A stretch of 64,000 nt of DNA from a virus: positions 1 to 64,000 of the IMG/VR virus record IMGVR_UViG_3300017917_000601; one strand, written 5' to 3'. The notes under the pieces are model-generated. The model saw only the letters and a list, made by a program, of their open reading frames with translations, was not told where the DNA came from and searched no databases. Positions 1-64,000 of this stretch are shown one piece after another (the stretch's first letter is position 1; each line of letters starts with the position of its first letter). The position numbers and the translations under genes were made by a program.

Positions 1-14
1 GGATCTGAGTACTG

Positions 15-22
15 TATTTATA
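15..22 (-). promoter_or_regulatory. T4-type late promoter
   Basis: The minus strand reads TATAAATA, the exact T4 late-promoter -10 consensus. It points out of the left edge, so it probably drives the next minus-strand gene, which lies outside the window. It sits just past a cluster of small hairpins. Confidence 0.55.
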
Positions 23-30
23 GGCTAGCT

Positions 31-131
31 GTTCGCGGAACGCTAGTTCGCGTTTTACCGCTTGCCGCTTCGCGGATTTGTAATTTTACCGCGCTTCGCG
101 ATTGTCAGAATCTGCCGTGTCCGCTTCGCGG
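31..131. repeat. cluster of short GC-rich hairpins (GCGAAGC repeats)
   Basis: On the minus strand GCGAAGC occurs three times (plus-strand positions 67-73, 93-99 and 123-129), flanked by C/G pairs that make 4-bp stems. A fourth hairpin lies at 34-52: seven pairs, one bulged G and a GCTA loop. GCGAAGC is known as an exceptionally stable DNA mini-hairpin. Two copies lie inside the 3' end of the GNAT-like gene and are read in the same frame as Arg-Glu-Ala. The GC content contrasts with the AT-rich surroundings, and no T-run follows, so a standard terminator is unlikely. Confidence 0.7.
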
Positions 132-571
132 TAGTAGTACTCGTAGTTGACCGAGGTTTCATTCTCACGACGTACACGAGCACCGTTCTTTAGGTGGAAT
201 CTGCGGGCCATTTCTGTTTGGGGACTTAGCGTTACAATACCCTTGATGTTTTGGTATTCTGCACGTAGCCAGTTTGCAGCCTCTTTTAGTAACTGTTGAC
301 CTGCACCAGGGCTATAACTCCAAATAGTGTAGAATACTGCTACATCCTTGTCGTGTGGCATGTCTTTGAGGTCTTGCTCAGTTGAGGGAACGTCTTTGAG
401 CCACTGCATACAGGTCACAGCTAGGATTTGATCTTCGGCTTTGAGCATCAGTATCTCTGCGGCTTCATTGATACGCTGTTCCAAGGGAATGTGCGGACGA
501 ACTGGGTCGTCTTTGATTTTATCCACTAATGGATCGTCGAGTGTGCGTAAGTGATAGAGTTCCATGGCCAT
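86..571 (-). CDS. GNAT-like acetyltransferase (putative)
   Basis: This is a 161-aa protein whose middle and C-terminal parts look like a GNAT fold. SPGAGQQLL (about residues 87-95) resembles the acetyl-CoA pyrophosphate loop, and it is followed by an amphipathic helix and a segment with SPQTEMARRFHLKNGA, typical of the last GNAT strand and helix. The substrate is unknown. AGGG lies 4 nt before the ATG at 571 and 10 nt before a second ATG at 565, so either start is possible. The last residues (YYREADTADSDNREAR) are partly encoded by GC-rich hairpin repeats, suggesting that the tail grew by repeat insertion. It follows gp41 and has its own late-type promoter at 591-598. Confidence 0.5.
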   Translation of the reverse strand: MAMELYHLRTLDDPLVDKIKDDPVRPHIPLEQRINEAAEILMLKAEDQILAVTCMQWLKDVPSTEQDLKDMPHDKDVAVFYTIWSYSPGAGQQLLKEAANWLRAEYQNIKGIVTLSPQTEMARRFHLKNGARVRRENETSVNYEYYYREADTADSDNREAR

Positions 572-578
572 TTTCCCT

Positions 579-626
579 GAGTTATATGCGTATTTATTAT
601 TTTAACATAAAACACGCATATTACTC
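579..626. promoter_or_regulatory. long inverted repeat spanning the gp41 stop codon
   Basis: Arms 579-591 and 614-626 pair over 12 positions with one internal T-T mismatch and a 22-nt AT-rich loop. The right arm contains the gp41 stop codon and the loop contains the AATAAATA promoter motif. Neither strand has a T-run after the stem, so this is probably an RNA-processing, 3'-end stability or regulatory structure and not a simple terminator. Confidence 0.55.
591..598 (-). promoter_or_regulatory. T4-type late promoter for the GNAT-like gene
   Basis: The minus strand reads AATAAATA, one mismatch from TATAAATA, about 20 nt before the ATG at 571. The predicted transcript would include the AGGG ribosome-binding site. 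Confidence 0.4.
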
Positions 627-2054
627 AAGGTCATCGCCCGGCAGGTTGTTCAAAAGTTCACGTAGCTTGCTGGATTCCACTTTGGCAGTTACTTTGGGCA
701 CTGCCGCACCTAACACTGGGCTGATTTCGCCAGTTGAGCTGTCCACAACAGTTTGACGCTGTTTAATCTGATTCAGTAGGCTAGTACCGGCGCTGGCTGA
801 GCCCGATCCATAACCATCTTCTTCAGCTAGGTCTGTGATGCGCAGGCTGTCAATGTTAAACTCTAGATCAATCTTCTGTCCAACACCACTGCTAGAACGT
901 GTCTTCATCAACTGAATTTGATAGCGGCCACGCTCACGCATAGCACGGCTAGTAAAGATACCAAACACGTTATCTGCTGTTTGAATCTTACTCAAACCGC
1001 CCGAAATGTGACTGTGATCAAATTCAACTTCTTCAACAGCACCTCGGTTTAACTGTGCGGCTGTTACGCAGATACAGTTCTTTTCCATGGCTAGATTACG
1101 CAATTCTTCTGACACATACTTGTCCTTGACGAACAGATTTTCTGCTGAAATCTTCTTGCCAATAGGCATCAACAAGTCCAAGTAGTCTACTAGCAGTACG
1201 TCTACTTTACGATCCATCTTGATTTCATACTCTTTCATGTATGAACGTAGATCGTTTACAGTCTTACCACTTGGCATATATTTGACCTGGAACTGTCCAC
1301 TCTTCTTGCCAATCATCTTAACCTTCATCTCAACGTCATCAATGTTCTTGAAAACGTCCTTGGTTGGCATGCCTGTAAGCATAGCATCCATACGCATACT
1401 CACTAGTTCTTCACTAAGTTCAAGACTTAGATAAACAACGTTCAAGCCCTGTAATGCCCAGTTCAAGCCCAAGTTTGCTAAGAATAGCGATTTACCTGCA
1501 CCAGATCCACCTGCAAAGATGTTTAGTTCACCTCTGTTCATTCCCCCAAACAGTTTGTCGTCGATAGCCTTCCAGCCTGTTGAAATCTGGCCGTTCTTGT
1601 CCTTGATCTTCATTAGGCGTTCACGTGGGCTGGCAAAGTAGTCTGTGCCCATGTCTTTCTGTAGACCAATCTGTACAGCTTTTTTGATTTTTTCTTCTAC
1701 TGAACCATACTCACCTTTTTCCAGCATGTCAGCTGATTCAAGAATAGCACGTTCTAATCCCTTGTGACGAGTAAATGTTTCGAAGTCGTTGAGCAACCAG
1801 TCATAGTGTTCTTCGCGTAGAGCACTGGGCACCTTAAAGTCAGCACCAGTGGCCGCATTAACGATTGTTTCTGTGGGAACTACGTTATGCTCTTTAACAT
1901 AGTTGTTGATAAACTCTGCGGCTGTCTGTAGTTTGCGATCAAATAGCGTGTGATCAAAAATTGCCTGACAGCGACTAAATGTTGCGGCATCAGCCAGCAT
2001 CATTTCCAAATAAACTTTTTGAATATCGTATCCGTAGTCTGTGTTCTGTTTCAT
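621..2054 (-). CDS. gp41: replicative DNA helicase (DnaB-like, T4 gp41)
   Basis: This 477-aa protein is a hexameric 5'-3' replicative helicase of the DnaB/gp41 family that would unwind the fork with the gp61 primase, encoded two genes upstream. Residues 1-150 form a helical N-terminal region. A RecA-like ATPase follows, with Walker A GGSGAGKS near residue 180 and Walker B VDVLLVDYLDLL near 285. GGLSKIQTADNVFGI and the Arg-rich strand RGRYQIQLMKTRSS (about residue 390) match DnaB motifs 3 and 4. The length equals T4 gp41 (about 475). A perfect TATAAT lies 6 nt before the ATG, with no ribosome-binding site visible. Confidence 0.93.
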   Translation of the reverse strand: MKQNTDYGYDIQKVYLEMMLADAATFSRCQAIFDHTLFDRKLQTAAEFINNYVKEHNVVPTETIVNAATGADFKVPSALREEHYDWLLNDFETFTRHKGLERAILESADMLEKGEYGSVEEKIKKAVQIGLQKDMGTDYFASPRERLMKIKDKNGQISTGWKAIDDKLFGGMNRGELNIFAGGSGAGKSLFLANLGLNWALQGLNVVYLSLELSEELVSMRMDAMLTGMPTKDVFKNIDDVEMKVKMIGKKSGQFQVKYMPSGKTVNDLRSYMKEYEIKMDRKVDVLLVDYLDLLMPIGKKISAENLFVKDKYVSEELRNLAMEKNCICVTAAQLNRGAVEEVEFDHSHISGGLSKIQTADNVFGIFTSRAMRERGRYQIQLMKTRSSSGVGQKIDLEFNIDSLRITDLAEEDGYGSGSASAGTSLLNQIKQRQTVVDSSTGEISPVLGAAVPKVTAKVESSKLRELLNNLPGDDLE

Positions 2055-2060
2055 CTGTAT

Positions 2061-2066
2061 ATTATA
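2061..2066 (-). promoter_or_regulatory. sigma70-type -10 box for gp41
   Basis: The minus strand reads TATAAT, ending 6 nt before the gp41 ATG. No convincing -35 box is visible 16-18 nt upstream, so it is either a weak or activator-dependent (middle) promoter or chance. A start at the usual distance would fall on or next to the ATG. Confidence 0.4.
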
Positions 2067-2073
2067 CTATCTC

Positions 2074-3531
2074 TCAATTGAAAACTCTAACTTTATGTTG
2101 CCGTTCAAATTGTCTTGCATCTGCTAGATCATTTACCATTGGCAGTCCTTTGATGTTCAAACTGGTGTTTAGTAACATAGGACAGCCACTGCGAACTCGC
2201 CATTGTTCCAGTAGATCGTGTAGCTGTGGATTGTCTTCTTTTGATACTACCTGTACGCGACTAGTACCATCTTGATGCACAATACCGGGATATGTATTGG
2301 GTGTTTTACATCTAACTGCGTACTGCATGTATCTATGATCGCCAACTAGATCAAAATATCTGTGAGCTTGTTCTGCTGTGATTACAGGAGCAAATGGTCT
2401 AAAATCTTGGCGCTGTTTAATTTTATTGACGATCTGTTTGATATTGCTACCCCGGGGATCTGCTAATAAACTTCTATTGCCCAACGCTCTAGGACCAAAC
2501 TCAGCAGGGCCACGAGCAACACCACAGATATGATGTTCAAGTAGCCAGTCTACAATCTCAGTGTTTGTGTTTCTATAGCCCATGTCGTAGCCTAGATACG
2601 GACCAGTCCATTCTATATGTTGGTTAGTGTGTGCCAGTACAGCACCAACACTAGACCCAGCATCGCCTGGATTAGGCATAATCCAAACGCTGTCAAAGTA
2701 TTTGTGTGCTAGATGGTTAGCACTACAGTTAAGAGCGCAACCTCCCATCAACACTAGGTTCTTCATGCCTGTTAGTGTTCTAGCACGATCTAGGGCATGT
2801 TCAAACATTGTTTCGTAGATAAACTGTGTTGCGGCTGCCAGATCAAAGTAATCTGATACTGGTATTTCGCCTGAACGCCAATCCATACATCCGCGATGTA
2901 AATTTTTTGTAAATTTAAAGCCTGCAGGATCTTTGACAAAGTATTCCATCATTTCTTGGAAGTATTTGAACTTGTCTCCGTATGCGGACATGCCCATTAG
3001 AATGTATTCATCTTCTAAAGGTTTAAGGCTTAGGCGTTGTGTCATGGCACTATAGAACAGGCCGATGCTATTTGGATACCACTTGCTGTAGACTTTCTTT
3101 AGACGATTGCCTTCAGCAGACCAAATAGTCAGTGTTTCAAATTCGCCAATTGCATCTATAACCAACACTGCGGCTTGATCAAATTTACTGGTAAAATAGC
3201 CTGCTGCCGCATGACTTCTGTGATGCGTAGTCTGTACTACAGGTGCATTGATTTCGTATCTAGCTAGATATATGTCTAGATTGTTATCACGAAGTTTTAG
3301 ACCCTGGCCTGCATATAGTTGTCTAAGTGTTTTTAGTCTAGTGTTTTCGTACCAATAGACCTGTTCAGGCTGACCAAAGTGTTTGGCGTAAGCAACTAGT
3401 TCTCGGCAGAGGTCTCGATCATTCTTTTGCTTGCTGAACCGTTCACTGTGGCTGGCAAACACCAGTTGGTTATCATCGAATACAGCCAGTGCCGCATCGT
3501 GGCTGTTAGCACTAATTCCCCATTTAATCAT
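2074..3531 (-). CDS. carbamoyltransferase (NodU/TobZ family)
   Basis: This 485-aa enzyme is of the family that transfers a carbamoyl group from carbamoyl phosphate, via carbamoyl-adenylate, to a hydroxyl of a sugar or nucleoside. The N-terminal ASKHA-type fold starts with GISANSHDAALAVF and has the His-rich metal/nucleotide motif HHRSHAAAGY (about 102-111) and the phosphate-binding VLVIDAIGE. The C-terminal domain has the family signature FGPRALGNRSLLADPR (about 345-360). At 485 aa it is shorter than the usual 550-600. Its ATG overlaps the stop of the preceding 38-aa gene as ATGA, so it belongs to the primase-helicase operon. The acceptor is unknown; phage DNA, a nucleotide or a host glycan are all possible. 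Confidence 0.88.
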   Translation of the reverse strand: MIKWGISANSHDAALAVFDDNQLVFASHSERFSKQKNDRDLCRELVAYAKHFGQPEQVYWYENTRLKTLRQLYAGQGLKLRDNNLDIYLARYEINAPVVQTTHHRSHAAAGYFTSKFDQAAVLVIDAIGEFETLTIWSAEGNRLKKVYSKWYPNSIGLFYSAMTQRLSLKPLEDEYILMGMSAYGDKFKYFQEMMEYFVKDPAGFKFTKNLHRGCMDWRSGEIPVSDYFDLAAATQFIYETMFEHALDRARTLTGMKNLVLMGGCALNCSANHLAHKYFDSVWIMPNPGDAGSSVGAVLAHTNQHIEWTGPYLGYDMGYRNTNTEIVDWLLEHHICGVARGPAEFGPRALGNRSLLADPRGSNIKQIVNKIKQRQDFRPFAPVITAEQAHRYFDLVGDHRYMQYAVRCKTPNTYPGIVHQDGTSRVQVVSKEDNPQLHDLLEQWRVRSGCPMLLNTSLNIKGLPMVNDLADARQFERQHKVRVFN

Positions 3532-3644
3532 TTGTAGATAAAAGGATCCCGTTTGCGTAGCTCTTCTAGTCTTTTTTTAACTAGTCTACGTGTTCGAATA
3601 TAACCAATGGGGTTTTTAATAAAGTTCCAAAGTTTATGTAGCAT
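3528..3644 (-). CDS. small basic protein (38 aa), unknown
   Basis: This 38-aa frame starts at the ATG at 3644, overlaps the primase 3' end by 11 nt, and ends in a TGA that shares ATGA with the carbamoyltransferase start. That stop/start coupling on both sides, and the otherwise unexplained gap between two tightly packed genes, are the evidence that it is real. The product is strongly basic, with an N-terminal aromatic/hydrophobic stretch (MLHKLWNFIKNPIGY) followed by an Arg/Lys-rich helix (RRLVKKRLEELRKR). It could bind nucleic acid or membrane, or act mainly as a coupling leader. No family is recognised. Confidence 0.6.
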   Translation of the reverse strand: MLHKLWNFIKNPIGYIRTRRLVKKRLEELRKRDPFIYK

Positions 3645-4638
3645 CTGTTTCCTTAAACCATTTTTTGGCCTTTAACTGTATCTTAAGACTGTTTGACTCT
3701 GTGGCTTCTATGATCATCCATAGTGTAGCCAGTCTCCCTAACTTTCTTACAGCGTCATTGACGTCTTTTACACCGTCTGGCCAGTCTGGCATACTTACCG
3801 ACCAGCCATATTCGATTGCTTGTTCAACTGTTCTTGGACCTTCGTGATCTCTGTCAGGCACAAGTATAATTTCTTTACCTAGTTGTTTTAACAGCCAGTT
3901 TTGACTGTCTTTGATCTCAGCACCAAGTAACGCACATCCATCAATACTTAGCGCATCAAATGGACCTTCACAGACGATCACGAATTTTCGATTATAAGAC
4001 TGTCTGTCTAAGTTAAACACATATCCAGGTTGCTGTTCACTGATGTATTTGGGTTTTGCATCGTTGATAGCTCTAGCGGTGTATCCCACACAGACTCCGT
4101 CTTTATAAAACGGGATTATCACACGATTTTTAAATCCAATCTTATTAGTCCAATAATACGGATAACCGTAAGGATCTAAACTTCTGTTGTTTCTTAGATA
4201 ACAGAAAACATTTATTAGTTCCTGATCTGTGTTTTCCCAACCCTGTAACTCGATCCAAGTGCTCCACTCTTCTAAACTTTTTGCATCCATAGGTAATGCA
4301 CGTTCTTCAAATTTAGGAACTACTTGTCTTACTTGTGTGTTTGAGTTTTCGTTTAGTCTTAGAGCTTCTAGTCTAAGCTGACTGATAATGTCGTCTGGGA
4401 TATTCAGCAAGCGCATGAGCTTGCTCATTTTTTGACTTACAGTCCTACCGGGTTGCCAACTAGCTTTGAATCCACAGTTAAAACAGTGATAAGATAAGGC
4501 TTCGTCGCCGTTTTTAATAAAGCCGCCACGTTGCCTCTTGTCATTACAACAAGGTGCGTTAAAACTTATCCATCCGCTTGGAGTTTGTTTGCGTTTAGCA
4601 GGAAGGTAAGATAAGATTGTGTCTGCTATGAAGCCCAT
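3634..4638 (-). CDS. gp61: DNA primase (T4 gp61-like)
   Basis: This 334-aa DnaG-type primase makes RNA primers for lagging-strand synthesis together with gp41. An N-terminal zinc-binding domain (about residues 25-60) has CC and CFNC cysteine pairs and YHCFNCGFKASW. A Toprim domain follows, with IVCEGPFDALSIDG (about 217-230; catalytic Glu) and ILVPDRDHEG (about 254-263; metal-binding Asp pair). The length matches T4 gp61 (342). A TTGACA-N18-TATAAT promoter overlaps the end of the upstream gene and its -10 box ends 5 nt before this ATG. There is no ribosome-binding site, so the mRNA may be leaderless. Confidence 0.88.
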   Translation of the reverse strand: MGFIADTILSYLPAKRKQTPSGWISFNAPCCNDKRQRGGFIKNGDEALSYHCFNCGFKASWQPGRTVSQKMSKLMRLLNIPDDIISQLRLEALRLNENSNTQVRQVVPKFEERALPMDAKSLEEWSTWIELQGWENTDQELINVFCYLRNNRSLDPYGYPYYWTNKIGFKNRVIIPFYKDGVCVGYTARAINDAKPKYISEQQPGYVFNLDRQSYNRKFVIVCEGPFDALSIDGCALLGAEIKDSQNWLLKQLGKEIILVPDRDHEGPRTVEQAIEYGWSVSMPDWPDGVKDVNDAVRKLGRLATLWMIIEATESNSLKIQLKAKKWFKETDAT

Positions 4639-4643
4639 AGCAT

Positions 4644-4673
4644 ATTATACTTAACTTACAGTGATTTTGTCAA
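4644..4673 (-). promoter_or_regulatory. consensus sigma70 promoter for primase
   Basis: On the minus strand TTGACA (4673-4668) is followed by an 18-nt spacer and TATAAT (4649-4644). This matches the bacterial housekeeping consensus exactly. The expected start site is 6-8 nt after the -10, at or next to the primase ATG at 4638. It lies over the 3' end of the 368-aa virion gene. Confidence 0.75.
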
Positions 4674-5757
4674 CACTTCCGGTAATATTCTTTCCAGAAA
4701 CAATGTATGTGCCAGTTCCAGAAATTGCTGTGCCAGACCATGATACAGCTGATACTGAGCTTACAGAGTAGCTCGAAGGATAATTGCTAGACTGTCCATC
4801 AACTGCTGTAACTGTAATAATCAAATCATGTGTTACATTGGCTCCGCCAACTTCACTGCCAAACACTTTAATTTGGCTACCAACAGCGTACCCAGTTCCG
4901 CCTGTTCGAACTTTAACATCATAGGATCCGTTATTGTTAGTAACAGTGAACTGAGCACCTACACCATTGGCTTTAGGTGTAGTGTATGCAATTCTAAAAT
5001 ATTTAAAATCACCAACGGGTATATTTGTGTTGGCGTTTACGTCAGGAGTCCAAGTACCAGTAAAGTCTGTAAATGTTTGACTGTCAATAATAGTTGAGCC
5101 CTTCCATGCTTCGGCATTAAGCGTACTTTGTTTAGTAGCTTGTAACCAAATTGATCCAGTAAAGCCGGACATATTAACTGCAAAAGAATGACTAGCTGTA
5201 GGTATTGCTTCGTAATAGGTTACAGGGATAGCACTTGAACGATATGTAGGAATACCAGACAAATCAATTTCAGCTGTAAAGTCTGTAAACTCCCTAGAGC
5301 CACGCACCGTAGGAACGGCATCGCCTACTAGTTCTAAAACGCCAACTGCACCAAATCGTGTGTCAGCATACAGTATTGTGTCAGCACCGTTCTTAAGACA
5401 GGTAACGCTATATTTTAGATATTGTGGGGACAAACTTGCAAGATCGGTATCAGGAATAGTTACTGTTGCTAGGCCTTTGCCTGTAGTTGTTTGATTAGCG
5501 GCAGGTGTAACTGTATAAGGACTGTTTGGGAGTTTTTTGCCACTAGCATCCATAACGTTCATGCGAAGGTTAGTTAATGCGGTGAGGTCGATACGCTTTT
5601 GGTCGGCGTTCTTGATATCGAACTCTATAAGATTATCGATACCTTTATAAATTTTTAAATTTCTCTGATACACGTTAGTAAACTCCACGTTGAAAGTAGC
5701 CACATCTGCTAATAGCTCGATTCTATTTGGATATAAATATTGTGAGATTTTTTGCAT
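4651..5757 (-). CDS. probable virion (baseplate or fibre-associated) structural protein
   Basis: This 368-aa beta-rich protein is low in Cys and has no catalytic motif. The N-terminal 130 residues (IYKGIDNLIEFDIKNADQKR... then NLRMNVMDASGKK) resemble the small beta-sandwich found at the N-terminus of phage baseplate/fibre proteins (BppU-like). The rest is Ser/Thr/Gly-rich, including FTVTNNNGSYDVKVRTGG and GYAVGSQIKVFGSEVGG. The latter is close to a motif in the giant fibre protein at 45.6-54.7 kb (GYALNDKIKILGTALGG), which ties it to the tail. A late promoter CATAAATA and an AAGGACA ribosome-binding site precede the ATG. The specific role is not known. Confidence 0.6.
   Translation of the reverse strand: MQKISQYLYPNRIELLADVATFNVEFTNVYQRNLKIYKGIDNLIEFDIKNADQKRIDLTALTNLRMNVMDASGKKLPNSPYTVTPAANQTTTGKGLATVTIPDTDLASLSPQYLKYSVTCLKNGADTILYADTRFGAVGVLELVGDAVPTVRGSREFTDFTAEIDLSGIPTYRSSAIPVTYYEAIPTASHSFAVNMSGFTGSIWLQATKQSTLNAEAWKGSTIIDSQTFTDFTGTWTPDVNANTNIPVGDFKYFRIAYTTPKANGVGAQFTVTNNNGSYDVKVRTGGTGYAVGSQIKVFGSEVGGANVTHDLIITVTAVDGQSSNYPSSYSVSSVSAVSWSGTAISGTGTYIVSGKNITGSVDKITVS
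5732..5739 (+). promoter_or_regulatory. T4-type late promoter (plus strand)
   Basis: An exact TATAAATA 45 nt upstream of the ATG at 5785. It lies inside the 5' end of the divergent 368-aa gene and would transcribe the lone plus-strand gene. Confidence 0.5.
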
Positions 5758-5779
5758 ATTGGCATTTGTCCTTATACTA

Positions 5780-5787
5780 TATTTATG
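5780..5787 (-). promoter_or_regulatory. T4-type late promoter for the 368-aa gene
   Basis: The minus strand reads CATAAATA, followed by TAGTATAAGGACA, so the transcript would carry the AAGGACA ribosome-binding site of the gene starting at 5757. The motif physically overlaps the ATG of the divergent gene at 5785. Confidence 0.6.
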
Positions 5788-6159
5788 GCAAAATTAAGAG
5801 ATAACATAGAACAGAACCTACCATTTATAAGCGTTTTAAACTACGGCGAGGAAGAGTACGTAGGCATTATTATCAATCAAGACCAGTATGTTACTAGTTT
5901 TTACGATTTGAACGCAATAAAAACTACCGAAGAAAAGACGCTATTCTTAGAAATAGGCGAAACTTGGTGGTGGGAAAGTAATCGTCAGTTTCCTATTAAC
6001 ATTATCTGTAGAGATCAAATACAGCCCTTTGCCTATGCTATTAAAACCTTTAACAGCAAAGATGTGCGTATTATTTTAGGTCCAGTAGTTAACCTTATGA
6101 ACTTAACTATGAAACGAGTTAAACGTAAGAGCGTCCAACTAGTAAGAAAAACTCGTTAA
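5785..6159 (+). CDS. conserved phage-type protein of unknown function (124 aa)
   Basis: A 124-aa protein starting MAKLRDNIEQNLPF; an upstream in-frame ATG at 5752 would lie inside the opposing gene and its promoter region, so the inner start is preferred. It has acidic and aromatic clusters (FLEIGETWWWESNRQFP) and a Lys/Arg-rich C-terminus (RVKRKSVQLVRKTR). No family is recognised. It is a single plus-strand gene between two minus-strand blocks. Its stop overlaps the stop of the mini-DnaE gene through a shared TTAA. A late promoter at 5732-5739 suggests late expression. Confidence 0.65.
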   Translation: MAKLRDNIEQNLPFISVLNYGEEEYVGIIINQDQYVTSFYDLNAIKTTEEKTLFLEIGETWWWESNRQFPINIICRDQIQPFAYAIKTFNSKDVRIILGPVVNLMNLTMKRVKRKSVQLVRKTR

Positions 6160-6737
6160 TTATACCCGTAGCTAATCTGCTCACAGATTAAATTCATCTG
6201 TACTACAATCACATGTGCATACGCTACCGCATGTGCTTTCTTAAAGTAGTACTCACCGTTCGTCGGCTTCTCCCAAATCGTCTGCCCAATCTCTGTCCAA
6301 GTCTTCCCAACTAGATGTCTCTTTGCTGGGCGGATTAAAGCGAGACACATTGCCAATTCTTCTATAGAACTTGGCTTCATCTGTTTCAATAAGCTCCCAT
6401 GCCCATTTACGTGGAATAGTAAATCCGTGAAATCGTCTTGAAGTAGTAGATCCCATAGTGGTTCCGTATTCATTAGTTGTAGTAGATGCTCTCTACTCTT
6501 TACACCTTCATATACACTTACATTTAAGAAGTCAATCTTAAAATAACCTCTAGCTTCTGCTTCATTATAATCTATTGTACTTAATCCAGTGATAGGATTG
6601 TACGGGATAGAAGTACAATATATGCCGGTATTGTGCTTTTTAAAAGTTCCATTGTCCTCTTTAATAGCCGCAGTGACATGCTCAAAATGTTCGAGTGCCT
6701 TGTTTCTATCAGCAAAGTCAATATCAATATCTGGCAT
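6156..6737 (-). CDS. miniature DnaE/PolC-like DNA polymerase III alpha fragment
   Basis: This 193-aa protein matches, in order, several palm-region motifs of bacterial DNA polymerase III alpha by eye. PDIDIDF at residues 2-8 corresponds to the catalytic double-Asp motif (E. coli PDFDVDF). HNTGIY (35-40) corresponds to the HAGG region. YFKIDFLNV (65-73) corresponds to VKFDFLGL with the third catalytic Asp. MKPSSIEELAMCLALIRPAK (120-139) corresponds to LQPD.FEDMIALVALFRPGP. FKKAHAVAYAHVIVVQMNL (165-183) corresponds to NKSHSAAYALVSYQ. It lacks the PHP domain, most of the fingers, the beta-binding and the OB domains (full DnaE is about 1160 aa). TAATG coupling to the upstream 63-aa gene supports the start. 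Whether it polymerises DNA or interferes with the host enzyme is unknown. Confidence 0.72.
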   Translation of the reverse strand: MPDIDIDFADRNKALEHFEHVTAAIKEDNGTFKKHNTGIYCTSIPYNPITGLSTIDYNEAEARGYFKIDFLNVSVYEGVKSREHLLQLMNTEPLWDLLLQDDFTDLLFHVNGHGSLLKQMKPSSIEELAMCLALIRPAKRHLVGKTWTEIGQTIWEKPTNGEYYFKKAHAVAYAHVIVVQMNLICEQISYGYN

Positions 6738-6928
6738 TAGTGTTGTGTCCCTGATTCAAATAACATTAACGGAAGTGTTTCGGTAAGATAGTCTGCATAC
6801 TGTTCTGCATGTTCAATGTCATCAAATCCTGTAAATTTTACATAGACTGAGTTATCTTCCTCAACTACAATAACTTGTAGACCTAGTTCTGTTGCATCTG
6901 GGTTGGGGTTTACGTGATTAGGGTTCAT
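6737..6928 (-). CDS. small acidic protein (63 aa), unknown
   Basis: A 63-aa acidic protein with one probable beta-beta-alpha unit (LQVIVVEEDNSVYVKFTGF then DIEHAEQYADYL). It is locked into the operon by ATGA overlap with the upstream zinc-finger gene and TAATG overlap with the downstream mini-DnaE gene, so it may be translated in fixed ratio with them. No family is recognised. A partner or regulatory role for the mini-DnaE is only inference from position. Confidence 0.6.
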   Translation of the reverse strand: MNPNHVNPNPDATELGLQVIVVEEDNSVYVKFTGFDDIEHAEQYADYLTETLPLMLFESGTQH

Positions 6929-7617
6929 ATGTTTGATTCCTTGACTACTTGCTTGACTAGTTCTACATCAGCTGGCAACTTTTTAAACTTGTTAAGCCAG
7001 TATGGTAGATCCATAATAGTACTTATTGCTTGAAGTTGCTCATCGTTGAATTTCTTCAGCATTTCCTTCCCATTTTTAGAATTTAATAACAGCCAAGGAC
7101 TAATTTTACCATCTTTAACATCAAACACTGCTCTACTAAGACTTACATAAAGGAAGTAATGATTCCACTGTGCTTGGTTGCTTTCTGCCCAAGTCATCAT
7201 ATGCTTAATACTTCTTTCTAATGCTGTTTCGACTCGTTCAGTTTTAACAAGGTCCACAACGTATTTGTCGTACAACTCATCCCTACACCAATGATCAAGT
7301 TTAACACCACTACGAATTACATAGTCAATGAACTTGTCTGGATAGAGGGGATTTACATTACTAACAAAACTACCAAACTTTACAAATGCATTATAGTAAG
7401 GACTTTTTGCAAATTCATCATATGTTTTTTCGCCTTTAAGATTCTGACTTAATTTAAAAAATCTGTTGAAGGCGTCAAATCCTAGTACAACATGTCTTTC
7501 TGTTTTAGCTAAATGTCTGCGTTTCTGTTCGCAAACATGCACCATCAAAGTTTTCTCTTTTGAAAACTTATGCTTACAAAATTGACAAGTAAATACACCT
7601 TCTACCAATGCCATCAT
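6925..7617 (-). CDS. C2H2 zinc-finger protein, conserved in T4-like aquatic phages (function unknown)
   Basis: A 230-aa protein with an N-terminal zinc-finger-like segment at residues 9-28 (CQFCKHKFSKEKTLMVHVCE: CxxC followed by His and Cys), then an all-helical body rich in aromatic residues (WCRDELYDKYVVDLVKTERV, MTWAESNQAQWNHYFLYVSL, ISPWLLLNSK). From memory, proteins of this shape recur near replication genes in marine T4-like phages without a known role. The ATG at 7617 overlaps the upstream stop as ATGA. DNA or protein binding is plausible from the finger, but nothing shows a catalytic site. Confidence 0.65.
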   Translation of the reverse strand: MMALVEGVFTCQFCKHKFSKEKTLMVHVCEQKRRHLAKTERHVVLGFDAFNRFFKLSQNLKGEKTYDEFAKSPYYNAFVKFGSFVSNVNPLYPDKFIDYVIRSGVKLDHWCRDELYDKYVVDLVKTERVETALERSIKHMMTWAESNQAQWNHYFLYVSLSRAVFDVKDGKISPWLLLNSKNGKEMLKKFNDEQLQAISTIMDLPYWLNKFKKLPADVELVKQVVKESNI

Positions 7618-8093
7618 TTTAATTTCTTTGCAATAAGGGAGTCTTCCATACCGTAGCGTTTAGCAAGATCCTTAATGTCTTTGTCAGTTACCATTGAAGC
7701 AAGCAATTCGATCTCATCCATCTTCTTTTGCGGATATAGTTCAGCTAAGAATTTTACTTTTTTACTATCACTGCCTGCTTTTTTCTTGTGACCAATCCAT
7801 TCGTGATAGAATCTAGTATTGCCGTCGTAACTGCACATACACAATAGTAACCACAACAGCTTAGGATGTTTTTGCAAAACATTCCAATGTTTGTTAAAGT
7901 ATTCGTTTACGGTAAGAACAAAATGTTGTTGAACTTCTTTGTTAGAAGACTTGGCATTACTGATATATCTGTTTAGAATAAAAAATTCCTGTTTAAGACT
8001 TTTTTGCTGATCAGCATCCATGGCGTCCCATAGTTCTCGGACGTTCTCATCAACTGCGGCAATCTTTTCTTTTAGTTCTATTTTTTCACTCAT
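7614..8093 (-). CDS. possible sliding-clamp loader small subunit (gp62-like), tentative
   Basis: A 159-aa helical protein. FFILNRYISNA followed by NEYFNKHWNVLQKHPKLLWLLL, a Lys-rich loop, and an alternating helical C-terminus (MDEIELLASMVTDKDIKDLAKRYGM) has the layout of T4 gp62-type clamp-loader subunits (FVVNR start, helical middle, then L..Y.G). T4 gp62 is 187 aa. The position in a recombination/replication operon fits, but gp44 and gp45 are not in the window. The match is by pattern only and could be wrong. ATGA overlaps link it to both neighbours. Confidence 0.45.
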   Translation of the reverse strand: MSEKIELKEKIAAVDENVRELWDAMDADQQKSLKQEFFILNRYISNAKSSNKEVQQHFVLTVNEYFNKHWNVLQKHPKLLWLLLCMCSYDGNTRFYHEWIGHKKKAGSDSKKVKFLAELYPQKKMDEIELLASMVTDKDIKDLAKRYGMEDSLIAKKLK

Positions 8094-8356
8094 AGTGGCT
8101 TGTCTTTGCTTAAACGATATATCATTATAGCATTATCTAAGGCTTTCTGTAAAGCCTTATTGGTTTTTGCTTCTCTCCGAATTTCGCCCCAAAGTTTGTC
8201 TTCGAGTAAATGATCCCTTAATGGTCTACCGTCAGCAGTTCTAGCATCATAGTTCCAGCCAATCGGTTTCCTTTCAGTTGATCCCTGTTCTCTAGCATAG
8301 ACAACATCATCTACTCGTTCGTAGATGTATGTGGCACCTGGTTTAAGACTTCCCAT
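8090..8356 (-). CDS. conserved small phage protein (88 aa), unknown
   Basis: An 88-aa protein starting MGSLKPGATYIYERVDD. A TTG two codons upstream is the only way to extend it, so the ATG at 8356 is chosen. It has a short beta-type N-terminus (YIYERVDDVVYARE) and a helical C-terminus (LWGEIRREAKTNKALQKALDNAIMIYRLSK). From memory this layout recurs in T4-like cyanophages without a function. The stop shares ATGA with the downstream gp62-like gene. Confidence 0.6.
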   Translation of the reverse strand: MGSLKPGATYIYERVDDVVYAREQGSTERKPIGWNYDARTADGRPLRDHLLEDKLWGEIRREAKTNKALQKALDNAIMIYRLSKDKPL

Positions 8357-8492
8357 ATACAATCCCGTATTGTTTGTACAGCCATTTTAGAAATTCTTCC
8401 AAAGTTTCTATTTTGTCTTCTTCAAAAATCTGTTCTTTAATATACGAGTCCATACCAATTTTAACTCTGTTGAGAAAATCTTTGTCATTCAT
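8343..8492 (-). CDS. small acidic helical protein (49 aa), unknown
   Basis: A 49-aa frame that fills an otherwise empty 120-nt gap. The ATG at 8492 has AAGGAG 7 nt upstream and lies within the last codons of the 2OG-oxygenase gene; the TAA at 8343 lies within the start of the 88-aa gene. The product (MNDKDFLNRVKIGMDSYIKE to EEFLKWLYKQYGIVYGKS) is predicted mostly helical. A competing ATG at 8488 gives only 26 codons without good spacing. The good ribosome-binding site and the overlaps at both ends make it a probable real gene. Function unknown. Confidence 0.62.
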   Translation of the reverse strand: MNDKDFLNRVKIGMDSYIKEQIFEEDKIETLEEFLKWLYKQYGIVYGKS

Positions 8493-9120
8493 CTCCGCTC
8501 TCCTTAGGGACTAATCTTGCATCAAACGCCATAATAGTTCTATACCCGTCGCCTCGCCATGGATAAACCGTGTGCGGCAAATGACTTGGAAACAACACTA
8601 CTGTTCCTGCCTTTGGGGTATATTTCCACATGTCATTCATGATAAATTTTGAAATATCTTTAGTTTGTGGTAACCTAAAAGCTATCTGAGAATCTGACGG
8701 AGAACTGTTTTCAACTAGGTCCGGAGTTGTAATATACATATTACCACTTATGTTGCCGCCTGGATGTGTGTGCATTTCTTGGTAATCACCCTGTTGCTGT
8801 CTAATAGTCCATATACTAGTAACCACCGGCTTGCAAAATTTTAATTCTTCAGCGCCTGACTGAGCAGATACTAACTCCATGTATCCTTGACATAGGCTTT
8901 CAAGGAACTTTACTAGCCAAGACACATCAATGTTTAGTTGATTAGGATATACTTGTATCTGCTGTCCTCCTCTAATACTGATGTAAGGATTTCCACTATC
9001 GTTTAATTCTGGATGAGAATGTAGAGAGTCAACTAGGCTATAAATTTTACTAAACTCAACAGGAGGAACATCGTCGATAGCAAGAATAGTTGGTTGAAAG
9101 TAAGCAACTTTTAGACTCAT
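8485..9120 (-). CDS. 2-oxoglutarate/Fe(II)-dependent oxygenase (putative)
   Basis: A 211-aa protein resembling the phage 2OG-Fe(II) oxygenase family typified by PF13759. The jelly-roll iron site is visible: HTHPGGNISGNMYI (about 121-134; His-x-His-P, then small residues and the N/Y pair), distal His in LFPSHLPHTVYPW (about 182-194), and the Arg of YRTIMAFD that would bind 2-oxoglutarate. The reaction would be an Fe(II)-dependent hydroxylation; the substrate is unknown. The start overlaps the upstream stop as ATGA. It is one of four such proteins in the window; the other three are together at 39.2-40.9 kb. Confidence 0.75.
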   Translation of the reverse strand: MSLKVAYFQPTILAIDDVPPVEFSKIYSLVDSLHSHPELNDSGNPYISIRGGQQIQVYPNQLNIDVSWLVKFLESLCQGYMELVSAQSGAEELKFCKPVVTSIWTIRQQQGDYQEMHTHPGGNISGNMYITTPDLVENSSPSDSQIAFRLPQTKDISKFIMNDMWKYTPKAGTVVLFPSHLPHTVYPWRGDGYRTIMAFDARLVPKESGDE

Positions 9121-9623
9121 AGTATTTTATCCAGTTGAATAATTTCGCTTTGTCTCGAGATTTCTTTAACAAAATATGCACAGTTTGGTTTATCACCAAA
9201 CTTTGTAGGAACAGCTAATAGCTGACCGTTTTTCATTTTAGGAAAGTACCACTTAACGTCATTGTAGAAATTTACAATTTCAATTTTCTTAAACTCAACT
9301 CTAAAACTGCTTAATGGATTAAAGATTAATGCTTCAAATCCGCGATCATTTAGACTTGTTAAAGGTAAAATTTCAATATCGTTAGAGCTTGAACTGTCCC
9401 CTACTGCAATTGACCAATCGATAGGCATAGCTACTTCTTCATCGCCGATTCTCAGCACCATTGCAGGGCTGTTGAAACTCTCTAAAAATATCAAAGGCAT
9501 GAAGTAAAAATCTGGCTCTTTAGGGTCACTGTTATCTAAAACTGCAAACCGTGTGCTGTCGTCAACCTCGTCTGGTAAATTGTTTAAACTAAAAGTTTTG
9601 TTATCTAATGTTAGTATTTGCAT
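9117..9623 (-). CDS. conserved phage protein downstream of uvsW (168 aa), unknown
   Basis: A 168-aa protein starting MQILTLDNKTFSLNNLPDEV. AAGGACA ends 6 nt before the ATG at 9623; a longer frame from 9641 would place that motif inside the gene, so 9623 is preferred. The body is beta-rich, with FNPLSSFRVEFKKIEIVNF and a conserved-looking tail (NDVKWYFPKMKNGQLLAVP, then CAYFVKEI). The latter pattern is familiar from hypothetical proteins of cyanophage T4-likes. No catalytic motif is visible. Confidence 0.6.
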   Translation of the reverse strand: MQILTLDNKTFSLNNLPDEVDDSTRFAVLDNSDPKEPDFYFMPLIFLESFNSPAMVLRIGDEEVAMPIDWSIAVGDSSSSNDIEILPLTSLNDRGFEALIFNPLSSFRVEFKKIEIVNFYNDVKWYFPKMKNGQLLAVPTKFGDKPNCAYFVKEISRQSEIIQLDKIL

Positions 9624-9631
9624 ATCTGTCC

Positions 9632-11095
9632 TTAGGACCAATCCGTCTTCTCAATTGTGAAGGGATACTTGGCCTCTTTATAAAATTTCTTCCTCTCAGT
9701 GAGGTGGCGTTTGGCGTATTTGCAGGTTGATGTAATATCCCAGATTTGGACGAAGTCTTTGTCTTCTGCTTTTCTAATCCCTCGCCCAATGCTTTGTATA
9801 ACGCGGACAAAGCTCTTTCCGGGCTCAAGAAGAACCAGATTAAAAATCCTTGGAATATTAATACCCACAGCGGCCACACCATAAGTCGCCACAATAATCT
9901 TGTCACTACTGGTTCTAACTTCATCATATTCTTCTTTCCTATCTGTTGTTTTTACTTCGCCTGAAATAAACACACTACCTTCTAATTCATTTACTAAAAA
10001 TTTGCCTGAGTCAATCCTGTTAACGAGAACTAGTGTATTGCCTGATTTTGATATTTCTTTAATTAATTTGCTGATATAGATCATCCTATCATCGTCAGTA
10101 ACTAGATACTTTAATTCGTCAGCATAGCTTCTAAATTCTCGAGTATCAAGCATCTGTACAATGTTTACGTGACAATTTGACAACACACCTTTTTCTTGTA
10201 ACTCGTGTGCTTTAATGCCGCCAATGACTGGACCAATTGAAGCAAAAATACTTTCGCTTTCAAATTTTTCTTTAGGTACTGTTCCAGTTAACCCCCACCG
10301 TATTGCCGCGTTAGATAAGTTTTGTGTAAGTAAATTTTTTAATACTTCAGCCTTAGCCATGTGTACTTCGTCAACAATGACTGTTTTAACACCGTCTAAA
10401 AACTCAGCTAGTGTTAGTATATCGTGCTCGTGATTTTTAGATTTTTTGTCTAAAATATTCAAACTTTGCCAAGTACAGATAGTGTGTGTTTTATTAAGAT
10501 CTTTTCTGTCGCCGTAATAAACCCCGACGTCAAGACCGACGTTAATAAAATCTTCTTCTGTTTGTTCGACAAGTGACTTGTTTGGTACAATAGTGATAGT
10601 GCGTCCATATTTTTCACAAAGATCAGCTAGCGTTGCAGTTGTAATTGTTTTACCTGCGCCAGTGGCAATTTCTTGTAGTGCTTGGTGGTTTTCAAGAAAC
10701 TTATTGATTGCCGCAACTTGGTAATCGCGAAGCATAATAGGCTGGCCTTCTTGAGGATGGCCCTTTGGCCACACCTTACCTTTATCAGCCCAATAGGTTT
10801 CTGTTACTGGAGTAAAGGTAATTTGCTGTGTCGTGCGAAGATCTTCTACTTCTTCAATATCAACACCCATTTTTCCTAGTATATCAAGGATTGTTTCGAG
10901 TTGATTTAAGTATCCATTACCGCCTAGACCAAATAAACTAACCATACCGTCCCATCGTCCTAGCTTGTATGCAGGATGATATCTTGCATATGGTATCTCG
11001 TATTTGAAAGTGTTGGCTAATTTTTTACGAGCATCGAGTGGGCAGTTCTCTAGCTTAATATTAACCTCATCTTTGATGATTAATTTCACCCCCAT
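9632..11095 (-). CDS. uvsW: UvsW-like DNA/RNA helicase
   Basis: A 487-aa superfamily-2 helicase matching T4 UvsW (502 aa), which remodels branched recombination intermediates, unwinds R-loops and helps switch from origin- to recombination-dependent replication. An N-terminal domain (1-110) precedes motif I (IATGAGKT, about 142-149), motif II (VIVDEVHMAKA, about 238), motif III (WGLTGTVPKEKF, about 268) and motif VI (QSIGRGIRKAED, about 445). It overlaps the upstream 394-aa gene by 10 nt, implying translational coupling, and heads the downstream ATGA-coupled gene string. Confidence 0.9.
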   Translation of the reverse strand: MGVKLIIKDEVNIKLENCPLDARKKLANTFKYEIPYARYHPAYKLGRWDGMVSLFGLGGNGYLNQLETILDILGKMGVDIEEVEDLRTTQQITFTPVTETYWADKGKVWPKGHPQEGQPIMLRDYQVAAINKFLENHQALQEIATGAGKTITTATLADLCEKYGRTITIVPNKSLVEQTEEDFINVGLDVGVYYGDRKDLNKTHTICTWQSLNILDKKSKNHEHDILTLAEFLDGVKTVIVDEVHMAKAEVLKNLLTQNLSNAAIRWGLTGTVPKEKFESESIFASIGPVIGGIKAHELQEKGVLSNCHVNIVQMLDTREFRSYADELKYLVTDDDRMIYISKLIKEISKSGNTLVLVNRIDSGKFLVNELEGSVFISGEVKTTDRKEEYDEVRTSSDKIIVATYGVAAVGINIPRIFNLVLLEPGKSFVRVIQSIGRGIRKAEDKDFVQIWDITSTCKYAKRHLTERKKFYKEAKYPFTIEKTDWS

Positions 11096-12270
11096 TGTGA
11101 CCTCATCTCAATGATCGGTTGTTGGTCAGTGTGAGAAATGATTAGGTCGCAATGATTTGCAAACACCGAAGTCTTGGTATGTCGTAGGGGTGTACCAATG
11201 CTAACAACACTCATTGGTCTCCAGTCATTTTTTATGAAAAATTTTGGAATTTTTCCGTTTTGTACAGCCACTATTTTTGTCTCATTGTTTAGTTCAGCAT
11301 TGTATTTGTTATCTGCAATGAACTTATTAAATTGTGTACCAACCTCGTCATTAGGCAATCTAAAGTAAACTCCAATTTTATCAAAAATTCCATTTTTTTG
11401 GAGACTTACATGAAGATTTTTCATTTCTTCGAGGCATTTTTTATGGTCGTTACTATCAAATACTAACATCACTGGAAGTCTTTTTAATTTTATTAAAGAG
11501 TCGAGGACTTCGTCAAGGCTGTGTTCTTTTCTGTTAATCCAAATTCTTGTATTTTTTCTATAAGCAATTTGTTCTGTTAAATTTTCTGGATTTTTTTCGG
11601 TATTTTCTACAAAATACTGATACCTAATAGATCTGTCTTTAATAATGTTGTTGTCAATGGCAGTGTCAATGCCTAAATCTTGTGTAATTGCTTTTTGAAA
11701 ATTTGTGTGTGAAATGTTTGTGATTAAAAATTGAGATTTGACCTCATTTTCTGACCAAGATTTTATGGTTTTGTAAAAATCTATGATTTTTCCTTCAATT
11801 TCAAAATCTAAAGGTCTTAGCATGTCGACTAGCTTAACAATATTTTTTTCTGTTAGGTCAGCAACATAAAATTTTCCATTTTGTTCTTGCCCAAGTCCAG
11901 AAATATTTTTAGAATTTGAAGTAATTGTTTGACGAATTGCCGAAGAATACGTAAATTCAATAAAAATGACAGAATTTCCACTGGCATGTGAATTGATGTA
12001 CATTTTTCTTGTCTTGTCAACTTGACGAAATGGTTTGGACCAAGTTGGGACTTCTATTGCTTCACAAATTTCATTTGACAGCTCGTTAAATTTTTCAGAA
12101 TTTTCCTTAAAAATCTTAACCAACAGTTTTCCTTGGTTTTCTGTGATAAAGTGTGGAGACGAAATTATCTTATGTAAGCTCTTGAGTACCTTTTTATCGC
12201 GTAAAGATAAAGACAGCTGGTCTACAGGAAAGCTAATTACTTTTACAAGAAGTTTATCAACAGTATTCAT
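11086..12270 (-). CDS. 394-aa protein of unknown function between uvsY and uvsW
   Basis: A 394-aa Lys/Asn/Ile-rich protein starting MNTVDKLLVKVISF. The ATG at 12270 is chosen because a strong promoter's -10 box ends 7 nt before it; the frame could start at 12288 but that would include the promoter. It has a helical N-terminus (1-95) followed by alternating beta/alpha segments (SVIFIEFTYSS, KFYVADLTEK, LPVMLVFDSND, KIGVYFRLPND, MSVVSIGTPL, CDLIISHTD). No Walker or metal motif is visible and no family is recognised. Its mRNA starts anew after the uvsY terminator and continues into uvsW. Confidence 0.7.
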   Translation of the reverse strand: MNTVDKLLVKVISFPVDQLSLSLRDKKVLKSLHKIISSPHFITENQGKLLVKIFKENSEKFNELSNEICEAIEVPTWSKPFRQVDKTRKMYINSHASGNSVIFIEFTYSSAIRQTITSNSKNISGLGQEQNGKFYVADLTEKNIVKLVDMLRPLDFEIEGKIIDFYKTIKSWSENEVKSQFLITNISHTNFQKAITQDLGIDTAIDNNIIKDRSIRYQYFVENTEKNPENLTEQIAYRKNTRIWINRKEHSLDEVLDSLIKLKRLPVMLVFDSNDHKKCLEEMKNLHVSLQKNGIFDKIGVYFRLPNDEVGTQFNKFIADNKYNAELNNETKIVAVQNGKIPKFFIKNDWRPMSVVSIGTPLRHTKTSVFANHCDLIISHTDQQPIIEMRSQWG

Positions 12271-12277
12271 ACTTTTT

Positions 12278-12306
12278 ATTATACACACGTCTTAGGCAAA
12301 GGTCAA
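12278..12306 (-). promoter_or_regulatory. strong sigma70 promoter for the 394-aa gene / uvsW operon
   Basis: On the minus strand TTGACC (12306-12301), a 17-nt spacer ending TGTG, and TATAAT (12283-12278). This is one mismatch from the full consensus with an ideal spacer. The -10 ends 7 nt before the ATG at 12270, so the transcript would begin at or next to the start codon. Confidence 0.78.
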
Positions 12307-12316
12307 TACCTTATTG

Positions 12317-12351
12317 AAAAAAATAGGCCTCATAAATATTTAAGGCCTATT
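12317..12351 (-). terminator. rho-independent terminator after uvsY
   Basis: A 9-bp perfect stem (AATAGGCCT 12322-12330 with AGGCCTATT 12343-12351) with a 12-nt AT loop. On the minus strand it is followed by seven Ts. It closes the gp32-uvsX-uvsY transcript just before the promoter of the 394-aa gene. Confidence 0.85.
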
Positions 12352-12373
12352 GTCACTATTTTGAGCAAATTAG

Positions 12374-12829
12374 TTAAAGCGTTGCATCTTCCATTCCAGC
12401 AACTCTCAATTTCACGATATTTGTAAGTTGCCATTGTTTCTGATCAAGTGCTTTTGTAATTCCAAGCCATTTATTTCTTAGCAAAGCAAATTCGTTGATA
12501 ATTTTTTCAAAATCAACAACATCTGCTTCGCCTTCTACAAACTTTTCGCAATCACGACTGCTCAAAGCACGTTGGTAGTTTTCAAGATACTTCCGAAAGA
12601 ATTGACTTTTGAGTCTTCGTAACTCGATATTCAAATATTCTAAGATTGCTTCGATTTCTTGCAACTGACTGAATCTGTGTTCTACAATACCAGGCATAGC
12701 AGCCGACGCTTTTTCAATATTACCAATAATATGGCATTCTTTTTTAGCATCAGCAAGCTCGTTAGTATAGTATTCCACAGCATCGGGAATGTTACTAATG
12801 TCTTGAGAAATCTTAGTGTACCAGCTCAT
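12374..12829 (-). CDS. uvsY: UvsY recombination mediator
   Basis: A 151-aa protein with the size (T4 UvsY is 137) and helical layout of UvsY, which loads UvsX onto gp32-covered single-stranded DNA. The middle carries EIEAILEYLNIELRRLKSQF (about 77-96) and LENYQRALSSRDCEKFVEGE, and the C-terminus LRNKWLGITKALDQKQWQLT, typical for the DNA-binding and heptamer-forming helices. It lies two genes after uvsX, with TAATG coupling to the 78-aa gene between them. A strong terminator follows it. Confidence 0.82.
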   Translation of the reverse strand: MSWYTKISQDISNIPDAVEYYTNELADAKKECHIIGNIEKASAAMPGIVEHRFSQLQEIEAILEYLNIELRRLKSQFFRKYLENYQRALSSRDCEKFVEGEADVVDFEKIINEFALLRNKWLGITKALDQKQWQLTNIVKLRVAGMEDATL

Positions 12830-13065
12830 TAGAAATCGAGTTCCTTATAATCATCATCTTCCTCTTCCTCGCCTTCGTCGAGATAGTACTCGATAGCAGA
12901 GTCGAGAGTACCGTCAACTCCTGTGGCTCCTTCCAGTGTCCTATCGCTGACACCGTAGTCAGCTAATAGGTCAACGTATCTTTCTGCGGCTACTTCTAGT
13001 TGCTTCTTATCAATGTAGTCAGCAAACAATAACCAGATATCACCAATTTGACTTTCATTCAACAT
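12829..13065 (-). CDS. small acidic protein between uvsX and uvsY (78 aa), unknown
   Basis: A 78-aa protein starting MLNESQIGDIWLLFADYIDK. The ATG at 13065 sits 9 nt after AGAGGAG; a further ATG at 13074 is only 2 nt after it and less likely. The sequence is helical with an Asp/Glu-rich tail (DEGEEEEDDDYKELDF). From memory, cyanophages carry a similar ORF (YIDKK..EVAAERYVDLLADYG) next to uvsY. The acidic tail may mimic DNA or bind gp32 or UvsX, but this is inference. It overlaps the uvsX end by 11 nt and couples to uvsY by TAATG. Confidence 0.68.
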   Translation of the reverse strand: MLNESQIGDIWLLFADYIDKKQLEVAAERYVDLLADYGVSDRTLEGATGVDGTLDSAIEYYLDEGEEEEDDDYKELDF

Positions 13066-14119
13066 GTTCTTCATTCTCCTCTGGAACAGTAGTTGTTGTG
13101 TTAGATTTGATATGGTATTTTTCCATTATCATATCTAATTTATCATCTTTCCATTCTTTTCGGTAGAATTTGAACTCTTCTCCAGTCTCTGGATCAATCC
13201 ACTTGAGTCTGTTACCTTCTTGCTTGAGTAAACCTTCTTTTTCAAACAAGTCTACAAGACCGCTGTATGGATTCATACCTGTTGCGTAAGGAATTTTAAC
13301 TTGAATGTTTTCAAAAGGTTTAGCATAACGTGTTTTCATGATTTTACATGCGGCACGAATACCGTTTACTTCTGAAACTTTGTTGCCATCTTCGTCTTCT
13401 TTTAGTTTCAATTTCTTCATGGCAACCACGATAGAAGATGCGTAAATGAAGCCTTGTCCGCCTGAGATTTTGTCGTCTGGATCAAACATATCTTGGCTAG
13501 CGTATGTGTGATTTGTAGCCACCAAGCCAATGTTAAGACTACCAAACATATTAACACAGTTACGAACCAGCGCCGTAAGTGCTTTAGGCTTTCTACCCAT
13601 ATCACCTTTAAGATCTCCTGCTTCGAATTGATTAACATCAGTTGGTGTTAGCAACATGCCAAGTGAGTCAACAACAAATAATACCTTAGGACGTGATTCC
13701 TCTGGCATTTCTTTGTATTCTTTGATGAATTCGTTAATAGTTTTAGCAACGTCATCAATCATAGCCATATTAAGTTTTAACAACTTATCTTCGCTAGTAT
13801 CAACACCGAGTGCTTTGAGCCATTCTTCGTCAAGAGCGTTTTCGCTATCGATTAGAACAACATAGATACCTTGTTGTTGTGCATGTCGAACGATATTACC
13901 GGAACAGATATATGACTTGCCTGCGCCTGACTCTCCAGCAAATACAGTAACCTTACCTAGAGGAATACCTTTTTGGAAGTCACCGCTGATCAGATAATTT
14001 AATGCAAAATTACCTGTTGAAACCCAATCAGTAGGGTCTGTAAAACCTACACTAAGACCATCAATACTCTTAGTTAATGTCTTACGAAATTTTGATAAAT
14101 CAAAAGGCTTTGTAGCCAT
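13055..14119 (-). CDS. uvsX: UvsX recombinase (RecA/Rad51-like)
   Basis: A 354-aa strand-exchange protein of the T4 UvsX family (T4: 391 aa) that forms filaments on single-stranded DNA for recombination-dependent replication. Walker A GESGAGKS (about 62-69), Walker B VLFVVDSLGML (about 147-157), and the DNA-binding/ATP-sensing region ATNHTYASQDMFDPDDKISG (about 203-222). The C-terminus ends in an acidic stretch. AGGAG lies 8 nt before the ATG. A leader hairpin separates it from gp32. Confidence 0.93.
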   Translation of the reverse strand: MATKPFDLSKFRKTLTKSIDGLSVGFTDPTDWVSTGNFALNYLISGDFQKGIPLGKVTVFAGESGAGKSYICSGNIVRHAQQQGIYVVLIDSENALDEEWLKALGVDTSEDKLLKLNMAMIDDVAKTINEFIKEYKEMPEESRPKVLFVVDSLGMLLTPTDVNQFEAGDLKGDMGRKPKALTALVRNCVNMFGSLNIGLVATNHTYASQDMFDPDDKISGGQGFIYASSIVVAMKKLKLKEDEDGNKVSEVNGIRAACKIMKTRYAKPFENIQVKIPYATGMNPYSGLVDLFEKEGLLKQEGNRLKWIDPETGEEFKFYRKEWKDDKLDMIMEKYHIKSNTTTTVPEENEEHVE

Positions 14120-14138
14120 AGTTATTCTCCTAAATGAT

Positions 14139-14177
14139 AGCTTGGGCGTAAGAGCTATGTCTCAGAGGCCCAAGGCT
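14139..14177 (-). promoter_or_regulatory. leader hairpin between gp32 and uvsX
   Basis: The arms AGCTTGGGC (139-147) and GCCCAAG-G-CT (168-177) pair with one bulge around a 20-nt loop. There is no T-run on the minus strand, and the uvsX ribosome-binding site lies just outside the stem. This fits an RNA-processing or stability element, or partial attenuation between gp32 and uvsX. Confidence 0.5.
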
Positions 14178-14183
14178 TATTAA

Positions 14184-15164
14184 TTACTGCTTTTGGCGAT
14201 TACGAATCATTGCCAAGATATCTTGTGCTCGGCTATCACCGCCACTAGATTCTTGTGCTTCTGCTTTTGGTGCTGGGGCAGGAGCTGCCTTTGCTACTGG
14301 AGCAGGTTCATCGTCGTAGTTATCGTCTGCTGGTGCAGATGCTTTAGGAGTTGACTTAACAGGATCGCCAGTATTTTGGCTCATGCCTGCTGGTTTGAAA
14401 TACTGACCCCAACGTTCCATATCAAATGGTTCGCCGTCGACAGAAGCTTCAAACATCTCCTTCATTACCTTAAGCTCAACTTCTGTTGGCTTCTTAGGTA
14501 GGAAGTCGTTTAGGTTAAACAAACCATATTGCTTGATAGCGGCTTGTTCTTCGTCACTTAGAGGACGCTCACGACGTGCCCAAGAGCTTGTGCTGTAGTC
14601 AGCATAGCCGCCTTTTGAACCTTTCTTCATACGGAAGTCAAGTCCATGGACATAGTCAGTTGGTAGATCTTCTAGTTCCGGATCAACAAGTGCTGAACGG
14701 ATCAGTGTAAAGATTTGAGGACCGATGATAAATCGGCGAATTGGATTTTCAGGCTTTTCTTGTTCTTTCAAGCCATCTTCTGCAACAAATCCTTGGAAAA
14801 TGTAACTACGCTTCTTCCAATATTTACGACCCATATCTTCAAGAGCTGGGTCCTTAAACCAACCGCGAACCTCGGAGAGGATTGGACAAGTGTCGCCATA
14901 CATTTCTACGCATGGTACTTGTACGATTGTTTGTTTGCTTTCAGATTCACCCTTGATGCCAGCAAATGGCAGTTTGATCATTGCACGTTCAACCCAGAAA
15001 AAGGTATTGTCTTGGTTGCCGTCGGGTAAGAAACGAAGTACGGATTCACCGCCTTCTTTTAGGTTCCAGAACGGATAAATTGAGTTATCACCGCCTGTAC
15101 GTTCTCCTGAACCTTTTGATTCAGATGCCTTTAGTTTTGCACGAATTTCAGCCAAAGTTGCCAT
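14184..15164 (-). CDS. gp32: single-stranded DNA-binding protein (T4 gp32-like)
   Basis: A 326-aa ssDNA-binding protein (T4 gp32: 301 aa) that coats single strands and contacts the polymerase, helicase-loading and UvsXY machinery. A basic N-terminal arm (MATLAEIRAKLKASES) is followed by the OB-fold core with YPFWNLKEGGESVLRFLPDG (about 30-49) and KYWKKRSYIFQGFV (about 117-130). The T4 zinc ligands (His plus CxxC) are not present; only two separated Cys occur (VPCVEMYGDTCPIL). The C-terminus is an Ala/Pro linker ending in a weakly basic helix (AQDILAMIRNRQKQ) in place of T4's long acidic tail. AGGAG precedes the ATG. Confidence 0.88.
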   Translation of the reverse strand: MATLAEIRAKLKASESKGSGERTGGDNSIYPFWNLKEGGESVLRFLPDGNQDNTFFWVERAMIKLPFAGIKGESESKQTIVQVPCVEMYGDTCPILSEVRGWFKDPALEDMGRKYWKKRSYIFQGFVAEDGLKEQEKPENPIRRFIIGPQIFTLIRSALVDPELEDLPTDYVHGLDFRMKKGSKGGYADYSTSSWARRERPLSDEEQAAIKQYGLFNLNDFLPKKPTEVELKVMKEMFEASVDGEPFDMERWGQYFKPAGMSQNTGDPVKSTPKASAPADDNYDDEPAPVAKAAPAPAPKAEAQESSGGDSRAQDILAMIRNRQKQ

Positions 15165-15204
15165 AATTTTTCTCCTATTTTTAGCCTTTGTATATTTGCC
15201 TTAG

Positions 15205-15227
15205 TTGTTGAAGACCTTCTTCAACAA
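15205..15227 (-). promoter_or_regulatory. candidate gp32 mRNA operator hairpin
   Basis: A perfect 10-bp stem (TTGTTGAAGA 205-214 with TCTTCAACAA 218-227) with a 3-nt loop, 41-63 nt upstream of the gp32 ATG. It is followed on the mRNA by about 35 nt of unstructured A-rich leader that carries the AGGAG site. T4 gp32 autoregulates by binding an upstream structured element and then the unstructured leader; the geometry here is similar. No downstream pairing partner for a pseudoknot is seen. Confidence 0.5.
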
Positions 15228-15258
15228 AAAACGCATACATGTTATTGTATGCGTTTTT
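15226..15258. terminator. bidirectional-type terminator between the 756-aa gene and gp32
   Basis: A 13-bp perfect stem (A5-6 then CGCATACA, with TGTATGCG then T5) with a 6-nt loop. On the minus strand the stem is followed by TTTTTT, which merges into the next hairpin. It ends transcription from the 756-aa gene, or attenuates it before gp32. Confidence 0.85.
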
Positions 15259-15309
15259 ATTTAGTTCTGCAAGACTAATCTTGCCTAAAATGTGATTATT
15301 TTAGCCGTT

Positions 15310-17580
15310 TTACTTTAGTCCTGCCAAGTGAATAATGCTAGCCAATGCTTGATCTTCGGAATAACCTGTTGATTCAGCAAAAGATGGAGCAATACCTTGT
15401 ACTTGTGTTTCTAATGTTTGAATATCAAATGTTTCTTGTGTACTTGGTCTAGCTTCAACTCTGTTAATTTGATTATGCTCATTACCACTTGGGTCTTTCA
15501 TATCAATAAATTTTAATACTTTGATAAGGTCTTCCGGATTAGCACTACCAAATTCACCGTCTTCAAATGCTTTCTTAACTTTGATCTTAACACGCATTCC
15601 GCCTAGTGGGAAATTACCTTTTTCTTTGTTATAGAATCCAGAAATGTATTTTAGCATACCTGGTAAACCTTGTCCAGCAATAGAAGGTTCATCGTAACCA
15701 AAGTCAGCTGGGCTCATTCCACAACCTTCGATAATTTCAGCAATAGTCATTTGACTTTCGCCAACTGTTAATACTGTTTCTAAAGTTGCACCTGCTTTCT
15801 TAGCTTTTTCAACTGCCTTAGCAAGTCCTTGACGAGCTAAATGACGAGCTTGGCTATATCCCTGACCGTGTTTTCCTGGAGTTGTTTTCTTACTTGGTTT
15901 AGTGTCCGGATCAAACGGAGGATCTTCATCTTTTCCTTCAGCAACTGGTTCAGCAACTGGTTCTACCGCTGGTTCAGGTGCTTGTGCAGGTGCTTGTGCA
16001 GGAGCCATTGCTGCCTGTGTTTCTGGTTCTTGTTGGCCGCCAGCTTCTCCGCCAAAGTTTAATTGTGCGGCTACATCTGGATCAACTGACTGTACATGTT
16101 GCTGTACTAAAGGACGAACATCTAAGTCTGGATCAACATCACGTAAAGCGTTAACGAACTCTGGATCGTCAATAAGTCCTTTTAAAGACATAATAGCGTT
16201 AGTGCCTTCTGGGCCACCTACTAATTCTTGGGCCATTAAGGTGTTTAATTTTTCAATTGCCGCACGTCTTGCATCTTTGTTTGGACTAAAAATTTCGTCT
16301 TTGTCTTCTCTAACAATGTCATTAATGAATGATTCAAATTGATCTGCTGGATCAAAACTTTCACGTTCCATGCGAGCATTAAATTCAGCTCTCATAGCTT
16401 CTTTTCTGTCTAGATAATTTTGATAACGCTTTTTGTCTAACTCACTAGCACCATCTTTTTCAGCGGCAGCTTTTAATGTATCGTGCTTATGTTTGTCTAA
16501 CATACGACGATGTTCTGCACTTACTGAATTAGGGTTATATGCTTCTTCTACATCTTCTTCGCCTAAAATGTCTTCGGCAGTTAATTCAACAACAGGAAGC
16601 TCTGATTCGTCAACAAATTTATAAATGTATGGAAATACTGATTTTAATTCTTCGTTGAATGTTTTAATAGTTAATCTGTTAACTAAGTCGTCGACAACTG
16701 CTTCCGGAATCATTTGTTCTTCTTGTGCTTCAAACGATTCAACAAATGATTCGTAATATGCACTACGTTGTAGATTTTGTACTTGTTTCTTAATCTCTTC
16801 AATACGTTCCATTACTCTAGAAGTAACAGCACTCATTGCCTCACTTAACTGGTCTTGACGGCTAACATAACCTTTAAACTTGCGTAGACTTGAAAGCTCT
16901 TCTGAAAGGCCAGTGATATATTTGCCAACTGAATCGTAAGGGTTGCCGCCGTGTTTAATGTGTTCAGCTAATGCTCTAGCACCGTTGATATGCTTCGAAG
17001 GATACTTGAAACGTTCTCCTTGTGCATTTTCAATATAAATGCTTTCAATATGCATTGTGCGGCCTGCTGGCAAGTTTGTGTTAACTGCCTGACTGTGCTT
17101 GATTACTAATCTAGCTTCGCCTAAGTCTTGGTAACTCATTCGAGCATTACCATAAAGTTTATTTTCCATTATCGATGGCATAACTGGTTCTTCCTTACGT
17201 TTCGCTTGAAACTCGTAGTCGCGCTTATCAAGATTGCTCTTGCCAATATTTTGTACATCAAAATTTAGTAAACGATCCTTGGCAAACTGTCTAAATCCTC
17301 TGATGAATTTATAAGCCCCATGGTGTGAAGTGTGATCGTCGTCGTTTACTAAATCTCCACTTACTTGCAGTACAATACCGTCTTGTGCGTCTAAAGTAAT
17401 AGCAATAGTTCCCAAAGGTTCACCATCTTCTTCGTATTCAAACTCAAAAAAACGTGCTTTAGGAATGTCTTCTTTTTTACTCAAGACATTGGCGTTTTCG
17501 TCACCCATGCGGATGTCGCGAAAACGGGTTTGTATTTTGCCGTAGAGATCTTTGGCAATTTTATCTAGATTTGCGTCCAT
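15310..17580 (-). CDS. large uncharacterised phage protein (756 aa)
   Basis: The start at 17580 (MDANLDKIAKDLYGKI) is preferred to 17610 because a GATAAATA late promoter ends 4 nt before it. Region 1-230 is mixed alpha/beta (ARFFEFEYEEDGEPLGTIAI, TMHIESIYIENAQGER). Region 230-480 is helical with coiled-coil character (SRVMERIEEIKKQVQNLQRS, KRYQNYLDRKEAMRAEFNA). A Pro/Ala/Glu linker lies near 545-575 (QAPAQAPEPAVEPVAEPVAE), then a basic helical domain and a C-terminal block (MTIAEIIEGCGMSPADFGYD). No known family is recognised. Its late promoter and place next to terminase suggest a virion or assembly protein. Confidence 0.7.
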   Translation of the reverse strand: MDANLDKIAKDLYGKIQTRFRDIRMGDENANVLSKKEDIPKARFFEFEYEEDGEPLGTIAITLDAQDGIVLQVSGDLVNDDDHTSHHGAYKFIRGFRQFAKDRLLNFDVQNIGKSNLDKRDYEFQAKRKEEPVMPSIMENKLYGNARMSYQDLGEARLVIKHSQAVNTNLPAGRTMHIESIYIENAQGERFKYPSKHINGARALAEHIKHGGNPYDSVGKYITGLSEELSSLRKFKGYVSRQDQLSEAMSAVTSRVMERIEEIKKQVQNLQRSAYYESFVESFEAQEEQMIPEAVVDDLVNRLTIKTFNEELKSVFPYIYKFVDESELPVVELTAEDILGEEDVEEAYNPNSVSAEHRRMLDKHKHDTLKAAAEKDGASELDKKRYQNYLDRKEAMRAEFNARMERESFDPADQFESFINDIVREDKDEIFSPNKDARRAAIEKLNTLMAQELVGGPEGTNAIMSLKGLIDDPEFVNALRDVDPDLDVRPLVQQHVQSVDPDVAAQLNFGGEAGGQQEPETQAAMAPAQAPAQAPEPAVEPVAEPVAEGKDEDPPFDPDTKPSKKTTPGKHGQGYSQARHLARQGLAKAVEKAKKAGATLETVLTVGESQMTIAEIIEGCGMSPADFGYDEPSIAGQGLPGMLKYISGFYNKEKGNFPLGGMRVKIKVKKAFEDGEFGSANPEDLIKVLKFIDMKDPSGNEHNQINRVEARPSTQETFDIQTLETQVQGIAPSFAESTGYSEDQALASIIHLAGLK

Positions 17581-17584
17581 ACTA

Positions 17585-17592
17585 TATTTATC
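17585..17592 (-). promoter_or_regulatory. T4-type late promoter abutting the 756-aa gene
   Basis: The minus strand reads GATAAATA then TAGT then the ATG at 17580, a 4-nt gap. No ribosome-binding site fits between them, so the transcript is predicted to be leaderless. Confidence 0.6.
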
Positions 17593-19186
17593 ATAAATTA
17601 CTTGAAACAAATATGGGTAGCGGAGGCTCCCAATCTTCTTCGTGCCCAGAGTTAACGCTTAAACTTTCAAAAACTGCTGGGTCCCAGTCTGCTAAAATAA
17701 CACTCATACGCACAATTAGTAACAAAGCCGCAACAAGGTCATCGTGCTGGCCATCTTTAGCTTTAAAGCTAACTCCGCTTGCAATATAAGTTTTTAATTC
17801 GCTGATTAATATTCTACTATTCAGCTTCATCTTGTCTTCTTCAATAAGGAATTTTAATCTAGCACATGCTGAAATTTTGTTACTAAATGTAGTGTTAAAT
17901 CCCTTGCGAAACTTACGAACGTGTCCTTTTCTAACAGGTTCGCTTACAAATAATCCTGGAAAAGTTTCTTCTCCTAGGTCTTGAATAACAACCAGCGCGG
18001 CTTCCCCAACTGTGTTATTTTCTACACTCCAGTAAAGGTTGTTATTATATCCTGCACCGCATTCAGATTCAATGTATTTTAAAACATCTCTAAATATTTT
18101 AACCTGTTGCTGTATTGGTGTAATATTGTGTTGCCATTCAGCAACTTGTGTAAAACTTGGCAATTCAAATACTTGAATACCTGCATAGTCACCGCCTGTT
18201 CCTAAGCATGGATCCAATGCCGCTAGGTAAATTTGTCCAGGTTGTGGTTTCTTAAACCATCTAACCTGTCCCATTTTAAATACTGGTTCTTTTCCTAACA
18301 ACTCGCTAAGTTTAATACTGTTGATTAGCGTTTCATCAAATACTAAGAATTCGCAACCATACTCTCGGCGGAATCGTTCTTCGCCAATACGACCCATTTC
18401 ATTTCTTCGCCATTCGTCATCGCGGTCTGGGTGTTCATGCCATTCTGCTCTAAAACCATGGAAGCCGTTGCGACCGATCAAATCTTCTTTAGCGTTGCCG
18501 TATTCGTCAAATAAGTCCTGGCTTTCTTTCCAAATTGTAGCAAATGTATCTTCGTCGCTGTTAGGTGTTGATGTAATAATTGCCTTACCACCAGTTGCTA
18601 GTGTAGGAGAAATAGAAGTCCAAAACTCTTCGGCAATGTTAGGCTGTACGAATGCAAACTCGTCGCAGTATAGTAATGAAATAGACATACCACGACCAGT
18701 TGTACCAGTTGTTGTTTGACTTACAATACGTGAACCGTTATCAAATTCAATTGACCCTTTGTTGTAACTAACAACACCACAACGTATGTAATCAGCACAC
18801 AATTCATATCCATAACGGATACGTTGCATAATTTCTTGAGCACCTGTATATTTGTGCGCGGCAACTAATACAGTTTGATCAGGATGAAACATAGCATACC
18901 ACAACAGGTAACCCGCCGCACAAGTAGTCTTACCACTTTGACGTGGCATCATGTTGATGTTAAAGCGATAATCGTGGTATGAATGTAGTAAACGCTCTTG
19001 ATATTCAAAAGGTTCGAATTTAACTTTACCCCGGACCGGATGTTGGATATGAAAGAAGTTTTTAACAAAGTGCATGTACCCTTCTACGGGGTCAGCACAC
19101 ATCAACAAGTCTTGCACTTGTTCTTCTGTAAACTTTTCTTTGGTATGCGCCTTTTTGGTTAAGACGCCATCTAAACTTTTTGCCAT
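17591..19186 (-). CDS. gp17: terminase large subunit (T4 gp17-like)
   Basis: A 531-aa DNA-packaging motor protein (T4 gp17: 610 aa). The N-terminal ATPase has a Walker A variant MPRQSGKT (about 80-87), Walker B LLYCDEFAF (about 172-180) and coupling motif TSTPN (about 207). The C-terminal RNase H-like nuclease has the first Asp in LAALDPCLGTGGDYAG (about 319-334), further acidic residues near YWSVENNTVG (about 390) and HDDLVAALLL near the end. The late-promoter-like TGTAAATA lies 5 nt before the ATG, right after a terminator. The 756-aa gene lies immediately downstream. Confidence 0.94.
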   Translation of the reverse strand: MAKSLDGVLTKKAHTKEKFTEEQVQDLLMCADPVEGYMHFVKNFFHIQHPVRGKVKFEPFEYQERLLHSYHDYRFNINMMPRQSGKTTCAAGYLLWYAMFHPDQTVLVAAHKYTGAQEIMQRIRYGYELCADYIRCGVVSYNKGSIEFDNGSRIVSQTTTGTTGRGMSISLLYCDEFAFVQPNIAEEFWTSISPTLATGGKAIITSTPNSDEDTFATIWKESQDLFDEYGNAKEDLIGRNGFHGFRAEWHEHPDRDDEWRRNEMGRIGEERFRREYGCEFLVFDETLINSIKLSELLGKEPVFKMGQVRWFKKPQPGQIYLAALDPCLGTGGDYAGIQVFELPSFTQVAEWQHNITPIQQQVKIFRDVLKYIESECGAGYNNNLYWSVENNTVGEAALVVIQDLGEETFPGLFVSEPVRKGHVRKFRKGFNTTFSNKISACARLKFLIEEDKMKLNSRILISELKTYIASGVSFKAKDGQHDDLVAALLLIVRMSVILADWDPAVFESLSVNSGHEEDWEPPLPIFVSSNL

Positions 19187-19191
19187 AACTT

Positions 19192-19199
19192 TATTTACA
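19192..19199 (-). promoter_or_regulatory. late-promoter-like motif abutting gp17
   Basis: The minus strand reads TGTAAATA (one mismatch to TATAAATA), then AAGTT and the gp17 ATG. The 5-nt gap equals that at three other genes in this window, which supports function despite the mismatch. Confidence 0.45.
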
Positions 19200-19200
19200 T

Positions 19201-19228
19201 AAAAAAAGGGGCCGAAAAGCCCCTTTTT
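19201..19228. terminator. terminator before gp17
   Basis: GGGGC (208-212) pairs with GCCCC (219-223) around CGAAAA; the flanking A5-7 and T5 runs extend the stem on both sides. On the minus strand the stem is followed by at least seven Ts. It ends the transcript of the 174-aa gene just before gp17's own promoter. Confidence 0.85.
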
Positions 19229-19245
19229 GGTCTAATTATTTTTTA

Positions 19246-19770
19246 TTATCTAGACTTAACTTCTTGGTAAAGATTAGAAAGATGTGCAACTAAACTTTCG
19301 CTAACACCTGGTTGCATCGGGTTTCCGCCACCGTTTACTTTTTCAGCTTCTGCGCCTTTGCTTGCTAAGTCGTCGCCGGTTGGTGTTACTGCATCTAAAC
19401 CTGCTACAGCTTCTTCTGGTTCGTTAGCATATTCTTCCATGCCGATAACCATTGCTTTGTCAGCATCTCCGCCGCCTTGTTCAATATTCTTAAGAATAGC
19501 CATTAGGTCCCGGATGCCGCCGGCGCCGCTGCCATTCATGCTAACATTCATAGTTACTGAATCTTGTTGTCTTGGAGCTGACATACCGGCCATAGGGCTC
19601 ATCATTCCGCCACATTCTTCAACCTCTGTGTCCATCAACGGTTGATCAGTAGTTGACATTGTTCCGCCTTCATCCATATCATCGTCAGAATCTTTTTTAG
19701 TATAAGAATCTGATGATTCTAGATTTTCATCTAGTGCGGCAATTTTTTTGTATAAATCTTGGAAGTTCAT
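19246..19770 (-). CDS. acidic, Met/Gly-rich phage protein between gp16 and gp17 (174 aa), unknown
   Basis: A 174-aa acidic protein: N-terminal helix (MNFQDLYKKIAALDENLESS), a disordered Asp/Glu/Met-rich region, a short predicted helix (RDLMAILKNIEQGGGDADK, about 86-104), and a C-terminal helix (LVAHLSNLYQEVKSR). GGGNPMQPGV near the end follows a pattern I recall from hypothetical proteins in T4-like marine phages. It may be an internal head or scaffold-type protein given its charge and location in the packaging module, but this is inference. A terminator follows. Confidence 0.6.
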   Translation of the reverse strand: MNFQDLYKKIAALDENLESSDSYTKKDSDDDMDEGGTMSTTDQPLMDTEVEECGGMMSPMAGMSAPRQQDSVTMNVSMNGSGAGGIRDLMAILKNIEQGGGDADKAMVIGMEEYANEPEEAVAGLDAVTPTGDDLASKGAEAEKVNGGGNPMQPGVSESLVAHLSNLYQEVKSR

Positions 19771-19775
19771 AATTT

Positions 19776-20309
19776 TTATCCTTTGGCTACAGGAGCCTTA
19801 TCTGCTAAGAGTTGATCATTAACTCCCTTGTATTGCTCGCCGCCATGTTTAATCTTGTTTAGGTCTTTTAATAAGCTCATGACTCTTTTTTCGCCTACTG
19901 CTTTTTGACCTTCTGCATTTGTTTCGTATTCCTTCATTAGAAGAGCTTCACCTGACTTTTCATCGTGCTGGTGATTTAAAACTTCTTCTGCTTCTTCCAT
20001 TGGTGTGCGTACTTTAACGCAATCTAAACTGCAACCACACTTCTCAGCAATTAAAGCGCGAACAGTCTGTGAATTAGTTGGGTATGCTGTGCAAACATCA
20101 AATATAGTTACGTTTGTATTTTTAATTGTTGGAAAATCTGAATGTGTTTCTGCAATAGGCAAACGCTTACCAGCAGAGCATTTTTCTACTTTGTATTGAG
20201 ATAGCGCCATTTTAATTTTGTCGCCAGCTTTTTCGTAGTCTCCTGCAAGTTTAACTTTAAACTCGTAGACTTTCTTACTTTCTGTTAGATATTCCTTAAA
20301 TGTTTTCAT
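19776..20309 (-). CDS. putative internal head protein with capsid-targeting-like N-terminus (177 aa)
   Basis: The ATG at 20309 (MKTFKEYLTESKK) is chosen: AGGAT lies 8 nt upstream. An ATG at 20327 would sit directly on a late-promoter motif, with no leader. T4 internal head proteins begin MKTYQEFIAEA, and the gp21 prohead protease cuts after (I/L)-x-E; LTE at residues 8-10 fits such a site. The rest is a small alpha/beta domain (YEFKVKLAGDYEKAGDKIKM, NTNVTIFDVCTAYPTNSQTV) with CGCSLDCVKVR, a Cys-rich motif near 91. The late promoter and its place between gp16 and gp17 fit a packaged protein. Confidence 0.6.
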   Translation of the reverse strand: MKTFKEYLTESKKVYEFKVKLAGDYEKAGDKIKMALSQYKVEKCSAGKRLPIAETHSDFPTIKNTNVTIFDVCTAYPTNSQTVRALIAEKCGCSLDCVKVRTPMEEAEEVLNHQHDEKSGEALLMKEYETNAEGQKAVGEKRVMSLLKDLNKIKHGGEQYKGVNDQLLADKAPVAKG

Positions 20310-20326
20310 AGCATAATCCTGATACA

Positions 20327-20821
20327 TTATTTATTCATATTTTTAAGTTTCTCAATTAGGCTATTACGATCTGCAATAATATACCCATCTCCATTGAGGT
20401 TAATTCCGTTTTCTTCGCTAGTATTTGCATCCTGGTCTAGCTTTTGCTTCTTAATTTGTAGCTCAATCATCTTTAATTTTTTATCAATTTTAGCTGATTT
20501 AGCGTCAATGGCATTCTTAAGCATAGTGCCAGCAACTTCAAAAATACGAGCACTATAGCGAGCTTCTACGTTCATTCCTAAATCAATTAGGTCATCATAC
20601 GCATCTGTAGCACGTTGAGCAAGTGAGTCAAACTCACTATCTGCTAGATCTCCAAGACCTTCTACTTTTGGTAGGGCCGCAGATATTTTATCAAATTCAG
20701 AAATATCTCTTAGCAAAGGCTGTGCGTTTGATTTAGCTTCCTTTTGCTTTTTCTTTTCTTCTGCTTTGATAATTTCTTTACTTGCAGGTAAGTTTAATAT
20801 TTCTTCAAGTTTCTTAGTCAT
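20327..20821 (-). CDS. gp16: terminase small subunit (T4 gp16-like)
   Basis: A 164-aa helical protein, the same length as T4 gp16. It has a Lys-rich N-terminal region (IIKAEEKKKQKEAKSNAQ), a central helical hairpin that would form the oligomeric ring (DSLAQRATDAYDDLIDLGMN, ARIFEVAGTMLKNAIDAKSA), and a basic coiled coil (KIDKKLKMIELQIKKQKLDQ). gp16 recognises concatemer DNA and stimulates gp17, encoded 1.1 kb downstream. Its stop overlaps a late promoter for the next gene. Confidence 0.82.
   Translation of the reverse strand: MTKKLEEILNLPASKEIIKAEEKKKQKEAKSNAQPLLRDISEFDKISAALPKVEGLGDLADSEFDSLAQRATDAYDDLIDLGMNVEARYSARIFEVAGTMLKNAIDAKSAKIDKKLKMIELQIKKQKLDQDANTSEENGINLNGDGYIIADRNSLIEKLKNMNK
20328..20335 (-). 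promoter_or_regulatory. T4-type late promoter for the 177-aa gene
   Basis: The minus strand reads AATAAATA at the gp16 stop codon, 18 nt before the ATG at 20309. The predicted mRNA leader of about 12 nt would contain the AGGAT site. Confidence 0.5.
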
Positions 20822-20829
20822 AAACGTAC

Positions 20830-21267
20830 TTATCCGTTTCCATTATGGAACAAATCATTTTCGCTCACAATTCTAAACTTAATTCCCTGTTGTTTGCACC
20901 ACAAGTTTGCTGCCGCCCACTTTGCTTGGTTTTTTACAAACTGTGCTTGATTATACTTGTTTTTACCAACACGCTCTAGGATAGCTTGACTTGCAGGTTT
21001 AATTTCTATTAACTCAACATGCATTCTGTTATTTTTATCAACATACTGAATAAAGAAATCAGGCACGTAAATTGTTTGACGCCCGGTTAACGGATCACGG
21101 TAAGGTATTTGTACAGCTTCACTTGCCCATTTTTGTACGCTAGGATTAGTGTCGCAAAATCTCATAAAACTCCATTCCCAGCTACTACGATATGTGGGTA
21201 CCTTTGTACCTACATACTTTTCTGGGTTGGTCATTGTAAACTTACCTTTTGCAAACTTAGTAGCCAT
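20830..21267 (-). CDS. gp4: head completion protein / nuclease (T4 gp4-like)
   Basis: A 145-aa protein close in size to T4 gp4 (150 aa), which acts after DNA packaging to finish heads and has a TnsA/restriction-endonuclease-like fold. Visible signals are RSSWEWSFMRFCDTNPSVQK (about 27-46), VPDFFIQYVDKNNRMHVELIEIKP (Asp-...-Glu-x-Lys type nuclease motif, about 68-91) and KNQAKWAAANLWCKQQGIKF. TAATG couples it to the upstream 121-aa gene. Confidence 0.82.
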   Translation of the reverse strand: MATKFAKGKFTMTNPEKYVGTKVPTYRSSWEWSFMRFCDTNPSVQKWASEAVQIPYRDPLTGRQTIYVPDFFIQYVDKNNRMHVELIEIKPASQAILERVGKNKYNQAQFVKNQAKWAAANLWCKQQGIKFRIVSENDLFHNGNG

Positions 21268-21632
21268 TACACTAAAATATTTCTACTCTCAAACTCGTTA
21301 CCAGTCTGTTCAATTCTATAGCCTAATAAACTTGTATTTTCTCTATAGGCATTTAAGACTTGTGCAACTACTTGACTGAGTTGAACGTCTGTTAATGATT
21401 TTAAAGATTCTACTAGTTGAAAAACATTTACATTGTCTGCTCTTGCCTGATTTAATAAAACAATTCCTGTGCTTCTAGCACTTTGCAGATCAAACCCTTT
21501 GCTAAGGAAAAATCCCACAACTGCATCAATTTGGTTGCTAGGAAAACTTACTTTAGATTGATAAAATTTATCAAAGAATTCTTTTACTTCTAATGTTGAA
21601 TCTGAGGCAGTAGACGGTAAATTGCTTGACAT
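21267..21632 (-). CDS. conserved T4-like phage protein (121 aa), unknown
   Basis: A 121-aa mostly helical protein. EVKEFFDKFYQSKVSFPSNQ (about 16-35), IDAVVGFFLSKGFD and ARADNVNVFQLVESL recall a conserved hypothetical protein in cyanophage and pelagiphage tail/head modules. A role as a small tail-completion or neck component is plausible from position between the tube proteins and gp4, but unproven. The downstream gp4 start overlaps its stop by TAATG. An AGGATAA-type site precedes its own ATG. Confidence 0.62.
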   Translation of the reverse strand: MSSNLPSTASDSTLEVKEFFDKFYQSKVSFPSNQIDAVVGFFLSKGFDLQSARSTGIVLLNQARADNVNVFQLVESLKSLTDVQLSQVVAQVLNAYRENTSLLGYRIEQTGNEFESRNILV

Positions 21633-21636
21633 ATTA

Positions 21637-22626
21637 TTATCCTAGATTTGCTGGAGTTGCGACAGTTGGATTGTCTTTGTTTGTTGATACGGTAGGAAAC
21701 TGAAATCCAGTAAGGCCGTTAAGATTTGTAGGTGTAGCTTGTATTAAACTAACACTACCGGATGTTGCTGGAGATTCTTTATCTTTAGTGTTCTGATATG
21801 TGCTTAACTGCTGTGATAAAACACTTACACGCTCTTGTGATATGTCAGTGCCTTGTTGCGCCAGTGACGGGTTTATTCTCTCACTAGAGCCTGCTCCTAC
21901 TAAAGGACTTGGTGTTTTGTCGTAATGTTCTAAACCAAAACCTTCTGGTTCACCTTCAGTTACTACGCCACTACCATACGCAACAGCTTCGTAAGAAATT
22001 TGCATAGTGTTATCGTGGCCGCCGGGTTGACCGTAATCTACTTTATTATGATTGAAACTTGATATAATTGGATTTTGTAAAGTATAACTGACAAATTCAT
22101 GTCTAGCCATTTGGTATATGGTAATGTAGTTAAAAAATGGTTGCGTACTACCGTTATCAAGACCGAATGTATTGTTTATGTAATTAAAATTCTTTGTAGC
22201 AGTTCTGTTATAAGCACCTGGTGCAGTAGCTGATATAGGATCAGCATAGTAGTAACTGTAATAGTTTTGCCAAAGTGCGTTAATTAGCCCCATGTTATCG
22301 TCATGGAACAGTATGTTAATTGGATTGTATCTATGTGTTGTTTGTATGTTCTTTTTTCTGTTATACTGATTAAGTGTTTCAACAGTTACCGTGTAGTTAG
22401 GAAGATCAACACTTTTAACTAACACATTAATTTCATTTTTATAGCGTTCTACTAGTGCGGGATCTGCAAGAGCATTTCTATTAATACCAAACGACACATG
22501 AAAAAGAAATTTGTGTTTAGGAGCAAGCCTAAACTGATCATTGACAAATACTCGAGATGCGTGTTGAGGATCTCGAAGTAAAACAGTCGAGGTATTATTG
22601 AGAAATGAACTAGGTGTGAATGCCAT
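21637..22626 (-). CDS. tail-tube-like / baseplate tube-initiator-type protein (329 aa)
   Basis: A 329-aa protein with the beta-rich pattern of the gp19/gp54/gp48 tail-tube superfamily. HKFLFHVSFGINRNAL (about 38-53), VKSVDLPNYTVTVETLNQYN (about 72-91), YNPINILFHDDNMGLINALW (about 105-124) and DNTMQISYEAVAYGSGVV (about 213-230) are the hallmark strands. After these comes a 100-residue Ser/Thr/Gln-rich tail. Position directly after gp19 and length close to T4 gp54 (320 aa) suggest tube initiator or tube cap. A late promoter AATAAATA ends 5 nt before the ATG. Confidence 0.62.
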   Translation of the reverse strand: MAFTPSSFLNNTSTVLLRDPQHASRVFVNDQFRLAPKHKFLFHVSFGINRNALADPALVERYKNEINVLVKSVDLPNYTVTVETLNQYNRKKNIQTTHRYNPINILFHDDNMGLINALWQNYYSYYYADPISATAPGAYNRTATKNFNYINNTFGLDNGSTQPFFNYITIYQMARHEFVSYTLQNPIISSFNHNKVDYGQPGGHDNTMQISYEAVAYGSGVVTEGEPEGFGLEHYDKTPSPLVGAGSSERINPSLAQQGTDISQERVSVLSQQLSTYQNTKDKESPATSGSVSLIQATPTNLNGLTGFQFPTVSTNKDNPTVATPANLG

Positions 22627-22631
22627 AATAA

Positions 22632-22639
22632 TATTTATT
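22632..22639 (-). promoter_or_regulatory. T4-type late promoter abutting the tube-like gene
   Basis: The minus strand reads AATAAATA, then TTATT, then the ATG at 22626. This is a 5-nt gap with no ribosome-binding site, so a leaderless late mRNA is predicted. Confidence 0.55.
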
Positions 22640-22672
22640 CAAAGAATAAACTGCGTAGTTAATAGATATCTA

Positions 22673-22700
22673 TAAAAAAGCCCAGTAACCTGGGCTCTTT
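22673..22700 (-). terminator. terminator after gp19
   Basis: A 7-bp stem (AGCCCAG 22679-22685 with CTGGGCT 22690-22696) with a TAAC loop; TTTTTT follows on the minus strand. It lies just after the gp19 stop and before the next late promoter. Confidence 0.85.
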
Positions 22701-22702
22701 TA

Positions 22703-23326
22703 TTATCTTGCGCCTGCGCCAGTTGCGGCAGTTCCAACACGTCTTGTTGTTGGAGCACTTGCACCACCACTAGTTTGAATACAGTTATCAGGTTGAATTG
22801 TTAAATCAATTGTTAACATAGTCTGATCACCGTAGCCTAATGTATTATAGTTAGCGGCAGTTACGTAACAACCGTAGCATTCCCATGTTTCTAGAACGCT
22901 AGGAGTATTAGCACCGTTACCACCGTCTAGCATTTCAATACGCATTAGGAACTTGTAGTCACCGCCTGCGGCTGCTGAACTCTGTTCAAAGAAGTCAAAC
23001 TGCTTTTGCATCTGTTCGCCAACTAGTTTACTAACTGCACCAGTTACATCGTCACGTAACTTAATTGTTAGAGGTTGCCATGTAGGACGGCCTGCATAGT
23101 TAATTGTTGAGTTGTAAACCATAATTTTTTGGTTCTCAAAACTAACGTTTGGACGAGCCGCATCTTGTACTTGCTTTGTCAATTCAGTTGTTGGTGTTGA
23201 TACGCCAAAGTTTTCAAACATCACTCTAAAGCGATATTTGAGCTTCGGCATCAACATACCTTGTGAGCTAGCTGATTGATCACTAGCTAAAGGTACTGTA
23301 AATTTTGTTAAACTTGCGATTGCCAT
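22703..23326 (-). CDS. gp19: tail tube protein (T4 gp19-like)
   Basis: A 207-aa protein (T4 gp19: 163 aa) that stacks as rings to form the inner tube of the contractile tail. It has the typical strands: LKYRFRVMFENFGV (about 29-42), KIMVYNSTINYAGRPTWQPL (about 67-86), TIKLRDDVTG and DQTMLTIDLTIQPDNC near the end. It lies directly downstream of gp18. A strong terminator follows. Confidence 0.9.
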   Translation of the reverse strand: MAIASLTKFTVPLASDQSASSQGMLMPKLKYRFRVMFENFGVSTPTTELTKQVQDAARPNVSFENQKIMVYNSTINYAGRPTWQPLTIKLRDDVTGAVSKLVGEQMQKQFDFFEQSSAAAGGDYKFLMRIEMLDGGNGANTPSVLETWECYGCYVTAANYNTLGYGDQTMLTIDLTIQPDNCIQTSGGASAPTTRRVGTAATGAGAR

Positions 23327-23343
23327 TTTCTATGCTCCGTTAA

Positions 23344-26300
23344 TTATTGTAGACCTTTAATTTCGCCAGTGTTCTTCAAGCGTAAAGGAATGTAAATGAA
23401 TTCCACAGCCTTAACTGGTTCAATCGCAACGTCTAGATACAACTCATTACGGTCAATTCTTGCAGGAGTGTTGTTGCTTGTATCGCAAACTACAATGTAG
23501 TCATAGATAGCACGTTGTCCTACTAGTTCTAGTAATAAGTTTTCAGCCGCGCCTTTGATTTCGTCACGTGTGATCTTATCATTTGGTTCAAACACATATG
23601 GCTTAGCTAATTGTGCAAACTGTCTACGTAGATAAACTACTAGACGTGCTACGTTGATACGATCTAACGAGCTTGCATTCTTAGCACGAGTGTATTGACC
23701 GTAGTTAACAAGTCCTGTGCCTGTAATGAATGTAATTGGGTTAACTTTAATACCTGCTAGTGTATCACGTTGGCCGTTGTTTAGTGCTACTGATTGGAAT
23801 TCTCCTTCAGCATCAACATAGCCAACTGCTGTAGCGTTAGTAATACCGCCACGGCGTGTTCCGGCTGGTGCAAACCATGGATAGCTAACTTGGTCGTTTA
23901 ACGCAATAGTTCTTAGCATCATGTGGCTTGGTGGTACAACAACGTTGTTTCCTAAGTTGTCACTTGTAAATCCCCATGGATAAAACACACCCAAGTATTC
24001 GTCACTACTTACTAATCCAGCATCACCGTCTTCTGTGGCGCCGTTAACGTTCTTACCCCAGTTATTTAAACTTGTTGCATCTGAAGCAAGTCTTGCTGGT
24101 GTGTCACCAACAACAAACGCTGTTTGGCCGCGGTCAGTGTTTAAACTAACCATTTCGCTAATTAACTCAGGATATCCTGGGCAAGCAATTAAGTTAAACA
24201 CACGTGATTCTTCATCACGGATCTGTTGGTTACTGTTAACAAGTGCTTGTAGAGCTTGTACAACCACAGCACGTTGAGCCTTACGGCCAAATGTGCCGGC
24301 GCCGTTTGTTTGGTTAGCACTTTCAGTTACCCAACGATGTGGGTAGTAGTTAGACATACTAGTATTACGATAACGAGGATTATCAGCAGTTAAGTCAACT
24401 ACATCACGCTTAAATCTTTTAACGTTAAATCCGCTACGACGTAAGTTCCATAGCAACATACCACGTGGATATAGTGCTGGATCTGGAGCATCTGGATCTA
24501 AGAAATCACTTGATAGCAACTCTTGGATTGTGCTGTTAGTAGGAGCAGTTGGTGAACCGCCATCTACACCCCAACGTGCATCGCGGAATAAAATACCGTC
24601 TTCTGTTGTTTGATCACCAGTGTCTACTAGTACCCACTTACCTAAATTTCTGTTGTACTTATAGAGTTTTGGGAAATTTTCTAAATCACTAGTATCGACC
24701 CATAAGTCGCCGTTTACTAGTGGTGTTCCGTCAGTTTGTGTCTTAGGACGGGTTGCACTAATAATTGGACCGCTTGAATCAGTCTTGTCGCTCGGTGTAG
24801 CGGTAAAATATGGACTACTAAATGTAGTTGTACCGTTACCTTCAAACTGGTAGCCAACCCATGTACGGCCGTTGTGTACAAGAATATCTACTTGATCAAT
24901 TAGGCTGTTGTACCATAATTGATTGTCTGGAGCTTCTGTTGTTGGTGCATTTGCTGAAGCAATAATGTCAGCGTATGGACTCCATAAAGAAGCAACTGTT
25001 GTACCTGCAACTGCACCGCTATAGTAGTTAACTGTTCCGGTGTATGATTGTGTTCCTTGATTGTATGCGTAAGGTGTAAACAAATCTGCTAACGGAGTAT
25101 TAGTTCCGTCAACAAATACAATGTCTCCGCCGTCGTTGTGTCGAATAACAATTTCACCTGTAGCCGCAATACTTGCACTTACACTTGAGCCAACTGGCAT
25201 AGCCGCGTTAAATGTTGTTACAAATGTCTGAGCACTGTCACTTGCACCCGAAGCAATATTAAAAGAGACAGTAACTGGGCTAGTTAATTGGTCGCTGTTT
25301 CTTATAGTTTCTCGAACTGTAAAGTCGTAATTATTGCCGGTGAGTCCGCCTGGTAAAGAAGGATTTAACCCTGATATAATTGTAGTTGCACCCGCTGTTC
25401 TACGAGCATATATTTTAAAAGTTGCAAAATCTGGGCGGCCGCCAGTTGTTGTTTCTGCAACGTTTGTTTTAACATAAAGCGAACCTTGTGTTAAATTAAT
25501 GCCGCCACCTGCCGAGTCGAGACCCTTAATTGCGGCTGCGTTTGTTGGGAACAACGGAGCAGTTTTTTCAACCCAGCTTCCAGTAGTTGCATCATAAACT
25601 TTAACACGCCAACGAGCACCTAAATTGGGCTCAGTTGTTTTAACCCAAACAGAACCTGTAGCAAGTCCGTCGTTAAATGTTGATGGGAACGCAACACGTT
25701 TAAATTGCGGTACATCGTAGTGCGGAGTAATTTGTAGTGCAGGAGCCTTGTACGTTCCAGCAACTAAACCAAGTTTTGATAATGCAGTTCCGCTTAGTGT
25801 AATGTCTGTGCCAGTTGAATATAGTTCTAATCTATTATTAATAATTTCGGCGCTTACGCCAGGTACCACGTCCGGGTTTCCTCCTTGTGTTCCGGGAGTT
25901 CCTGTATCGTAGTCTATTGTAGAATCAAGCGCAGTATTAATGTCTGTTACTAGAGTTGATAAACTAGTATGGCCTGTAAATTGATAGTTTTGGCTGTTTA
26001 CAGTAATTGTTAATGTATCACCGGATAGCAGTGTTGGGCTAGCAACTGTTCCTTGTGCTGTTGGCCAACTTGCTCTCCATGTTGGTGTTCCTACTTGTAC
26101 CCAGATCCCTGCCGGTGTACGTGTACGAGACTTCTTATACCATAAAGAATAAGTGCCGTTGTCGGCTACGATTGCATAATCGCCGATTGCACCAATGCTT
26201 GCTAATGGAGCACCGTTGCTGATTTTAGCTGGGTCAGTAATAACTGTTGGGATCTTATTTTGAAATGTCTGTCCGTTAGTAACGTTAGCTTCAGAGCCGT

Positions 26301-26751
26301 TCCACTGGAAAATACCAAAAGCTGAATTAGCAGTATCAAACCAATACTGGCCGTCTTCTGGCGCACCGGCTGGTGCATCTGCTCTTGCTTCTAATTGTCC
26401 TAGGTCTATATCAGCACGTACAACATACGCACGATTGCTAACTCCTAGGTAACTGTAAGCAGTCTGGAGACCGTATTCGTTTTGCTCTCCAGCGTGAATT
26501 GGGTTGTTGTTTGCATCTGTTTTAAATACAGGTGTACCAAATGTATCTGCTAAATCTTTCTGACTAGTTAGCAAATAAACTTTACCTGAATTTGCGGCAA
26601 GTGTTCCTGGCGCTGTGCCTGTGCCTGCACCGTTTTGCTTGTCCTGTTCGGAAGCAACGATAATTAAAGGGGTTGTTCCAGGTGCGGCAGGGGTATAGAA
26701 ACTTTCATCTATTACTGATACGCTTACGCCTGGTGAACTTAGTTGGGCCAT
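23344..26751 (-). CDS. gp18: tail sheath protein (T4 gp18-like), enlarged
   Basis: A contractile sheath subunit starting MAQLSSPGVSVSVIDES. The ATG at 26751 has GGAG 8 nt upstream, so the longer frame from 26835 is rejected. At 1135 aa it is much larger than T4 gp18 (659). The conserved ends are present (IIVASEQDKQNG near 33, ARLVVYLRRQFAQLAKPYVF and LYLDVAIEPVKAVEFIYIPL at the C-terminus). The middle (about 160-760) holds inserted beta-rich domains, including two WFDT/LWYN-type modules (DGQYWFDTANSAFGIFQWNG; DNQLWYNSLIDQVDILVHNG). These insertions probably decorate the sheath surface. Confidence 0.92.
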   Translation of the reverse strand: MAQLSSPGVSVSVIDESFYTPAAPGTTPLIIVASEQDKQNGAGTGTAPGTLAANSGKVYLLTSQKDLADTFGTPVFKTDANNNPIHAGEQNEYGLQTAYSYLGVSNRAYVVRADIDLGQLEARADAPAGAPEDGQYWFDTANSAFGIFQWNGSEANVTNGQTFQNKIPTVITDPAKISNGAPLASIGAIGDYAIVADNGTYSLWYKKSRTRTPAGIWVQVGTPTWRASWPTAQGTVASPTLLSGDTLTITVNSQNYQFTGHTSLSTLVTDINTALDSTIDYDTGTPGTQGGNPDVVPGVSAEIINNRLELYSTGTDITLSGTALSKLGLVAGTYKAPALQITPHYDVPQFKRVAFPSTFNDGLATGSVWVKTTEPNLGARWRVKVYDATTGSWVEKTAPLFPTNAAAIKGLDSAGGGINLTQGSLYVKTNVAETTTGGRPDFATFKIYARRTAGATTIISGLNPSLPGGLTGNNYDFTVRETIRNSDQLTSPVTVSFNIASGASDSAQTFVTTFNAAMPVGSSVSASIAATGEIVIRHNDGGDIVFVDGTNTPLADLFTPYAYNQGTQSYTGTVNYYSGAVAGTTVASLWSPYADIIASANAPTTEAPDNQLWYNSLIDQVDILVHNGRTWVGYQFEGNGTTTFSSPYFTATPSDKTDSSGPIISATRPKTQTDGTPLVNGDLWVDTSDLENFPKLYKYNRNLGKWVLVDTGDQTTEDGILFRDARWGVDGGSPTAPTNSTIQELLSSDFLDPDAPDPALYPRGMLLWNLRRSGFNVKRFKRDVVDLTADNPRYRNTSMSNYYPHRWVTESANQTNGAGTFGRKAQRAVVVQALQALVNSNQQIRDEESRVFNLIACPGYPELISEMVSLNTDRGQTAFVVGDTPARLASDATSLNNWGKNVNGATEDGDAGLVSSDEYLGVFYPWGFTSDNLGNNVVVPPSHMMLRTIALNDQVSYPWFAPAGTRRGGITNATAVGYVDAEGEFQSVALNNGQRDTLAGIKVNPITFITGTGLVNYGQYTRAKNASSLDRINVARLVVYLRRQFAQLAKPYVFEPNDKITRDEIKGAAENLLLELVGQRAIYDYIVVCDTSNNTPARIDRNELYLDVAIEPVKAVEFIYIPLRLKNTGEIKGLQ

Positions 26752-26783
26752 GTTATGATCTCCATGAATACATATTCTTAATG

Positions 26784-26791
26784 TATTTAGT
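26784..26791 (-). promoter_or_regulatory. possible late promoter for gp18
   Basis: The minus strand reads ACTAAATA, two mismatches from TATAAATA, about 32 nt before the gp18 ATG and upstream of its GGAG site. It is weak on sequence alone, but gp18 otherwise lacks a promoter in the 110-bp divergent gap. Confidence 0.3.
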
Positions 26792-26848
26792 GGAATTTGG
26801 CTTTTTGTGCCTGTAAAACATACCAAAAAGGGCACGTAAAAGGGCGGT

Positions 26849-26856
26849 TATAAATA
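26849..26856 (+). promoter_or_regulatory. T4-type late promoter abutting the HNH-like gene
   Basis: An exact TATAAATA, then GTTGT, then the ATG at 26862: a 5-nt gap with no ribosome-binding site. The predicted transcript starts at the AUG. Confidence 0.6.
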
Positions 26857-26861
26857 GTTGT

Positions 26862-27197
26862 ATGCGTCCTTTATGTAAAACCTGCGGTGAAAGACCCTGT
26901 GCTGTAAACTATTATAAGCAAGACAAGATCTTTTATCGAACTAAGTGTGATACTTGTGCAAGAGGTTCAACGCCTAAACAACCTCGTTGGGCTCAGCACG
27001 GATACCAAAAAAAGAACCAGTGCGATAAATGCGGTTATAAGAGTAAGTTTATGGAACAATTTAATGTTTTCCACATAGACGGCAATTTAAACAACTGCCG
27101 CCTAAGTAATCTTAAGACTGTATGTGCAAACTGTCAACGTGTGCTTCATCGTGAAGGTGTTCGCTGGAAGCAAGGTGATTTGACACCAGATCTTTAA
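26862..27197 (+). CDS. HNH-endonuclease-like zinc protein (111 aa)
   Basis: A 111-aa protein with three Cys pairs (CKTCGERPC at 5-13, CDTCARG at about 29-35, CDKCGYKSKF at about 53-62) and an HNH-like core FHIDGNLNNCRLSNLKTVCANCQRV (about 69 onward, given in part: FHIDGNLNNC; LKTVCANC). The layout of paired zinc ribbons plus His-x-Asp-Gly and the CxxC matches small phage HNH proteins found beside gp18 in cyanophages. The nuclease activity is not proven; the final His of the classic HNH may be in VLHRE. Its last 86 bp are antisense to the dNMP kinase 3' end. Confidence 0.68.
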   Translation: MRPLCKTCGERPCAVNYYKQDKIFYRTKCDTCARGSTPKQPRWAQHGYQKKNQCDKCGYKSKFMEQFNVFHIDGNLNNCRLSNLKTVCANCQRVLHREGVRWKQGDLTPDL

Positions 27198-27810
27198 CCT
27201 TAGCGTATAGGTCATCAATACTAGAATCGTTCTCAAGAACTGCATCAAACTCTGTGCCTATCCATGCTGTTTCACTGGCATGAATACCTGCTTGTTCTAG
27301 CTTTGATTTGCTAGTAGCCCATGTAAAGTTTTGTACTTCGCCCTTGTTTACGCTTAGTGCCCAGTCGTACCAGTAAGGTAGTTCTCCTCGTTTTACCCAG
27401 ATAATTAAACCGCCTGCGTCTTTAATTGACTTAATTTCATTAGGAAAACGGCAGTCGCTGATTACTACATCATCTTTGCTGTTGCGTAGTTTGTTTTCTA
27501 AGCTAGCAATCCAAATGTCGTCATGGAATGCTTTGCGACACACTTCTGTCCCCCAATATTGCAGTACCCAGCGTGGAGTAAGATTGGGCATGTTTAGGCG
27601 CTCTGCCCACCAAGGATCTACTTGTTCGCGCCATTCGCGGGCTTGTTTTGTGCGCCCTTCTAGCATAGTTCTATCCCAGCCAAAAACATATGATACAGCG
27701 TCTTTCAAACTATTAGCGAAGCTTTCTCGTCGGAAACTATGGAAGTTAACCAAATAATCTGCAATAGTATCTTTACCCGAACCAATGAAGCCGCATACGC
27801 CAATAATCAT
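27112..27810 (-). CDS. gp1: deoxynucleoside monophosphate kinase (T4 gp1-like)
   Basis: A 232-aa P-loop kinase that would phosphorylate dNMPs to dNDPs to feed phage DNA synthesis (T4 gp1: 241 aa). The P-loop is GFIGSGKDT (7-15), WREQVDPWWAERLNMPNLTP and RWVLQYWGTEVCRKAFHDDI follow (about 62-101), and VVISDCRFPNEI (about 115-126) is typical of the family. The last 29 codons overlap the opposite-strand HNH gene, and the His/Asp/Ser-rich tail encoded there (SSEHLHDEAHVDSLH) looks dispensable. A hairpin in the leader covers sequence next to the AGGAG site. Confidence 0.82.
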   Translation of the reverse strand: MIIGVCGFIGSGKDTIADYLVNFHSFRRESFANSLKDAVSYVFGWDRTMLEGRTKQAREWREQVDPWWAERLNMPNLTPRWVLQYWGTEVCRKAFHDDIWIASLENKLRNSKDDVVISDCRFPNEIKSIKDAGGLIIWVKRGELPYWYDWALSVNKGEVQNFTWATSKSKLEQAGIHASETAWIGTEFDAVLENDSSIDDLYAKVKDLVSNHLASSEHLHDEAHVDSLHIQS

Positions 27811-27816
27811 AAGAAT

Positions 27817-27857
27817 CTCCTAGTAGAAGCGTAGTATATATTACTTCTAACTAGGAG
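27817..27857 (-). promoter_or_regulatory. leader hairpin sequestering the dNMP kinase ribosome-binding site
   Basis: Arms 817-829 (CTCCTAGT plus AGAAG) and 844-857 (CTTCT, one bulged A, ACTAGGAG) form 13 base pairs around a 14-nt loop. On the mRNA the 3' arm contains ACTAGGAG, the ribosome-binding site that lies 6 nt before the ATG at 27810. The fold would therefore hide it. Upstream transcription from the fibre operon would include this element. Confidence 0.6.
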
Positions 27858-27883
27858 GTCAAAAGTTTCTAAGCCAAACTGAA

Positions 27884-28144
27884 TTATAGTTCAGTTGGCT
27901 GTGGCTTGGCCGCTTTTTCAGCTAAAGTTTCAATATCTGCATTTAACACAATATCTTCTTTAGACCCAGAAATCGTTTCGCCGGCTGCTAGCTTGCGTTG
28001 TATTTCCTGGGCAACTATTTCTTCAATTGCAATTCGACATCTTTCATGTACTGCATTATCGATCCAATCTTGAGCTGAGAGAGCAACTGCATGAAGAGCT
28101 TTATCTTCTGCATCGCTTAGTACTACTGTATATGTTTTTGACAT
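27884..28144 (-). CDS. conserved small phage protein (86 aa), unknown
   Basis: An 86-aa helical protein: KTYTVVLSDAEDKALHAVAL (3-22), DWIDNAVHERCRIAIEEIVA (26-45), then QRKLAAGETISGSKEDIVL. From memory, a close counterpart (AEDKALGYVALS..EWIDNAVHERCRLAIDEIV) is widespread in T4-like cyanophages with no assigned role. AGGAG precedes its ATG. It lies between the C1q-like fibre-tip genes and the dNMP kinase. Confidence 0.65.
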   Translation of the reverse strand: MSKTYTVVLSDAEDKALHAVALSAQDWIDNAVHERCRIAIEEIVAQEIQRKLAAGETISGSKEDIVLNADIETLAEKAAKPQPTEL

Positions 28145-28159
28145 TTTTTAATCTCCTGT

Positions 28160-28687
28160 TTAAGCTAGAAGCCAGCCAGAAAAATGGCCTAGGCCTCCAC
28201 CCATGTAATAATCGCTTGAATAAGTTGTTTGGTCTCTGTAAATATATAGCTGAACGTAGTCATTAGCGGCCAAGGTTAAGATGCACGATGCTACCATCTG
28301 TTGGTGATAGTTTGTACCAATAGAATAACAATAAGCATTGCCCCTACCAGTTACTAAAGATCCGTTTTTAATCCAACCCCATTCACCGTTTGTAACTGAG
28401 CTAGCACTATTCGACCTGTATAAAACGCTTGCCTGAAACTCATATATACCTGCAATTGGCGCAGTAAATCTACCGTTTGAAGTATTATATCTAGAATTAT
28501 TGTTAGATATTGTTGCTGAAAAGGTTACAGCTCCAATTGATTGGCGTATGCCGCCTTCATAAGCCCACGCCGCCGGTACTTGATTAAAATTTACGTATCC
28601 GTTAGCATCTTGAGTTATTCCAGTCGACCCTGTATTAGCAATCGTTGTTGCTCCTGTTATTGTTGTATTTCCAAGAACTACTGGCAT
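28160..28687 (-). CDS. C1q-like fibre-tip protein, copy 1 (175 aa)
   Basis: A 175-aa protein with a short fibre-type N-terminus (MPVVLGNTTITGATTIANTG) and a C1q/TNF-like jelly-roll: FTAPIAGIYEFQASVLYRSN (about 73-92), then WIKNGSLV, and NDYVQLYIYRDQTTYSSDYY ending GGGLGHFSGWLLA. C1q heads trimerise and are common receptor-binding domains at phage fibre tips. It is one of three adjacent paralogues. AGGATAAT precedes the ATG. Confidence 0.78.
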   Translation of the reverse strand: MPVVLGNTTITGATTIANTGSTGITQDANGYVNFNQVPAAWAYEGGIRQSIGAVTFSATISNNNSRYNTSNGRFTAPIAGIYEFQASVLYRSNSASSVTNGEWGWIKNGSLVTGRGNAYCYSIGTNYHQQMVASCILTLAANDYVQLYIYRDQTTYSSDYYMGGGLGHFSGWLLA

Positions 28688-28691
28688 AGTA

Positions 28692-29225
28692 TTATCCTAT
28701 TAATTTTCCTTGAAAGTGCCCGAGGCCGCCTCCAAAATAATAATCAGTGCTTGCTGATATTACGTTACACCGCATATCAACTACGTCGCCTGCCGAAAGA
28801 CTTAACATGACTGTTGAGAAACAAGGAGTGTGACCGTTTGACGACGGATTTACTACATAAACAAATCCTCTAGTACCAATGTTAGATCCATTTAGGGCAA
28901 AGTACCATTCACCGTTACCGGTGACGCCGTTTGATCTAAACAATAAACTTCCGCAAAACTCATAGATACCCCCTGCGCCAGCGGGAACTGTAAATCTTCC
29001 TGTTGATGTATTATATCCGCTACCTCTGTTAATGTTTACGTTGTTAAAAGGAATTGCAGAGTTTGTAGTTGTTGTTGATGAACCATCATCGCTTCTATAA
29101 GCGTAAAAACACACCCTACTAGGGAATGTAACATAGCCACTGCCGTCAACATTTAGTCCGGCAGAGCTTGTGCCAGCGATTGCCGAAACTCCTGTAATAC
29201 TCGATGCTCCAAGTGTAATTGACAT
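28692..29225 (-). CDS. C1q-like fibre-tip protein, copy 2 (177 aa)
   Basis: A 177-aa paralogue of its neighbours: MSITLGASSITGVSAIAGTS at the N-terminus, FTVPAGAGGIYEFCGSLLFR in the C1q core (about 81-100), SAGDVVDMRCNVISASTDYY and the shared end GGGLGHFQGKLIG. The cores align but surface loops differ, as expected of receptor-binding variants. AGGATAAC precedes the ATG. Confidence 0.76.
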   Translation of the reverse strand: MSITLGASSITGVSAIAGTSSAGLNVDGSGYVTFPSRVCFYAYRSDDGSSTTTTNSAIPFNNVNINRGSGYNTSTGRFTVPAGAGGIYEFCGSLLFRSNGVTGNGEWYFALNGSNIGTRGFVYVVNPSSNGHTPCFSTVMLSLSAGDVVDMRCNVISASTDYYFGGGLGHFQGKLIG

Positions 29226-29228
29226 GTG

Positions 29229-29753
29229 TTATCCTAATAATTTTCCAGAAAAATGTCCAAGGTTTTCACCATAATAAAAGTCAGTACCAGAAGAAATAGT
29301 TATCAAACAAACACTTACATAATCGCCTGCGTTTAGGTAACGTATTTGCGTCCAATGTGTAGGTATATGTTCACTTGAATAAACTACGTGTGTGTAAGCT
29401 AGTCTGCCTTGGTTAACATTATTTACGGCAAAGCCAACTTCGCCATACCCGCCGCTACTAGAATGGCGTTGCAATACATGAGCATGAAATTGATAGTAGC
29501 CTGCTATAGGTGCAGTAAATCTACCAGTGCTAGTACTATAATGATTACCCCGATTGACTCTAGTATTGCTAAAAACTAACGCTGTAGTTGTCGTAGTAGT
29601 TGATACACCGCCTGAGGAGTACGCATAAAAGCAAGGAATATATGGTAATCTAGCATACCCAGAACTGTCGATAGTTATTCCAGCATTGCCGGTCCCGGCA
29701 ATACTAGTTGCACCAGATATAGTATCTGTAGATCCGTTAATTAACACCGGCAT
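29229..29753 (-). CDS. C1q-like fibre-tip protein, copy 3 (174 aa)
   Basis: A 174-aa paralogue: MPVLINGSTDTISGATSIAG, FTAPIAGYYQFHAHVLQRHS in the C1q core, NAGDYVSVCLITISSGTDFY and the end GENLGHFSGKLLG. Its ATG overlaps the stop of the S74 fibre upstream, so it is likely co-translated with that fibre. It may form a tip or adaptor on it. Confidence 0.76.
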   Translation of the reverse strand: MPVLINGSTDTISGATSIAGTGNAGITIDSSGYARLPYIPCFYAYSSGGVSTTTTTTALVFSNTRVNRGNHYSTSTGRFTAPIAGYYQFHAHVLQRHSSSGGYGEVGFAVNNVNQGRLAYTHVVYSSEHIPTHWTQIRYLNAGDYVSVCLITISSGTDFYYGENLGHFSGKLLG

Positions 29754-32700
29754 TAGATTTTTCCTTTAAGATCATCAATTTGCTTTTGTTGTTCTTTAAT
29801 TGCTTCAACTAGTAAAGCAACGGTGTTTGCATACGCAAGAGATTTAATACCATTTTCATCTGTTACTACTAATTCAGGAATAATTGCTTCAACTTCTTGA
29901 GCAATCATACCCATTTCTCTATTACCGTTTGAAATACGATTATACATTACACCTCGAAGAGCAAGTGCTTTTTCTAAAGCGTTTTCTATAGTAGAAACGT
30001 TTGTTTTTAGTGTCGCATCAGAGTTTGATGTTATTGTTCCGGTGGCTGAGATGTTACCTTCAACAGTTATACCTGCCTTAAATGTAGCAACTCTAGTATT
30101 AGCAACTTCTAACCACGAGTTCATGCTTCCGTTAGTAGTGGCTGTTCTAGCAAAATACAATATACCGTTGCCAGTGGCCATGCCCATTGATGCATAAGTT
30201 GTAGTATCAGCTTTAATGCTAATACACGCTGTACTTAAAGACCACCCCGAAGTTCCATCTGACGCTTGGTGACCTAAAAATGCTCCGTTTGCGGCATCTT
30301 TAAGAACCACTGATTGGTTAGCTGTTGCATAATAAGCACCGCCACTTACTAGGTTAGTAACAGATAAAGATCCTAAAGTGCCAACACTGGTTAGACTTGA
30401 ACTTGTAACACCACTTCCTAAAGCAGTAGCACTTAAGACCGTTGTGTTATTAATTCTAAATGTTTTTCCAGTAGCAATACTTAGATCGTTATTAATTGTA
30501 GTTGTACCAGTTCCTGCGCCAATGCTAATTGCAGTGCCGGCGCCAAATGCGTTAACTGTTGTAGCGTTAGTATTAACAATATTAACAGTAGTTGAGCTAG
30601 AATTAACAGTTAAGTCGCCACCTCTAAATTCTAAGTCGCCTGCAACGACAGCATTGTTATTAATTGTAGTTGTACCAGTTCCTGCACCAATTGCAACGGC
30701 TGTAGCCGCACCACCAATATTTAAACCAGTGGCATTAGTGTTAAACAGCGGCACTGTACCAGTTTGTGAAGTAGTAATGCCGCCGCTTCCATTGGCGGCT
30801 ACAGTTCCGCTAACTGTTAAACTGGTCAATGTGCCAACACTTGTTAGGCTCGATGCCGTAACGCCGCTTCCTAATGTTGTAGCATTAAGAACACTAGTTC
30901 CGTCGACTAGATAACCAAAGGTACTAGCAACTCCAATGTTTTGATTTGCTGTAAATGCGTTAGTTGCATCGACCCAGTTAAAAGTTTTATTACCGTCGCC
31001 TGATTCAACAGTAATACCTGATCCGTCGGCGGCAGCATCGTTTATTGCTCCGCTACCTAACACAATATTTTTGTCGTCAACAGTTAATGTTGTTGAGTTA
31101 ATAGTTGTTGTAGTTCCGTCGACTTGCAAATTACCTTTAATTTGTACAGTTCCAGTATCATTACCTTCAGCCGCTGGATCAAGAATCAATGTGCTTGGGC
31201 CAATAACTTTATTAACATAAATTTTGTCATAAAGAATACTTGAAGTACCTAGTGTATAGAGATTGGTAACACTAGGAACAATGTTAGAACTAACTTGTGT
31301 AAAATAAGTTTTAACAGCTTGCTCAGTTGGAACTGCTAAATTACTGTTACCGCTTAAAGTTGCATCTGCAGAGAACTCGTTAATTTGTTCACCTAACTGA
31401 GCACCAATACTACCAAGTCTTAAACTTGTAAGACCAGATAAGTCGAACGCACTAGCATTAAGTGTTGCTCTACCAGTAGCTTGGTCAACTTTAAAGTATT
31501 CGCCAACTCTGAAGTTACCGTCTTGGTCAGTACTTACATAGAATACACGAGCTGGGAACAGTTCAATAACTTCATTGCCTTGGCTAGCCGCCTGGAAAGG
31601 AATTCCTGGATAGTTAGTAGTTGCTACGCCACCTGTACCAATACTTAAGAAGTCGTGCCCAGTTAATCGAATATTGGAATAATCATATCTAATTTTGACA
31701 CTAGTTCCGTCAACGCTTGGGATTGACTTTTCACCAGCTAGTACAATAGTTGTAACACTGCTACTGTTAGTCCAGCCGCTTACGCTTTGAATAACGTACG
31801 TGTTTGTATCACCGGTTGTAAATTCAATACTGCCGCCTGGACGAGGTTCAACTACAAATCCAGTAGCAATTAAAATAAATCCAGACTGGCCGGTAACTCC
31901 GCCTGTGGCAATTGCCGCAGATACTCCAAGACCGTTGCTAATAGTTTCACCAGCTGTAAATGGGCCACCGCTAGTTACTTTATAGTATATTTTTCTAGCC
32001 GAAGGTTGAACATTAGTAACAACCGCAACTGCTCCACTAGATTGCCCTGTAATGGTGTTGCCGACACTAAAACTTCCACCAGTTAAGCTGATTGCAGTGT
32101 ATTCTAACATGTCTCCGTATAGAGTACCGTTTAAGGTTGTTTCAGTTAAGTTTGTACCAGATGCTAATACTCCGTATGTTCCGTAACTGTTGTTACCGTT
32201 AAGTGCGCGAATCTTTCCGCCTCTTGTTGCCGCATAACCTGTATGACAGAAATATGTAAAGCAACTAACAATTTCGCTCTTGGCATTGTCTTTAACCCAG
32301 AATCCAACACCGCCGTCTAATATAACAGTGTATCCATGGAATACCATAGATTTTAATCCAGTTGCATGTACGCTTCCGTCTAATAATGCCCCAACAGATC
32401 CGGCAGATTTAGCACTACATTCAATAACGTATGGCGACTTTGTAGCGATCGGTGTTAACGGATCAAATGCAACATAAACTCCGCCGATAGTAGACTGGTC
32501 AATGTTTTGATCGTTTGGTGCGTAAGGCACATAACCAGTTAGTCCTTCAAACAACATCTTATTAAGAAGGGCACCATCGCCTAGTCTCCACATTGTTTGT
32601 TGCTCATATCCTGGTGCGGCTTTAACTGTTGTAGTTCTTTGGTTGTCTCCTACAACAGCAACAAAACTAGGAACTGTAATAGGTAATTGTTCTAGATAAA

Positions 32701-33157
32701 CACCTGATGCAACATAAATTGTTGCAGGTCCAACTGCTTGAGTACAGGCATGTTTAATTGTAGAGAATGCAGTTCCCCAAGACAATCCACTGTTAGCATC
32801 ACTGCCTGTAGGACTTACATAATAAATTTTTGTATTGACACCGTTGTCTTGCCAGGTTGGTACTCCGCTAACTACGGTTAACACCTGTCCAGATGACCCA
32901 ATGGGTAGTCTAGCATCTTGACTAGTTTCTCTATAAATTATGTCGCCCTTGGTGGTAGTTACTGTACTACCTTCTACCATTAGTTCAAACTTTGAAGAAT
33001 TTGTAGCCCAACTAGTTGCACTAGTATGGCCTACTATACAAGCATAGCTTGATCCGTTATAGCGAACTACATCGTCTTTGACGTAGGTTTGCCCAAGAGC
33101 CCATGCTCCTCTCCAGTTAAATTTAATTTTACCTAAATTAATTGATGTAATTGCCAT
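29753..33157 (-). CDS. tail fibre with beta-helix and C-terminal S74 chaperone (1134 aa)
   Basis: Residues 1-60 carry one carbohydrate-binding-type module (LGKIKFNWRGAWALGQTYVK, then DDVVRYNGSSYAC). Residues 110-420 form a pectate-lyase-like beta-helix (IYYVSPTGSDANSGLSWGTA, GGKIRALNGNNSYGTYGVLA). Around 495-610 is a module shared with the giant fibres (RLTGHDFLSIGTGG, FYVSTDQDGNFRVGEYFK, NLAVPTEQAVKTYF). Repeats follow (SSSLTSVGTLTSLTVSGT; AVAIGAGTGTTTINNN). The C-terminus is a peptidase S74 intramolecular chaperone starting at SDATLKTNVSTIENALEKAL, with the Ser and Lys of the self-cleavage dyad. It would cleave itself off after fibre trimerisation. Confidence 0.85.
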   Translation of the reverse strand: MAITSINLGKIKFNWRGAWALGQTYVKDDVVRYNGSSYACIVGHTSATSWATNSSKFELMVEGSTVTTTKGDIIYRETSQDARLPIGSSGQVLTVVSGVPTWQDNGVNTKIYYVSPTGSDANSGLSWGTAFSTIKHACTQAVGPATIYVASGVYLEQLPITVPSFVAVVGDNQRTTTVKAAPGYEQQTMWRLGDGALLNKMLFEGLTGYVPYAPNDQNIDQSTIGGVYVAFDPLTPIATKSPYVIECSAKSAGSVGALLDGSVHATGLKSMVFHGYTVILDGGVGFWVKDNAKSEIVSCFTYFCHTGYAATRGGKIRALNGNNSYGTYGVLASGTNLTETTLNGTLYGDMLEYTAISLTGGSFSVGNTITGQSSGAVAVVTNVQPSARKIYYKVTSGGPFTAGETISNGLGVSAAIATGGVTGQSGFILIATGFVVEPRPGGSIEFTTGDTNTYVIQSVSGWTNSSSVTTIVLAGEKSIPSVDGTSVKIRYDYSNIRLTGHDFLSIGTGGVATTNYPGIPFQAASQGNEVIELFPARVFYVSTDQDGNFRVGEYFKVDQATGRATLNASAFDLSGLTSLRLGSIGAQLGEQINEFSADATLSGNSNLAVPTEQAVKTYFTQVSSNIVPSVTNLYTLGTSSILYDKIYVNKVIGPSTLILDPAAEGNDTGTVQIKGNLQVDGTTTTINSTTLTVDDKNIVLGSGAINDAAADGSGITVESGDGNKTFNWVDATNAFTANQNIGVASTFGYLVDGTSVLNATTLGSGVTASSLTSVGTLTSLTVSGTVAANGSGGITTSQTGTVPLFNTNATGLNIGGAATAVAIGAGTGTTTINNNAVVAGDLEFRGGDLTVNSSSTTVNIVNTNATTVNAFGAGTAISIGAGTGTTTINNDLSIATGKTFRINNTTVLSATALGSGVTSSSLTSVGTLGSLSVTNLVSGGAYYATANQSVVLKDAANGAFLGHQASDGTSGWSLSTACISIKADTTTYASMGMATGNGILYFARTATTNGSMNSWLEVANTRVATFKAGITVEGNISATGTITSNSDATLKTNVSTIENALEKALALRGVMYNRISNGNREMGMIAQEVEAIIPELVVTDENGIKSLAYANTVALLVEAIKEQQKQIDDLKGKI

Positions 33158-33174
33158 AGTGTTATTCCGTTATT

Positions 33175-33960
33175 TTAACTAAATGTAACAATTAAGTTAC
33201 CGCTAGCATCCATTGAATACGAGTAATTTGATGTACCTATATCCGTATCTTCATATAGGTCATTTCCAGTTGCATCTTGTAAAGACACTGTTGAATCTTG
33301 TGTATAAGAGTAAATTAAGTCGCCGCTTGAATTAACACTAAATCCGTGGAACATAGTGTCATATGAAATTTCTCCAGCTACGTCAACTGCAAACCCCGAA
33401 CCTATTATTATTCCACCTAATACAGATGTTGTTGCTGGCACTAACGGGTTAGTGCTAATTACTCCGTTAGCATCAACTGATATACCGGTTCCAACAATAA
33501 CACCGCCTAGAGTATTAGTAGTTGCTTTTGCAAGTGCAGTTGTAATACTAATATCAGCAGTACCATCAAATGCAACACCGTTAATGCTTCTTGCTGTTTG
33601 TAATTTTGTTGCTGTGGCGGCGTTACCAACAATAGTATTTGTAACAGTTAAATTAGTTAATGTTCCAACGCTTGTTAGACTTGAACTAACAACATTAGAG
33701 GCTAGTGTAGTTCCAGTAAGAGTACTCGATGCCGCGGTAACAGTAATGTTAGCGGTTCCGTCAAATGCAACGCCGTTGATGTTCCTTGACGTCTGTAATT
33801 TAGTAGCACTTGCCGCGTTGCCAGAAAGCACGTAAGTAGCAACATTAGACATGTTACTTTTCTTACTGACAGGAATTTGACCACTGTTGTCTACAACAGG
33901 AATCGTAACTGTTCCGTCTATCGTTGTTAACGGGGTAAGTTCGGAGATCTTAATTGGCAT
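33175..33960 (-). CDS. short tail-fibre protein with TKLQTxRxINGVAFDG repeats (261 aa)
   Basis: A 261-aa fibre-like protein with two copies of the repeat ATKLQT(S/A)R(N/S)INGVAFDGTA (about 53-72 and 110-129) and SSSLTSVGTLTNLTVTNT. These motifs are typical of phage fibre shafts and also occur in the 1134-aa fibre. The C-terminus is beta-rich (SVNSSGDLIYSYTQDSTVSL, SNYSYSMDASGNLIVTFS). It is placed between gp13 and the S74 fibre. Confidence 0.75.
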   Translation of the reverse strand: MPIKISELTPLTTIDGTVTIPVVDNSGQIPVSKKSNMSNVATYVLSGNAASATKLQTSRNINGVAFDGTANITVTAASSTLTGTTLASNVVSSSLTSVGTLTNLTVTNTIVGNAATATKLQTARSINGVAFDGTADISITTALAKATTNTLGGVIVGTGISVDANGVISTNPLVPATTSVLGGIIIGSGFAVDVAGEISYDTMFHGFSVNSSGDLIYSYTQDSTVSLQDATGNDLYEDTDIGTSNYSYSMDASGNLIVTFS

Positions 33961-33966
33961 GTTTTA

Positions 33967-34758
33967 TTAACCGATAACAAACGTTAACGGTGTTCCTCCT
34001 ACTACATTTGTTTCTAATTCTTTATCTAATTCTTTTTGCTCTTCTTTGCCTGCGGCTAGAAGTGCTGTTCCGTTGAGTTGAATAGGACTTTGCGGGCCAG
34101 CAATACTACCAAATTTACTACGTGCTTCACCTAGCATTACTTTGCAAGTTGCTAGACTATAATCATATAACCACTGTTTGATATAAACATCCTGTAGTAG
34201 TACAAAGTCTGGTCTAAAGTTGTGTGTTCTTAACAAAACTTGTTCGCCTTGTGCAAACGGTCTTTGTAAAATTGTTAAAATATGATTAGTTGGATTCCAT
34301 TTAAATTCAATAAATGCTCCAAACATTTTTCCAACAAGTTTTTGATATCCTGCAAATAATTCATAAGTTGCAAGACCACCTAGCATACTTCCTGTTAGTA
34401 AGTAGGTATTTGTATAAGCTAAGTTAAAAGGTTCAAATAATGTGCCGCCAGCACCGGTACCACTACGTGATCCAATAGCACGTCTAAAAATTTGACGAAC
34501 CTCAATAACTTCGTTGGGCAATCTGTACTCATTTACATCCTGCTGTAATTCTAAGAACATATAGCTTTCTTCAACAGAAGCACTGCTTTTTTGTCTTAAT
34601 CTGCTAAGTGCGCGATCTAACGCAAGCTCGTAGTGTTTGGGATCTAATTCTACTTCGACCATGCCGTCGCCCAGCATAGTTTTGCAGTAATCAAACACTT
34701 TGTTGCGCTCTAGAGTGCTGTTAGATTGCCCCGGATCTTGAGGGTATGTATCGGCCAT
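33967..34758 (-). CDS. gp13: neck protein (T4 gp13-like)
   Basis: A 263-aa protein matching the gp13 neck family in layout: YPQDPGQSNSTLERNKVFDY, then MLGDGMVEVELDPKHYELAL (about 32-51; compare T4's ...VELTPDQIYDCIQRAL), NEYRLPNEVIEVRQIFRRAI (about 83-102), and a C-terminal helical bundle. gp13 joins the packaged head to the tail with gp14, encoded divergently 42 bp away. A GATAAATA promoter and AGGAG site precede the ATG. Confidence 0.78.
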   Translation of the reverse strand: MADTYPQDPGQSNSTLERNKVFDYCKTMLGDGMVEVELDPKHYELALDRALSRLRQKSSASVEESYMFLELQQDVNEYRLPNEVIEVRQIFRRAIGSRSGTGAGGTLFEPFNLAYTNTYLLTGSMLGGLATYELFAGYQKLVGKMFGAFIEFKWNPTNHILTILQRPFAQGEQVLLRTHNFRPDFVLLQDVYIKQWLYDYSLATCKVMLGEARSKFGSIAGPQSPIQLNGTALLAAGKEEQKELDKELETNVVGGTPLTFVIG

Positions 34759-34775
34759 TATTAGTTCTCCTAGTA

Positions 34776-34783
34776 TATTTATC
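34776..34783 (-). promoter_or_regulatory. T4-type late promoter for gp13
   Basis: The minus strand reads GATAAATA, followed by TACTAGGAG, so the leader would include the gp13 ribosome-binding site. It lies 5 bp from the opposing gp14 promoter. Confidence 0.65.
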
Positions 34784-34787
34784 TAGC

Positions 34788-34795
34788 GATAAATA
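34788..34795 (+). promoter_or_regulatory. T4-type late promoter abutting gp14
   Basis: GATAAATA, then TCATT, then the gp14 ATG at 34801: a 5-nt gap without a ribosome-binding site. A leaderless mRNA is predicted for gp14-gp15 and the genes after them. Confidence 0.65.
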
Positions 34796-34800
34796 TCATT

Positions 34801-36231
34801 ATGCCACGATTATCTTTATATAAGCCCGAGCGAGGGCAAGATTATTCCTTTATAGACCGTCAGATTTCTGAAGCATTTCAGATGGGCGGCACAGATATCT
34901 ACCTGCACAAATATATAGGTACAGGCGAAGGTGCTGATTTTAAAGACGTAACACAGATACAAGATCTTGTGTTTTTAGAAAATCGTGACAGAAAATACGA
35001 TCAAGAAATCTACAGAATTCGAGGAATTTACAACGTACAAAACATTGACTTTAACCTAAGTCAGTTTGGTCTGTTTATCGACAATGACACGCTCTATATG
35101 ACCGTGCATATTAATGATTTTATCAAATTTATTGGTCGTAAACCACTCAGCGGCGATGTTATGGAGTTGCCACATTTACGTGACGAGTTTGCACTTAACG
35201 GAGCAGATGTTAGCTTACCTAGATACTATGTTATTGAAGATGTGGGCCGTGCTAGCGAAGGGTTTAGTGCTACGTGGTATCCTCATCTATACAGATTAAA
35301 ACTTAAGAAAATTATGGATAGCCAGCAGTTTGCTGATATCCTTAACAAGCCAGCTACAGATTCTATGGGTAATCCTAGTGCTAGTGGTGATACACTATTA
35401 GACATCTTAAGCACGTATCAAAAGGAACTTGCTGTTAACAATGCTGTTATTGCTGAAGCTGATTTAGACACTAATACAGCACATCCGTACGATAAAGATG
35501 ATCCTAACAGTCCCCCTGTAGGAAAGAGCGGTTATGAAACAAGACAATTCTATACTTTAGCTGTAAACGAGCAAGGTAAGACTGTTTTAAATACCGCTGA
35601 CAATGGTAGTTTGCTTGCATCTGGAACTATATTATCTACTGAAAGTGTAGCTAGGCCATTAAAGACTGGTTATACAGGATACTTAGTCGGAGATGGGTTT
35701 CCGGACAACGGGCACGAGTTTGGTCACGGTATTCAATTTCCGGAGCTTGCTGGAGAAGGCGATTATTTCTTAAGAACAGATTTCCTGCCAAATCGTCTTT
35801 TTAGATTTAAAGAAAATCGCTGGATAAGACTCGAAGACAACGTAAGAATGGAACTATCTAATACCAGCACAAGACAAACACTTAAGACTAGCTTTATTAA
35901 TAATACTGCATATCTATACGATCAAGCAGTTGCAATTGATTATGTTACAATTACAGCTAATGCATCTGTAATAGATACTGATGTAAATTATCCAGTGTCT
36001 GCTCTGTACCTAGTGTTTAAATTTGAAACTACTGAAATAGCATTTACTGTTGCCAGCCATACAGGATTGTTAACTAACAATGCTGGAAAAGTAAGAATAA
36101 ATCTTCCAATTGTTAACACCGTGCAACAAGTTATACCTTACTCAGGTACTTGGAAAGTCAGTTTCTGCAATGGCAGAGTTGAACAGCGACAAGCTCTTAG
36201 CAAGGCTTTAAGACCAAAGGCAGATCTATAA
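34801..36231 (+). CDS. gp14: neck protein (T4 gp14-like), extended
   Basis: A 476-aa protein (T4 gp14: 256). The N-terminal half carries the family pattern: QDYSFIDRQISEAFQMGGTD (about 14-33), LVFLENRDRKYDQEIYRIRG (about 58-77), DFNLSQFGLFIDNDTLYMTV (about 82-101), GDVMELPHLRDEF, and FSATWYPHLYRLKLKK. These line up with T4 gp14 around SKFGMQVQDEVTLSI and GDLIYFPMDNSLFEI. The C-terminal 220 residues are an extra domain not in T4. Its stop overlaps the gp15 start as TAATG. Confidence 0.75.
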   Translation: MPRLSLYKPERGQDYSFIDRQISEAFQMGGTDIYLHKYIGTGEGADFKDVTQIQDLVFLENRDRKYDQEIYRIRGIYNVQNIDFNLSQFGLFIDNDTLYMTVHINDFIKFIGRKPLSGDVMELPHLRDEFALNGADVSLPRYYVIEDVGRASEGFSATWYPHLYRLKLKKIMDSQQFADILNKPATDSMGNPSASGDTLLDILSTYQKELAVNNAVIAEADLDTNTAHPYDKDDPNSPPVGKSGYETRQFYTLAVNEQGKTVLNTADNGSLLASGTILSTESVARPLKTGYTGYLVGDGFPDNGHEFGHGIQFPELAGEGDYFLRTDFLPNRLFRFKENRWIRLEDNVRMELSNTSTRQTLKTSFINNTAYLYDQAVAIDYVTITANASVIDTDVNYPVSALYLVFKFETTEIAFTVASHTGLLTNNAGKVRINLPIVNTVQQVIPYSGTWKVSFCNGRVEQRQALSKALRPKADL

Positions 36232-37697
36232 TGCAATATTTTTACGATGCACAGATAAGACGATATCTAATACAGACTATTCGTGTTCTAAGTAATTTTA
36301 CTGTAAGATACAGTGATGGAACTCTTAGACAAATACCAGTAATGTACGGAGATAGTGATCGTCAAGCCGCAACTATTATCAATCAAAACTCTGAAAATAC
36401 TCTACGTTCAGTACCAAGGATCGCTGTTTATATTACTGGATTAGATATTGATAGAGACAGATTAAGTGATGCTAGTTTCGTAGGTAAAGTGCATGTTCGT
36501 GAGAGAGCTGTAGAAAATGGACAATACACTTCAGGGCAAGGACGTAACTATACAGTTGAACGTCTAATGCCTACTCCGTTTAAACTTACTATGAAGTGTG
36601 ACATTTGGGCCAGCAACACTGATCAAAAGTTGCAGATTTTAGAACAGCTATTAGTGTTGTTTAATCCTAGTCTTGAACTTCAAACATCTGACAACTACCT
36701 AGACTGGACTAGCCTAAGTGTATTAAATTTAAACAATGTTAACTGGAGCAGTAGGACAGTTCCTGTTGGCACTGACAGTCAAATAGATGTAGCAACATTA
36801 ACATTAGATACACCTATTTGGATCAGCCCGCCTGCTAAAGTTAAACATCTTGGTGTTATTACAAAAATTATTACCAGTTTGTACGATGCATCTGTTACTG
36901 ATAACAACACTTACATTGAAGGTCTAGGACAGCCTCTAGTTCCTGCACAGACTACACTAAGCTCGTTATTAGCTCGAGACGTTGTTACTATTACAGACTA
37001 CGATCTCCAAGTCTACAATGGCAGAGGTATCTTATTACCAAGAAGTGAAAGCAGTATTCCTAGAGAACCCACACTAGATGTTCCTGTTAGACAGGGCAAT
37101 ACATCAATTAGCTGGTTAGAAGTATTTGAAAAATATCCAGGCAAATACACAGCAGGATCGAGTACACTTTACGTCATGCAACCTAACGGAACAGAAATTG
37201 TTGGTACAGTTGCGGTTGATCCGTTAGATGAATTCACACTAATGGTAAATTGGGATTCTGACACATATCCTAGCGATACACTAATTGACTCAAGTGGTCT
37301 AATGTTAGGTGATCAAGGGTTTGATCAAAACTCTGCTAGAGGAACATTTGATGCAATCATTGACCCTACAAAAGTTTATCCAGGAAACGGAATTTCAAAT
37401 CTTGTAGCTGGTGATAGATTTTTAATAATTGAAGATATTATAGATACTAGTGCTAATGATGTTTCTGCAAGAGCTTGGGGTACGTTTGTAGCTAAGGCTA
37501 ACGATATTATCGAGTGGACAGGCACTGCATGGCAAGTAATATTTGAAGCCGCTCAAGAAACAGACACTCTCATATGGCAGACTAATATATACAAGAGCCA
37601 AGCTAATACTAGAATACAGTTTGTATGGAACGGTGTTCAGTGGGCTAAGAGCTTTGAAGGTGAATATACGGTAGGCCAATGGAGACTAGAACTGTAA
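36231..37697 (+). CDS. gp15: tail sheath stabiliser / tail completion protein (T4 gp15-like), extended
   Basis: A 488-aa protein whose first 230 residues follow T4 gp15 (272 aa). It starts MQYFYDAQIRRYLIQTIRVL (compare T4 YFYNSSFRRYATLMGDLF), then RQIPVMYGDSDR, MPTPFKLTMKCDIWASNTDQ (about 116-135), LEQLLVLFNPSLEL and DTPIWISPPAKVK. gp15 caps the tail tube and sheath for joining to the neck. The C-terminal half is an additional beta-rich region, including ARAWGTFVAKANDIIEWTGT. TAATG couples it to gp14. Confidence 0.8.
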   Translation: MQYFYDAQIRRYLIQTIRVLSNFTVRYSDGTLRQIPVMYGDSDRQAATIINQNSENTLRSVPRIAVYITGLDIDRDRLSDASFVGKVHVRERAVENGQYTSGQGRNYTVERLMPTPFKLTMKCDIWASNTDQKLQILEQLLVLFNPSLELQTSDNYLDWTSLSVLNLNNVNWSSRTVPVGTDSQIDVATLTLDTPIWISPPAKVKHLGVITKIITSLYDASVTDNNTYIEGLGQPLVPAQTTLSSLLARDVVTITDYDLQVYNGRGILLPRSESSIPREPTLDVPVRQGNTSISWLEVFEKYPGKYTAGSSTLYVMQPNGTEIVGTVAVDPLDEFTLMVNWDSDTYPSDTLIDSSGLMLGDQGFDQNSARGTFDAIIDPTKVYPGNGISNLVAGDRFLIIEDIIDTSANDVSARAWGTFVAKANDIIEWTGTAWQVIFEAAQETDTLIWQTNIYKSQANTRIQFVWNGVQWAKSFEGEYTVGQWRLEL

Positions 37698-38128
37698 CTG
37701 ATAAGATTGTATGTAGCGGAGCATTGTTCTACGCTAAATCTACACGAAGATTCTTACTGTTACAAAAAGCCAACGGCAAACATCAAGGAACTTGGGGCCT
37801 AGTAGGCGGCACAAACCTACAAAATGAAAATCCTTGGCAAGGTCTACAGCGAGAAATTGCCGAGGAAATTGGTGTTACTCCTGCAATCATTAAAACTATT
37901 CCTCTAGAAACGTTTGTTAGCAACGACAAAGTTTTTAATTTTCACACCTACTTGTGTGTTATTGAGGATGAGTTTATTCCAAAATTAAGCCCAGAACATT
38001 GTGCCTGGGCTTGGTCAACTATTGATTGGGCTCCTAAACCGTTACACCAGGGTTTAAGAAATAGTTTTTCTAGTAAGATTATAAGAGCTAAATTACAGAC
38101 AGTATTTGATATTGTTGACTTAATTTAA
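37679..38128 (+). CDS. Nudix hydrolase (149 aa)
   Basis: A 149-aa Nudix protein with a perfect Nudix box: GTNLQNENPWQGLQREIAEE then IGV (about 44-66), fitting G-x5-E-x7-REUxEExGU. The flanking strands GALFYAKSTRRFLLLQKA and GTWGLVGG fit as well. It would hydrolyse a nucleoside diphosphate linked to another moiety (dNTP, NAD, ADP-sugar, capped RNA); the specificity cannot be read from the sequence. It overlaps the gp15 end by 19 nt. Its stop shares TTAA with the convergent 68-aa gene. Confidence 0.85.
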   Translation: METRTVTDKIVCSGALFYAKSTRRFLLLQKANGKHQGTWGLVGGTNLQNENPWQGLQREIAEEIGVTPAIIKTIPLETFVSNDKVFNFHTYLCVIEDEFIPKLSPEHCAWAWSTIDWAPKPLHQGLRNSFSSKIIRAKLQTVFDIVDLI

Positions 38129-38331
38129 GCCTCATCTAACTTATAGAATGTGTATCTTTCAATATTTTGATCTGGGTGTTTCGCTATAGACAATTTTCTT
38201 CCAGAGCATTTAAAAGAATATTCAGATAACTCCGCATCTGGCATGCTTGCAGTATCAAATCCTAGATCTATTCTCCAAGAAAATCTCGGATATTTAGTGT
38301 GTATTTCTGTAACTTCTTCGTCAGTAAACAT
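38125..38331 (-). CDS. small protein (68 aa), unknown
   Basis: A 68-aa protein starting MFTDEEVTEIHTKYPRFSWR. It is mixed beta/helix and has the short motif FKCSGRKLSIAKHPDQ. A late promoter GATAAATA and an AGAGGA site precede the ATG. It is a minus-strand island in a plus-strand block, with a TTAA stop shared with the Nudix gene. No family is recognised. Confidence 0.6.
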   Translation of the reverse strand: MFTDEEVTEIHTKYPRFSWRIDLGFDTASMPDAELSEYSFKCSGRKLSIAKHPDQNIERYTFYKLDEA

Positions 38332-38353
38332 AAGTTATTCCTCTCTGATTGAT

Positions 38354-38361
38354 TATTTATC
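38354..38361 (-). promoter_or_regulatory. T4-type late promoter for the 68-aa gene
   Basis: The minus strand reads GATAAATA, 22 nt before the ATG at 38331 and upstream of AGAGGA. Confidence 0.55.
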
Positions 38362-38430
38362 GACGACTATCGCCAAATGATTTGTTTTATTTGCTAGAAT
38401 AAGATAAAATAAGCTACTTAGAGGTAAAAC

Positions 38431-39216
38431 ATGTTTTTTAAAAAATCTACAATATACCTAGACTGTTATACAACCCAAACACATGTTTATGATCTATTCA
38501 AAATTGAATCGGCCAAAAAACACGTTCCTGATTGGTTTAGGGAGTTGCCTAACACGTTTGACGACCCTCGTTCGATAATTCCAATACCTACTGCAAAAAC
38601 TTGCTCAGGTATTGCTAGTTTTTTTAGAACTGGATTTATTATTCCATTATGGTCTGATGCTAAACTAGGTTATGCTCCTATACCCAACGGTTACACTACT
38701 ACTATTCAACCAGTTACACAGTTCTCTGATCAACTAACAAAGTGTCAGATACACGAACAAAAACAAATTGGCAAGGATTTTATGCCTGATAATCTCTATG
38801 CTCATTTTAAAATATTTTCCCCTTGGGTTTTTGAGTGTAGTGAAAATATCGACTGGCTGTGGTTGCAACCAACATATAACTTTAAAGAACCAGATAGCAT
38901 AACAGTCTTACCTGGTGTACTAGACTTTAAGTATAATTCAAATGTTTTTATTAATTTTAGCATAAGAAAAACCAGCCCGTCTAATTCACCTAACTTACTA
39001 AGTTTAGAAGCAGGACAACCGTTAGTTCATTTAGTTCCAATAACTGATAAAGAAGTTATTGTTAGAAATCACATTGTAACTGTTGACCAATGGAATAAGA
39101 TTTCTCAAAAAAATAACAGAGTATTCTTTTCTAATAATCACAACAAAAAACGAAAACTATTGCAGGAGCAAGAAGTTTTAAAAAGCAAGTGCCCTTTTGG
39201 ATTTAAAAAATTATGA
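38431..39216 (+). CDS. conserved phage protein of unknown function beside oxygenases (261 aa)
   Basis: A 261-aa beta-rich protein. HVPDWFRELPNTF (about 31-43), TAKTCSGIASFFRTGFIIPL (about 54-73), WSDAKLGYA, and AHFKIFSPWVFECSENIDWL (about 124-143) are the most distinctive segments. From memory, a protein with the GFIIP.W.D pattern recurs in marine phages next to 2OG-Fe(II) oxygenases. The last residues are basic with a CPFG end. AGAGG lies 8 nt before the ATG. The stop overlaps the next oxygenase start (ATGA). Confidence 0.6.
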   Translation: MFFKKSTIYLDCYTTQTHVYDLFKIESAKKHVPDWFRELPNTFDDPRSIIPIPTAKTCSGIASFFRTGFIIPLWSDAKLGYAPIPNGYTTTIQPVTQFSDQLTKCQIHEQKQIGKDFMPDNLYAHFKIFSPWVFECSENIDWLWLQPTYNFKEPDSITVLPGVLDFKYNSNVFINFSIRKTSPSNSPNLLSLEAGQPLVHLVPITDKEVIVRNHIVTVDQWNKISQKNNRVFFSNNHNKKRKLLQEQEVLKSKCPFGFKKL

Positions 39217-39758
39217 TAGCAGACCACGCATTTAGACCCAACGTTTATACACCTGAAGAGTGTGCAGAAATATGCCGACTCATGGAGGCAAACATCAATG
39301 TAGCGATACGAGATTTACCAAGCAAAGACTCAGTTAAAACTTCTAAAGTCGGCATGGTAGAATTTGGAAAAGTCAAAGATAAATTAGAAAAATTCAAAAA
39401 TATATGCCTCGACGGTAATAAACATTTATTTGGTTTTGATCTTTTTCAGTACACAGACCTAGAATATTTGATGTATAATGTCTACGACGTCGGTGGGGAA
39501 TACAGCTGGCACATTGATGGTAGCCGTGGAGAAATTAAAGATATTAAACTAACTGCACTACTTAATGTAAGTACTGAACCATATGAAGGCGGAGAATTAG
39601 AAGTATTCTTTAGTTCTAAACCAGAACCCATTACCCAATTTAGAGCGCCAGGATCATTTTTTATTTTCCCTAGCTGGATGCCACATCGGGTTACTCCAGT
39701 AACTAGTGGCCGTAGAACAACCATTACCTTATTTTTACAAGGCCCAAATTTTAGATAA
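39213..39758 (+). CDS. 2OG-Fe(II) oxygenase, prolyl-4-hydroxylase-like (181 aa)
   Basis: A 181-aa jelly-roll dioxygenase of the prolyl 4-hydroxylase/PKHD type. The iron triad and co-substrate site are clear: His-x-Asp in YSWHIDGSRG (about 95), distal His in FFIFPSWMPHRVTPVTSG (about 157), and Arg in GRRTTITLFL. YEGGELEVFF is the usual strand between them. It would couple 2-oxoglutarate decarboxylation to hydroxylation of an unknown substrate. It is translationally coupled to the preceding gene. Confidence 0.85.
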   Translation: MIADHAFRPNVYTPEECAEICRLMEANINVAIRDLPSKDSVKTSKVGMVEFGKVKDKLEKFKNICLDGNKHLFGFDLFQYTDLEYLMYNVYDVGGEYSWHIDGSRGEIKDIKLTALLNVSTEPYEGGELEVFFSSKPEPITQFRAPGSFFIFPSWMPHRVTPVTSGRRTTITLFLQGPNFR

Positions 39759-39768
39759 AAGGATCAAT

Positions 39769-40362
39769 ATGAATATTCACAGCCTATTTCCACAACCAGT
39801 TGCTCAAGTTAATCTTAATAGAAAATTAACTGAAGAAGAGTACAACTGCATAATGACTCAAGAGTTAAGGCCAGATTTTGTAAATGCTATTAGTAATGAT
39901 TTTAAAGTATTGGATCGTCCAGAACTAAAACAAATCAAAGCGTTTTGTGAGTACTATACAAACATTTTCTTTGAAAAAGTATTTGATCCCATGACAGAGA
40001 TAAAACCACAGTTAACTCTTAGTTGGGTAAACTATAATAAAAAAGGTGATTGGTGTAACGAACACAATCATTCAAATAGCGTTATTAGTGGTGTATTTTA
40101 TGTACAGACCTACGACAATGATGCTATTATGTTTCATAATGAACCACAGTTTAGACAGCTATCTTGGTTAAATCGAGAAGACAATCCATGGAACGCTGAA
40201 ATGGCAATGTTTCCTGCAATCGAAGGCGACCTATTGTTGTTCAAATCTGATATGAAGCATCGAGTAGTACCAGTGCAACACGATAAAGTGCGTGTGAGTT
40301 TAGCGTTTAATGCATGGATCAGCGGTGATATTGGTGACGACTTGAGTGCTTTAAAACTCTAA
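39769..40362 (+). CDS. 2OG-Fe(II) oxygenase, PF13759-like (197 aa)
   Basis: A 197-aa protein starting MNIHSLFPQPVAQVNL. The ATG at 39769 has AAAGGAT 6 nt upstream and avoids overlap with the preceding gene, so a longer frame from 39706 is rejected. HNHSNSVISGVFYVQ (about 95-109) holds the iron-binding His and the small-residue turn, and DMKHRVVPV and KVRVSLAFNAW supply the distal His and Arg. The reaction type is as for its neighbours; the substrate is unknown. Confidence 0.82.
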   Translation: MNIHSLFPQPVAQVNLNRKLTEEEYNCIMTQELRPDFVNAISNDFKVLDRPELKQIKAFCEYYTNIFFEKVFDPMTEIKPQLTLSWVNYNKKGDWCNEHNHSNSVISGVFYVQTYDNDAIMFHNEPQFRQLSWLNREDNPWNAEMAMFPAIEGDLLLFKSDMKHRVVPVQHDKVRVSLAFNAWISGDIGDDLSALKL

Positions 40363-40371
40363 GGATCTATT

Positions 40372-40947
40372 ATGCAGATTTATGAAAATATATTACCTAA
40401 TGCGCTACTAAGAAAAGTACAAGACGTTGTATTACACGACGGAACACCGTGGCAGTTTACAACTACTACTAACCAATCTGCTACTGATAAGTTATACGGA
40501 TATAGTTGGGGGCATATTGCTTTGGATCAAAACGGCCCAAAAACTGCGGCAGCTGACGTATTACACACTGCGATTTTAATTGCTTTAGAAAACGCTGAAC
40601 AACCTGTCAAAGAAATTTATAGAATACGATTAGGTCTACTAACTGTTACACACGAACGTAGAGTAAACGATCCTCATATAGATATAGATGTTCCGCATAA
40701 AACTGGTTTAATCTATCTCAACGAAGCTGACGGCCCGACTATATTTTATGAAAACAAATATAACACTAGCAGTAGGCTAAAAGGCATGCAATATTTAGAA
40801 AAGGTAATAGGTGATAAGTTAAAAATTGCAGAAGAAGTTGATCCAGTAGTCAATCGAATGGTCATATTTGATGGATTAACTTATCACTCTAGCACTACGC
40901 CTACTACTGTTCCAAGGCGTGTTGTGTTAAACTTTAACTTTAATTAA
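40372..40947 (+). CDS. 2OG-Fe(II) oxygenase (191 aa)
   Basis: A 191-aa dioxygenase with His-x-Asp in NDPHIDIDVPHKTGLIYLN (about 101-119), distal His in FDGLTYHSSTTPT (about 164-176) and Arg in RRVVLNFNF. It is the third oxygenase in a row. AGGAT lies 6 nt before the ATG. The stop shares TTAA with the convergent 135-aa gene. Confidence 0.8.
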   Translation: MQIYENILPNALLRKVQDVVLHDGTPWQFTTTTNQSATDKLYGYSWGHIALDQNGPKTAAADVLHTAILIALENAEQPVKEIYRIRLGLLTVTHERRVNDPHIDIDVPHKTGLIYLNEADGPTIFYENKYNTSSRLKGMQYLEKVIGDKLKIAEEVDPVVNRMVIFDGLTYHSSTTPTTVPRRVVLNFNFN

Positions 40948-41351
40948 TGACTATGTCCGTGTATTTTGCAAAAAGGCTCTTCTTCAGATTTTGGCCTTAG
41001 TAACGGTAATAGTTTTATATCTAACGGCATTACAGATCTTTCGCCTGCGCTGGCGTAATACCAAACACCGTTTTCCATAAGATAATAATCTTCACAGAAG
41101 AACTTCTCAAAATGTCTCATGAAATCAGCAAAGTTAAAAAATGTCAGTGCAGGCGTAGCTACATCTGCTGGTTGATTTGCTGATTCTGTAATATATTTTT
41201 GAGAACCTTGATCAATCAAAGTTTTTACACGAGCTTGATCTTTCCAGTGTGATTGTAAGCAAGGTGCAAGATTGACGTAATCTCCAGATTCGCACATTAT
41301 TGCCTTAATAATTTTTCCTTCTAATATTGCGATAGCTGATTTGGTCTCCAT
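40944..41351 (-). CDS. protein of unknown function (135 aa)
   Basis: A 135-aa protein starting METKSAIAILEGKIIKAIMC, with an apparent beta-hairpin then LAPCLQSHWKDQARVKTLID, and FFNFADFMRHFEKFFCEDYY in the middle. The C-terminus FCKIHGHSH is Cys/His-rich and might bind metal. AAAGGAAC lies before the ATG. It is antisense to nothing but shares its stop with the oxygenase. No family is recognised. Confidence 0.58.
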   Translation of the reverse strand: METKSAIAILEGKIIKAIMCESGDYVNLAPCLQSHWKDQARVKTLIDQGSQKYITESANQPADVATPALTFFNFADFMRHFEKFFCEDYYLMENGVWYYASAGERSVMPLDIKLLPLLRPKSEEEPFCKIHGHSH

Positions 41352-41422
41352 AATGTTCCTTTGTGGTTATCTATTACTTAGTAGATTCTAAAATACTTTA
41401 TTTTTCTTTAGAAAAACTGCTG

Positions 41423-41430
41423 TATAAATA
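41423..41430 (+). promoter_or_regulatory. T4-type late promoter, distal
   Basis: An exact TATAAATA in the 140-bp gap before the Cys-rich triplet, 62 nt before the ATG at 41492. Confidence 0.55.
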
Positions 41431-41455
41431 GCATTGTACTGCCTTCCCAAATAAA

Positions 41456-41463
41456 GATAAATA
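41456..41463 (+). promoter_or_regulatory. T4-type late promoter, proximal
   Basis: GATAAATA followed by CTAGTAG, 28 nt before the ATG at 41492 and upstream of its AGAGGA site. Two late promoters in tandem suggest high late expression of this cluster. Confidence 0.6.
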
Positions 41464-41491
41464 CTAGTAGATTATTGGCAGAGGAAAAAAC

Positions 41492-42028
41492 ATGGCATCA
41501 TTGCAAAGTTCCACAGTTAGCGGAAACATTACAGCTAGCACCGGTGTTTATAAAGCTGGAGGCAACCAAACCCCATGGTATCGTATTCAGCATTGTGCTG
41601 ATGCTACTAGCACAAGCATTTGTAATCCAACTTATTCATGCGGTTGGTTACATATTAGAACACCGTTACCTGCTACAAACGCGGCTAGCGGTATTGGTTG
41701 GAATCCAAACATTGTAGAAGTCGTTGGTTTTCATACATACAGCGGTGAAGTTACTAGCGATTTTAAAGCTATTGTGAATAATAGCGGATACAGTGATAAT
41801 GCTTGGTACGGGAATCAAATTCGAGCAAATCAAAGTAACTATAGTAGTATGGTTGTTTATCAGTCATCTAACAACTACGGAGGTCTCAGACGTGTATGCA
41901 TTGCTGTTCCAAAGATAGGTTGTTGTTGCCAGGGGTGGATTTGGATACGCTGGTGGAATAACAGTGGCTATCGTGCTGACTTTGCTTGGGGAGTCGGTGC
42001 AAATAGTTCGAGCTCCTCAATATTTTAA
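41492..42028 (+). CDS. Cys-Cys-Cys protein, copy 1 of 3 (178 aa; putative virion tip/decoration protein)
   Basis: A 178-aa beta-rich protein with a fibre-like start (MASLQSSTVSGNITASTGVY). Conserved segments shared with the next two genes are WLHIRTPLP, GWNPNIVEVVGFHTYSGEVT (about 70-89), DFKAIVNN, WYGNQIRAN, GGLRRVCIAVPKIGCCCQGW (about 130-149) and WIRWW. The invariant Cys triplet and repeated W/Y/G pattern suggest a compact domain. No database family is recognised. Two late promoters upstream suggest a virion role. Confidence 0.65.
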   Translation: MASLQSSTVSGNITASTGVYKAGGNQTPWYRIQHCADATSTSICNPTYSCGWLHIRTPLPATNAASGIGWNPNIVEVVGFHTYSGEVTSDFKAIVNNSGYSDNAWYGNQIRANQSNYSSMVVYQSSNNYGGLRRVCIAVPKIGCCCQGWIWIRWWNNSGYRADFAWGVGANSSSSSIF

Positions 42029-42037
42029 GGATATAAA

Positions 42038-42562
42038 ATGGCAAGTTTACAAGGAACGACAGTTAACGGATTACTGACAATAACAGGACAGACTGTTCTT
42101 GCAGGGAATTCAAATATTAGCCCATGGGTGCAATTAAGCCACTGTCCTACACAATACTCTGTAGCAAATAATAGATTACACGTAAGAACACCGATCCCGG
42201 GAAACGCAATGGGTTGGAATCCGTTTATTTTGGAAGTAGTTGGTTATCATACATATAGCGGTGAAGTTACAGAAGATTTTAAAGCTGTTATGAATGTTAA
42301 CGGTAGTCAAGGATCTCCTACTGGGTGGTACGGTAGTCAAATTTTTTCAAATAATGGTACAAACACAGCACCGTTTGTATATCTATCCAACAGTACATAC
42401 GGTGGTGAACATCGCGTATGTTTTTCAGTAAACATGGTTAGCTGTTGTTGTACTGGAAATATTTGGGTAAGATGGTTTAATGGTTCAAGTTATTGGAATA
42501 GTTTTGCTTGGGCAACTGCTTCGTCTAGCGATAGCCAGGCTAGTCCAGTTAAGCAATTTTAA
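42038..42562 (+). CDS. Cys-Cys-Cys protein, copy 2 of 3 (174 aa)
   Basis: A 174-aa paralogue: MASLQGTTVNGLLTITGQTV, LHVRTPIPG, GWNPFILEVVGYHTYSGEVT, DFKAVMNVNG, WYGSQIFSN, EHRVCFSVNMVSCCCTGNIW and VRWF. It is closest to copy 3 at the Cys motif (SCCCTGN). AAGGATATAA precedes the ATG, with 9 nt between genes. Confidence 0.65.
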   Translation: MASLQGTTVNGLLTITGQTVLAGNSNISPWVQLSHCPTQYSVANNRLHVRTPIPGNAMGWNPFILEVVGYHTYSGEVTEDFKAVMNVNGSQGSPTGWYGSQIFSNNGTNTAPFVYLSNSTYGGEHRVCFSVNMVSCCCTGNIWVRWFNGSSYWNSFAWATASSSDSQASPVKQF

Positions 42563-42577
42563 AGAGATAAGTACAAC

Positions 42578-43123
42578 ATGGCAACATTTAACGTAAACAC
42601 AACAATTAATGGAGACTTTACTAGTTCAACTGCTATTTTAGACGGACAAAGTGACATGACTGAGTGGTATCAGCTCAATCATTGTGTTTGTCCAAGTAGT
42701 GACGGGACTAGTGACTGTATTGGTAACGGTAGACCATATCTGCATGTTAGAACACCAATACCTGCAGACGAGTCTGCAGGTGTAGGTTGGGGGCCTTACA
42801 TTTTAGAAGTAGTTGGATATCACAGCTACTCAGGAGAGAGATGGCACGATTTTAAAGCTATTGTAAACACAACCGGTGATGGTACAAATTCTTGGTACGG
42901 AAGCCAAGTCCGTGTTAATACTGGTAATGCTAGTTCTGAACCGTTTGTGTATAGATCTTCAAGCACTTATGGCGGATTTAGACGTATGTGTTTTGCTATT
43001 GGTAAAATTAGCTGTTGCTGTACTGGAAACCTATGGGTTCGTATTTGGACTAACAGTGGGTTTAGAGCTAGTTTTCCATGGGCTACAGAAACTGCTAATA
43101 CAAACAGCACACTAAGATTTTAA
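42578..43123 (+). CDS. Cys-Cys-Cys protein, copy 3 of 3 (181 aa)
   Basis: A 181-aa paralogue: MATFNVNTTINGDFTSSTAI, LHVRTPIPAD, GWGPYILEVVGYHSYSGERW, DFKAIVNTTG, WYGSQVRVN, FRRMCFAIGKISCCCTGNLW and VRIW. It carries two additional Cys near CVCPSSDGTSDC. A short spacer with AGAGATAAG precedes the ATG. Confidence 0.65.
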   Translation: MATFNVNTTINGDFTSSTAILDGQSDMTEWYQLNHCVCPSSDGTSDCIGNGRPYLHVRTPIPADESAGVGWGPYILEVVGYHSYSGERWHDFKAIVNTTGDGTNSWYGSQVRVNTGNASSEPFVYRSSSTYGGFRRMCFAIGKISCCCTGNLWVRIWTNSGFRASFPWATETANTNSTLRF

Positions 43124-43135
43124 AGGAAAAAGATT

Positions 43136-43534
43136 ATGTATCATTACAGATGGCAAATTGCTAGAGTTGATGGATTTCAGCAACACCCCGAGTTAACATT
43201 AGAAAATGTTATTGCTGAAGTATATTGGGAATTAGAAGTAAGAGACACAAGTGACATGAGTGTTCATTACATTCGTGCAATGACTAAACTTCCAGATCCT
43301 ACACCAAACGATTTTACTGATTATATTGATTTAAATCATACCGATATTTTATCAATGGTATGGTCAGTCGAAGGCGGTAGAGAAGCACTTGAACAGAGAG
43401 CTAAACAAGAGCTAGATGAATTAAGAAATCCTGCTACAAAGATTCAAACATTACCAAAACACTGGTTAGCAGATTGCTGTCCAGATGGTACAAATATTGA
43501 TTTAGCCGGAGCAGTTAGTTCTTCCGAAGGTTAA
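43136..43534 (+). CDS. protein of unknown function (132 aa), possibly fibre-associated
   Basis: A 132-aa protein: a beta-strand start (MYHYRWQIARVDGFQQHPEL), EVYWELEVRDTSDMSVHYIR, then a helix (GGREALEQRAKQELDELRNP) and a C-terminus containing CCPDG. The layout recalls small cyanophage proteins found beside tail-fibre genes, but I cannot assign a family. AAAGGAAAAAG lies before the ATG. Confidence 0.55.
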   Translation: MYHYRWQIARVDGFQQHPELTLENVIAEVYWELEVRDTSDMSVHYIRAMTKLPDPTPNDFTDYIDLNHTDILSMVWSVEGGREALEQRAKQELDELRNPATKIQTLPKHWLADCCPDGTNIDLAGAVSSSEG

Positions 43535-43536
43535 GC

Positions 43537-43764
43537 ATGAGTTTAAAAGATACAGTTACACATTTTAAAGATATCGTTGTAAAAGCTGGTCAAACACTTG
43601 ACGAAGCAATTGAAGAAAATCGCAAGCAGGGAAAAATTAAATTAGACATCTGCAAACAATGCGAAAACTTTAATATGTCTACGAGATTTTGTGGAATATG
43701 TCATTGCTTTATGCCAGCAAAAACTCGAATACCAGGAATGAAATGTCCAATTGACAAGTGGTAA
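43537..43764 (+). CDS. small zinc-ribbon protein (75 aa; DUF6171-like)
   Basis: A 75-aa protein with an N-terminal helix (LKDTVTHFKDIVVKAGQTLD) and a C-terminal zinc-ribbon-like region: CKQCENF (about 39-45), CGICHCFM (about 52-59) and CPIDKW at the end. The order CxxC, CxxCxC.., C-P-[IL]-x-K-W resembles the small DUF6171-type proteins of phages, whose role is unknown. It is followed at once by a strong terminator. Confidence 0.65.
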   Translation: MSLKDTVTHFKDIVVKAGQTLDEAIEENRKQGKIKLDICKQCENFNMSTRFCGICHCFMPAKTRIPGMKCPIDKW

Positions 43765-43790
43765 AAAAAAGGGCTCTAAGAGCCCTTTTT
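43763..43790. terminator. bidirectional terminator between convergent operons
   Basis: GGGCTC (771-776), TAA loop, GAGCCC (780-785), with A8 before and T5 after, extending the stem by A-T pairs. It serves the plus-strand cluster and, on the other strand, the S74 fibre gene ending at 43803. Confidence 0.88.
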
Positions 43791-43802
43791 ATTCTTTCTA
43801 GT

Positions 43803-45224
43803 TTATTTTCTTAAACTATCAATTTCAGCTTTTAATGATTTAACAGCTTCGATCAAATAAGCAGTAAGTCTGTTATAACAAACTCCATCTGGCTTACCGT
43901 CTTTTAACTGCACCAAGTTGGGTAAAACTTCGTAAACTTGTTCAGCAATAAGTCCTGCTTCGTTCTTATTATCTGAACCTGCTGTACGATCGTATGTAAC
44001 ACCGTTTAACATTAAAATCTTGTCTAGAGCATCCATAATTGGGTTAACATTCTCTTTGTAAGCAATACTTGAGTTTTCAGTAATTGTTCCAGAGAATGTA
44101 GCGTTACCGTTATTAGCCAGTGTTAATGCGTTAATACCGTTAGTTGACCAAGAGCCGCCAGATGCATTATTAGTTGCATTAACCCAAAATCTTAAAGAAC
44201 CACCAGTATTAGTATTACCAGCAACGATTTCGTTGTTACCGTTATTGCCTAATTGTAGTACGTTCCAGCTTAGGCCTGCTGAATAGCTATCGCTACTGTC
44301 ATATCTTGCCTTAATTGTGTTGCCGCTAGCTACAGTTAATGCGCCAGCAACACTAGTTGCACCGGTAATTGATGCTCCGCCACTTGCTACTGTTAGGCCG
44401 CCAGTGATGTTTGCACCACCAGTACTAACTGTTAACTGACCACCAATTGTGCTTGCCGCGCCAGTAAACAAGTTTCCACTAATACCAACGCCGCCAGTGA
44501 CTACTAACGTGCCAGAGGTAGAATTAGTTGCCGCGGTTCCTGCAGTAAATGTTGTTGCCGCATTAGATGTTAATGTAGTAAATGCACCAGTGCCGCGTGT
44601 GGTAGCACCAATGTTCATACCATTAATGTTACCTGCGGTTGCTGATGTAATAGTAATTGTACCAGCACCAGTTGTTGTGATACTTTGATTGTTAGTACCA
44701 GTGTCTAAGTTAACTGCACCGTTAGCGGCTAAAGTAGTAAATGCACCAGTGCCGCGTGTAGTAGCACCAATGTTCATTCTATTGATGTTACCAGCAGTTC
44801 CTGGGTTAATTGTAACAGTACCAGTTCCAGTTGGTTGGAAACTAAATGTTGCGTTTGTTCCATTAGCAGTAATATTACCTGTTACGGTTAAGTCTGAAAT
44901 GTTTGCCGCGCCACCGTTTTGACTTACAATAATATAATCAGTTCCATCAGAAGCTAGTGTAATACTAGTTCCTGTACCAACTGTTTGTGTGCTAGTTCCT
45001 GATGAGCCGTTGCCGCGAAATACACCACTCGGAGATGATAGAGTTATATTACCGCTGGCAGCATTGAAGAAACTTTGAGACACACCGCTAATTAAAGTTG
45101 GGTTAGGAACTGTAACTGTATAACTAGTTCCTGTAAACTTTGTAAAAACACCTTCACCCGGCGTAACTTGTGTAGTTGTCGTAGTGGTCGATGCTGTTTG
45201 TAGTACGGTATTATAACGTGCCAT
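43803..45224 (-). CDS. tail fibre with C-terminal S74 chaperone (473 aa)
   Basis: A 473-aa fibre: Ser/Thr/Gly-rich shaft with repeated units (FSFQPTGTGTVTINPGTAGN; NGMNIGATTRGTGAFTTLTS twice; GGLTVASGGASITGATSVAG), then the S74 intramolecular chaperone from SSIAYKENVNPIMDALDKIL with Ser and Lys five residues apart, and AGLIAEQVYEVLPNLVQL. The module would drive trimerisation and then cleave itself off. A terminator follows the gene. Confidence 0.85.
   Translation of the reverse strand: MARYNTVLQTASTTTTTTQVTPGEGVFTKFTGTSYTVTVPNPTLISGVSQSFFNAASGNITLSSPSGVFRGNGSSGTSTQTVGTGTSITLASDGTDYIIVSQNGGAANISDLTVTGNITANGTNATFSFQPTGTGTVTINPGTAGNINRMNIGATTRGTGAFTTLAANGAVNLDTGTNNQSITTTGAGTITITSATAGNINGMNIGATTRGTGAFTTLTSNAATTFTAGTAATNSTSGTLVVTGGVGISGNLFTGAASTIGGQLTVSTGGANITGGLTVASGGASITGATSVAGALTVASGNTIKARYDSSDSYSAGLSWNVLQLGNNGNNEIVAGNTNTGGSLRFWVNATNNASGGSWSTNGINALTLANNGNATFSGTITENSSIAYKENVNPIMDALDKILMLNGVTYDRTAGSDNKNEAGLIAEQVYEVLPNLVQLKDGKPDGVCYNRLTAYLIEAVKSLKAEIDSLRK
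44573..44803 (-). repeat. internal direct repeat in the S74 fibre gene
   Basis: A stretch of about 65 bp is repeated with few changes at about 44575-44640 and 44735-44800, encoding MNIGATTRGTGAFTTL twice. It is a coding repeat of the fibre shaft, a likely site for recombination with other fibre genes. Confidence 0.7.
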
Positions 45225-45245
45225 ATCTTATCTCTCTTTTTTCTA

Positions 45246-45578
45246 TTATGTAGTTGATGTTTCGATTCCGTAAACGTTAACGTTTACGCCGGCACCCGAT
45301 GACGATACTAGCACATATTTTCCAGCATCTAAAACTAGCCCTGTTCTTTCAAATACACCGTTTGGAACAATAGTTGTGCCCCATTCGATGAATTCACTTG
45401 AACCAGGTGAACTGCTTGATGTTGATAGTGCTAGTCTGATTGTCACAGACGAAGCCGATGTATTTGTAAAAGAAACGTTAAACACAGAGTAGTATCCAGC
45501 AGGTACAACATAAGCGTTTGTATATGTTGAAATGCTGCCTGATGATAACTGTGTTGTTCCTAGTCTTCCTGTTGCCAT
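45246..45578 (-). CDS. small structural protein (110 aa)
   Basis: A 110-aa beta-sandwich-like protein (MATGRLGTTQLSSGSISTYT, SVTIRLALSTSSSSPGSSEF, GKYVLVSSSGAGVNVNVYGI). It resembles small phage fibre-adaptor or decoration proteins similar in length and pattern to the 112-aa protein at 62.3 kb (VIGLSLTNLTEGIVLASIRL, LVLAGDMKVYIKSN). The location between two fibre genes supports a virion role. Confidence 0.6.
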   Translation of the reverse strand: MATGRLGTTQLSSGSISTYTNAYVVPAGYYSVFNVSFTNTSASSVTIRLALSTSSSSPGSSEFIEWGTTIVPNGVFERTGLVLDAGKYVLVSSSGAGVNVNVYGIETSTT

Positions 45579-45597
45579 TTAAATTTCTCCAATAGTT

Positions 45598-48500
45598 TTA
45601 TCTTTGTCCAAAATACACTAGTGCGACAGGAGCCCCGTCGATGCCGCCTACAAAGTTCATTCTTGCTGTAACTTTAATTTCACCACCCGTTGTAGTAGTA
45701 ATTGTGTTATTAGCAATATAAATTTGTCCTGATGTAATTGTATTTACGTTTAGTGTACTCTGACCACCACCAATTTGTGCCGCAATATAGCTCTTGATAG
45801 CTTTCTGAGTAGGTATAACGTTATCGCTGTTAGCAGTAAAGTACGGGTCTGTACTAAACTGCGTAATAACCGCTGATCCAACGCCAATTGACACTGCACC
45901 AAGTTGCAATGATTGTAGACCTGCTAGGTTAAACGCACTAGCGTTCAATGTAGCAGTACCAGTTGCCTGCTGAACTCCAAACAAGTTACCAACGTTAAAG
46001 TTACCATCTTGGTCAGTACTTGTGAAGAACACGCGACCGCCAGCTGTAGCTAATTGTTGATTTGCTTGGATTGCAGTAGAAGCATCAACGTTTGGATAGT
46101 TTGTCTGAGTTTGATTACCAGTACCAATGTACAAGAAGTCATGACCAGTTAGTCGAACTTGGCTGTACTTCAATCTAGTAGTAATTACGTCGTCGTGCTC
46201 CGGTGCTAACGATGTTGTTAGGCCTGGGCTAATCTGGAATTGTGCAGTGTAGTTGCCGGCTGTGCCTAATACGTTTGTAACGGCAACTAGTTTATACCAA
46301 GTATTTGGAATACTTGCAAACTGAACGTTTGCACCCGGACTTGGTATAGTGAACAAGTTTGCCATGTTGATAAAGCTAGTATTTTGATAAGTATCAGCGT
46401 ATCCATCACCAGTTAGTGTTGCAGTAGCAGTGGCATTATTAACACCCCTATTACTGAAGCTTGGATTAGCCAATGCGCCATCGCCTGTTCTTACACGAAT
46501 CGGTGCTGTGACTACTTTGTTAGGATCAAACTGTGATACTATTGGGCTAGCTCTATAAACTCCAGATAATCCAGATCCGGTAGTTAGCGGTATAGAAGTA
46601 GAACTTCCAGAAACTGCACTAACTTTAAACGATGTGTTAGCAACAATACTACCAGAAATAATATAGTATGTTGTACCAGTAGCTAGTCCGTAGTCATCTA
46701 ATCCTTCAAAATCAATTGGTTGATTGTTGACTAAATTGGTTGTGTCGGCTACTGTAATTACATCAGTCGCAGAATCTGTAGCAGTTACTATACCCTTAGC
46801 GTACCCAGAACCTGGATCAATAATTCTAAATTCTTGAACTTTACCGCTTAAGGCTCTGATCCTTCCTTGGGTTCTAGCACCAGTTCTAATGCTCGATGCA
46901 ATAGTTCCACTAGTGTTAGAAATAGCAACCCATGTTGGTTGATTTCCAATTGCTGTCAGTAAAGGATTTCCAAATGCTAGAGCTTTCCAGTTAGTAGAAC
47001 TGCCTGGCATTGATTCTTGTTTCCAAGTAACTCCATCTGTACTAGTTGCACAAATGTTTTGACCGCTAGCGATTGCTATAAACAAACCTTGGCCGTACGC
47101 TACTTTAGACCAGTTTGCACTTAATGGCAGGCCGGCTGGTGATAAAATCCATGACACACCTTTGTTTATACTGTATGCAACTCTGCGGCCGCCTGTTTCA
47201 ATTGCAACAAATCTGCCATTTCCGTATGCGACACTCGACCATGTTGTGCTAGCAGGCAAATTACCCCCTGGCGCCCAAGTCACTCCGTTTGCAGATGTCG
47301 ATGTTACAACACCACCAGTTTGAATAGCAACAAATGTTCCGTTACCGTATGTAATGGCGCTGTAATTTCCAGCTGATAAACTAGCAATAGCTGAGGATCT
47401 GTTAATCCAAGTTACACCGTCAGTACTTGATACTGCGGTAGCTGTACCGCTATTTCCGCCCACCGCAACGTAAACACCGTTACCATATGTTATTGACTTT
47501 AGTGTTGTTTGACCTGTTGAGTTTGATGCTGACCATGCTGATCCTAAAGCTGCCACAGTTTGGTAAGAAGAATCAGTCGAACCGTCTGCAACTGCGACAA
47601 ATCTTGCACCAGTGTCAACAATAGTAACAGCAGGAACTGAGCTATATCCAACACCTCTGTTAGTTATAGTATACCCGCTAACACCATTGTTAGTTAGTGT
47701 TGCAGTAGCAGTAGCAAGTGTGCCCACGTAGCCCAACTGTGCACCATATGTTGCGGCTGAACCAATACCGTCAGTGAAGGTTGGGGGTGTAGCTGATAAT
47801 GTTCCAGAAGTAATAGCTACATAATAGTTGGTTTGATCTGGATTTGGTGCTGTATCTAGATAATAGATAAAATCACCAGGGTTAACACTTAACCCGTTGC
47901 CCCATGGGTTTGCACCTGCAACCGGTGGCTCTATAACTACACTAGGAGCACTGTAATAGTCTTGTCCCCAAGTGTTAGCAGTAATTACTGTAACTTGGTT
48001 AGTCTCAGCTGTAATTGAAGGTTGGCTAGTATAACCAGATCCGTTAATTAGCATTGAAACAGTTTGTATAGTTCCGTTTAGTACTGTGCATGTAGCTGTT
48101 GCACCTGTACCGCCGCCGCCCTGGATTTTAATTACAGGAGGAGTACTATATCCAAAGCCGCCGTTTAGGACGTTAATTGCTACAATTTGCGTAGCAGTAG
48201 TTCCAGTTCCAATTACTGCTTCAAATGTTGCACCCACACCACCGCGGCCACCAATAGTAACAGTAGCAGTAGCACCTTGTCCGCCGCCGTAAGTTATGTC
48301 AGACCAGTTTGCACTTGCTGGCAGAGCGCCGCCCGCGGTCCAAGATGTTCCATTAGAGCTGTAAGCTGTTCTAGTACTTGGGCCATTTGCAATAGCAACA
48401 TAATTTCCGTTTGCATACTTTACGGCATTCCACTGTGCGTTTGCTCCGGGCATAGTTCTTGCCGCAGAGTTAAAACCAGGAGCACTATAAGACACTCTAG

Positions 48501-51500
48501 GTTCTATAATATATGCAGTTGTTAAATCTAAATTATTAACAACAGCTCTACCAGGAATAACGTGATCCCATCCAGCTTCATATAAAGAAATAGTTTGTCC
48601 GCTAGTAGCTGTTAACCCAGTAACTGCTGATCCGCCAACTGTAGTTTTTAATGTAAATGTTGTTGCACTGTCAACAGACGCAACATAATAAACTGTGTTT
48701 GCGTTAAAGACTCCTGCTGTTGCGGCACTTAAAAATATTGGTTGATTTACATATAAGGTTGCTGTGCTGGCTACTTGCAATACTGTAGTAGTTGACCCAG
48801 TTACAGTCAATGGTGTAAAGCTGTCTTTGTAAACTTGAGCATCTTTACTACCGTTGTTATATGTTAAGATATTGGCATATTGGCCAACACCTGTACCAGC
48901 AGTAAGTTGAATTCTCATTCCAACATACGCACCGCTTAGTAGCGTATCAGTTGCGGCGATTGTAATATAACCAATTGCGCCGCCCTGTGCTACGTTTGCA
49001 TTTGTTACATAACTTGTACCGCCTTCGCCGTTGCCGTCATTAAGGTCTAAAAGTCTTGTTTCGAATACACCAGCATCTCTGTATTCGTCGCCAATTGCAA
49101 CAGCATTAAAACCAGAACCACTAATGTTATAAGATGCGTTAGAATAGTGTTTACCTGCGTTCCTGAATTCAAATCTGTAGATTTCGTTTTCAGCATCTGT
49201 TACTACGCTAGTAATAAACGCATCGAAGTATCTGTTATCTACAGTACCGTTAATTGGTTCTTCAAACGAATCAACACCTTCAGCGATAACACCGTACACA
49301 CCGTAAGAACTGTTACCGTTTGTAGCACGAATACGTCCACCTAGTTCTGCTAGATAACCAGCATAACCATAGTAGTTAAACACAGAAACAAGTTCTGTTA
49401 ATGAGTTGCTACCTGTACACCATACACCAATACCATCGCTGATAATAGTAGTATAGTCGTTAGCAACCATTGATCGATAGCCGCCTGCATGTAAGGCACC
49501 GTCAATCTTAGCACCAGTACATGCTGTACCAAACATTGTACAGTTTTGTGTATAGCATGAACGACTATCAATCCAAACATTAGAATCGTTAGGTCCAAAG
49601 CCCGGATCAAGTGAAGCGTATGCTCCAGCGGTTGGTCTTCTTGTACCGTAGGCATTTGGAGTTGTCAATGTTCCGGATAGACCAGTCATTGTAATATTTC
49701 TAATACCAGATCCGTTACGAACCAAGAACATGTTTTCGAGTTGAGATCCATCAACTGCGTTTACATATTGAATAACTGCTCTAGTTGACTTGTAGTTACC
49801 TAGGTAGTTTAGGTCATACGCTAGTGCTTTAACGTATGCTTGAGTATCTCTTAAGCACTTAGCTAAATCATACGCATAAGTTACTGTCATTGTACCAGTA
49901 CCGTCTAAGGTGATGTCAACTTCAATCGTTGATCCGCGCTGTGAAACAACAGTAAATGTTGAAGTTGTTGGAACTGTATAGACATAATAAGTCTGGCCAA
50001 TAGTAATTCCGCTACCGGTTATGTTTGTTCCGCTGAATACAATAGGATCGCCAACAGTTAAATTATGAGCAGAGCTTGTTGTAAATCTATTATTAGATGC
50101 TGTTGTACTTGTAACAGTACCACCAAATGTATTAGATACCCATGCTGCCGCTTCTCTAGCAATAAATTCAGAGTTGGCTTTAAGAACTTCTGCTCCTCGA
50201 ATTGTTTCTAGCACATTGTTATAAGAGATAGAACCATGGACTTCTGGAGTATGGTTTGCAGTTACAGACGCTGTCATACTTCCAACAGTGTTGTTGATTA
50301 CAAATGCAGATCCGCTCTTATAATTTTCAGTAATAGTTAGTGCGGTTGAAGTTTCTACTGTGTTAATCCAATATACTTTATTTGATACTAGGCCACCAGC
50401 TTTATTAATAACAGCAGTCATTGATCCTGTATCTGTTGCTAAAGTTACGGCAGTGCCTCCGTTAGTTAGGCTTATAGTTATAGTGCTACTGCTGGCTGTT
50501 TTAACATAATATAACTGGAATGGGATAATATTTCCCATAGTGTTGCCAGTAAAGTAAATTTGCTGTCCTGGAGAAATTCCAAGATTAGACACTGTATCAC
50601 TTAATGTAATTAAGTTGCCAGTAGCGTTTGTAGCACTAGCAGTTGCAGTGGTGTTAGCAGGTAGATTGCTGAATGTAATTGGCATATTAGCAACCATACC
50701 GCTTGTGCTAGTAACTGTTAATCTGTTAGTGCCTGTTGTTACAGAAGTTAGTGTAGTTGTTTTAACACCACGAATTCTAGCAATAATATCGCCAATGGCT
50801 ATCTGTAGTTGTGCTGTTGCGCCAGCGCCTGCGATCATCTTTGCTTTTTGTCCAACGAAGTTTAGAGCACCTAAAGTTGCTGACTTTTGATTATTAACGT
50901 TGTCAACAAGTCGTTGAGCAGATGCGTTTAGTCTATAGTAGGCTCTACCTGCTGATATAGAAGCAAAGTTACTGCCAAACACTAAGTCATCAGCCAATGC
51001 TTCTACAACTAATTGTGCATCTCTGTTTGTTAGACTAGAATCAATAGCTGAGTCTTGGAAGAACTTGTAAACCCATTGCTGTGCATCTGAACCAATTTCT
51101 GCTTTCTTACTTAATAGGAATGTTCTTGAAGCTTGTAAGCTGGAACTTGTGAGTGCAATAGCGGCTGTAGGTTCAATTTTTGCGTTTGCTACACCGTTGT
51201 TAATCCAATCAAGCACATCTTGCACACGGTCTTGAGCAAATGTGCCTGCGCCTGCATTACCAGTCGAACCTGCTGTAACCTGTAGTACAGTGTTACCTGC
51301 TGTTGGTGTAACTGATGTTCCTTGAACAATCTGTCCAATGATAGTTTTTAGTCTGCCAAGAGCCGCTGTAACTGCTTCAAGGTATGAATCTCTAATTTGA
51401 CGGATACCTAAAGAGTAGTAAGCACTGCCGTTTATTAAACTTTGAGTGTTGCCGCCGTAGGTCATATCATACTGTAGGCCGTCAAGCACAAAACTAACAT

Positions 51501-54500
51501 CGCGCACTGTTTCACTTTGATATAAGTCGCCAAATGCTGTCCAGATTGCATTATAGTTTACATTTAGATAAGCTGAAATTTCAGCTTTGATAAATTCATA
51601 GTTTTGTACAATCTGCGCTTTACCGTCACCGTATGTAGATAGGAATGAAGTATTATATCCTGTAACTGTTGGTAGAGCAAATGCTGGTACTCTGCTAGGA
51701 CCATTTGCAATAATATCTCTAATTAAAGAAATATTGTTTACCACTCTATCAGATGCTGTTACGCTTCCAACATTACCAGCTGGCAGTGTTGTAACTTGTG
51801 TAGCTGTATTTCCAACAGTCGGTGTTACAGAAACATTTGAAATAATGTCGGCAATGATAGAGTTAACTCTTCCCATTGCACTTGCTGATTTTTCTTTGTC
51901 TGTAGCTAAGTTAATATTAGCTGGCGCTGGAGAAATAGTAGTCGATCTTAATTCGTCGCCAACAATCGCAGTATTTCTTGGAAGTACTATTGGTAAAACT
52001 TCTGGGAAGCTGCCTGTCTTAACACTAATTGTAGTATTTCCAACAGTTGCCGCAGGAATAAAAGTAGTATTTCCGCCGTTAAGACCTTTAGTTACAATAG
52101 AAACTAAAGAAGTTACTAAACCAGTTGCACCAGTTTCAGCGGTTAATGATACATCAATTAACTGTCCTGCTTGATTTCCTAGTACAACACCATTTAGTGT
52201 TTGGTAGTTTGATGCAGGTGCTGTATTTTCTAATACATTGTTTGATACAGATACAAGATAGTTTAAAGCCGCAACAAATGGAGGAATGTCATATACGTCA
52301 ACACCAGTAACGTAAGACGTGCCTGCTTCGTTAAAGTAAGCTAAAGCGGCCTTAGTAGTATTTAAATTTCCACCGTGACCAATGTCGTAAATGATTGCAT
52401 CTAACACAATGCCAGCGTCTCTCTCAGTTTTAGATTCACTGTAAGAGAATGTTCCAGTATTAGCAGTTGAACTAGCAGTTAAATTCAATGTTGAACCGCT
52501 AGGTGTTGTTGAAATAGTAAATGTTGTATTGCTAACTATTGACTTAACATAGTAAGTTGTTCCAGCAGTGATTCCACCAGCTGATGCACTAAACACAATT
52601 GGCATGTTTGTGTACAAAATATCAGTGCTTGTAACTGTAATTTGATTAGGAATTACTGGATCAGTAGAAGCGGCTGTAGCACTTACAGTAACCTTATATG
52701 TATATTTTACATAGTTATTAACTTCTTTAAGAATAAATTGTTTATTCTTTGATAGTAATTCTTGAGCATTGATATTTCTATAGCCGTGTTCAATAATTTG
52801 GCAAGCATAATTGACGGTCTTCCAAGGCTTGTCCATAGTTGTGCCTTGCCCGTCGACTAGTGTGTCAACCCCGTTTGGAGCAACATATACTAGATTGTTA
52901 ATTTGTCCGTAGTATAACCACTCAGGTGCATTATCTTTAACACGTAAAACTTGGCCATCAGTGCCAATTGGTAGTCTTTGTGGGCCGTTAGCACCGTAGA
53001 AGAACATGTCTCCTTGTGTTGTTAGAACAGCAGATTCTGCACCACTGGCTAATAAGTTCCAATATTGTCCTGTTTGATCTGCATCTGGACGGTTTCCGCT
53101 AGCGGCTACGTGTGCGGCTACGCAGATGTAACTGTTAGCACCAAAGTAAACTGAGTCACCTAGAACATAAGTAACACCAGATTCCCAACTTACCGCATAG
53201 CCAGTATTTGAGACTGTTGTAATTGCAGTTGTGCTAACGCCAGTGACGGTGACTGTTAAGTCGTTTGCTGGACTTAAACCACCTAAGGCTGTTCCTAAGA
53301 TTTTAATCTTATCGTTAAGAGCATAACCAGATCCCTGTGCATTAACAGCAACAGTGTATGAAGTTCCAGTGACTGATACATTAAATGTTGCTGAAGATCC
53401 AGTACCTACTAAGTTTGTACCAGAAACCCCTGTGTAAGTCCTTGTAGAGCCTACCCATCTAATGCCAGAGTTAAGTCTCGACCAATAGGTTGAGAAAGGT
53501 GGTTTAGGATCTGTAGTGCCGGTCATTGTACCAGATGCAGTTGTTAATTCGAATGTTGCACCACCGGGGGCACTGCTGATTGTAAAGTGTGTTGAATCAA
53601 CAATAGTCTTTACATAGTATGTTGTACCCGAAACAATGTTTCCAAATGTAGTTCCTGAGAATACAATTGGTAGATTTGCTGTTAGAACATTAGTGTTGTC
53701 GCTGATTGTTATTTGATTTGGTCTGCTTAGGTCAACACCGACTGTTGTATTAGTTGCTGTTACAGTTTTTACAGAATTGTCAACTAATGCAAGATATGTG
53801 TATCCACCTAATCTTACAACACTACCGATTTTATAAGAAGTTCCGCTGTTCCAATCGCCTTGGAAATCAAAGCCTGTTGTAAAGGGTCTCCAATATGCTG
53901 TTGCAGTTACTGGATTCTGATTTGAATGATTTTGTAGGGCTGTATATGTGTTTCCGCCGTAGGTAACTAGATCACCTAGTTGATATTCTGTCGAGTCACT
54001 CCAGCTATTTTCAAATTCTAAACCGTTAACAAAAATCGAAAACTTTGTTAGATCAATAGATGTTCCTGTTGACTGATGTAGTGTTGTACAAATGTACAAG
54101 TTTGCTCCGAAAGAAACAATATCGTTAACTTTATATCTAACAGATGACCCGCTCCATGGGCCTTTATACTCAATGCCTGCATTAAACACGTCCCACTTAG
54201 CTAGATCAGCTTCAAGTCCGCCTGCTTCAGCAGTAGATGAAGCGTTTGAAATATGTGCAGTATTACAAACGTAGGTATAACCTCCCCAGGTTACAATATC
54301 TCTTACACGATATCTTGTACTAGTTGTCCAACTTCCTCTCCAGAAGGTATTGGCTGCTAGTACGTCCCACTTAGCTAGGTCAGCTTCAAGTCCTAAGAAT
54401 GTAGGACTTACGTTAGTTGCAGATGTGTGGTATTCGTTACATACGTAAACTGTGCCGCCATACACTACAACGTCACCTAAATTATAGGTAGTTGTTGGAG

Positions 54501-54717
54501 TCCAATCGCCTCTCCACTGTGTACCATCAGAAACTAAGTTCCATTTGGTAGGGTTAGCATCTAAGTCGGTTACAAATGTTGATGAAGCAGTATGGCTTAT
54601 TACACAAATATATGTTTTTCCGCCAACTGTTACTACGTCATCGACTACGTATGCTGTACCGTTTGCCCAAGCGCCTTGGTACACAAACTTAATTCTACCT
54701 AGTTTAAATTCTGCCAT
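45598..54717 (-). CDS. giant modular tail-fibre/baseplate protein A (3039 aa)
   Basis: Residues 1-330 hold about six chitin-binding-like modules of the pattern W-x-G-x-W..Y..GD.V.Y.G..Y (WRGDWTPTTTYNLGDVVVYG; WRGSWTTSTRYRVRDIVTWG). A beta-helix region around 640-1000 and 1640-1840 includes NLVYVAPNGVDTLVDGQGTT and GGRIRATNGNSSYGVYGVIA. Repeats of the type TVTSTDILYTNMPIVFS/GTTYYVK occur throughout. Residues about 2150-2600 carry BNR/kelch-like units (WSSVAYGNGRFVAIETGGRR). The end has RLTGHDFLYIGTGN, FFTSTDQDGNFNVGNLFGVQ and DNVIPTQKAIKSY. It is paralogous to the 2377-aa protein and shares modules with the 1134-aa fibre. Host-glycan binding is inferred. Confidence 0.8.
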   Translation of the reverse strand: MAEFKLGRIKFVYQGAWANGTAYVVDDVVTVGGKTYICVISHTASSTFVTDLDANPTKWNLVSDGTQWRGDWTPTTTYNLGDVVVYGGTVYVCNEYHTSATNVSPTFLGLEADLAKWDVLAANTFWRGSWTTSTRYRVRDIVTWGGYTYVCNTAHISNASSTAEAGGLEADLAKWDVFNAGIEYKGPWSGSSVRYKVNDIVSFGANLYICTTLHQSTGTSIDLTKFSIFVNGLEFENSWSDSTEYQLGDLVTYGGNTYTALQNHSNQNPVTATAYWRPFTTGFDFQGDWNSGTSYKIGSVVRLGGYTYLALVDNSVKTVTATNTTVGVDLSRPNQITISDNTNVLTANLPIVFSGTTFGNIVSGTTYYVKTIVDSTHFTISSAPGGATFELTTASGTMTGTTDPKPPFSTYWSRLNSGIRWVGSTRTYTGVSGTNLVGTGSSATFNVSVTGTSYTVAVNAQGSGYALNDKIKILGTALGGLSPANDLTVTVTGVSTTAITTVSNTGYAVSWESGVTYVLGDSVYFGANSYICVAAHVAASGNRPDADQTGQYWNLLASGAESAVLTTQGDMFFYGANGPQRLPIGTDGQVLRVKDNAPEWLYYGQINNLVYVAPNGVDTLVDGQGTTMDKPWKTVNYACQIIEHGYRNINAQELLSKNKQFILKEVNNYVKYTYKVTVSATAASTDPVIPNQITVTSTDILYTNMPIVFSASAGGITAGTTYYVKSIVSNTTFTISTTPSGSTLNLTASSTANTGTFSYSESKTERDAGIVLDAIIYDIGHGGNLNTTKAALAYFNEAGTSYVTGVDVYDIPPFVAALNYLVSVSNNVLENTAPASNYQTLNGVVLGNQAGQLIDVSLTAETGATGLVTSLVSIVTKGLNGGNTTFIPAATVGNTTISVKTGSFPEVLPIVLPRNTAIVGDELRSTTISPAPANINLATDKEKSASAMGRVNSIIADIISNVSVTPTVGNTATQVTTLPAGNVGSVTASDRVVNNISLIRDIIANGPSRVPAFALPTVTGYNTSFLSTYGDGKAQIVQNYEFIKAEISAYLNVNYNAIWTAFGDLYQSETVRDVSFVLDGLQYDMTYGGNTQSLINGSAYYSLGIRQIRDSYLEAVTAALGRLKTIIGQIVQGTSVTPTAGNTVLQVTAGSTGNAGAGTFAQDRVQDVLDWINNGVANAKIEPTAAIALTSSSLQASRTFLLSKKAEIGSDAQQWVYKFFQDSAIDSSLTNRDAQLVVEALADDLVFGSNFASISAGRAYYRLNASAQRLVDNVNNQKSATLGALNFVGQKAKMIAGAGATAQLQIAIGDIIARIRGVKTTTLTSVTTGTNRLTVTSTSGMVANMPITFSNLPANTTATASATNATGNLITLSDTVSNLGISPGQQIYFTGNTMGNIIPFQLYYVKTASSSTITISLTNGGTAVTLATDTGSMTAVINKAGGLVSNKVYWINTVETSTALTITENYKSGSAFVINNTVGSMTASVTANHTPEVHGSISYNNVLETIRGAEVLKANSEFIAREAAAWVSNTFGGTVTSTTASNNRFTTSSAHNLTVGDPIVFSGTNITGSGITIGQTYYVYTVPTTSTFTVVSQRGSTIEVDITLDGTGTMTVTYAYDLAKCLRDTQAYVKALAYDLNYLGNYKSTRAVIQYVNAVDGSQLENMFLVRNGSGIRNITMTGLSGTLTTPNAYGTRRPTAGAYASLDPGFGPNDSNVWIDSRSCYTQNCTMFGTACTGAKIDGALHAGGYRSMVANDYTTIISDGIGVWCTGSNSLTELVSVFNYYGYAGYLAELGGRIRATNGNSSYGVYGVIAEGVDSFEEPINGTVDNRYFDAFITSVVTDAENEIYRFEFRNAGKHYSNASYNISGSGFNAVAIGDEYRDAGVFETRLLDLNDGNGEGGTSYVTNANVAQGGAIGYITIAATDTLLSGAYVGMRIQLTAGTGVGQYANILTYNNGSKDAQVYKDSFTPLTVTGSTTTVLQVASTATLYVNQPIFLSAATAGVFNANTVYYVASVDSATTFTLKTTVGGSAVTGLTATSGQTISLYEAGWDHVIPGRAVVNNLDLTTAYIIEPRVSYSAPGFNSAARTMPGANAQWNAVKYANGNYVAIANGPSTRTAYSSNGTSWTAGGALPASANWSDITYGGGQGATATVTIGGRGGVGATFEAVIGTGTTATQIVAINVLNGGFGYSTPPVIKIQGGGGTGATATCTVLNGTIQTVSMLINGSGYTSQPSITAETNQVTVITANTWGQDYYSAPSVVIEPPVAGANPWGNGLSVNPGDFIYYLDTAPNPDQTNYYVAITSGTLSATPPTFTDGIGSAATYGAQLGYVGTLATATATLTNNGVSGYTITNRGVGYSSVPAVTIVDTGARFVAVADGSTDSSYQTVAALGSAWSASNSTGQTTLKSITYGNGVYVAVGGNSGTATAVSSTDGVTWINRSSAIASLSAGNYSAITYGNGTFVAIQTGGVVTSTSANGVTWAPGGNLPASTTWSSVAYGNGRFVAIETGGRRVAYSINKGVSWILSPAGLPLSANWSKVAYGQGLFIAIASGQNICATSTDGVTWKQESMPGSSTNWKALAFGNPLLTAIGNQPTWVAISNTSGTIASSIRTGARTQGRIRALSGKVQEFRIIDPGSGYAKGIVTATDSATDVITVADTTNLVNNQPIDFEGLDDYGLATGTTYYIISGSIVANTSFKVSAVSGSSTSIPLTTGSGLSGVYRASPIVSQFDPNKVVTAPIRVRTGDGALANPSFSNRGVNNATATATLTGDGYADTYQNTSFINMANLFTIPSPGANVQFASIPNTWYKLVAVTNVLGTAGNYTAQFQISPGLTTSLAPEHDDVITTRLKYSQVRLTGHDFLYIGTGNQTQTNYPNVDASTAIQANQQLATAGGRVFFTSTDQDGNFNVGNLFGVQQATGTATLNASAFNLAGLQSLQLGAVSIGVGSAVITQFSTDPYFTANSDNVIPTQKAIKSYIAAQIGGGQSTLNVNTITSGQIYIANNTITTTTGGEIKVTARMNFVGGIDGAPVALVYFGQR

Positions 54718-54737
54718 TTTATATCATCCTCTGATAG

Positions 54738-54745
54738 TATTTATC
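54738..54745 (-). promoter_or_regulatory. T4-type late promoter for giant fibre A
   Basis: The minus strand reads GATAAATA followed by CTATCAGAGG, 20 nt before the ATG at 54717, with the AGAGGAT site in the leader. Confidence 0.62.
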
Positions 54746-54754
54746 TTTATTAGA

Positions 54755-57700
54755 TTATGGGGTTCTATGAGTACTATTTCTCATGAAAAATTCTAACGCT
54801 TGCATTTCGCCATCTACACCGGCTAATGGACCAGTGAAATTTACTTTATTTTGCATTTTAACACTACCGTTAGGCACAGTTGTTCCAATCTTATTTGGCC
54901 CCCCAACTGTTACTAAACCAGCGGTTAGTTGTCCAGTGAATGTGTTAGATCCACCCTGGCTCAATCTGCTAGTTAGGTAAGTCTTAATTGCTTTTTGTGT
55001 AGGAAGTATTTCATCGCTGTTAGCAGTAAATGTTCCATCTGTACTAAACTGTTTAATTATAACGCTCGAACCGCCTACAGAAATGCCGCCTAACGATAAT
55101 GTCTCTAGTCCAGTTAATCCAAATTGTGAAGCACTTAGAGTAACAATACCAGTTGACTGTTGAACTCCAAACAAACTACCAACTTTAAAGTTACCGTCTT
55201 GGTCAGTACTGGTATAGAATACTCGTCCAAAGTTTGCTTCAACTGTTTGATTTTGACTGCTTGCAACATAACCACTATCGGGTATGCCTGGATAGTTTGA
55301 TGTTTCAAAGCTACCATAACCAATGTTTAAGAAGTCGTGATTTGTTAATCGAGCCTGGCTGTATTTAGATCTAATACTTATTTGTGCATTGTTTTCCGGA
55401 CTTAATGCCACAGTCATATCTGGAGATATAGATATGTTAGCTTCTAAGTTAGGTGCTGTTGTTCCAAATACTGCAAACGCACTAGTTACTTTGTAAATAG
55501 TGTCATTACCTGCGATAGTTAAACTATCGCCGGGGTTAGGTAATCTGTTTAGATTATTAACGACAATAGTTAATCCAGTTTGATACTGATCAGCATATCC
55601 GTTACCTGATACTGTAACATAAGTTGAGTTAGTATTGTAACCAGATCCTTTGTTAACCATCGACGGACTGCTTAACACTCCGTTACCAAGTCTCGGTGTT
55701 ACTACTGCTAAGTTAGTTACGTTAGGGTCAACGAATGTAACAGTAGGAGCTGTACTATAGTTAGAACCAGGCTCCCATTCACTAATACCTGTCATAACCC
55801 CTGATGTAATTAGTGCTCGGCCCTTAGTTTTTGCACCGGCCTGAATTACTACGCCAGATCCTTGGCCTGATAAACTAGCAAAATGTCCATTATATGTTGT
55901 GCTAGTAAATCCAAAAGACATACAACCGTAGTTGTACGGGTTATTTGTAGTCTTTTTCTTCCAGCTTCCGCCACCTTCAGTTACCCATACATCAGTACTT
56001 CCAGATTTAACTGCTGTAAAGACACCTTGACCGTATTCAATAATGTCAGCGGCAATTGATAAGTTTGAAGAATACCAAGTTGATCCATCGAATGTCCAGG
56101 CTGTCCTACTAGATGTACTTGATACTGCATGGAATAAGTTATTGCCAAATGCTATACTAGACCATGTTGTTGAGAACGGCAATGTAGAGCTAGACCAAGA
56201 TGCTCCTCCGTTAGTGCTGTATGCGGCAACAGTTCCGCCTGATGCAATAGCAACAAAAATTCCGTTACCGTAATCAATACTTGACCAGTTTGCACTTGCT
56301 GGCAACGTTGCACTAGTCCATGAGAATCCATAATCTGTAGAATATGCGGCACGATTTGTTCCTGCTGATATTGCTACAAATACACCATTGCCGTATTTGA
56401 TATGAGTCCAAGGACCATTATTAGGTAGGGCTGAACTTCTCCAACCCTGTCCGTTAGAGTTAGATCTCCAGGCTTTACTGTCTGAAGAACTAATTATGAC
56501 CCAGTAGTTATTACCGTAGGCCACACCGCTCCAAGTTTGAGACTCGGGGAGAGCAATTGAAAGCCATACGCTGCCGTCTGTTGAATAAGCACCAGTTGCG
56601 TTGCCATCTGGCACTGCCATCCAATTATTTAAACCGTATTCGATGTCTTTCCATGATGTTCCTGGTGCAAGATTAACAGGCAATGTAGCAGGAGATGCTA
56701 TAAAGTCTGGTTCTGAATAGACTGTCCTAGGTTCTATAAAATAAACTGAAGTAAAGTCTAAGTTAGTCTCAATAGGAGTACCGACGTTAAAATGGTCCCA
56801 ACCTACCTGGGCTAAGTTCATAGATCCAGATTTAGATGTCAATGTTATTGCAGGGCCGCCGAGTGTTTCACTAACTTGAATAGTTGCTGGTGCGCCACCG
56901 CCACCGGCATTAATAGTAGTGATATAATAATCTTGTCCGATATCAACTCCACCAAATAATGCTGTTGAGAATGTTGCACTCATACTACCAATGCCAAAAC
57001 TTAATAATTCTTTCTTAGCTGTACTTGTAGCTAACATTGATCCGCCTGTTCCAGATGTCAATGATACTGGACTGCCGGCAGTTCTAGTAATCATTGATCC
57101 GCTTGCTGTTGTGAGCAACAATGCACCACCGCCCGGTGATTGAGAGATAGTAAAGGTCGTTGCGTTGTTAACAGCAAGAATATAATATGTAGTTTCTGCT
57201 TGTATATTACCAAAAGTTGTTCCAGTAAACACAACTGGTTGATTTGGGATAAAACCTGCGGTAGAGCTTACTGTAATTAGGTTTGATGTTGCTTGAGTAG
57301 CAGTAGCAGTCACAGTAGTCAATGTTGATGAAACTTGGAAAGATGTTGCATCGATAATTCTACTAATATAATATTTTTGCCCTTCAATAATATTTGTGCC
57401 GCCGATAATTGGTTCGCTAAACACTATTGGGTTAAGGACAACTAAAGAATTAGTTGAAACTACTGTAAAAGCATTAGTACTAGAACTTGTTGATGTTACT
57501 GTTACCTCAACAAGTGCATTTGAAATACTAAACACGCCTGTAGGGTTAAAAGGGCCAGTTGCACTAATAATGTCGTTTACATAATAAACTTTTCCTACAG
57601 TAATTCCACCGATAGCATTACCAGTAAACTGAATTGGATAGTTAACTACCATGTTTGTTGTGTTACCAACAACATAACCGGTGTTAGACGTAAAGTTCAT

Positions 57701-60700
57701 GGTCATGTTGCCTGATCCGCTATTTAATAACCAAACGTTACCAAATAACTGTTCTGTAATTTGAATAGTAGTACTATCGATAATACTGTAAATGTAGTAG
57801 ATTGTATTCGGGTTAACTGTTGTAAATACTCCTCCAGTAAATGTTACTGGTTGGTTAACGTATAATCCAACTGTGCTTGAGACGGTTAAGGTGTTAATCT
57901 GTCCCCCAACAGCCGCAGTAACAGTGACCTGAGACAACGATGTTGATGTAACTGTTGTTGTGTAGTATGTTGGTATAAATTGAACCGGCATATCTACATA
58001 AAGTGTTTCAGTAGTAGTACCGTTAGCTAAAGTAATAAGATTGGTTGTAGCGGCAGTTGAAACTACCGGTAATGCATCAAACGATTCTTTAAGAATGTGT
58101 ACGTCTTTAGATCCTTCGTCATAATAAGAAATGTAACCGTATTGGCCAGCACCAGCACCGCTGTTAATGAAGATTCTCATTCCGGTGTAGTTAGCATTTG
58201 TGTTGTTATCTGACTGGGCAATTTTAATAACGTGACCGTCGCCTTCCTGAGCATTATTGCTAGCAGTTAGGTATCCACTTCCTCCTGTAATACCGTTGCT
58301 GTCAGTGCTAATTCTTGTTTGGAATACAGATTTTGAACGAAGTTCGTCACCAACTGTGATAACTCCTGTACCTGCACCAATAATATTATAGTTAGCATAA
58401 GAAGTGTATTTTGTAGTTCCAACAACTTCTAAATAGAAACTTGGTGTAAAGTTACTATCAGATATTTCAACTTGGCTACCGTAGAAGTAATTAAACAATC
58501 CGCTTTCTGCTGAGTTTAGTCCTGTTGGGTAAACTCTAAATTGTAATTGATTGTTTTGGCCAGTAACATCGTATGCGGCTAGCCAAATTCTATACCAACC
58601 TCTAGAGTTTTCATTTCCACTTAATACGTTAATTGCGCCGTATTGCGTTGGTGTTAAACCCCCGCTGGCTGCGGAAGGAGTAAGTGCTCCAGTTTGTAAA
58701 TTATAATTTAATCTACTAATAACTTCGTCAGTGCCAGAGAAAGTTGCTTCTAATGTTACGTTTGTTGCAGTGCCCTTCTTTACATAGATACTACATGTGT
58801 ACGCTTGAGCACTACCTAGTGGTACTGTTCCTGTGACGTTAACTGTTAAAATAGTAGAACCTGCTAGTGATGCTACTTCAATAATACAGTCGTTTACACT
58901 GTTTAAACCGCCAAGTTGCGATCCAGAAATGTACATAGTGTTACCAGTAACGTAACCACTTCCGCCGTTTGTAACTGTTACTACATATGATGTTGCTGTC
59001 ACTCTTACAGTAAAGACTGCGCTAACACCGCTACCAGAAATGTTAACTGCTGACAAGTTAGTATAGGTTGCACCAGTTGGGGTAACTGGAATATTTTCAT
59101 ATAGGTATCCTTGACCGGGTGTATTACTAATGTTTGTAAACGACCAAGCTTCTGATATACCAGTTGGTGCTGTATAGATTTTATTTTCTAATAAATTGCC
59201 GTCAGTAGGCCAGTTATCAAATTCATTGCTATAAGCAAGTAAGTTAGTTGTTGGCTGATTGTAATTAATACCAGCATTACTAAAATTTAATCTTAGGATC
59301 TGTGCAACTGTACCAAACGCACTTTGAACTTGTGCCTGTGTCTGACTTGATTGATTATATACTGTACCAGTCGCCGGAGTCTCTGTTGAATCAAAGCCTA
59401 ACGCAATAACACCGTATGTACCATAAGAACTGTTACCGTTTGCCGCACGGATTCGGCCGCCGTCTTCAGCAAAATAACCAGAGTATCCATAGTAACAGAA
59501 CACCGAAATACATTCTGTAAGTGCGCCAGGGCCTGTACACCAAATACCAATACCGTCGCTGATAATTTGTGTAAAATCGTTTGCTACAATACTCTTGTTC
59601 CCGCCAGCATGTAGAGTTCCGTCAATCTTAGCACCAACTGCTCCCTTACCAAAAGTTGTAACGTTTTGTACGTATGGAGATCGTTTAGTGATCCATACTG
59701 AACTATCTGTAGTGTTAATTCCTGGATCAAGACTTGCGTATGCGCCGCCTGTTGGTCTTCTTAACAGGTACTGATCTTCGGCAGTTAATGTTCCCATTAA
59801 ACCGCTTAGGGTCATATTTCTTAAACCAGTACCGTCACGCATGTAGAACATATCTTTTAAGCAGTCTCCTGCATATACAACCATTCTACCTGTGCCGGTT
59901 GTTAAAGATAATGCTGGACCGCCTAGTGTTGCTGAAATGCTAAAGGTTGTTGGAGTAATACTTCCTGCAACAATGTAATAAGTAACCCCCGATGTAATTC
60001 CGCCAAACGCTGTGTCGACGTTATTAACAAATGGTGCATCAAACTGTAAAGGCATATTAGCAACCATTCCTGCTGTGTCTTGGCAAGTGAATTTATCAGT
60101 AGTTTCGTCTGATGATGTAACAAAAGTTTTAACACTAGTTGCTGGCTCAATTACTGTTCCTCTTAATTCGTCACCTACGATTGCTACGCTTGCAGGTATA
60201 GAAATCGGAAGGCTTTCTTTATATGTTCCTGTTTTTACAAAAATAGTTACATTTTCTGCGGTGTTTACAGGTAAAACATTTCCCCCGCGAATGTTAATAA
60301 TTTGAGAACATGCATAGGCAATAGTCTTCCATGGTTGGTCCCAAGTTCTTCCGTAATCTGGTCGGTCAATGCCGTTTGGTGCAACATATAATACGTTAGG
60401 TACTACGTGCAACTGTGACCAAGTTGGTGTAGACCCAACAACTTTAAGAATATAATTTTCTTGACCAATAGGAACTGCAGAATATTCATTATTAGCATAT
60501 ACTTGTAAATCACCAAAGCTATTTAGAGAATTCTTTCTACTGTGAGGTATGTATAGCGTCCAATATTGATTAGTAACATCAAGATCAGGTCGTGAAACTG
60601 TGGATAATGAACTGTTATTATTTTGAATTGCTAGGTAGGTATTATTTTTCCATACAACAATATCACCAACATTGTATTGGGTAAAAGGTTGCCATTTTGT

Positions 60701-61888
60701 AGCCCATCTAATTCCCGGAACTAGCAACGACCAATAAGTAGAATTAACACCGGTAAATGTAAGTGCTTGACTATTACTTGGCGCTCCGTCTGGTGCTCTG
60801 TCTAGTATAACTGTGTCAGAAGAGTTTGTTGAAACAACTGTTTGTCCTAAAGTAAATCCTTGACCAACAATTACCATTCCTGGCTTAATACCAGTGTTTG
60901 TTAATACTTTTACTGTAGTGCCAGTACTTCCGGCTGCAACATAAGTTGTGCTAACAGAACCTTCAACAGGACTCTGTGCAGTATGATCAAGAACTGCTTC
61001 GTATAGTCGACCATTTAATCTAACAATATCGCCAACTAGATAAGTGCCACCGTTGTATTCTCCTTTAAAAGAATATCCAGTAGTTAAAAGTTCCCAGTCA
61101 GCCGCTTCGATCGATGGAACATTGTTTAGATTATTTTCTGTTAAAGAAACATAATCGTATCCGCCGTATGAAACAACTTCGCCTCGTTGATAGGTGATGT
61201 TTGATGCCCAAGCCCCAGCAAATTCGATACCAGGTAACCATAGTGACCAATTAGCTGTAACAAAAGTTGCATCAGCATTATATGTTACACATTTGTATAG
61301 GTTAGACTCTAATTTAACAACATCGTTTAGTTTATAACGTGTGTTAGCAGACCAAATTCCTTTGTAATCAATACCACTAAAATATAATTCCCAATTTGCT
61401 AAATCAGCTTCAAGACCAAGTGTGTTAGTGGCGGCAGATGTGTGATTTACAATACATTTATAAACGTTACCGCCGTACTTAACTAAATCACCAGCACCGT
61501 AGACTCTACTAGTTTGCCAAGCAAGTGTCCAGTTTAGAGATTCAAAATAATCTCCCCAGTTAGAGGCGTCAGCGGCAAAGTCTGTACTAACGTGAGGAGT
61601 AGTTGCATAATACACTCCACCGGCAAAACTAACAATATCGCCTAGAGCATAGGCTTGTCCAGTTTGCCAGTCTCCGATCCAACGTTTACCATCAATAATT
61701 AATGACCATTTTGGAAATGGTACAGCGTTTAAATCTGTATAAAAGTTAGAACTAGAAGTGTTTGGCTCTAAGCATACATAGGCTTTACCTTGAAAGTTTA
61801 CAACCGCATCTCTGTTATAAAAAGTTGCGGGAGTCCAACTACCTGCCCATGTAAAACGCAATCTACCAATTTTAAATTCTGACGCCAT
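54755..61888 (-). CDS. giant modular tail-fibre/baseplate protein B (2377 aa)
   Basis: Same plan as protein A: start KIGRLRFTWAGSWTPATFYN, six or seven W..W..Y..GD.V modules to about residue 470 (WIGDWQTGQAYALGDIVSFA; YKGIWSANTRYKLNDVVKLE), a beta-helix (LYVAPNGIDRPDYGRTWDQP, GGRIRAANGNSSYGTYGVIA), repeated beta units (IQFTGNAIGGITVGKVYYVN), five or more BNR/kelch-like repeats (WSSIDYGNGIFVAIASGGTV), and the common end (RLTNHDFLNIGYGS, FYTSTDQDGNFKVGSLFGVQ, DEILPTQKAIKTYL). Its unique C-terminal 70 residues differ from protein A. It is the longer-range homologue of the fibre set. Confidence 0.8.
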   Translation of the reverse strand: MASEFKIGRLRFTWAGSWTPATFYNRDAVVNFQGKAYVCLEPNTSSSNFYTDLNAVPFPKWSLIIDGKRWIGDWQTGQAYALGDIVSFAGGVYYATTPHVSTDFAADASNWGDYFESLNWTLAWQTSRVYGAGDLVKYGGNVYKCIVNHTSAATNTLGLEADLANWELYFSGIDYKGIWSANTRYKLNDVVKLESNLYKCVTYNADATFVTANWSLWLPGIEFAGAWASNITYQRGEVVSYGGYDYVSLTENNLNNVPSIEAADWELLTTGYSFKGEYNGGTYLVGDIVRLNGRLYEAVLDHTAQSPVEGSVSTTYVAAGSTGTTVKVLTNTGIKPGMVIVGQGFTLGQTVVSTNSSDTVILDRAPDGAPSNSQALTFTGVNSTYWSLLVPGIRWATKWQPFTQYNVGDIVVWKNNTYLAIQNNNSSLSTVSRPDLDVTNQYWTLYIPHSRKNSLNSFGDLQVYANNEYSAVPIGQENYILKVVGSTPTWSQLHVVPNVLYVAPNGIDRPDYGRTWDQPWKTIAYACSQIINIRGGNVLPVNTAENVTIFVKTGTYKESLPISIPASVAIVGDELRGTVIEPATSVKTFVTSSDETTDKFTCQDTAGMVANMPLQFDAPFVNNVDTAFGGITSGVTYYIVAGSITPTTFSISATLGGPALSLTTGTGRMVVYAGDCLKDMFYMRDGTGLRNMTLSGLMGTLTAEDQYLLRRPTGGAYASLDPGINTTDSSVWITKRSPYVQNVTTFGKGAVGAKIDGTLHAGGNKSIVANDFTQIISDGIGIWCTGPGALTECISVFCYYGYSGYFAEDGGRIRAANGNSSYGTYGVIALGFDSTETPATGTVYNQSSQTQAQVQSAFGTVAQILRLNFSNAGINYNQPTTNLLAYSNEFDNWPTDGNLLENKIYTAPTGISEAWSFTNISNTPGQGYLYENIPVTPTGATYTNLSAVNISGSGVSAVFTVRVTATSYVVTVTNGGSGYVTGNTMYISGSQLGGLNSVNDCIIEVASLAGSTILTVNVTGTVPLGSAQAYTCSIYVKKGTATNVTLEATFSGTDEVISRLNYNLQTGALTPSAASGGLTPTQYGAINVLSGNENSRGWYRIWLAAYDVTGQNNQLQFRVYPTGLNSAESGLFNYFYGSQVEISDSNFTPSFYLEVVGTTKYTSYANYNIIGAGTGVITVGDELRSKSVFQTRISTDSNGITGGSGYLTASNNAQEGDGHVIKIAQSDNNTNANYTGMRIFINSGAGAGQYGYISYYDEGSKDVHILKESFDALPVVSTAATTNLITLANGTTTETLYVDMPVQFIPTYYTTTVTSTSLSQVTVTAAVGGQINTLTVSSTVGLYVNQPVTFTGGVFTTVNPNTIYYIYSIIDSTTIQITEQLFGNVWLLNSGSGNMTMNFTSNTGYVVGNTTNMVVNYPIQFTGNAIGGITVGKVYYVNDIISATGPFNPTGVFSISNALVEVTVTSTSSSTNAFTVVSTNSLVVLNPIVFSEPIIGGTNIIEGQKYYISRIIDATSFQVSSTLTTVTATATQATSNLITVSSTAGFIPNQPVVFTGTTFGNIQAETTYYILAVNNATTFTISQSPGGGALLLTTASGSMITRTAGSPVSLTSGTGGSMLATSTAKKELLSFGIGSMSATFSTALFGGVDIGQDYYITTINAGGGGAPATIQVSETLGGPAITLTSKSGSMNLAQVGWDHFNVGTPIETNLDFTSVYFIEPRTVYSEPDFIASPATLPVNLAPGTSWKDIEYGLNNWMAVPDGNATGAYSTDGSVWLSIALPESQTWSGVAYGNNYWVIISSSDSKAWRSNSNGQGWRSSALPNNGPWTHIKYGNGVFVAISAGTNRAAYSTDYGFSWTSATLPASANWSSIDYGNGIFVAIASGGTVAAYSTNGGASWSSSTLPFSTTWSSIAFGNNLFHAVSSTSSRTAWTFDGSTWYSSNLSIAADIIEYGQGVFTAVKSGSTDVWVTEGGGSWKKKTTNNPYNYGCMSFGFTSTTYNGHFASLSGQGSGVVIQAGAKTKGRALITSGVMTGISEWEPGSNYSTAPTVTFVDPNVTNLAVVTPRLGNGVLSSPSMVNKGSGYNTNSTYVTVSGNGYADQYQTGLTIVVNNLNRLPNPGDSLTIAGNDTIYKVTSAFAVFGTTAPNLEANISISPDMTVALSPENNAQISIRSKYSQARLTNHDFLNIGYGSFETSNYPGIPDSGYVASSQNQTVEANFGRVFYTSTDQDGNFKVGSLFGVQQSTGIVTLSASQFGLTGLETLSLGGISVGGSSVIIKQFSTDGTFTANSDEILPTQKAIKTYLTSRLSQGGSNTFTGQLTAGLVTVGGPNKIGTTVPNGSVKMQNKVNFTGPLAGVDGEMQALEFFMRNSTHRTP

Positions 61889-61942
61889 TTTATAAAATCC
61901 TTGTCTTATTTGTTTACTTATCTAAAGTTAACTAAGCTGTTT

Positions 61943-62317
61943 TTAAGTTACAATTTGTTCTGGTGCATAAGTGTATGCGGAGTTAATTCTAACTATTAGT
62001 TCCCCGTTATTATTAATATAGTAATAACAATTTCTGTTGTCCCAACGATATTGATCCCAATATAAGTTAGGATACGGTCTACTGTGATCACTTTCTAAAC
62101 GTCCATCAAAGTAATCTACACCGTACTGGAAATTTTCGTAGTTGTCGTTATTTGATCCAGGAAGATTAACAATAACTGTATCAGTATCTTTTAACTGATC
62201 AATTTTAGCAAAGTACAACAACCCAGCTTCGTCTCTTCTTAGGGCATAAAAAAATCTTGGGTTACCCTCACCTAGTAGAGCTGTTTGGTCTAGCTCGCCG
62301 CCAATATAGTATGTCAT
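61943..62317 (-). CDS. Tyr/Asn-rich small protein (124 aa), probable virion component
   Basis: A 124-aa protein with unusual Tyr/Asn content (NDNYENFQYGVDYFDGRLES; RWDNRNCYYYINNNGELIVR). The N-terminus has ALRRDEAGLLYFAKIDQLKD. No family is recognised. It is placed between giant fibre B and two structural genes with which it is probably co-transcribed. AAGGAATAAA precedes the ATG. Confidence 0.55.
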   Translation of the reverse strand: MTYYIGGELDQTALLGEGNPRFFYALRRDEAGLLYFAKIDQLKDTDTVIVNLPGSNNDNYENFQYGVDYFDGRLESDHSRPYPNLYWDQYRWDNRNCYYYINNNGELIVRINSAYTYAPEQIVT

Positions 62318-62327
62318 ATTTTATTCC

Positions 62328-62666
62328 TTAAATAATTTCCACAAAACTTGCTACCAAGTCTAAACTACTGGCAACGTTAGATTTAATATAAACTTTCATA
62401 TCACCGGCTAGAACTAATTTTTCACCACCGTTAATAACTCGCAAACTTTGATTTGGCGGTACCACTACTTCTTTAATGTAGTAAGCAGACTCGTCTGGGT
62501 TTGTAGCTGTGTTGACTAGTCTTATTGATGCTAGCACAATGCCTTCTGTTAAGTTTGTTAAACTTAGGCCAATAACTGTTACTCGAGAATTAGTATCAAC
62601 ACTGATAACTTCAACTTCAGTAGTTCCGATCTGTGCTTGTAATTTGTTTCTAAAAAAGGTTGCCAT
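62328..62666 (-). CDS. small beta-sandwich structural protein (112 aa)
   Basis: A 112-aa protein: MATFFRNKLQAQIGTTEVEV, SRVTVIGLSLTNLTEGIVLA, VVVPPNQSLRVINGGEKLVL and MKVYIKSNVASSLDLVASFV. This is a pattern I recall from small virion proteins in T4-like cyanophages. The role may be adaptor or decoration. It sits 5 nt downstream of the next fibre gene. Confidence 0.6.
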   Translation of the reverse strand: MATFFRNKLQAQIGTTEVEVISVDTNSRVTVIGLSLTNLTEGIVLASIRLVNTATNPDESAYYIKEVVVPPNQSLRVINGGEKLVLAGDMKVYIKSNVASSLDLVASFVEII

Positions 62667-62671
62667 AATTA

Positions 62672-64000
62672 TTATCCAAATAGTAAAGCAGATACAATAC
62701 CAATATCTTGTGCTTGTGTTATGTTAATACCAATACTAGTACCTGCACTGTTAATCCACTGTGTTCCGTTCCATACTTCTACATACTTATAGAATGTATT
62801 AAATCTTACCATTCCAGTTTCTGGAACTGTAGGTAGTTGTGTTAGATCTCCTGAAGGAATTACAACACCATTAGTGCCTTGAATCTTAACATATCCGTCT
62901 CCGGATTGTACAAACTCTGTAATCGCTCCAGATACTACGTTAGTAATTGAGTTAGTTCTAACTCTCAGGTTGTCAATTTTTACACCGCCAGTACCAGTTG
63001 TGCTAATATTAATATCTGCGTTTGTGTTAATAGCTGTGATGCTGTTGTTTTCAATGTTAATACCAGTTGTTTGAAACTTTTGTGTAAACAACTTATCGCT
63101 ATCAATAGTAGCTGTTAGATTTCCGTCAGCATAAAAATATAAAATATTTTCGTTAGCGCCAGGTGCTGATTCAGCAAGTATCTTAGTATTACCATCTAAG
63201 TCAGTAACTCCGCTTAACTGTAACCACTGGTTGTATGTTGCGTTATAACCTTCATATCTACTTAGTGTAGTATTATAACGAATCATTCCGTTAATCGGAG
63301 TTGCTGGCCTTTCTGCTGTAGTACCAACTGGTATAATTAAACTTTGGTCACTGTTAATTACTACACTTCCAGAACCCTGCGGTTGTAGAACAATATCTTG
63401 ATTAGTTTGAGTGGATTTAAAAGTATTATCAGTTACACGAATATTTTCAAATACTACGTCACCAGTACCGTTGCCCTGTAACTGTAAGTCAGTATTGGCA
63501 GTTATAACTTCAACTAGTGTACCAGAAATTTTAATATCTGATAACTCTAAATAACCTGTACCAGTAATATTTCCAGTTACTTGTGCTAGGCCGCTGGTTG
63601 TAAAATTACCAGTTTGATTAATATCACCAGTTTGATCAATGTTTCCTGTGATGTTAGTTGTCTGTAAACTAGTAATACCAGTAGTGACTGTTAGGTCACC
63701 TCCTACTGATAAGTCTTGTGTTATTTCTACATCGTTAGTTGGAACTGAGATGATTCCGGTACCGTTGGCTTTAAGTTCAAGATTGCTATTTGTAAGAGTT
63801 GTAGTGATGTAATTGTCATCAATTAATATATCGCCAGTACTAAATGAGTTTGCAGTTATAGAAGTAGTAACATTTAAGTCACCAATTGTTGCAACACCGT
63901 TAACTGTTAAGTCTTGGTCAAATAATACGTCATTTGTTGGGACATAGATCTTACCATCTAGCGCGGCTTTAAGCTCTAAGTCTGTTAAGGCAATAGTTGT
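62672..64000 (-). CDS. tail fibre / structural protein, N-terminus beyond the right edge (partial, at least 442 aa)
   Basis: The frame stays open from 62672 through the right edge; an internal Met at 63286 (MIRYNTTLSRYEG) is not a credible start. The sequence upstream of it reads SLIIPVGTTAERPATPINGM, the standard phage fibre motif preceding MIRYNT. The remainder to the edge is repetitive fibre shaft (NLELKANGTGIISVPTNDVE; LQLQGNGTGDVVFENIRVTD). The C-terminus has YVEVWNGTQWINSAG. It therefore is the 3' end of a longer fibre gene. Confidence 0.8.
   Translation of the reverse strand, partial: TTIALTDLELKAALDGKIYVPTNDVLFDQDLTVNGVATIGDLNVTTSITANSFSTGDILIDDNYITTTLTNSNLELKANGTGIISVPTNDVEITQDLSVGGDLTVTTGITSLQTTNITGNIDQTGDINQTGNFTTSGLAQVTGNITGTGYLELSDIKISGTLVEVITANTDLQLQGNGTGDVVFENIRVTDNTFKSTQTNQDIVLQPQGSGSVVINSDQSLIIPVGTTAERPATPINGMIRYNTTLSRYEGYNATYNQWLQLSGVTDLDGNTKILAESAPGANENILYFYADGNLTATIDSDKLFTQKFQTTGINIENNSITAINTNADINISTTGTGGVKIDNLRVRTNSITNVVSGAITEFVQSGDGYVKIQGTNGVVIPSGDLTQLPTVPETGMVRFNTFYKYVEVWNGTQWINSAGTSIGINITQAQDIGIVSALLFG

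Follow-up and report, generated by a model that had tools for sequence, protein, structure and literature searches.

The stretch of DNA analysed here (the window, 64,000 nucleotides) covers 64 of the 76.9 kb of a virus record. The T4-type major capsid protein has its best relatives (69-72%) in phages of 285-470 kb, and these include Sinorhizobium phage Phosso, Vibrio phage 2.275.O, and PA5oct. Genes for the tail sheath, terminase, and UvsX are also present, and the record therefore probably represents part of a large T4-like phage. Three adjoining genes of the plus strand are considered below: A (positions 41492-42028, 178 aa), B (42038-42562, 174 aa), and C (42578-43123, 181 aa), each with an ATG start. 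The original prediction described them as three adjacent genes of 174-181 aa with common motifs, and this description is borne out: GW.P.I.EVVG.H.YSGE, DFKA, WYG.Q, and CCC[QT]G[WN] are found in all three products, at identical spacing. Pairwise identity over the alignment is 48-49%. Each product has a short N-terminus resembling a fibre repeat (STVSGNITAS...), followed by a head of ca. 150 aa, predicted to be all-beta; A has the appearance of a stand-alone fibre-tip-like protein. A profile search of the 76.9-kb record revealed no fourth paralogue. An extra CCC-coding DNA pattern at position 74337 of the record was rejected as another copy, because the same search finds three copies only.

Cysteine makes up 0.82% of the 20,299 residues in the main ORFs of the window. 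From this composition ca. 0.011 CCC triplets would be expected, while three are observed, all of them in A, B, and C (codons 41921-41929, 42443-42451, and 43013-43021, respectively); the claimed rarity of three consecutive cysteines is therefore real for the main predicted proteins of the window. All CCC-bearing members of the family described below also carry one cysteine immediately after the first strand of the head, in the context HC (YC in protein A of contig L010). Further loop cysteines are seen in types A and C (in the window proteins, three altogether), while B and the family member of contig L048 have just the one.

No match to A, B, or C was found in Pfam, and no meaningful match in PHROGs. 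A PDB profile search returned nothing below an E-value of 0.03, and tblastn with C as the query gave no match at E 0.1 among 50,697 phage records. The family thus stands apart from Pfam, PHROGs, PDB, and INPHARED, as had been proposed. Several candidate matches were considered and dismissed. The alignment with phrog_11660, which includes a "tail protein" of Caulobacter phage Karma, scored 12 bits over a short stretch and was taken as chance; judged by eye, its aligned part (FIYGDTVTYLGETYFCL...) resembles a carbohydrate-binding-module repeat. The PDB sequence matches 9rcs and 9rcu (E 0.03-0.3) were too weak, as were the fold matches to 4i0w, a picornavirus, and others.

Scans of IMG/VR, combined with profile searches of the resulting contigs, revealed members of the CCC family on seven further contigs (L010, L011, L012, L013, L015, L035, and L048). 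Three copies, syntenic with those of the window, are present in L010. L011, its near-copy L012, and L013 also have three copies each, the middle one being without CCC. In L015 and L035, the DNA upstream of the one complete copy shows the end of a further, truncated copy, and in L048 a single domain is fused to the C-terminus of a fibre. Stand-alone loci that were readable in full always have three genes, in the order A-B-C, and type C is found at all stand-alone loci. Orthologues of the window and L010 are 73-81% identical, while the paralogues of either phage share 41-50%; the duplications that gave rise to the three types therefore predate the split between the window phage and L010. In a phylogenetic tree, type C forms one group (support 82/85; 97% of bootstrap trees), and across the deeper split the groupings of A and B have only weak support (61-66). 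Neither the constant copy number nor the age of the types supports the earlier suggestion of an expandable cassette.

The middle copies of L011 and L013 lack both the CCC and the loop cysteines but keep the rest of the domain. The CCC motif, described as invariant, is therefore so for the three copies of the window and not for the family, and it is dispensable in one paralogue of one lineage. Because the loop cysteines and the CCC were lost together, they may form one optional thiol site; the joint loss is a single evolutionary event and so gives limited support to this reading. A different cysteine, C138 in the numbering of paralogue C, is invariant in 15 of 15 sequences.

Two late-promoter-like sites lie on the plus strand in front of the trio: TATAAATA at 41423-41430, ca. 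60 bp upstream of gene A, and the 17-mer AATAAAGATAAATACTA at 41450-41466, which spans GATAAATAC at 41456-41464. Of the original claim that the genes are under two late promoters, the number of sites stands, while both are upstream of gene A only. In the orthologous region of L010, TTATAAATAC is also present and the counterpart of the 17-mer is GATAAATACTA. An identical copy of the 17-mer is located at 54735-54751 on the minus strand, just upstream of a 3,039-aa ORF of a phrog_9851 tail fibre (45598-54717, minus strand). By itself, TATAAATA is not enriched in the window (four occurrences versus seven expected). ATAAATA, by comparison, has 12 of its 15 sites in the 3.3 kb of intergenic DNA of the window (mean 2.6 and maximum 8 after shuffling), and nine of the 15 are followed, 7-68 bp further on, by a start codon of the same strand. 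Given this concentration of ATAAATA between genes, the phage probably relies on a late promoter of the T4 type whose first base is degenerate. The distribution of ATAAATA, the shared 17-mer, and its L010 counterpart support a predicted late co-expression of the trio with tail fibres.

Directly downstream of gene C is a gene coding for a 132-aa protein of the DUF7936 family (PF25590; 43136-43534, plus strand), with a C-terminal W..DCCPDG motif. It is followed, at 43803-45224 on the minus strand, by a convergent gene for a tail fibre with a C-terminal S74 intramolecular chaperone domain. L010 has the same arrangement, the S74-type fibre being convergent and two genes beyond the trio. In L011, L012, and L013, the gene immediately before the trio, on the same strand, is that of an S74 tail fibre (849-909 aa in L011 and L013), and in L015 and L026 fibre genes lie downstream of the cassette. 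Between the DUF7936 and S74 fibre genes of the window, at 43537-43764, a 75-aa zinc-ribbon-like protein with C..C-type cysteine pairs is encoded, which matches DUF6171 just below the cut-off as well as phrog_13558; a similar gene is present in L010, and the gene lists of L011 and L013 show none immediately behind DUF7936. The region 45598-61888 contains two giant tail-fibre ORFs of 3,039 and 2,377 aa, both matching phrog_9851. On the other side of the trio, at 39213-40947, there are three consecutive plus-strand genes with 2OG-Fe(II) oxygenase-type matches; L010, too, has several oxygenase-like genes upstream of its trio.

A DUF7936 gene, scoring above the Pfam cut-off, is found directly 3' of the last copy, fused or not, in all eight records. 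Independent DUF7936 genes come after ordinary tail fibres in G003, G005, Roseobacter phage CRP-5, and Synechococcus phage S-EIVl, and the family is therefore fibre-linked in its own right. In a Flavobacterium immuto phage, the gene preceding DUF7936 has no match, and an annotated tail fibre is located a few genes upstream. No paper naming DUF7936 was found in the literature searched. Two of its genes (L212:2654-2962 and L213:4001-4417, from Synechococcus phage S-EIVl and Flavobacterium immuto phages) carry the annotation "lysozyme", probably in error, since DUF7936 is their sole Pfam match. The genes of known intermolecular chaperones of fibres lie immediately behind the fibre genes (PMC7289586). 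The DUF7936 protein is thus a probable fibre-assembly partner, beside which the CCC proteins would take the place of the fibre. In all six aligned DUF7936 companions of stand-alone cassettes, a C-terminal W....CC.D is present; it is not found in the DUF7936 protein after the fused L048 fibre or after the L026 fibre, which has no CCC. Among these related sequences, the Cys-Cys pair appears to track stand-alone cassettes, a correlation that is suggestive only.

The fused form, known from one contig (L048), links the family to fibres directly. The open frame in question is 749 aa or longer, its 5' end being off the contig; the CCC-family domain takes up residues ca. 587-747 (E 2.6e-53) and retains HC, LHIRTP, YGYHNYAAE, CCCVGALWIR, and the C-terminal WG. 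The rest of the frame consists of VGIGT-type repeats, with many PHROG matches to tail and tail-fibre proteins. Since no S74 domain follows, the CCC-family domain is the natural end of this fibre; A, B, and C similarly have no match to Peptidase_S74 (PF13884). When the L048 domain was compared with the 50,697 phage records, no match was found at E 1. A fibre tip of L015 that lacks CCC gave no significant match to the CCC family in a profile comparison (probability 1.7%).

AlphaFold was run twice, with an alignment of 15 rows. The models are all-beta, and confidence is modest (pLDDT 65-67, pTM 0.66-0.67); in them, the CCC falls in the turn that joins strands 134-142 and 149-157. Foldseek searches with these modest-confidence models gave weak matches (best E 2.8e-4, TM below 0.55), and no match in PDB with E below 1e-3. 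For the second, better-matching model, the named viral matches, also weak, were largely tailspikes, tail fibres, gp37, and YadA/collagen-type fibres. The matches of the predicted folds are compatible with a fibre tip and are not proof of one.

We conclude, with a probability of roughly 70%, that A, B, and C belong to a new family of stand-alone receptor-binding tip subunits of tail fibres, probably assembled with the help of the DUF7936 protein. The head domains of a tail fibre would be made as separate small subunits, expressed late together with the tail fibres. Their folding or trimerisation would probably be aided by the adjoining DUF7936 protein, and the tips would be placed at the end of the tail fibre or on the baseplate, in contact with the host surface. 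The CCC in the hairpin turn of the head, together with one to three loop cysteines near the N-terminus of the head, may form a thiol cluster that stabilises the tip through disulfides or a bound metal. Direct observation covers the genes and their homology, the natural fusion in L048, the gene neighbourhood, the shared upstream 17-mer, and the joint loss of cysteines. We infer the trimeric state, the location in the virion, the binding of a receptor, the chaperone role of DUF7936, and the chemistry of the cysteines. A more elaborate version, in which A, B, and C form a heteromeric tip that is locked by the thiol cluster of loop cysteines and CCC and aided by the Cys-Cys-bearing DUF7936 partner, is quite speculative.

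The original prediction left the choice between receptor binding and decoration open. Receptor binding is the better supported of the two, given the homologous fibre C-terminus and the tail-fibre neighbourhood. The proteins could form separate short virion fibres or a decoration on the head, neck, or baseplate, adhesive but distinct from a receptor-binding tip, as their small stand-alone late genes, three paralogues, and short fibre-like N-terminus would allow; we consider this unlikely in view of the fusion to a tail-fibre C-terminus in L048 and the association with S74 fibres as well as with DUF7936, a family that follows fibres. It is improbable that A, B, and C are helpers of fibre assembly absent from the finished virion, similar to T4 gp38 or V22 gp27. 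In L011 and L013 the trio is situated directly 3' of S74 fibres, where such helpers are encoded (PMC7289586), but one would not expect a chaperone to persist as the C-terminus of a fibre when no S74-type cleavage domain comes after it, as is the case in L048, and DUF7936, found behind fibres without a CCC-family domain as well, makes the better candidate for a helper. That the proteins are not adhesins at all and the CCC serves metal- or thiol-based sensing or catalysis is very improbable: three consecutive cysteines are indeed rare, and loop cysteines accompany them, but the L011/L013 paralogue that lacks the whole cluster keeps the remaining domain, and no enzyme family was matched by A, B, or C in Pfam, PHROG, PDB, or fold searches.

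If the CCC and loop cysteines of the tip subunits form a thiol site, both disulfides and a metal are possible candidates for its chemistry. Phage proteins fold in the reducing cytoplasm, and this would slightly favour a metal, or late oxidation, at the CCC site. Disulfides have a precedent in the tail of Agrobacterium phage Milano (PMC10811340), and a metal in a fibre tip has one in the iron sites of T4 gp37 (PMC6957217).

The host range of a phage among bacteria is set by its receptor-binding tips, and to our knowledge the tips of environmental jumbo T4-like phages are mostly unannotated. The CCC family, its fused and split forms, the link to DUF7936, and the joint loss of cysteines are new here. 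They point to a candidate tip family that can be recognised by its sequence signature, both in fused form and as separate subunits, while DUF7936, so far a family without an assigned function, emerges as a likely partner in tail-fibre assembly. For many uncultured phages, these are two testable predictions.

Among known systems, a separately encoded tip has a precedent in T2-type phages, where gp38 sits on the gp37 trimer (PMC12892980). Like the T2-type gp38 adhesins (of Salmonella phage S16 and PP01, for example), A, B, and C are small late proteins encoded beside a tail fibre and are proposed to be separate tip subunits that set host contact. In L011 and L013 the gene order also corresponds, with the fibre followed by the trio on the same strand, while the S74 fibre of the window is convergent to the trio. 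The heads of gp38 are glycine-rich PGII sandwiches (PMC12892980); A, B, and C, in contrast, have no glycine runs beyond GG, are rich in cysteine and aromatic residues, and occur as three paralogues. DUF7936 would be a partner of these proteins and not a homologue. Phage Milano offers a cysteine-disulfide precedent within a tail, including the short tail fibres, though its bonds are inter-subunit, in the sheath and baseplate, and neither a CCC motif nor homology is shown (PMC10811340). In T4 gp37 the iron sites are formed by histidines (PMC6957217), while A, B, and C carry cysteines, and the sequence relation to solved fibre tips is undetectable. The likeness to the heads of long tail fibres, such as the T4 gp37 tip and those of the cyanophage type, lies in the predicted all-beta terminal domain and in the L048 relative, which is itself the C-terminus of a fibre.
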